Shown here: piece after piece, positions 1 to 18,606 of the stretch
How positions within the stretch are numbered: the first letter of the stretch is position 1
Layout: each line of letters starts with the position of its first letter
NCBI GenBank assembly: GCA_008636095.1
Contig: VSJD01000098.1
Coordinates: forward strand, 1 to 18,606
Origin: Kiritimatiellota bacterium
GTDB lineage: Bacteria > Verrucomicrobiota > Kiritimatiellia > JAAZAB01
Direction: 5' to 3'
Length of the DNA: 18,606 nt
Notes under the pieces: generated by a model
Told to the model about the DNA's origin: nothing
The model's database searches: none
What the model saw: the letters and a program-made list of their open reading frames with translations, nothing else
Made by a program: the position numbers and the translations under genes

Positions 1-1824
1 GCCCACTACCTGGTCCGCGCGCTTCAACAATGCCGGCGGAAGCGTCAGTCCGCACCGGGCGGCGTTTTCCGGATTGACCACCAGTCGTGTCCGGCTGACC
101 GGCCGGAACGGTATCGTGGCCGGCGATTCGCCGTGCAGGATACGTAACGCCAGATCGGCCATATCCCGGCCAACTTGTTCGTAATCACGCGCCACTGCCA
201 CCGCGGCGCCGCCATTAATTGCCTGGCCACTGACGAACGCCATCAATGGTTTCTGACACCGACGCGCGGCCTGGACGATGCCGGGAAACGACGCGTCGTT
301 AAGATTATCCGTTATCTGGCAAATGGCATCCACCGGTTTGGAGGCCAAGGCCATGGCAGCGTCAGGCACTTCCGTGCTGGTCGAGATGCCGACCGACTCC
401 AGTTCCAGCCCGCCGCGGCGGGCGGCCTCGGCAAGTGAATCCCGGTACAACACGGAATTAATCTCCGCGGGTACAAACAATGTGCCGATCCGCCGCGCGT
501 TTGGCAGGCACTCCTTCACCACCGCCACCATACCAGCAAAGTCACTGAGGGTCGAGATACCGGTTACGTTCGGCAGGTGCTGGGTAACGCTTTGGCCGGC
601 GCCGGCCAGCACAGGATTGCCGACCGCTCCGAACACAATTGGGATATCGCGGACTTTCTGGAGCACCGCCTGCAGGGTGGGCGTGGAAGTGAGTAAAATC
701 AAATCCGGCCGGTCATCGGCGGCGGCGGCGGCCATGGCCATGAGCGTGGCCATATCAGCATGCGCGTTCAGGATTTTAATGTCATATTCGCGGTTCCGGC
801 GCAAACCGTGGTACTCCAGGCGCTCGAAAAATCCCTGGCACGTTTCCTCCACGAACTGCGACTGCACGTAGTTTAGGAAAACCAGACGCCATTTGCGTTC
901 GGGCGGCGCGGCCTGTACCGGCGGACGGCCGATAACTTCATCCGCCCGATCAAGCAGTGATGCCGGGATAGTCAGGCCGCAGGCGGCGGCATTGACCAGG
1001 TTAATCACCAGCCGTGTTTTGCTGACCAGCCGAATGGGAATACGAGCGGGTGATTCGCCGCGCAGGACGCGCGCCGCCAGGTGTGCCGTATCCCGGCCGG
1101 ACTGTTCATAGTCCCGTGCGACCGCCACCACGGCGCCTCCATTGCGGGCTTGGCTGGTGGTAAACCCGAAGAGCGGCAGCTTCGTTTTCTGCACCACGCG
1201 GGTGATGCCCGCAAATGACGCGTCAATGATGTTGCCGATAACCTGGCAGAACCCATCAACATCCTTGCCGGCGAGCGCCATGGCCGCCTCCCAAATTTCC
1301 GAACTCGAGGTCACGGGTATGGCCACCAGGTCGATATTCGCTTTACGCAGGACGGCGGTCATGGTGTCTTTGTTGTAAATGCAGTTGTCCTCGCTGGAGG
1401 CGAAGAGCGTGCCCAGGCGACGGGCGTGGGGCAGACATTCCCGGATGACGCCTCCCATGGTTTCATAATCGCTCATGGTGCAGATGCCGGTTATGTTGGG
1501 AGCATGCTCTTCGAACGAAGGACCGATCCCGGCCAGCGTCGGATTAGCCACGACGGAAAAAACAATCGGGATGTTTTTCACACGCTGGGCGGCGGCCTGC
1601 AGGGTGGGCGTGGAGGTAAGCAGAATCAAGTCCGTGCGATCGCTATTGGCGGCATCCACCATGGCGACAAGATTAGCCATGGTGCCCTGCGCGTTGCTTA
1701 CCTTGAGCTCGTAGTCGTGGCCACGCACCAGCCCTGCCTTGGGGAGCTCGTCCCACAGGCCGCGTTCAAAATCCTCAACGAACGTGGATTCAGCATAATG
1801 CAGCAGGTGTATTTTCCATTTGCG
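1..1824 (-). repeat. Tandem intragenic duplication encoding domains 3 and 4 of the substrate-binding protein (309-codon period)
   Basis: Domain 3 (residues 719-1017, bases 1824-928) and domain 4 (residues 1028-1326, bases 897-1) align throughout with an offset of exactly 927 bp. Near-identical blocks include 'DLILLTSTPTLQA', 'DASF.GI', 'NGGA.VAVARDYEQ.GRD' and 'RKW' at the start of each unit. At the DNA level the stretch ctgcagggtgggcgtgga occurs at 670 and at 1597, 927 bp apart. The junctions carry a related linker ('GRPPVQAAPPERKW' against 'VGRPERKWK'). Domains 1 and 2 are recognisably the same fold but much more diverged, so 3 and 4 look like the youngest duplication. Confidence 0.9.
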
Positions 1825-3978
1825 CTCGGGCCTGCCCACCGACGCGTCCGGCGGAGCCTTGGCGAAGACGGAAGGCTCGGCGCAGGTGGGTGGGGCTGAC
1901 AAGCTCGAGGGTGCCGCAATTACGGGCGCCGCAATTGCAGTTGAGTTTGGCGCTATGACGGATATCGGGATGCCCGTGGTAGATAACTGATCCATGAGCA
2001 GGTCCGCGGGCACTTTGATCCCAAGCCGGTTGGCTTCGTCCCGGTTGATGACGATGGATTTAACCGACACATTGGTCATCGGGATCCCGGCTGGGCTCTC
2101 GCCGCCCAGCACGCGGGCCAAAAGCGGCGCCGCGCCCCGCCCGCTTTCATAATACCCAACACCGATACCCGCCAGGGCTTGGTCGGCCCTTGACGGATCA
2201 TCAGGAAACAGCGGAGTCCGGGCTTTACGGCAAGCCATGACCAGCGCATCAAAACCCTGGTAAACCGTATTGTCGCCGGGGATGTAAACGGCTTGAATCG
2301 GCCGTTCAAGGAGCGCTTGGGTGACTTGAGCCATATCAGCCGTGGTGTTCAGCGTTACCTCCTCAAGACGGATATCCCGTTGCCGGCACAAGTCACGCAG
2401 GACGGTGACCACTTTGACCGAGTTGGCTTCGCTGTTGTTGTAGATTACGCCAAGCCCGGTCAGGTTCGGAATCAGCCGCCGCATTAAATCAAGGGTCTCT
2501 TCCAGGGGCGGGAAAGATCCCACCCCGGTAACGTAGGGCAGATGGTCGGTCCAGGATTTCCCGATACCGGCGGCGATCGGATCAGTTACATAGGTGAAGA
2601 CCACAGGCTTATGCTTGACCATACTGGCGGCGGCCATGAGCACCGGTGTGGTAAATGTGACAATTACATCCACGTCACTGCTGTCCAGGACTTGGATGAC
2701 CGAAGGAATGGTGGCAATTTCGGCCTGTGCGCTGACCCGGCGGACGACCAGGTTACTACCTTCGGTGTAACCAAATTCGCGCAGACCCTCCAGCAGTCCC
2801 TTGGCGGCGGTCTCGTAACCTTGTTCCGGAGCAAAATAGGCGATTCCGATTCGGTAAGTCCGACCTGCGTCCGGGCGCTGTGAGACGGGTGCTGTTGCCG
2901 GCGATGGATTCTTATCGCGCAGGCCTTTGGCATCAATGACGATGGCCGCCGAGCGCATGATCTCCGGCGTGATTTTCCACGGATCACGCATTTTCGCCAG
3001 CGTAACCAGGTTGACGGCCAGCTTTTTGGGCACCATGTTTTCAATCGGCACACTGCGCGGATCGCGCCCGTTGAGGATTTCCACCGCCAGGTTGCCCGTG
3101 GCCTGGCCCACTTCATAATAATTGGCGCCCAGCCCCAGCAGGGCGCCGGTTTGGGCATGATCCGGCGCGTTGGCAAAGACCGGGATGCGCGCTTCCAGGG
3201 CCGGCTTAATCACGGAACCGGCCGTCATCTCCACAATGTTGTCACCCCCGATCCAGAGGGCCTGTGCATCCCTGGCCACCAGGGAGCGGGCCGCCTCCAT
3301 GACCTCGACCGTGCTCTGCACGGGCGCCTCCAGCAGGGTGATGTTCAGTTCTTTGCAGACCTCGCGAGCCAGCACGAGGCAGGCTTCCGAACAGGTTTCC
3401 GATGTGCACCAGACCACGCCGACACGGGCAAGGTCGGGGTAACACTGTTTGGCCAGCCGGAAAACTTCCTTGACGGGCTGGAACGTGCCGATCCCGGTCA
3501 GATGGCGCGGTCGGACGGCAGGACGCTTGCGATCAAATCCCACGCCGGAAAGGTAAGGGTCCGTGACCGTGCCGAACACGTGGACGACCTTGCCTTCCTG
3601 GTTGGCGCCGGCCAGGGTTTGTAAGGCCGGCGTGCTGAAGGTGATGGCCAGGTCGAACCCGCCGCCCACAATGGCTTTGGCAATCGTGTTGGCGGTGGGT
3701 AGATCGGATTCGGCATTAAAGCGCTGGATGAAAACTGTCTTATTCTGAATCAGGTTATGCTTGGCAAAGGCATCCAGACAACCGCGGACGCTGTCATCCA
3801 GGATTTGGCGGCTGGCGAACTGGAAGATGGCCACGCGCGGGAGTTTGCCCCTGGCGGCAGGCGCGGACCCACTGGGCCGCGCCCGCTGGCGGTGTTGCCG
3901 GTCGGATAACAGCAACACCGCCGCGGCAAGCCCAATGAGTGCAATTCCAAGCGCCAGACGTTTAAGAACGTATCCCAT
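1..3978 (-). CDS. Membrane-anchored protein with four tandem ABC_sub_bind substrate-binding domains (partial, runs off left edge)
   Basis: Reading the minus strand from the ATG at 3978 gives 1326 codons with no stop, and the frame is still open at base 1. AGGA at 3985-3988 lies 6 nt before the start. Residues about 4-24 (VLKRLALGIALIGLAAAVLL) form one hydrophobic segment with no lipobox Cys, so it is a signal anchor placing the rest in the periplasm. Four copies of the ABC_sub_bind fold (TrpX-like, PF04392) follow: residues 46-350, 373-665, 719-1017 and 1028-1326. Each carries a D-[LV]-I-x-x-x-[ST]-TP block, an 'xDPxxAGIG'/'xNPxLAGxG' block, a 'P(N)xTGI' block, a Y-E-x-G-R-x-x block and a final G-[ERD]-x-P motif. 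Linkers are Pro/Ala-rich. Family members usually have one ~300-residue domain serving an ABC importer or the sensory half of a signalling protein. No permease or ATPase for import is visible, so a multi-ligand receptor or sensor is the better guess. The C-terminal partner lies outside the window. Confidence 0.93.
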   Translation of the reverse strand, partial: MGYVLKRLALGIALIGLAAAVLLLSDRQHRQRARPSGSAPAARGKLPRVAIFQFASRQILDDSVRGCLDAFAKHNLIQNKTVFIQRFNAESDLPTANTIAKAIVGGGFDLAITFSTPALQTLAGANQEGKVVHVFGTVTDPYLSGVGFDRKRPAVRPRHLTGIGTFQPVKEVFRLAKQCYPDLARVGVVWCTSETCSEACLVLAREVCKELNITLLEAPVQSTVEVMEAARSLVARDAQALWIGGDNIVEMTAGSVIKPALEARIPVFANAPDHAQTGALLGLGANYYEVGQATGNLAVEILNGRDPRSVPIENMVPKKLAVNLVTLAKMRDPWKITPEIMRSAAIVIDAKGLRDKNPSPATAPVSQRPDAGRTYRIGIAYFAPEQGYETAAKGLLEGLREFGYTEGSNLVVRRVSAQAEIATIPSVIQVLDSSDVDVIVTFTTPVLMAAASMVKHKPVVFTYVTDPIAAGIGKSWTDHLPYVTGVGSFPPLEETLDLMRRLIPNLTGLGVIYNNSEANSVKVVTVLRDLCRQRDIRLEEVTLNTTADMAQVTQALLERPIQAVYIPGDNTVYQGFDALVMACRKARTPLFPDDPSRADQALAGIGVGYYESGRGAAPLLARVLGGESPAGIPMTNVSVKSIVINRDEANRLGIKVPADLLMDQLSTTGIPISVIAPNSTAIAAPVIAAPSSLSAPPTCAEPSVFAKAPPDASVGRPERKWKIHLLHYAESTFVEDFERGLWDELPKAGLVRGHDYELKVSNAQGTMANLVAMVDAANSDRTDLILLTSTPTLQAAAQRVKNIPIVFSVVANPTLAGIGPSFEEHAPNITGICTMSDYETMGGVIRECLPHARRLGTLFASSEDNCIYNKDTMTAVLRKANIDLVAIPVTSSSEIWEAAMALAGKDVDGFCQVIGNIIDASFAGITRVVQKTKLPLFGFTTSQARNGGAVVAVARDYEQSGRDTAHLAARVLRGESPARIPIRLVSKTRLVINLVNAAACGLTIPASLLDRADEVIGRPPVQAAPPERKWRLVFLNYVQSQFVEETCQGFFERLEYHGLRRNREYDIKILNAHADMATLMAMAAAAADDRPDLILLTSTPTLQAVLQKVRDIPIVFGAVGNPVLAGAGQSVTQHLPNVTGISTLSDFAGMVAVVKECLPNARRIGTLFVPAEINSVLYRDSLAEAARRGGLELESVGISTSTEVPDAAMALASKPVDAICQITDNLNDASFPGIVQAARRCQKPLMAFVSGQAINGGAAVAVARDYEQVGRDMADLALRILHGESPATIPFRPVSRTRLVVNPENAARCGLTLPPALLKRADQVVG

Positions 3979-4036
3979 GCACGGTCCTATTCATCGTCCG
4001 CACCCATCCGGCGCAACGGTGCGTCCATGTCGCCCT

Positions 4037-4612
4037 TTACATCGTTTGTGCCAGCTTGCGCAGACCGAAAGCCATGATGATCATGGTGATTGCCAGCACC
4101 ACGGCGATGACGCCAACGATTTGCATCAATACCACGGCCGAAACGATCGGCGATTGGATCAGGATAACAGCGAAGATAATTCCAATAATGCCTTCCACGA
4201 GAAGCAACCATTTATGATCGCTCGTCTTCCACAGGCGCATGGCCGTTGCGATGCGCATGATGCCGGTGACCAGGACAAAGAAAGCCATCAGGTATATCAC
4301 GAATGCCTGGGTTACGAGCGCGCTCAGCAGTGGGCTGCTGAAAATGGCGATACCTGCCAGGATATAGAATATGCCGCCCAGGAGTGCCAGCCAGCGGGAG
4401 CCGCCCGTATGCCCCGTGATGGCGCTAATGATCAGCAGTACGCCATCCAAAAGGAAAAACACTCCCATCACCTGCACGATTCCGATCAGCATGCAAGCTG
4501 GTTTGAAAAAGGCAAACAGGCCAAGAATGATGGCCAGAATGCCGCGCAAGAGCATGACCCACCAAGCTCCGTGCAGAATCTCTCGAATTGCGCCGCCTTC
4601 TACTGTTGTCAT
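4037..4612 (-). CDS. HdeD family (DUF308) six-helix inner-membrane protein
   Basis: The 191-residue product is almost entirely hydrophobic, with six predicted helices at about 17-37, 41-65, 74-92, 97-120, 134-153 and 158-182. They are arranged as internally similar pairs, as in HdeD. The motifs 'RGILAIILGLFAFF', 'LLDGVLLIISAI' and 'LLGGIFYILAGIAIF' are typical of the family, and the length matches the usual ~180-200. In Escherichia coli HdeD contributes to acid resistance at high cell density, but the molecular activity of the family is not established. The start at 4612 is backed by AAGGGGA at 4619-4625 on the minus strand, 6 nt upstream. It lies 58 nt before the substrate-binding protein gene and 113 nt after the secreted-protein gene, all in one direction, so co-transcription is plausible. 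Confidence 0.88.
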   Translation of the reverse strand: MTTVEGGAIREILHGAWWVMLLRGILAIILGLFAFFKPACMLIGIVQVMGVFFLLDGVLLIISAITGHTGGSRWLALLGGIFYILAGIAIFSSPLLSALVTQAFVIYLMAFFVLVTGIMRIATAMRLWKTSDHKWLLLVEGIIGIIFAVILIQSPIVSAVVLMQIVGVIAVVLAITMIIMAFGLRKLAQTM

Positions 4613-4725
4613 AATGTGTCCCCTTTCTTGTTGTTCGAGCCGGGGCCGACAATCCCCTGCATCTTGTTATAGCGTTAACCTGAATCCGTGATCCACTCCC
4701 GCCGCGTGTTGAATGAAAAGACGAT

Positions 4726-5637
4726 TCAAGGATCGGTAGTAGCGGCCTTTTTACATGACAAGTCAACAAAACCGCGGACAGCGCTGATAAACGCATTAAT
4801 GTCCGTTTTCAACAGAGTCAGCATGGAAGGGTCTATGCCTTGGTTCATTTCCTTGGCCTTGAACAGGACTTGGATTTTGTCGGCGAAACGCGCTTTTTTC
4901 TGTACCAGGATATCCAGGGCGGCGGCAACGGTTTTTTGATCGGGTGGTGTCAGGTCCCGGTTGGATCGGAAAATGGCAACCTGGCTGTCGAAATCCGTGA
5001 GTTTGTTGTCAAACTGAACCGTAGTCATTCGATCGCCGGTAAGCAGGAATTTATGGGCGAGCGCCATGGATTCCACGCTGTCCCATTGCAGGCGGGCGAC
5101 GGCCTCGGCGGCCTTCAGGTCGCGGTTGTCGGTCCCGTAGGTAAGGATCAGGCAATTAAACAGGGCGCGCTCCAGCGCGTCAAAGGTGTAGTTAAAATGA
5201 TCCACACGGGCTGAAAATATGACAATCTCCTGCGGCAAATTATTTGTTTTCGGCGTATTCAGCGACGCCAGCAGGGATTGTGCCCCGGTCTGTGCGAGCG
5301 CCTTAGCCGAGATGACCGTTTCCATTGCCTGGTGAAGGTCCCGGTTGTTGGGCCGTTCCAAAAGGAGATAATTTTTAAGCTCCAGTAGGTTCTTGTCCGC
5401 TTGATTCATGCGGGATGAAAACCCGGCTTCGTGTTCCGGGTCCTTCGTCAGCAGGTAACGGTACGCTTCCCCAATACCGCCCATGGTGTTGCCATAACTG
5501 TCGCCGACCAATTGCATGATCTGGGCATCATCGTCCGTTAATGGCGTATTACGGCCGGGTATCTGGCCGGTTACCGGGAGGGCCATGGCGATAAAGGTTA
5601 GAATAATCACTGCGTACAGGGCAATTTTAGTAGTCAT
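4726..5637 (-). CDS. Secreted helical protein of unknown function
   Basis: The 303-residue product begins with a clear Sec signal: charged MTTK, a hydrophobic core at about 5-21 and a likely cleavage near 'LPVTG-Q' (residue 24). The mature part is predicted almost all alpha-helical with no further membrane segment. It contains amphipathic stretches such as 'NLLELKNYLLLERPNNRDLH', and the second half has 'ALDILVQKKARFADKIQVLF'. This reminds me of the helical-bundle periplasmic sensor modules of chemoreceptors and kinases, but as a free protein without an output domain, and I cannot name a family. Two cysteines are visible ('FNCLIL', 'LSCKK'). A GGAAAC element precedes the ATG at 5637. It sits between the acetyltransferase and HdeD genes, in the same orientation as the four-domain receptor, so a periplasmic accessory role is possible but unproven. 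Confidence 0.7.
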   Translation of the reverse strand: MTTKIALYAVIILTFIAMALPVTGQIPGRNTPLTDDDAQIMQLVGDSYGNTMGGIGEAYRYLLTKDPEHEAGFSSRMNQADKNLLELKNYLLLERPNNRDLHQAMETVISAKALAQTGAQSLLASLNTPKTNNLPQEIVIFSARVDHFNYTFDALERALFNCLILTYGTDNRDLKAAEAVARLQWDSVESMALAHKFLLTGDRMTTVQFDNKLTDFDSQVAIFRSNRDLTPPDQKTVAAALDILVQKKARFADKIQVLFKAKEMNQGIDPSMLTLLKTDINAFISAVRGFVDLSCKKAATTDP

Positions 5638-5716
5638 AATGTTTCCATTTCAAAGCTATTGTTGCGAAAGACAGCTTTTCTAAAACCGACTTAGTTTATG
5701 GATTTTGTTTTCTGCA

Positions 5717-6484
5717 TTAGGGCGTAAAGACACTGCACAAATACAATGGATTTTCCCGAATGCGGCGACCGATTGTTTCCGCCATCGGGTGCGCCTTGAT
5801 AAGCCGCGACTCAGCCTGGCCGACCCGGCCATTAACCTGGATCCCCAGTGCCAACAGCTCCGGCTCAACCCGCGTATATTGACGCCTTAAGCCGGGCATA
5901 TGCGGATAGGTAGGCACTATCCAGGATCGCCCTTCCGTGTCGACGACAGTCGGCTTGAATAAAGCACAGCAGACAGTCGGGGCGCCATTGATATTCTCAA
6001 CCAAATGCAGGGTTGTATTATTGCTATGGGTCACCCCTAAAAGCAGAATACGTCCATCTGCCCGTACCAGTTTGTCATATGGAGAATTTTTACCCACGGA
6101 AACGTCGCAAGCTTGATGGTCTTTCAACAAGTCGGCGGCGCGCGGACCGAATCCGGCTGTGCAATGCGTGGGACTGAGCGAGCGCAACACACCGGGACGG
6201 CGGCGGTAGGTTTCGGTGATCAATCCCATTTCCGAAACGGAGGTGCGCAGGTCAAACACACAGCCGTGGCTCACCAAATCATGCTCGCCGCCTTTTTGAA
6301 ACGAGGGCATCAACAGCGTGCCGTTAATGCCGATGACATCTAACAAAGCGTCGATCACCGTCTCCGCTCCGCTCTCTACCTGGCCCAGCGCGGAAAGGGA
6401 ACTGTGCACTAGCACCGTGTCGCCGGATGCCAATCCCAAGTTTTGAAGATCACGAACAATTATGGCTCTGATTATCGTATCCAT
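5717..6484 (-). CDS. AAC(3)-family (aminoglycoside 3-N-acetyltransferase-like) N-acetyltransferase
   Basis: From the ATG at 6484 the product is 255 residues, close to the ~260-270 typical of the AAC(3)/YokD family. Recognisable family blocks are 'DTVLVHSSLSALGQVESGA', 'TVIDALLDVIGINGTLLMPS', 'VLRSLSPTHCTAGFGPRA', 'SPYDKLVRADGRILLLGV' and 'TTLHLVENI'. The last holds the H-x-x-E arrangement expected at the active site. The family transfers acetyl from acetyl-CoA to amino groups, classically position 3 of 2-deoxystreptamine antibiotics, but many environmental members act on unknown substrates, and resistance cannot be concluded here. The frame is open up to 6616. I chose 6484 because the family homology begins there and a strong promoter at 6520-6548 would lie inside any longer version. 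No Shine-Dalgarno sequence is obvious. Confidence 0.87.
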   Translation of the reverse strand: MDTIIRAIIVRDLQNLGLASGDTVLVHSSLSALGQVESGAETVIDALLDVIGINGTLLMPSFQKGGEHDLVSHGCVFDLRTSVSEMGLITETYRRRPGVLRSLSPTHCTAGFGPRAADLLKDHQACDVSVGKNSPYDKLVRADGRILLLGVTHSNNTTLHLVENINGAPTVCCALFKPTVVDTEGRSWIVPTYPHMPGLRRQYTRVEPELLALGIQVNGRVGQAESRLIKAHPMAETIGRRIRENPLYLCSVFTP

Positions 6485-6519
6485 GAGCAAAGCCTTGCCA
6501 GCGCCTGCCGTTGGATTGA

Positions 6520-6548
6520 AGTATACGGCAGGATTCGGTGGAAGGCAA
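6520..6548 (-). promoter_or_regulatory. Sigma70-type promoter for the AAC(3)-family gene
   Basis: On the minus strand, TTGCCT (6543-6548) is followed by a 17-nt spacer and TATACT (6520-6525). Both hexamers are near consensus and the spacer is optimal. Transcription would begin around 6513, giving a leader of about 29 nt before the ATG at 6484. It could drive the whole minus-strand series through the four-domain receptor. It is predicted from sequence only. Confidence 0.6.
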
Positions 6549-6632
6549 CCTTGTTTCATGTTAATTTTGCATCGCGTCAGTTTGGCGCATCCCGACCGTG
6601 TAGCGCATCGGGACACCCGGCCCGTGCCGACC

Positions 6633-6661
6633 TTGATCTAAAATAAAAATCTTTTTATAAG
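6633..6661 (+). promoter_or_regulatory. Sigma70-type promoter, plus strand, upstream of the potassium-channel gene
   Basis: TTGATC (6633-6638), a 17-nt A/T-rich spacer and TATAAG (6656-6661) fit the -35/-10 pattern. The predicted start near 6668 would leave a ~170-nt leader before the ATG at 6838. With the oppositely oriented promoter at 6520-6548 it makes the 353-bp gap 6485-6837 a divergent promoter region. I see no other gene in that gap. The A/T richness raises the chance of a fortuitous match. Confidence 0.4.
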
Positions 6662-6837
6662 TAAAAAATCGGCGTATGCTCTGCAAATTAATTCCGTGTA
6701 ATACAAGTGTTGGCGAACAACCCGGTCTTGGGGATCATATGAATTCGGAATCAGAACAACGTGTGGCCCAGGTGGTTTGGCCGCGGTGAGCCGATCGTCT
6801 GCGCGCCGGAAGACGCTAATTTATTTGGAGAACTACC

Positions 6838-7152
6838 ATGGAAATTGCTGCGGAATTTTTACGACTGTTTCTGAGGGGTCTTTATTTCACCTTGCCCTTG
6901 TTGGCGATTCTCATATTGATCCTCGTTTTGATCGGCCAGATTGTCGGACGCCACGAAGCCTGGTCAAAATTCGACGCGTTCTACTGGGCGTTCATCACGG
7001 CGTTTACCGTGGGGTACGGTGATTTTCATCCGTGCAAGCGGCTGTCCAAGGGGCTCGCCATCCTGATCGCGCTGGTGGGGGTTATTTTCACCGGCATCGT
7101 CGTTGCCATTGCCCTGCACGCGGCGCAAACCTCGTTCAAAAAATACATTTAA
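6838..7152 (+). CDS. Small two-helix potassium channel (Ion_trans_2, KcsA-like)
   Basis: The 104-residue product has a first transmembrane helix at about 15-37, a pore helix at 46-56, the potassium selectivity filter TVGYGD at residues 57-62, and a second helix at about 72-94. This is the minimal 2-TM pore architecture (PF07885), which functions as a tetramer in the inner membrane. The short C-terminal tail ('AAQTSFKKYI') carries no RCK or cyclic-nucleotide domain, so gating would have to be intrinsic (pH or voltage-like) or by a partner. GGAG at 6827-6830, 7 nt before the ATG, supports the start. The gene stands alone on the plus strand between divergent and convergent neighbours. Confidence 0.88.
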   Translation: MEIAAEFLRLFLRGLYFTLPLLAILILILVLIGQIVGRHEAWSKFDAFYWAFITAFTVGYGDFHPCKRLSKGLAILIALVGVIFTGIVVAIALHAAQTSFKKYI

Positions 7153-7284
7153 GGCGGCGGCGCCAACCATGGATGGTCAAAGCAATATGCGGCATTGATC
7201 TCCTTGCCATCAAAGACGGCAAGCGCATCATCGAAATACACATGGCGGAACGATGAGCATTATGCTCTTATATTTGATGTGGAT

Positions 7285-7587
7285 TCATTTATTCTCTGGC
7301 TGACTCTTTGACAGCGGTTTATTGCCGGCTGTTGTCTCTGGGGCCGTCTTCTGGGTCAGGTCCTTGGCATCGTCCGCGGTGTGACCCTGGCGCCGTATAT
7401 AAACATAAAGCGGATACCAGTAATTGGTACAAAGCCATGCCAGTGCCGCCTGCGCGCTTACAGAGTCACTACAACCTGCCGCTAAAACAACGCTCCAATG
7501 TGTCGTTAAAAAGTATTCCGCACCGGGTTTTGGCCGGGGCGACTCCGTGGCAGGCGCAGGGGCGAGGAGCTTTTTGTGTTGCGGCAT
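7285..7587 (-). pseudogene. Truncated ECF-type RNA polymerase sigma factor (N-terminal remnant)
   Basis: From the ATG at 7587 (a TTG at 7614 is also possible) the product is ~100 residues. Its central part, 'FLTTHWSVVLAAG', 'ALAWLCTNYWYPLYVYIRRQ' and 'GHTADDAKDLTQ', matches the start of sigma-70 region 2 of ECF-like factors common in Verrucomicrobia and Planctomycetes. Just after 'DLTQ', where the family continues with an 'EFF..LL' helix, similarity stops and an unrelated Lys/Thr/Pro-rich tail of ~20 residues ends at a stop. The remainder of region 2 and all of region 4 are absent, and the other two minus-strand frames do not contain them, so this is a deletion rather than a single frameshift. 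It is unlikely to act as a sigma factor. Confidence 0.7.
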
Positions 7588-7678
7588 GCGCGCGGCTCCA
7601 AGAAACGAAGACAATGCGATATGTTACTTGTTGAAATTAAAAAGGGCAATGAATAATTTTTTCTAAAAACGGGTTGTA

Positions 7679-8932
7679 TTATTTTAACTTTTTTTCCATT
7701 ATTTTTAGGATTTCTTGGTCCGTTTTGATCATCCCCCTATTTGCGATTGAACCCATGTTAGTTAACGATTCAAAGCCGTCTTTTCCCACGATCCCATCTT
7801 CCGCGGGAATCCCAATTCCACTCATGGCCAATGCCGCAGAACGAAAGGCTGCGTCGACGCTTGTCATTGTTTTCATTGCGCAGCCGATTTTTGCACCGTC
7901 GCAGATCATCCCCGTGATATTGCCAACCATATTGTTTATGGCGAGGGACATCGCCCTCTTCCCGCCCCCCTTGAGATAGACGATCGCGCATGCCAGACCA
8001 ATACCGGCGGCATTGGAACATCCGCAGACGGCGGAAAACGTTCCAAGTATGCAGGTCGTCTTCGACGTAATGAGCATCGCAATGACAAGCGCCTCTTCGA
8101 TCTTTCTTTGAGGGATGTGCCACATGTTTTTCAGCATGATGAGCGGAACACAGATGACTATTCCCTTATTGCCGGACCCGGCCACCGACATTACAGGAAA
8201 CGGTTCTCCCCACATCCTCGCATATACTCCGGCGCCAACAAGCGCAGTGATCCGCGCACTGACGCCCGACTTGCTGGTATTAAAAAATGTCTTTGGCAGG
8301 AGTTTTAATCCATGCCTGGCGATCTTTATATTTTGCAGTGCGCCACGGATAATTGCCTTTCTCTGCACCTTGGAAAGAGACCTTGCCAGCTTGATCAACT
8401 GATCCATGGAGATAGAAGATGCCCATTTTCTTGCGCTTTCCTGAGCAGAGAAGTGCAAACAATTACCACTGCTATGGATAATTTTGTTGTTTCTGGAAAC
8501 CAGAGTTACATTTGTGTGAGAACCTTCAATGACGCAACGCGCAATATTTCTTCCGCCGCGCACCGTGAATTCTATAAAGAGATTCTCTTTTAACGTATCT
8601 ATTTCTATTTTGATCCGGTCGTTCCGGATAAGTTTCTGGGCCGACTTTAAGATGCCGGGGTTTATATCTTCAAAACATTGAAGCCCAAGTTCTTTTTTTG
8701 TCAGGAAAACCCCGATGGCGGACGCCCATTTTATTCCAGTCTTGTGGCCGCTGTGGGGAATGCCGACCGCATAGCAGTTTTTATAGATCTTTGTGTCGAC
8801 TTTAAGGATTATCTCTTGCGATGGTTCATTAAGACAGCCTGCGGCAATGAGGCCCGCGTAGGCAATCGACGCCGGCTCGGTGCAACCAAGCGCCGGCATC
8901 CATTCTGCTCTTAGATATTTATCAATATTCAT
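7679..8932 (-). CDS. cyuA: L-cysteine desulfidase / L-serine dehydratase-like Fe-S enzyme (CyuA/YhaM, UPF0597)
   Basis: The 417-residue product matches the CyuA/YhaM family over its full length. The N-terminal signature is 'EWMPALGCTEPASIAYA' with Cys17. Further on are 'VMSVAGSGNKGI' (residues 248-258), a Cys pair in 'AVCGCSNAAGIGLA' (303, 305), 'MVGNITGMICDGAKIGCAMK' (Cys344, Cys351), and a C-terminal 'EDGIVGKDGFESLTNMG'. The family contains an oxygen-sensitive [4Fe-4S] cluster and breaks L-cysteine to pyruvate, ammonia and sulfide, or acts on L-serine. The conserved cysteines are likely cluster ligands. This suggests anaerobic or microaerobic metabolism in the cytoplasm. Its ATG at 8932 overlaps the stop of the small upstream ORF (ATGA). 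There is only a modest GGGA element 8 nt upstream. It is A/T-richer than the genes at 1-7150. Confidence 0.9.
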   Translation of the reverse strand: MNIDKYLRAEWMPALGCTEPASIAYAGLIAAGCLNEPSQEIILKVDTKIYKNCYAVGIPHSGHKTGIKWASAIGVFLTKKELGLQCFEDINPGILKSAQKLIRNDRIKIEIDTLKENLFIEFTVRGGRNIARCVIEGSHTNVTLVSRNNKIIHSSGNCLHFSAQESARKWASSISMDQLIKLARSLSKVQRKAIIRGALQNIKIARHGLKLLPKTFFNTSKSGVSARITALVGAGVYARMWGEPFPVMSVAGSGNKGIVICVPLIMLKNMWHIPQRKIEEALVIAMLITSKTTCILGTFSAVCGCSNAAGIGLACAIVYLKGGGKRAMSLAINNMVGNITGMICDGAKIGCAMKTMTSVDAAFRSAALAMSGIGIPAEDGIVGKDGFESLTNMGSIANRGMIKTDQEILKIMEKKLK

Positions 8933-9123
8933 GCAAGTAATCCCGACTTCCGGAAATAGCGGTTGAGTTTGAAAAAGATAAGGTCATTACTTTCATGCGG
9001 AGCATATCTCCTCATATCCGGAAAGTAAAGGGTTGGCAACAGGGTTAGTAATAGGAGCGGATTTCGACCGATGCCACTTAGGTAAAGATCCACTGGAGAA
9101 ATAAAAAGTAATGACGGCCTCAT
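8929..9123 (-). CDS. Small ORF between the glycosyltransferase and cyuA (64 codons, function unknown)
   Basis: This 64-residue ORF begins at an ATG sharing its first base with the stop of the upstream glycosyltransferase (TAATG at 9121-9125 on the minus strand) and ends in the ATGA that starts cyuA. AGGA lies 4 nt before its ATG. It therefore fills the 190-bp gap precisely and has the geometry of a translationally coupled link. The sequence ('SLLFISPVDLYLSGIGRNP', 'LLLLTLLPTLYFPDMRRY') is Leu-rich at the start and basic at the end, and matches nothing I know. It may be a small protein, a remnant, or merely a ribosome path to cyuA. Confidence 0.3.
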   Translation of the reverse strand: MRPSLLFISPVDLYLSGIGRNPLLLLTLLPTLYFPDMRRYAPHESNDLIFFKLNRYFRKSGLLA

Positions 9124-10146
9124 TATTTCCTCGCCAGTTTACCCTTCACTTTTGGGAATGTTGGATTATTGTGCGGGCTGTGGCGTGCCAGGCAATAATA
9201 CCTGTGCACAAACAAGGCGATCAGGTACAAATAAGAATATTTCCAGAACATCCCCTGGAAGCAAAATAGGCGGGCGAAATCTTTTACCGCCGTTAGGTCG
9301 CCATTTCTAACATGTTTCAGGAATATGCTTACATATTCGAAGAACCGGTTTTCTATTCCGGGGAGGAGGTTGTCGGCAAACAACCTCCGGACGACTTGTA
9401 TATGACTGTCCCTGAATTCATTTTTATTCCTGTTGCGCTCCATATTCTGCGGGTGGTATCGAACAAATGCCAGAGTCTCAGGATTGCGGCGGAAACAGCA
9501 CCCTTGGGCGGCGAGCACAAGCAAGAAATAGAGGTCTTCTCCAAGAGATAAATCAGGGGGGGAAGATGGTACCGTTCAAAGCATCATTGCGGATCAAGAC
9601 GGAGTTAATTGGCAAAGAGGACATCATCATTGATGTAACTGGATTGGAACAAAGGTCCGTCATGTCCAGAATTGATTTGGGTAAAAATGGCCGCAGATGC
9701 TCGCTGTCAACGCCGCCGCATTCGAAGATTAAAACACCCAGTCGGAGCGGATTCCACGGTCTCTTTATGCCGAACGACTTTCCCCGGCAAATCACAGCTT
9801 GTGTCGCCGGGTTTTCTTTGAAATATTCCAGCGAGCTTTCAAAATAGCATGGATGCAGCAGGTCGTCATCATCCAGAAAGACCAAGAACTCGCCCTGGGC
9901 AACAGCAATGCCCATGTTCCTTGCCGTTGAGCGCCCCCTGTTTTCCGGGAACCGATGAACGTGGATCATTGGGTGGAGCGCGCCGATCCGGTCAATCTCA
10001 AGCCGGTATTCGTCCGCCGAGCCATCATCGATGATCAGGATTTCGCAGGGACGGACAGTTTGAGCCAGGACAGAACTGACCGCCTGCTCAAGATAGGCTG
10101 GCCGGTTATAAGTGGGGATGATCACCGAAACACTGGCAGTCTTCAT
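9123..10146 (-). pseudogene. Family 2 glycosyltransferase, interrupted by a +1 frameshift in a G7 run
   Basis: The first part (10146 to 9553, 197 residues) is a GT-A fold: 'SVIIPTYNRPAYLEQAVSSV' at residues 7-26, 'ILIIDDGSADE' at 36-46, 'ENRGRSTARNMGIAVAQG' at 68-85, and the metal-binding LDDDD at 91-95. It stops right after 'GTIFPP'. Dropping one C from the run of seven (plus-strand G7, 9556-9562) continues into 'DLSLGEDLYFLLVLAAQG', the conserved acceptor-side ED motif of GT2 enzymes (E203, D204). The frame then runs to a stop at 9123. The repaired protein is 340 residues, and 1024 nt minus one gives exactly 341 codons. Either a sequencing error, a slippage-switched gene or a fresh pseudogene fits. 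As written, the product lacks the second half of the catalytic domain. Confidence 0.82.
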
Positions 10147-10183
10147 TGGTTTAGCCCGTATGCTTCAGGATTATCCATGTTCA

Positions 10184-10315
10184 TCAGTGTCCATTAATAG
10201 TTAACCCGCCGATATACCCCTGCATTTCAAATCGTTTTAAGGGCAAATAGATGGCCCGTCTTTCCATCAGGCAATACAGATCATAATTACGCCATCCGAC
10301 TATGACTCCTCGCAT
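10184..10315 (-). CDS. 43-residue ORF upstream of the frameshifted glycosyltransferase
   Basis: From the ATG at 10315 the minus strand encodes 43 residues ending at 10184, 37 nt before the glycosyltransferase start. The peptide looks protein-like: 'GWRNYDLYCLMERRAIYLPL', then 'KRFEMQGYIGGLTINGH'. It is rich in aromatic and basic residues. The frame extends upstream only to a TAA nine sense codons earlier, with an in-frame CTG/TTC stretch and no other ATG. A TATAAT box at 10331-10336 places transcription start ~9 nt before the ATG. It could be a real small protein, or the C-terminal scrap of a lost envelope-biosynthesis gene. I do not recognise a family. Confidence 0.35.
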   Translation of the reverse strand: MRGVIVGWRNYDLYCLMERRAIYLPLKRFEMQGYIGGLTINGH

Positions 10316-10330
10316 GAGTCTACGGAACAG

Positions 10331-10357
10331 ATTATAAACTTACGCTCAATTTTGCAA
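10331..10357 (-). promoter_or_regulatory. Candidate promoter (TATAAT) for the minus-strand glycosyltransferase/cyuA group
   Basis: A perfect TATAAT lies at 10331-10336 on the minus strand, with TTGCAA at 10352-10357 as a possible -35. The 15-nt spacer is shorter than ideal. The predicted start would be close to 10324, giving a very short leader to the ATG at 10315. The absence of a Shine-Dalgarno sequence before that ATG would fit near-leaderless translation. Confidence 0.4.
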
Positions 10358-10361
10358 GGAA

Positions 10362-10388
10362 ATAGCGTCTTCCCTATAGCGTCTTCCC
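10362..10388. repeat. Two tandem copies of a 13/14-bp sequence in the divergent promoter region
   Basis: atagcgtcttccc occurs at 10362-10374 and again at 10376-10388, separated by one T, so the unit is 14 bp. The pair lies directly upstream of the TATAAT at 10331-10336, roughly at -38 to -65 of the predicted minus-strand start. That is a usual place for an activator site. It is also between two divergent gene sets, so it could serve both, or be a simple local duplication. Confidence 0.6.
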
Positions 10389-10528
10389 AAAACAATAAGG
10401 TGCTTTGTCAAATCGCCTTATGCCCGACGTGACTGCTCCGGTAAATGTTTAATTGTGGAACACACACGATTTAGGTAGCATCGTAGAAAACTGGTCTGAT
10501 CGACGCACCTATTATTGGGCGTGTTGCC
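10389..10528. other. Non-coding leader region before the polysaccharide cluster
   Basis: With the 43-residue ORF, the TATAAT box and the 14-bp repeats, this completes the 382-bp gap 10147-10528. I see no ORF and no stable hairpin in it. It must contain the plus-strand promoter for the GT25 gene at 10529, but no convincing -35/-10 pair stands out, and no clear Shine-Dalgarno sequence precedes the ATG at 10529. Confidence 0.5.
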
Positions 10529-11425
10529 ATGAGGATATTTGTTATAAATCTGAAACGATCCGCGGATCGCAAGGTGCATATAATAAAGCAATTAGACAAC
10601 TTAAACATCGCTTACGAATTTATTGATGCGATTGACGGGCAGGGATTGTCCGATGATGAGATCAAGATGCACGGAGTGGACACCTTCCCCCCCTGGTTTT
10701 CTTTCAATCAAAGGCATCTGGTAAAGGGGGAAATTGGCTGCATCTTGAGTCATCTCGGAATCTACAGAAAGATGATCGATGAAGATATTGAATGTGCCTG
10801 CATATTTGAAGATGATTGTGTTTTTGAAAAAGATTTGGGAATTATATTGAAAAACGAGCAACTCAGAAGGTCCGATTATGAATTATTATTGCTTGGACAC
10901 TCGGGCCAATATCAAGATACCTCCCGTGGGGCTGAATGTTCCTCTAAAAAAGAGCCCGTGCTTTCTCGCTACCACATTGCGAAACCTGTTGAGCGTCCGT
11001 TTGGAACATACGCCTATATCATTAAGCAATGCGCGGCGCTTAAACTGCTGCAATACGCCTATCCATTGAGATTGCCGATGGATTGTCTAACAGGTCATGC
11101 ACAGGCAATCGGCGTGAAGTTGCGCATCCTCACCCCTCCCATCGTTACTCACAACGTCACCCTTGGCCCGAGCACAATTAATGATCGTGATTCGAATAGT
11201 CGTTTATATGTTTGTAAGGCGAGAAGGATAAAATGTATGGTTGGGCGTAAGTATCCAATATTAAGAATGATAAAAAAAATATGCCTATTCCCTTATGTAA
11301 CACTTCTCTTGAAGCTTAGGAAGGCGGGGATTCTTGATGGGGATTCGTATGCAGAAAAAAGATATTTTCGACAGAATTCATTGGCAAAATACCCCCAGCC
11401 GCCCGTCCCACGCAATGAGAAATAG
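10529..11425 (+). CDS. Glycosyltransferase family 25 (LPS-type beta-glycosyltransferase)
   Basis: The 298-residue product opens with the GT25 signature 'MRIFVINLKRSADRKVHI', then 'FIDAIDGQGLSDDE' (residues 31-44), 'GEIGCILSHLGIYRKMID' (67-84) and 'ACIFEDDCVFEKD' with the acidic EDD at 94-96, taken as the metal-binding triad of the family. Later blocks 'YAYIIKQCAALKLLQYA' and 'PLRLPMDCLTG' are also typical. GT25 enzymes transfer a sugar, often galactose, from a nucleotide donor to lipopolysaccharide or related glycans on the cytoplasmic face. The length is slightly above the usual ~250 because of a basic tail. It is the first gene of the plus-strand cluster and ends 9 nt before wzm. Confidence 0.9.
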   Translation: MRIFVINLKRSADRKVHIIKQLDNLNIAYEFIDAIDGQGLSDDEIKMHGVDTFPPWFSFNQRHLVKGEIGCILSHLGIYRKMIDEDIECACIFEDDCVFEKDLGIILKNEQLRRSDYELLLLGHSGQYQDTSRGAECSSKKEPVLSRYHIAKPVERPFGTYAYIIKQCAALKLLQYAYPLRLPMDCLTGHAQAIGVKLRILTPPIVTHNVTLGPSTINDRDSNSRLYVCKARRIKCMVGRKYPILRMIKKICLFPYVTLLLKLRKAGILDGDSYAEKRYFRQNSLAKYPQPPVPRNEK

Positions 11426-11434
11426 GCGGACATT

Positions 11435-12259
11435 GTGAACATGACTGAATATGAAATAAGATATCCCGACTGGCGTCGCTTTCATGTCCGTGAATGGTGG
11501 CTATATCGGGAACTTTTCTGGTTTCTGGCCTGGCGCGACATCAAGGTTAAATATAAGCAGACGCTGCTGGGTATCGGTTGGGCGATTCTACAACCCCTGG
11601 CATTGATGATCCTGTTCAGTCTGTTCTGGAAATGGGTCATTCATGTCAATACAGGCGTTCCCTATCCGGTCTTTGTCTATTCCGGGCTGATCCTCTGGGG
11701 ATTGTTCGCTTCCGGGGTCGGCAATGCGAGCAACAGTATGGTCGATCAGGCCAATCTGATTAAGAAGGTTTATTTCCCGCGCATCATTGTCCCGACAGCG
11801 GCTATCCTGGTTTCTCTGCTCGATTTTTTTATCGCCCTGTTTTTATATCTGGCCCTGCTCGTTTTTTATAACGTCAGGGTAAGCATTCCGACCTTTTTTA
11901 TTTTTTCCGCTATCTGCTTGCTGATTGTCCTTGTTTCAACACTGGGATGCGGGCTGTTTCTCGCGGCGGTGAACATCCGGTATCGGGATGTGAGGCATGC
12001 CATCCCCTTTCTTTTACAGCTCCTTTTTTTTGCCACGCCCGTTATATTTCCCCTATCGGTCGTCAAATCTGAAACACTCGCTCTTTTTCTCTCGCTCAAC
12101 CCGATGGCAGCCGCCATCCATCTTGCCAGGGTCGCCATTTCCATTGAAGCGATCAATTGGCAATTAACCGCAATGGGGTTGGCTTCGTCCTTTTTACTGC
12201 TTATGATCGGTCTGGTTGTATTCAATAGGAACGAAATTGATTGTGCGGATATCCTATGA
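11435..12259 (+). CDS. wzm: Wzm-type ABC transporter permease for polysaccharide export
   Basis: The product has up to 274 residues and six transmembrane helices at about 50-69, 77-95, 119-145, 152-178, 189-209 and 244-264. It carries the ABC2_membrane features of polysaccharide exporters: 'WRDIKVKYKQTLLGIGWAIL' before helix 1, 'LIKKVYFPRIIVP', 'GLFLAAVNIRYRDVRH' and the closing 'FNRNEIDCADIL'. With Wzt it moves the finished, lipid-linked glycan across the inner membrane. Start is GTG at 11435 or ATG two codons later (11441), and AGGCGG lies just upstream. The stop overlaps the wzt start (ATGA), so translation of the pair is coupled. Confidence 0.93.
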   Translation: MNMTEYEIRYPDWRRFHVREWWLYRELFWFLAWRDIKVKYKQTLLGIGWAILQPLALMILFSLFWKWVIHVNTGVPYPVFVYSGLILWGLFASGVGNASNSMVDQANLIKKVYFPRIIVPTAAILVSLLDFFIALFLYLALLVFYNVRVSIPTFFIFSAICLLIVLVSTLGCGLFLAAVNIRYRDVRHAIPFLLQLLFFATPVIFPLSVVKSETLALFLSLNPMAAAIHLARVAISIEAINWQLTAMGLASSFLLLMIGLVVFNRNEIDCADIL

Positions 12260-13491
12260 AACCAATCCTCGAAATAAAATCCATCTCCAAGAAATACGCC
12301 ATCCATAAGAACCAGCCGCGTTATCGGACGCTACGGGACAGCCTTGCCGCCTGCTTCAGAGATCGCCAGGGCATGCAGGAATTCTGGGCACTTGACAACC
12401 TTTCTTTTAACATTTTTCCAGGCGAAAAATGGGGGATTATCGGAGAAAACGGAGCCGGGAAAACAACACTTCTCAAAATACTTGCCAAAATTACGCCGCC
12501 CACCAAAGGGAGCATTCTGGTGCGAGGCAGGGTGGCCAGCCTGCTCGAAGTGGGAACGGGATTTCATCCTGAATTGACGGGGAGAGAAAATATTTTTCTC
12601 AACGGCGCCATCCTAGGCCTGTCCAGGCGAGAAATTCTGAATAGATTCGATCAAATCGTCGATTTCGCCGAGATTGAGACGTTTCTGGATACGCCGGTCA
12701 AACACTATTCCACCGGCATGTGGGCGAGGCTGGCATTCTCTGTGGCAGCCCATCTCGATCCGGATATTCTATTGATCGATGAGGTTTTATCCGTGGGCGA
12801 CGCCGATTTTCAAAGCAAATCCCTCGGGAAAATGAATGAAGTATCTCGACAGGGACGGACCATCCTGTTTGTCAGCCACAACATGGCAGCCGTGCGGCAA
12901 CTCTGTACGCATTGTGTATGGATCAGCAAAGGCAAGATAAAACTTATCAGTGCCCCTGACGAGGTGATTGACGCCTATTGCTCATCAAACGAATCTAACG
13001 AACAGGGGTTTGCCGAATCAGCGAGTTTTGCACATCGCAGGGGCTCACAGGATGTGTGTCTCCAGCGGATTGAACTGCGAAACCAGCATGGCGAGATGAC
13101 AGGCGTCTATGCCATTGGCGATGACTTGCATATCCACTTGTTCATCGAACCCTCCGCGACCTTGAAAAAAGTGAGAATAATCGTCAGTATTTTCGAATCC
13201 AACGGCGACTGTGTCTGTACTATGTACGACAATGACTCTGGTTTTTCCCTGCGGGATATTTCCGGGCCACGGCATGTGTCTCTCAATATGGCGGATCTGA
13301 GGCTCTGTCCGGGCCAATACCGTATTGATGTCGAGTTGCTCAGTGAAATATTCCACTATCAATACGATGCTTACGATATCATCGAATCGTGTATCGTATT
13401 CAAAATGGTTAACAAAAGTGCCATCAATCGGGGTCTGAAGCGACACTGGGGCCTGTTGTATCTCACCCCTGAATGGACTATCCATGAATAA
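12256..13491 (+). CDS. wzt: Wzt-type ABC transporter ATPase with C-terminal carbohydrate-recognition domain
   Basis: From the ATG at 12256, which overlaps the wzm stop, the product is 411 residues. A TTG five codons upstream is possible but the overlap argues against it. The nucleotide-binding domain shows Walker A GENGAGKTT (63-71), the atypical signature 'YSTGMWARLAFS' (154-165), Walker B ILLIDE (174-179) and the switch His211. After about residue 245 comes a ~165-residue beta-rich domain ('SQDVCLQRIELRNQHGEM', 'IHLFIEPS', 'GQYRIDVELL') like Wzt-C of E. coli O9a. In such systems this domain binds the modified non-reducing end of the glycan and licenses export. That implies a terminally capped polymer. 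No capping kinase or methyltransferase is visible in the window. Confidence 0.93.
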   Translation: MKPILEIKSISKKYAIHKNQPRYRTLRDSLAACFRDRQGMQEFWALDNLSFNIFPGEKWGIIGENGAGKTTLLKILAKITPPTKGSILVRGRVASLLEVGTGFHPELTGRENIFLNGAILGLSRREILNRFDQIVDFAEIETFLDTPVKHYSTGMWARLAFSVAAHLDPDILLIDEVLSVGDADFQSKSLGKMNEVSRQGRTILFVSHNMAAVRQLCTHCVWISKGKIKLISAPDEVIDAYCSSNESNEQGFAESASFAHRRGSQDVCLQRIELRNQHGEMTGVYAIGDDLHIHLFIEPSATLKKVRIIVSIFESNGDCVCTMYDNDSGFSLRDISGPRHVSLNMADLRLCPGQYRIDVELLSEIFHYQYDAYDIIESCIVFKMVNKSAINRGLKRHWGLLYLTPEWTIHE

Positions 13492-13494
13492 TGA

Positions 13495-14325
13495 ATGGTA
13501 GAGGTCATGCCTGTAAAACCTGCTATATCAATTGTTTGTCCCTGTTTTAACCATGGCCGCTATGTCCCGGAGATGTTGGCGTCGGTCCATGCGCAGAGTT
13601 TTCCGGACTATGAAGTCATCATTGTCAATGATGGATCAACAGATGGCACCAAAAAAATACTGGACAATCTTCATCACGAAAAACTCACCGTTATTCATAC
13701 GCAAAATCATGGTCCGGCCGCAGCCCGCAATACAGCGATTGCCGCGACCAAGGCGCCGCTTATTTTCAATCTCGATGCCGACGATAAAATCGCGCCGTCC
13801 TTGCTTGAAAAGGCATTCGCGGTTTTCAGCACCAGTCCGGATCTTGGCATTGTGCACAGCGAAGTGCAATTCTTCGGCGCCCGTTCGGGAAGGTTTGAGT
13901 TGCCGCCCTATTCCCTTACAGCCATGTTGCAAGACAATATCATTCATTCAACAGCCCTTTTCAGGAAGGAGGATTGGAAAGCGGTGAGCGGTTATTCCGA
14001 TGAGCTGATCTATGGATTGGAAGATTATGATTTCTGGCTCTCCATCATCGAATTGGGAAGAGGGATTTACAAGATCCCTGAAGACCTGATATTTTACAGG
14101 ACATATAAAAATCTGGGTGATTGTCGTTCGGGCAAGGTAAAAAAGTGCCGTAGAAAAATTATACGCACACAGCTAACCATCTTTCGAAGGCACGAACAAT
14201 TGTTCAAGGCGTGTCCCGAAGAATACGAACGCATGCTAAAATTGAAAAAGGTATGGGAAAATGAACCTTTCGCTGTCCAATGGCTGAAACAGATTTATTA
14301 TTCATTGCGGTATACCATTCGTTAG
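13495..14325 (+). CDS. Family 2 glycosyltransferase
   Basis: The 276-residue product has 'ISIVCPCFNHGRYVPEMLAS' (11-30), 'VIIVNDGSTDGTKKIL' (41-56), 'NHGPAAARNTAIAATKA' (71-87), the metal-binding NLDADD (92-97) and the later acceptor-side block 'YGLEDYDFWLSIIELG'. The set is complete for an active GT-A enzyme. It follows wzt by 3 nt, so coupling is likely. ATG at 13495 or ATG at 13507 (four codons later, with AGAGG close before it) are both possible, and the catalytic domain starts after either. Being inside the export operon, it most likely adds a sugar to the polymer. Donor and linkage cannot be read from the sequence. Confidence 0.9.
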   Translation: MVEVMPVKPAISIVCPCFNHGRYVPEMLASVHAQSFPDYEVIIVNDGSTDGTKKILDNLHHEKLTVIHTQNHGPAAARNTAIAATKAPLIFNLDADDKIAPSLLEKAFAVFSTSPDLGIVHSEVQFFGARSGRFELPPYSLTAMLQDNIIHSTALFRKEDWKAVSGYSDELIYGLEDYDFWLSIIELGRGIYKIPEDLIFYRTYKNLGDCRSGKVKKCRRKIIRTQLTIFRRHEQLFKACPEEYERMLKLKKVWENEPFAVQWLKQIYYSLRYTIR

Positions 14326-14333
14326 AGCATAAG

Positions 14334-15329
14334 ATGAAAAAACCAATTTTTTCGATAATTATAGCTACCCACAAAAGGCCGCGCCTTCTTGAAAGGGCGA
14401 TTCGAAGTGTTCTGAACCAGACATTCCGGGACTTTGAATGCATCGTGGTGGATGACGCGGGCAATACGGGAACGGCGCAAATTGTGCAGCAATTTGAAGA
14501 CCGCCGAATCGTTTTGTTGCAACATGCACAAAACAGGGGGGCGGCGGCCGCGTACAATACGGGGATCAATGCCTCCCGGGGTTCCCTGATTGCCATATTG
14601 GATGACGACGATGAGTACTACCCAACCTTTCTGGAAAAAATGCAGCATTTTTTCCAGGCGGCGCCTGCCCGCATAGGATTTGCCTGGACTGGAATTAGGC
14701 TGGTAATGGATACGCCGGAAGGGGAAACATTGTTGAATGAAAGGGTCTGGCCGACCAACATTCAGCCGAGGGAGGCCGCATATGTAGAAGCGACCACTAT
14801 CGGCAATAATTTTGGTTTGACAATGAGAAAGGAATGCATTGATGCTGTTGGGCTGTACAATGAAACATTTCGGGTTTGCGTGGATACGGAGCATTTGTTC
14901 AGATTGGCCAGGAGATTCGACTTTGCAACCATTCCTGAAATACTGGTCAAGATCCATCACCATAAAGGCGGACAGCTTACTCATCGAGACCAGGATAAGC
15001 TCCGATTAGAACTTCACGAAAGGATCTTGATGGAGAACGCCGATTTTATCGCGTCCTATCCTAAATTGTACCACGTCCATTACTGGCGACTGGCTCAGAT
15101 TAGTTATTCCTTGCAGATGAATAAAAAAGGCCGGCAAATTTTATCGAAAATGTGGAAGAACACACCCGGACGCCTTTCTTTACCTCTCGATTTTATCTGT
15201 TATGAATGGTGCGGGATCGATGCGGCGACCGTTTGGGGCCAAAGCAGAGCAAGAAAGGTTTTGTCACGCGTGAGGAGAGCTCTCTATCAGAGGAAAGACT
15301 CACGGGAAATAAAAAAGCTGGACAGGTAA
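14334..15329 (+). CDS. Family 2 glycosyltransferase
   Basis: From the ATG at 14334 the product is 331 residues. An in-frame start at 14280 would overlap the previous gene by 46 nt and add 18 residues outside the fold. GT2 blocks are 'FSIIIATHKRPRLLERAIRS' (6-25), 'FECIVVDDAGNTGT' (34-47), 'QNRGAAAAYNTGINASRG' (66-83), ILDDDDEYY (88-96) and an acceptor-side 'VCVDTEHLFRLARRF', where D-T-E replaces the common G-E-D. The C-terminal ~100 residues are basic and helical and could bind the membrane or a lipid-linked acceptor. It starts 8 nt after the previous gene. Confidence 0.9.
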   Translation: MKKPIFSIIIATHKRPRLLERAIRSVLNQTFRDFECIVVDDAGNTGTAQIVQQFEDRRIVLLQHAQNRGAAAAYNTGINASRGSLIAILDDDDEYYPTFLEKMQHFFQAAPARIGFAWTGIRLVMDTPEGETLLNERVWPTNIQPREAAYVEATTIGNNFGLTMRKECIDAVGLYNETFRVCVDTEHLFRLARRFDFATIPEILVKIHHHKGGQLTHRDQDKLRLELHERILMENADFIASYPKLYHVHYWRLAQISYSLQMNKKGRQILSKMWKNTPGRLSLPLDFICYEWCGIDAATVWGQSRARKVLSRVRRALYQRKDSREIKKLDR

Positions 15330-15357
15330 GCATTGCAAGAGGCTGGAAACAAACTTT

Positions 15358-16418
15358 TTGACAATATCTGGATATGATTTGTGGGATAAGTTTGTCGATG
15401 ACTCCCCGCAAGGGGACGTGTTCTGCTATTCCTGGTGGCTGAAGGTCGTTACGAAGGATGACTTCAAAATCCTTGCCGTGTGGGAGAATAGCCAAATTGT
15501 CGCCGGCATCATCTTGCCTTTTTATGGCACCGGGAGAATCAATGAACCCTATCTTACGCGCACCGTTGGGGTTCTTTACAAGAAAGCGGATAATGAATCG
15601 CCCCGGAAACGGCTGTCAAAAGAGCGCAAGTGGTTAAATGCCCTGCTGGATCGGGTCGATATCAACAATGTCGTTCAGATGTGCATGCATCATAATTTCA
15701 AAGACTGGTTGGCTTTCCGGTGGCGGGGATATAAACAGACAACACGTTATACCTATATCCTGGATTATCGCCAGTCTACACTGAAAGACATGTGGGCAAA
15801 TATCAGTAGGAGACAAGTACGGGGAATCAAAACAGCCCTAAGAAACAAGCTCACGGTAGAGGAAGGCGATGATATCGCCTCTGTCTATGCCTTCAGCTGT
15901 CTGTCATTTGACAGACAAAATTTGAGGTTTCCCTACTCGTTAAACGATCTGCAGCGGCTGGACAATGCTGTGAAGAAACGGGGGGAACGGACGATCTTTC
16001 AGGTAGTTGATGCCAGTCGCCGCATTTGACACCAATTATGTTGTCTACCATGATAAATCCGCCTACCATCTGTTGAGCGGCGGCGATCCGCAGCTCAGAT
16101 CATTGGGAGGTCACACGCTCATTTTATGGCACACCCTCAGATATTTCAGTGACAAGGTGCCTGTTTTCAATTTTGGCGGGTCTGATCTTCAACCGATAGA
16201 AGAGCATATAAGAGGTTTTGGGGCGCACCCAGACGCAATATTTCCATATCTTCAACGAAGCCCTGGTCTCGAACCGGGAGGGATTGCGATATCACGGAGC
16301 CCAAATGCTTTCCCATGGGCGAGAGATTTTGAGGGATTTGCGGTACAGACCGTTCAAAGAGCATCCCGTATTGTCCTATAAGTTGCTTAAGCATCTATCA
16401 TGCAAAATGTTGAAATAG
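15358..16418 (+). pseudogene. FemAB/GNAT-like acyltransferase (Acetyltransf_6) split by two +1 frameshifts
   Basis: Three consecutive frames together encode one protein. Frame 1 runs from a TTG at 15358 to a TGA at 16027-16029. It carries 'FCYSWWLKVV', 'YKQTTRYTYILDYRQS' and 'WANISRRQVRGIKTALRNKL', typical of the FemAB-like N-acyltransferase superfamily. Removing one T from 16025-16027 continues as 'VDASRRIDTNYVVYHDKSAY', then 'HLLSGGDPQLRSLGGHTLIL'. Removing one G from 16220-16223 continues as 'RGFGRTQTQYFHIFNEALVS' to the TAG at 16418. 1061 nt minus two gives exactly 353 codons, 352 residues, the normal length for the family. Relatives add amino acids to peptidoglycan or acyl groups to sugars from aminoacyl-tRNA or CoA donors. 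AAGAGG lies 15 nt before the TTG, so the true start is uncertain. Confidence 0.82.
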
Positions 16419-17434
16419 AAATGTTTAAAACTATCCGGCCCCGAAAAATCCGCCTCGACGCGTCAACGCTCTGCCAATTGCGCTGCCCCTGTTGCTCCAC
16501 TGCAGCACGTAAGATTGAACCTGCCATAGGATTTGGTTGCCTTAAGTTTAAGGATTTTAAAAAGCTGCTCGATGAAAACAGATATCTAAAAGAGATCGAA
16601 CTCTCCAATTATGGTGAAATATTTCTGAACCCGGAACTTGATTCGATAATTAAGTATGCTTACGAAAAAAAAGTGCGTCTCCTGGCTGAGAACGGGGTCA
16701 ATTTCAACACTGTAGCGGACCAGATGCTCGAAATGCTGGTGGCATATCGTTTCCGCCTTTTGCTAATTTCCATTGACGGCGCCTCACACCAAACCTATCA
16801 GCAATACCGGGTCAATGGAAATTTCGCCATGGTTATCAAAAATATCAGAAAATTGAATAATTATAAATCATTGCATGACTCAGACTATCCTCGCTTAATC
16901 TGGCAGTTTGTCATTTTCGGGCACAATGAACACGAAATACCTTTAGCAAAAAAAATGGCCCAGGACTTTGGTATGCGCTTCATTCTAAAACTGTCTTGGG
17001 ATAGGCATTTTTCTCCAATCAAAAACCTTGATTTTGTAAAAAAAGAAAGTGGCCTTCCCGTTTCCGACTGCGAAGCGGATCAGGTAATGCAGGGAGCAGA
17101 ATACGGAGCCTCTTTTTGCCGGATGCTTTGGGAAGAGCCGCAAATCAACTGGGATGGGAAAATTCTGGGATGCTGCTGTAACCATTGGAGACAATTCGAC
17201 GGGAATGCCTTTACAGACGGGCTTGTTCCCGCCTTGAACAGCGAATCGATCACCTATGCAAGGGCAATGCTGCAAGGCCTGAAGCCATTGCGGGAGGATA
17301 TACCCTGCGCAACCTGTGATCTGTACCTAGAACGCGCCAAAGCAAATCAATGGTTGAAACGAGGCGTAAATATGACGGCGTTTCGGGTAAAATCCCGGTT
17401 GCGCAAACTAATTCATTATGCCTTGGATCAGTAA
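16400..17434 (+). CDS. Radical SAM enzyme with SPASM-like C-terminal Fe-S region
   Basis: The 344-residue product has the S-adenosylmethionine cluster motif C-x3-C-x2-C at Cys25, Cys29 and Cys32 ('LCQLRCPCC'), followed by 'IELSNYGEIFLNPEL' (the G-E of the SAM-binding sheet) and 'LLLISIDGAS'. The C-terminal third holds extra cysteines typical of SPASM or twitch auxiliary clusters: Cys240, Cys258-260 ('QINWDGKILGCCCNHW') and Cys303/Cys306 ('IPCATCDLY'). Such proteins modify peptides or sugars by radical chemistry. Within glycan clusters their substrates are mostly unknown. The ATG at 16400 overlaps the repaired acyltransferase by 19 nt, and an ATG at 16421, 2 nt after that stop, is a plausible alternative that keeps every motif. 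Neither has a good Shine-Dalgarno sequence. Confidence 0.88.
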   Translation: MQNVEIEMFKTIRPRKIRLDASTLCQLRCPCCSTAARKIEPAIGFGCLKFKDFKKLLDENRYLKEIELSNYGEIFLNPELDSIIKYAYEKKVRLLAENGVNFNTVADQMLEMLVAYRFRLLLISIDGASHQTYQQYRVNGNFAMVIKNIRKLNNYKSLHDSDYPRLIWQFVIFGHNEHEIPLAKKMAQDFGMRFILKLSWDRHFSPIKNLDFVKKESGLPVSDCEADQVMQGAEYGASFCRMLWEEPQINWDGKILGCCCNHWRQFDGNAFTDGLVPALNSESITYARAMLQGLKPLREDIPCATCDLYLERAKANQWLKRGVNMTAFRVKSRLRKLIHYALDQ

Positions 17435-17467
17435 AATCATTTTTTATATAGCTTAGAGATATTTGAC

Positions 17468-18415
17468 ATGCCTAAAGTATCCATCATCGTACCCAATTAC
17501 AACCACGCGCCGTTCTTGGAACAAAGGCTGGAGAGCATTCTCTTCCAGACTTTCCAGGATTACGAATTGATTCTCCTCGATGATTGTTCAACCGATGGCA
17601 GTTTGGATATTATCCATCGTTATAAGAATAAATGCCCCCAGATCAGGGTGTTTCTCAATGATCGTAATAGCGGCAGCCCTTTTAAGCAGTGGGATTTCGG
17701 CGTCAGGCAGGCCGGCGGTGATTATATTTGGGTTGCCGAATCCGATGATGGGGCCGCCGCGAATTTTTTGGATGAAATGGTTCCGATTTTAGAAAAAAAC
17801 AGCCATATCGGACTAGCCCATTGTGACGCCTTGATAATCAATGACAAAGGCCAATCGATGGCATCCCTATCCGATAATTATTCCTCTTCCGAAGAAAGAA
17901 AAACAACTGATTACATCAACAATGGAAAGGCTGAGATAGAAAATCGTCTATGTGTCTCCAATACCATCAACAATGCAAGCGGCGTTATATTTCGAAAAAC
18001 CAGCTATATCAATGCCGGCTTTTCTGACTTTGGAATGCGGTATTGTGGCGACTGGTTTCTCTATCTGCGTATGTTGCTTGCGACGGATATCGGCTACAAG
18101 GCAAGCCCTCTTAATTTATTTCGCATCCATGCCGGATCGTCGTTTCATCGCTATTACGCCGACAACCATTATCTTGAAGAGGTGATGCGGATCTACCATT
18201 TCGTGATGCAACACCTATCCGTCCCCCCCACTGCAAAGAAGAAAATCTATGGTGAGATATCACGACATTTTTGCGTTGCTCTTAAAAGAGGCTTTATTCC
18301 CTCGAAACAGGTTGTCTATAGTATGAGAGAAATGGTCCCTTTTTTTGAACTTTGCGTTTTAAAATTTATCAGGGATTTAATCATGAAAAAATACGTCCGA
18401 GGATTACTCCCGTGA
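17468..18415 (+). CDS. Family 2 glycosyltransferase
   Basis: The 315-residue product starts 'MPKVSIIVPNYNHAPFLEQR' and continues with 'YELILLDDCSTDGSLDII' (32-49), 'NSGSPFKQWDFGVRQAGGDY' (67-86) and the nucleotide-sugar site 'IWVAESDDGAA' with E91-S-D-D94. This ESDD variant is common in bacterial polysaccharide GT2 enzymes. A later 'YCGDWFLYLRMLL' block corresponds to the acceptor-side acidic motif. The C-terminal ~80 residues are basic and helical. It lies 33 nt after the radical SAM gene and is the last gene of the plus-strand cluster in the window. The upstream gap holds no clear ribosome-binding site. Confidence 0.91.
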   Translation: MPKVSIIVPNYNHAPFLEQRLESILFQTFQDYELILLDDCSTDGSLDIIHRYKNKCPQIRVFLNDRNSGSPFKQWDFGVRQAGGDYIWVAESDDGAAANFLDEMVPILEKNSHIGLAHCDALIINDKGQSMASLSDNYSSSEERKTTDYINNGKAEIENRLCVSNTINNASGVIFRKTSYINAGFSDFGMRYCGDWFLYLRMLLATDIGYKASPLNLFRIHAGSSFHRYYADNHYLEEVMRIYHFVMQHLSVPPTAKKKIYGEISRHFCVALKRGFIPSKQVVYSMREMVPFFELCVLKFIRDLIMKKYVRGLLP

Positions 18416-18491
18416 CTTGCCCCTGCATGTTCCGATGACATTGAAAAATTCAGGCCTTTTATGTCTTGATTCTATGGTAATAACGGTTACT

Positions 18492-18606
18492 AGTGTAGTG
18501 TTTCATAAATACGTTGACTTTTGGTGCGGCGCCGAACCGGCGGAGCAAGGCGCACGAGGCGTGAGCATACCCGAAGGTATGTTCCGCCTCGTGGAACGCA
18601 GCCCCG
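18492..18606. repeat. GC-rich structured element with two hairpins (candidate interspersed repeat, cut by right edge)
   Basis: After an A/T-rich start (tagtgtagtgtttcataaat at 18491-18510) composition jumps to very GC-rich. A small hairpin lies at 18530-18542 (CGCCG-AAC-CGGCG). A long one at 18553-18593 has a 9-bp outer stem (cacgaggcg with cgcctcgtg), a bulged T, three further pairs including one G-T, a 6-bp inner stem (catacc with ggtatg) and a CGAA loop. No U-run follows the stem inside the window, so it is not a standard intrinsic terminator. No ORF is seen in 18416-18606. The abrupt change and strong folding resemble a REP- or MITE-like intergenic element. Confidence 0.55.

Follow-up and report, generated by a model that had tools for sequence, protein, structure and literature searches.

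The window analysed here, an 18,606-nucleotide stretch from a Kiritimatiellota bacterium, carries at its left end, on the minus strand, a gene (1..3978) for a receptor chain of tandem substrate-binding domains. Its reading frame starts at an ATG at position 3978 and stays free of stops for 1326 codons to base 1, as the preliminary description had stated; at the base composition of the window, such an open frame would arise by chance with a probability of about 8e-28. The frame halts at base 1 because the assembly seems to have been divided into pieces of 10 kb. The neighbouring piece (C181) supplies the two missing codons and the stop, giving a full protein of 1328 amino acids whose stop codon overlaps the start codon of a STAS protein gene (ATGA). 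The preliminary description had considered an output domain or additional repeats past base 1 possible; this stop after residue 1328 rules them out: the chain ends two residues beyond the window, and no kinase, cyclase or fifth domain follows past base 1. An assembly artefact or duplication is ruled out as well, since the DNA of the four domains has diverged (identities of 42-58%, with a longest exact shared run of 20 bases) and four-domain relatives of 1340, 1302 and 1341 amino acids are present on other contigs.

The Pfam profile PF04392 (ABC_sub_bind) recognizes four stretches in the chain, with an E-value of 1e-192 for the whole protein, and a profile search of the genome likewise placed this domain at four separate positions, all above the cut-off; no other Pfam domain in the chain exceeds its cut-off. 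The protein begins with a hydrophobic helix (residues 2-32; 3883..3975, minus strand, like all features described below), which is predicted by AlphaFold and coincides with a hydropathy peak in residues 1-28. The first 45 residues contain no Cys, hence no lipobox, and the helix would serve as an uncleaved membrane anchor. The proposed arrangement of four tandem domains on one anchor is supported. The domains comprise one of type A (residues 45-342; 2953..3846), one of type B (residues 373-662; 1993..2862) and two copies of type C (residues 719-1010; 949..1824, and residues 1028-1319; 22..897), as typed by a domain tree. They are joined by a 30-residue linker between A and B (2863..2952), an Ala/Pro-rich linker of 56 residues between B and the first C domain (1825..1992), modelled with low confidence at residues 664-715, and a 17-residue linker between the two C domains (898..948). 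Protein identity between the domains is 25-30%, except for the last two, which share 53%. An AlphaFold model covering residues 1-1010 displays three well-folded domains separated by low-confidence linkers.

Past the chain, on the same strand, the STAS protein gene is followed by single genes for a BPD_transp_2 permease and an ABC ATPase. The earlier statement that no transporter genes adjoin the chain is thus true only inside the window, since the genes for the permease and the ATPase lie just outside it. Because searches of the window genome (87% complete) revealed neither another PF04392 domain nor a second permease of the BPD_transp_2 type, the encoded importer is left without another candidate PF04392 binding protein, and its binding subunit is most likely the chain. 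Just upstream lies a gene for a DUF308 (HdeD-like) membrane protein (4037..4612), in the same order in a congeneric genome, followed by a gene for a 303-residue protein without a Pfam or NCBIfam match (4726..5637), at whose place the congeneric genome has a 307-residue frame. In that genome, two opposite-strand frames are additionally found between the STAS and permease genes.

The receptor chain is genuine and is also present in other bacteria, but the initial suspicion of a sensor with a concealed output domain does not hold. In a search that excluded proteins shorter than 0.55 of the query length, 218 relatives were retrieved; among the window protein and the 120 of them listed, 100 have three domains, 19 have four and two have five, and the view that this family usually has one domain per polypeptide does not apply to this branch. 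The layout of several binding domains, STAS protein, permease and ATPase is present at 12/12 strong STAS matches among 387 genomes of the phylum, and a chain lies beside the STAS gene in 10/11 matches in the order of Methylovulum (201 genomes searched). The permease is present at all 23 loci counted. Within the genus, four other genomes were searched: G003 alone carries the chain; in G002 and G004 the similarity is confined to its N-terminus, the stretch examined containing no substrate-binding domain, and G001 gives no match. Locus L104 has the STAS, permease and ATPase genes without an adjoining chain, and in G037 a stop splits the chain. The few named relatives are called ABC transporter substrate-binding protein, putative tryptophan/tyrosine substrate-binding protein or hypothetical protein in the source, and no such receptor chain is described in the titles and abstract openings of the openly licensed PubMed Central papers that literature searches listed, among them papers on GlnPQ and OpuA.

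In the domain tree, domains of different phyla cluster mostly by their position in the chain and form three main positional types, A, B and C, so that the window chain reads A-B-C-C, its two C domains being a younger duplicate pair. All four match the same solved binding proteins, including 3lft, which has L-Trp bound, and 6hni, described as a substrate-binding protein; all four also keep the TP motif, as well as T and N at the positions of the TrpX ligand residues T108 and N233. D152 of TrpX is reported to bind the ligand (PMC9382623). At the corresponding position the window domains have T, S, T and T, and among distinct domains D occurs in 0/131 of type A, 11/136 of type B and 9/143 of type C. 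A127 and T129 are further pocket positions at which the types differ. In the first C domain, the residue beside the conserved N is G, where most domains have D, and one domain might therefore have lost binding.

With this acidic pocket residue absent, tryptophan was not accepted as the ligand on the strength of the family name, and the ligands are most likely other than tryptophan-like amino acids. The chain scores 628.8 bits against the TrpX equivalog NF041285 (cut-off 390 bits), a score summed over four stretches. Two further candidates are leads only. A nucleobase ligand was considered because a xanthine/uracil-type permease fused to HATPase adjoins one locus; the fusion occurs in no other of 40 stretches longer than 4500 bases. 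A distant permease of the xanthine/uracil-type family is also seen near L109. An acetolactate-like ligand was considered in view of the fold of the rear domain of the STAS protein and of two decarboxylase genes near such chains; PF03306 is found in 10/25 carrier genomes (14 copies), and near the chain only once each in G382 and G257.

The STAS protein has a phospho-site serine, S48, that is invariant in 49/49 members and aligns with a serine of 1th8 whose counterpart in 1tid is Ala. Its rear domain of about 290 residues belongs to no Pfam family and adopts an alpha-acetolactate decarboxylase fold. PF03306 is listed in 0/49 STAS proteins at E-values up to 1, and hhalign of the rear domain against decarboxylases gave a probability of 5% over 24 columns, which is no sequence proof of homology; the link to the decarboxylases therefore rests on the fold. 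The HxH motif (354, 356) and His 390 of the rear domain are invariant, with the third His spaced unlike that of two PF03306 proteins, in which HxH is followed about 11 residues on by HH/GGH. In the decarboxylases, the three histidines bind metal. The combination of STAS with a decarboxylase-fold domain did not turn up in a search of openly licensed PubMed Central literature.

Taken together, the chain is proposed, with a probability of about 0.75, to be the substrate-binding subunit of one TrpXYZ-type ABC importer in which several domains serve a single permease. The membrane helix would hold the flexible four-domain chain in the periplasm, where each loaded domain could dock on the same dimer of the encoded permease, with transport powered by the ATPase encoded behind the chain. 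Because its domains have diverged into three types (A, B and C, the last in two copies), the chain probably collects several related ligands. The STAS protein probably binds the ATPase in the manner of MlaB on MlaF, or responds to the kinases and phosphatases of a partner switch, and would thereby gate or report transport. This reading is supported by the order of the genes behind the chain, by the single candidate binding protein and single permease revealed in the genome, by the recurrence of the layout and by the positional grouping of the domains. The locus without a chain (L104), the frames between the STAS and permease genes in the congeneric genome, the patchy occurrence within the genus, the split chain of G037 and the G of the first C domain weigh against it, as does the absence of partner-switching kinases and phosphatases among the genes scanned at the window's own locus.

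It has also been considered that all domains bind the same ligand and that the extra copies only add avidity, raising the local concentration or the reach of one binding activity. The shared structural matches, the conserved TP motif and the younger duplication of the last two domains are consistent with this idea, but across phyla the types have remained separate, largely according to position, with differences at A127 and T129; this account is considered unlikely. That the chain is the long sensory part of a sensor kinase or cyclase is very improbable: although a PF04392 protein gene adjoins a histidine kinase gene in Methylovulum (L028), the present chain ends two residues past the window, and its terminal VVGQP is shared by the relatives P0002 and P0004, with IVSQP in P0003.

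The sensing role first proposed survives only in a changed form, drawn from the STAS protein and from partner-switching and chemotaxis genes near some relatives. The chain may, tentatively, act mainly as a receptor: the STAS protein would relay signals from loaded domains or from the working transporter to chemotaxis proteins or to a partner switch with a SpoIIE phosphatase and a HATPase kinase, and import would be secondary. The invariance of S48 fits this role, as do HK, SpoIIE, HATPase or REC genes near 7/11 loci in the order of Methylovulum, the corresponding Pfam domains (HK/SpoIIE/HATPase/REC) in Methylovulum reference proteins, HATPase or SpoIIE near 3/12 loci of the phylum (L062, L065, L068) and near L027, and MCP, CheW and CheR behind L026. 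PF07228 lies within 10 kb in 6/22 genomes versus 0.55 expected, but five of these six cases come from one order and hence are not independent; in the window's own phylum the count is 1/12 versus 0.28 expected. Furthermore, no partner-switching kinase or phosphatase gene was found among the genes scanned at the window's own locus, and the constant presence of the permease (23/23) also speaks against a mainly sensory role. A transporter that doubles as a multi-input sensor, in which the multi-ligand chain feeds one importer while the STAS protein, with a decarboxylase-fold metabolite pocket, reads the load inside the cell and feeds a partner switch controlling the cell response, would be a speculative and rather improbable extension.

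To our knowledge, few ABC importers with more than one receptor have been described, and in these the receptors are fused to the channel subunit. Here, in bacteria of several phyla, a dedicated protein carries two to five receptor domains, whose types mostly follow a fixed order. This opens to experiment the questions of how several receptors share a single channel and of whether partner switching can be driven by transport.

Among known systems, the tryptophan importer TrpXYZ, given as family 34 in a table of PMC3654945, resembles the present system in its binding domain, which is of the same family (PF04392) and fold, and in having a single gene each for a BPD_transp_2 permease and an ATPase. 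It differs in having one binding domain per protein instead of four of three types; here, moreover, D152 is replaced and the operon includes an additional STAS protein. OpuA also has several binding domains per importer, as fusions to its transmembrane subunit. GlnPQ has two binding domains that differ in specificity, are joined by a 14-residue loop and are likewise part of the transmembrane subunit (PMC8025302). In contrast to both, the receptor chain is a separate protein with its own gene and two to five domains of another family. Unlike sensor kinases or cyclases with an ABC_sub_bind sensor, the chain has no cytoplasmic output domain on the same polypeptide. MlaB is reported to bind the ATPase MlaF, and its Thr52 occupies the position that is the phospho-site in other STAS proteins (PMC7367683). 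MlaFEDB resembles the present system in that a STAS domain is encoded together with an ABC transporter; here, however, the STAS protein carries the additional domain and the transporter has PF04392 binding domains. With RsbV and SpoIIAA, the STAS protein shares the fold and the position of the phospho-acceptor serine, and SpoIIE and HATPase genes lie near some relatives, whereas its fusion to an alpha-acetolactate-decarboxylase-fold domain and its location in a transporter operon set it apart.

This locus most likely encodes an ABC importer whose specialised receptors are strung together in a membrane-anchored chain, with an unusually built STAS protein encoded in the same operon. The receptor chain is read from the minus strand, where the frame 3978..1 runs for 1326 codons without a stop, and Pfam places four ABC_sub_bind (PF04392) stretches in it, the tandem architecture that the preliminary description had correctly recognised. 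No other Pfam family passes its cut-off in this protein, the nearest being PF13407 (34.9 against 35.1). A whole-genome search (E 0.001) recovered the same four places and no further PF04392 domain in the 3.8-Mb, 87% complete genome.

The window is the complete assembly piece C182, and all eight other pieces whose length was seen (C181, C125, C156, C210, C67, C106, C183 and C180) measure exactly 10,000 bases; the assembly has therefore evidently been cut up, which would make the edge at base 1 artificial, and other genes of this genome (G000) that lie at a window edge may have been cut in the same manner. When the window is joined to C181, the chain gains two residues, acquires the C-terminus VVGQP and ends at a stop codon that shares bases with the STAS start codon (ATG). 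An 86% match to C181:8730-9995 comes from the STAS gene of L025, a locus in a congeneric genome. The ending VVGQP recurs in the relatives P0002 and P0004, with IVSQP in P0003, and these C-termini are the strongest support for the C181/window junction. A 709-aa frame crossing C180/C181, running about 40 codons over, serves as a weak control, and a 274-aa frame also spans the window/C183 junction, so that frame crossing by itself is little proof of a junction. With C181 joined, neither an output domain, which had been suspected beyond base 1, nor a further repeat follows, as the protein stops two residues on.

The next gene after the chain encodes the STAS protein (422 aa); a permease (PF02653, E 1.8e-28) comes next and then an ABC ATPase (PF00005, E 1.7e-27), all on the strand of the chain. 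The earlier reading of the chain as a free-standing sensor was wrong. The permease is the only match of its type in the genome in a search with E up to 0.1. Past the ATPase, a CN_hydrolase-GDPD protein is followed by an RNA methyltransferase; upstream of the chain the order of L025 is repeated on the same strand, with a DUF308 protein and one of 303 aa that has no family assignment. No kinase, phosphatase or receiver gene was found among the genes scanned around the chain. Elsewhere in the window lie an Antibiotic_NAT (PF02522) family acetyltransferase gene (5720-6616), a frame of 109 aa that has no Pfam family and by eye resembles the start of a longer gene (7285-7614), and a polysaccharide cluster (9553-18415) of glycosyltransferases, an ABC-2 export pair with Wzt_C and a radical SAM protein, whose G+C content is about 45-49% compared with about 60% in the receptor gene.

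A structural model of residues 1-1010 (mean pLDDT 86.5) comprises a helix at 2-32 and three two-lobed domains, with low confidence at 31-44, 357-365 and 664-715; its pTM is 0.42, so the domain arrangement is not fixed by the model. The best matches among solved structures are 3lkv, 3lft and 6hnj/6hni. Close to the N-terminus, 121 of 125 multi-domain receptors have a segment of strong hydrophobicity, and two of the 125 carry a lipobox-like motif.

A tree was built from 165 domains belonging to 48 of the 126 available proteins; every protein with a domain number other than three was included, together with some of the three-domain proteins. It contains a group of first domains (type A; 48 domains, support 0.96), one of second domains (type B; 48 domains, support 0.90) and one of third or last domains (type C; 61 domains, support 0.997). 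Seven third domains form a group of their own (support 1.0), joined to the last group at a support of only 0.2, and may represent a separate type. Positional exceptions are P0008 domain 2 in the first group; P0008 domains 3 and 4, P0007 domain 4, P0018 domain 3 and the second of two domains in locus L027 in the second; and P0028 domain 2 and P0022 domain 2 in the third. The window chain reads A-B-C-C, its C pair being 53% identical and the other pairs 25-30%. That the types are kept across phyla speaks for domains with different tasks rather than for a plain chain of equal copies.

Other proteins with three or more PF04392 copies, a point raised in the preliminary description, do exist: the window protein and the best 120 of its 218 relatives comprise 100 proteins with three domains, 19 with four and two with five, in a search that left out proteins below 0.55 of the query length, so that shorter chains are uncounted. 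The source names of these best 120 include Verrucomicrobiota, Planctomycetota, Omnitrophica, Methylococcus and Methylovulum; those of the best 120 of 989 STAS relatives (E 0.001 or better) add Acidobacteriota, Binatia and Nitrospinae. Within the phylum, PF04392 is patchy (nine of 59 genomes, seven over the cut-off), and the receptor as query matched nine of 58 related genomes, its own included. Of the remaining four genomes in the genus, G003 alone carries the chain; in G002 and G004 the match is confined to the N-terminal 75 and 49 residues, respectively, with no substrate-binding domain in the stretch fetched, and G001 has no match to the receptor.

With the STAS protein as query and at most four candidates per genome scored, 15 of 387 phylum genomes matched at 1e-40 or better. 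Twelve of these matches (E below 1e-90) each have a chain of two to four domains, STAS protein, permease and ATPase in order, with two frames on the other strand separating STAS and permease in G003; the three weaker matches have no chain or transporter within the stretch fetched. G037 and G048, found by the receptor, also carry the set, the G037 chain being broken by a stop. The same query matched 11 of the 201 genomes from the order of Methylovulum at 1e-60, with nine or fewer candidates scored in most. A chain of two or three domains adjoins the STAS gene in ten of the 11 (the exception is L104), and all 11 have the permease; the ATPase is seen in ten because a contig end truncates one permease. 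In L106, the STAS and permease genes are about 1.7 kb apart. The set also occurs in L026 (three domains) and L027 (two domains).

Signalling genes, assigned by likeness to Methylovulum proteins with known Pfam domains, accompany some relatives. Histidine kinase, SpoIIE, HATPase or REC genes lie near seven of 11 loci in the order of Methylovulum, and HATPase or SpoIIE genes near three of 12 phylum loci (L062, L065 and L068) and near L027; at L026:13172-18700 the chain operon precedes genes for a two-STAS protein of 224 aa, a chemotaxis receptor (MCP), CheW and CheR. PF07228 occurs within 10 kb in six of 22 genomes against 0.55 expected (Poisson 2e-5), five of the six coming from one order, and in one of 12 against 0.28 expected in the window's phylum. 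In G506 and G532 the sole PF07228 gene found sits in the chain cluster. L104:3217-5031 encodes a xanthine/uracil-type permease fused to HATPase_c_2, divergent from a STAS-permease-ATPase set without a chain, and at L109:7657-10474 the receiver gene of a chain operon is followed by genes for a carbonic anhydrase, a xanthine/uracil-type permease and a STAS protein.

In the STAS protein (L037:8730-9995 on C181) and its relatives P0122-P0241, the STAS domain is fused to an alpha-acetolactate decarboxylase-fold domain without a Pfam family. Alpha-acetolactate decarboxylase genes (PF03306) occur in ten of 25 carrier genomes (14 copies), two copies being near the chain: L065:5709-6473, directly upstream of it, and L068:2053-2811, about 3.4 kb and three genes upstream. 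They lie near a HATPase-like and a SpoIIE gene, and on contig C52 of G003 PF03306 and PF07228 matches lie about 70 bases apart.

TrpX of S. suis reportedly uses A127, T108, T129, D152 and N233, Q273 being less conserved (PMC9382623). These positions were mapped through pairwise alignments to 3lkv, 3lft and 6hni and a profile alignment of 451 domains (some counted twice); each domain's type was taken from its identity to those of the window, independently of the tree, and counts refer to 410 distinct domains from multi-domain proteins. Threonine at T108 is kept in 131/131 type A, 135/136 type B and 141/143 type C domains, asparagine at N233 in 32/131, 135/136 and 137/143, and aspartate at D152 in 0/131, 11/136 and 9/143. 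In type A, N233 is thus either weakly conserved or badly aligned. Among five single-domain proteins, D152 is kept only by that of L045, which has an adjoining permease and ATPase; the residue is T in the split piece from the G037 chain and S, L and N in the remaining three. Judged from these residues, alpha-amino acids of the tryptophan kind would be unlikely ligands: the four window domains carry T, S, T and T at the position of the acidic D152.
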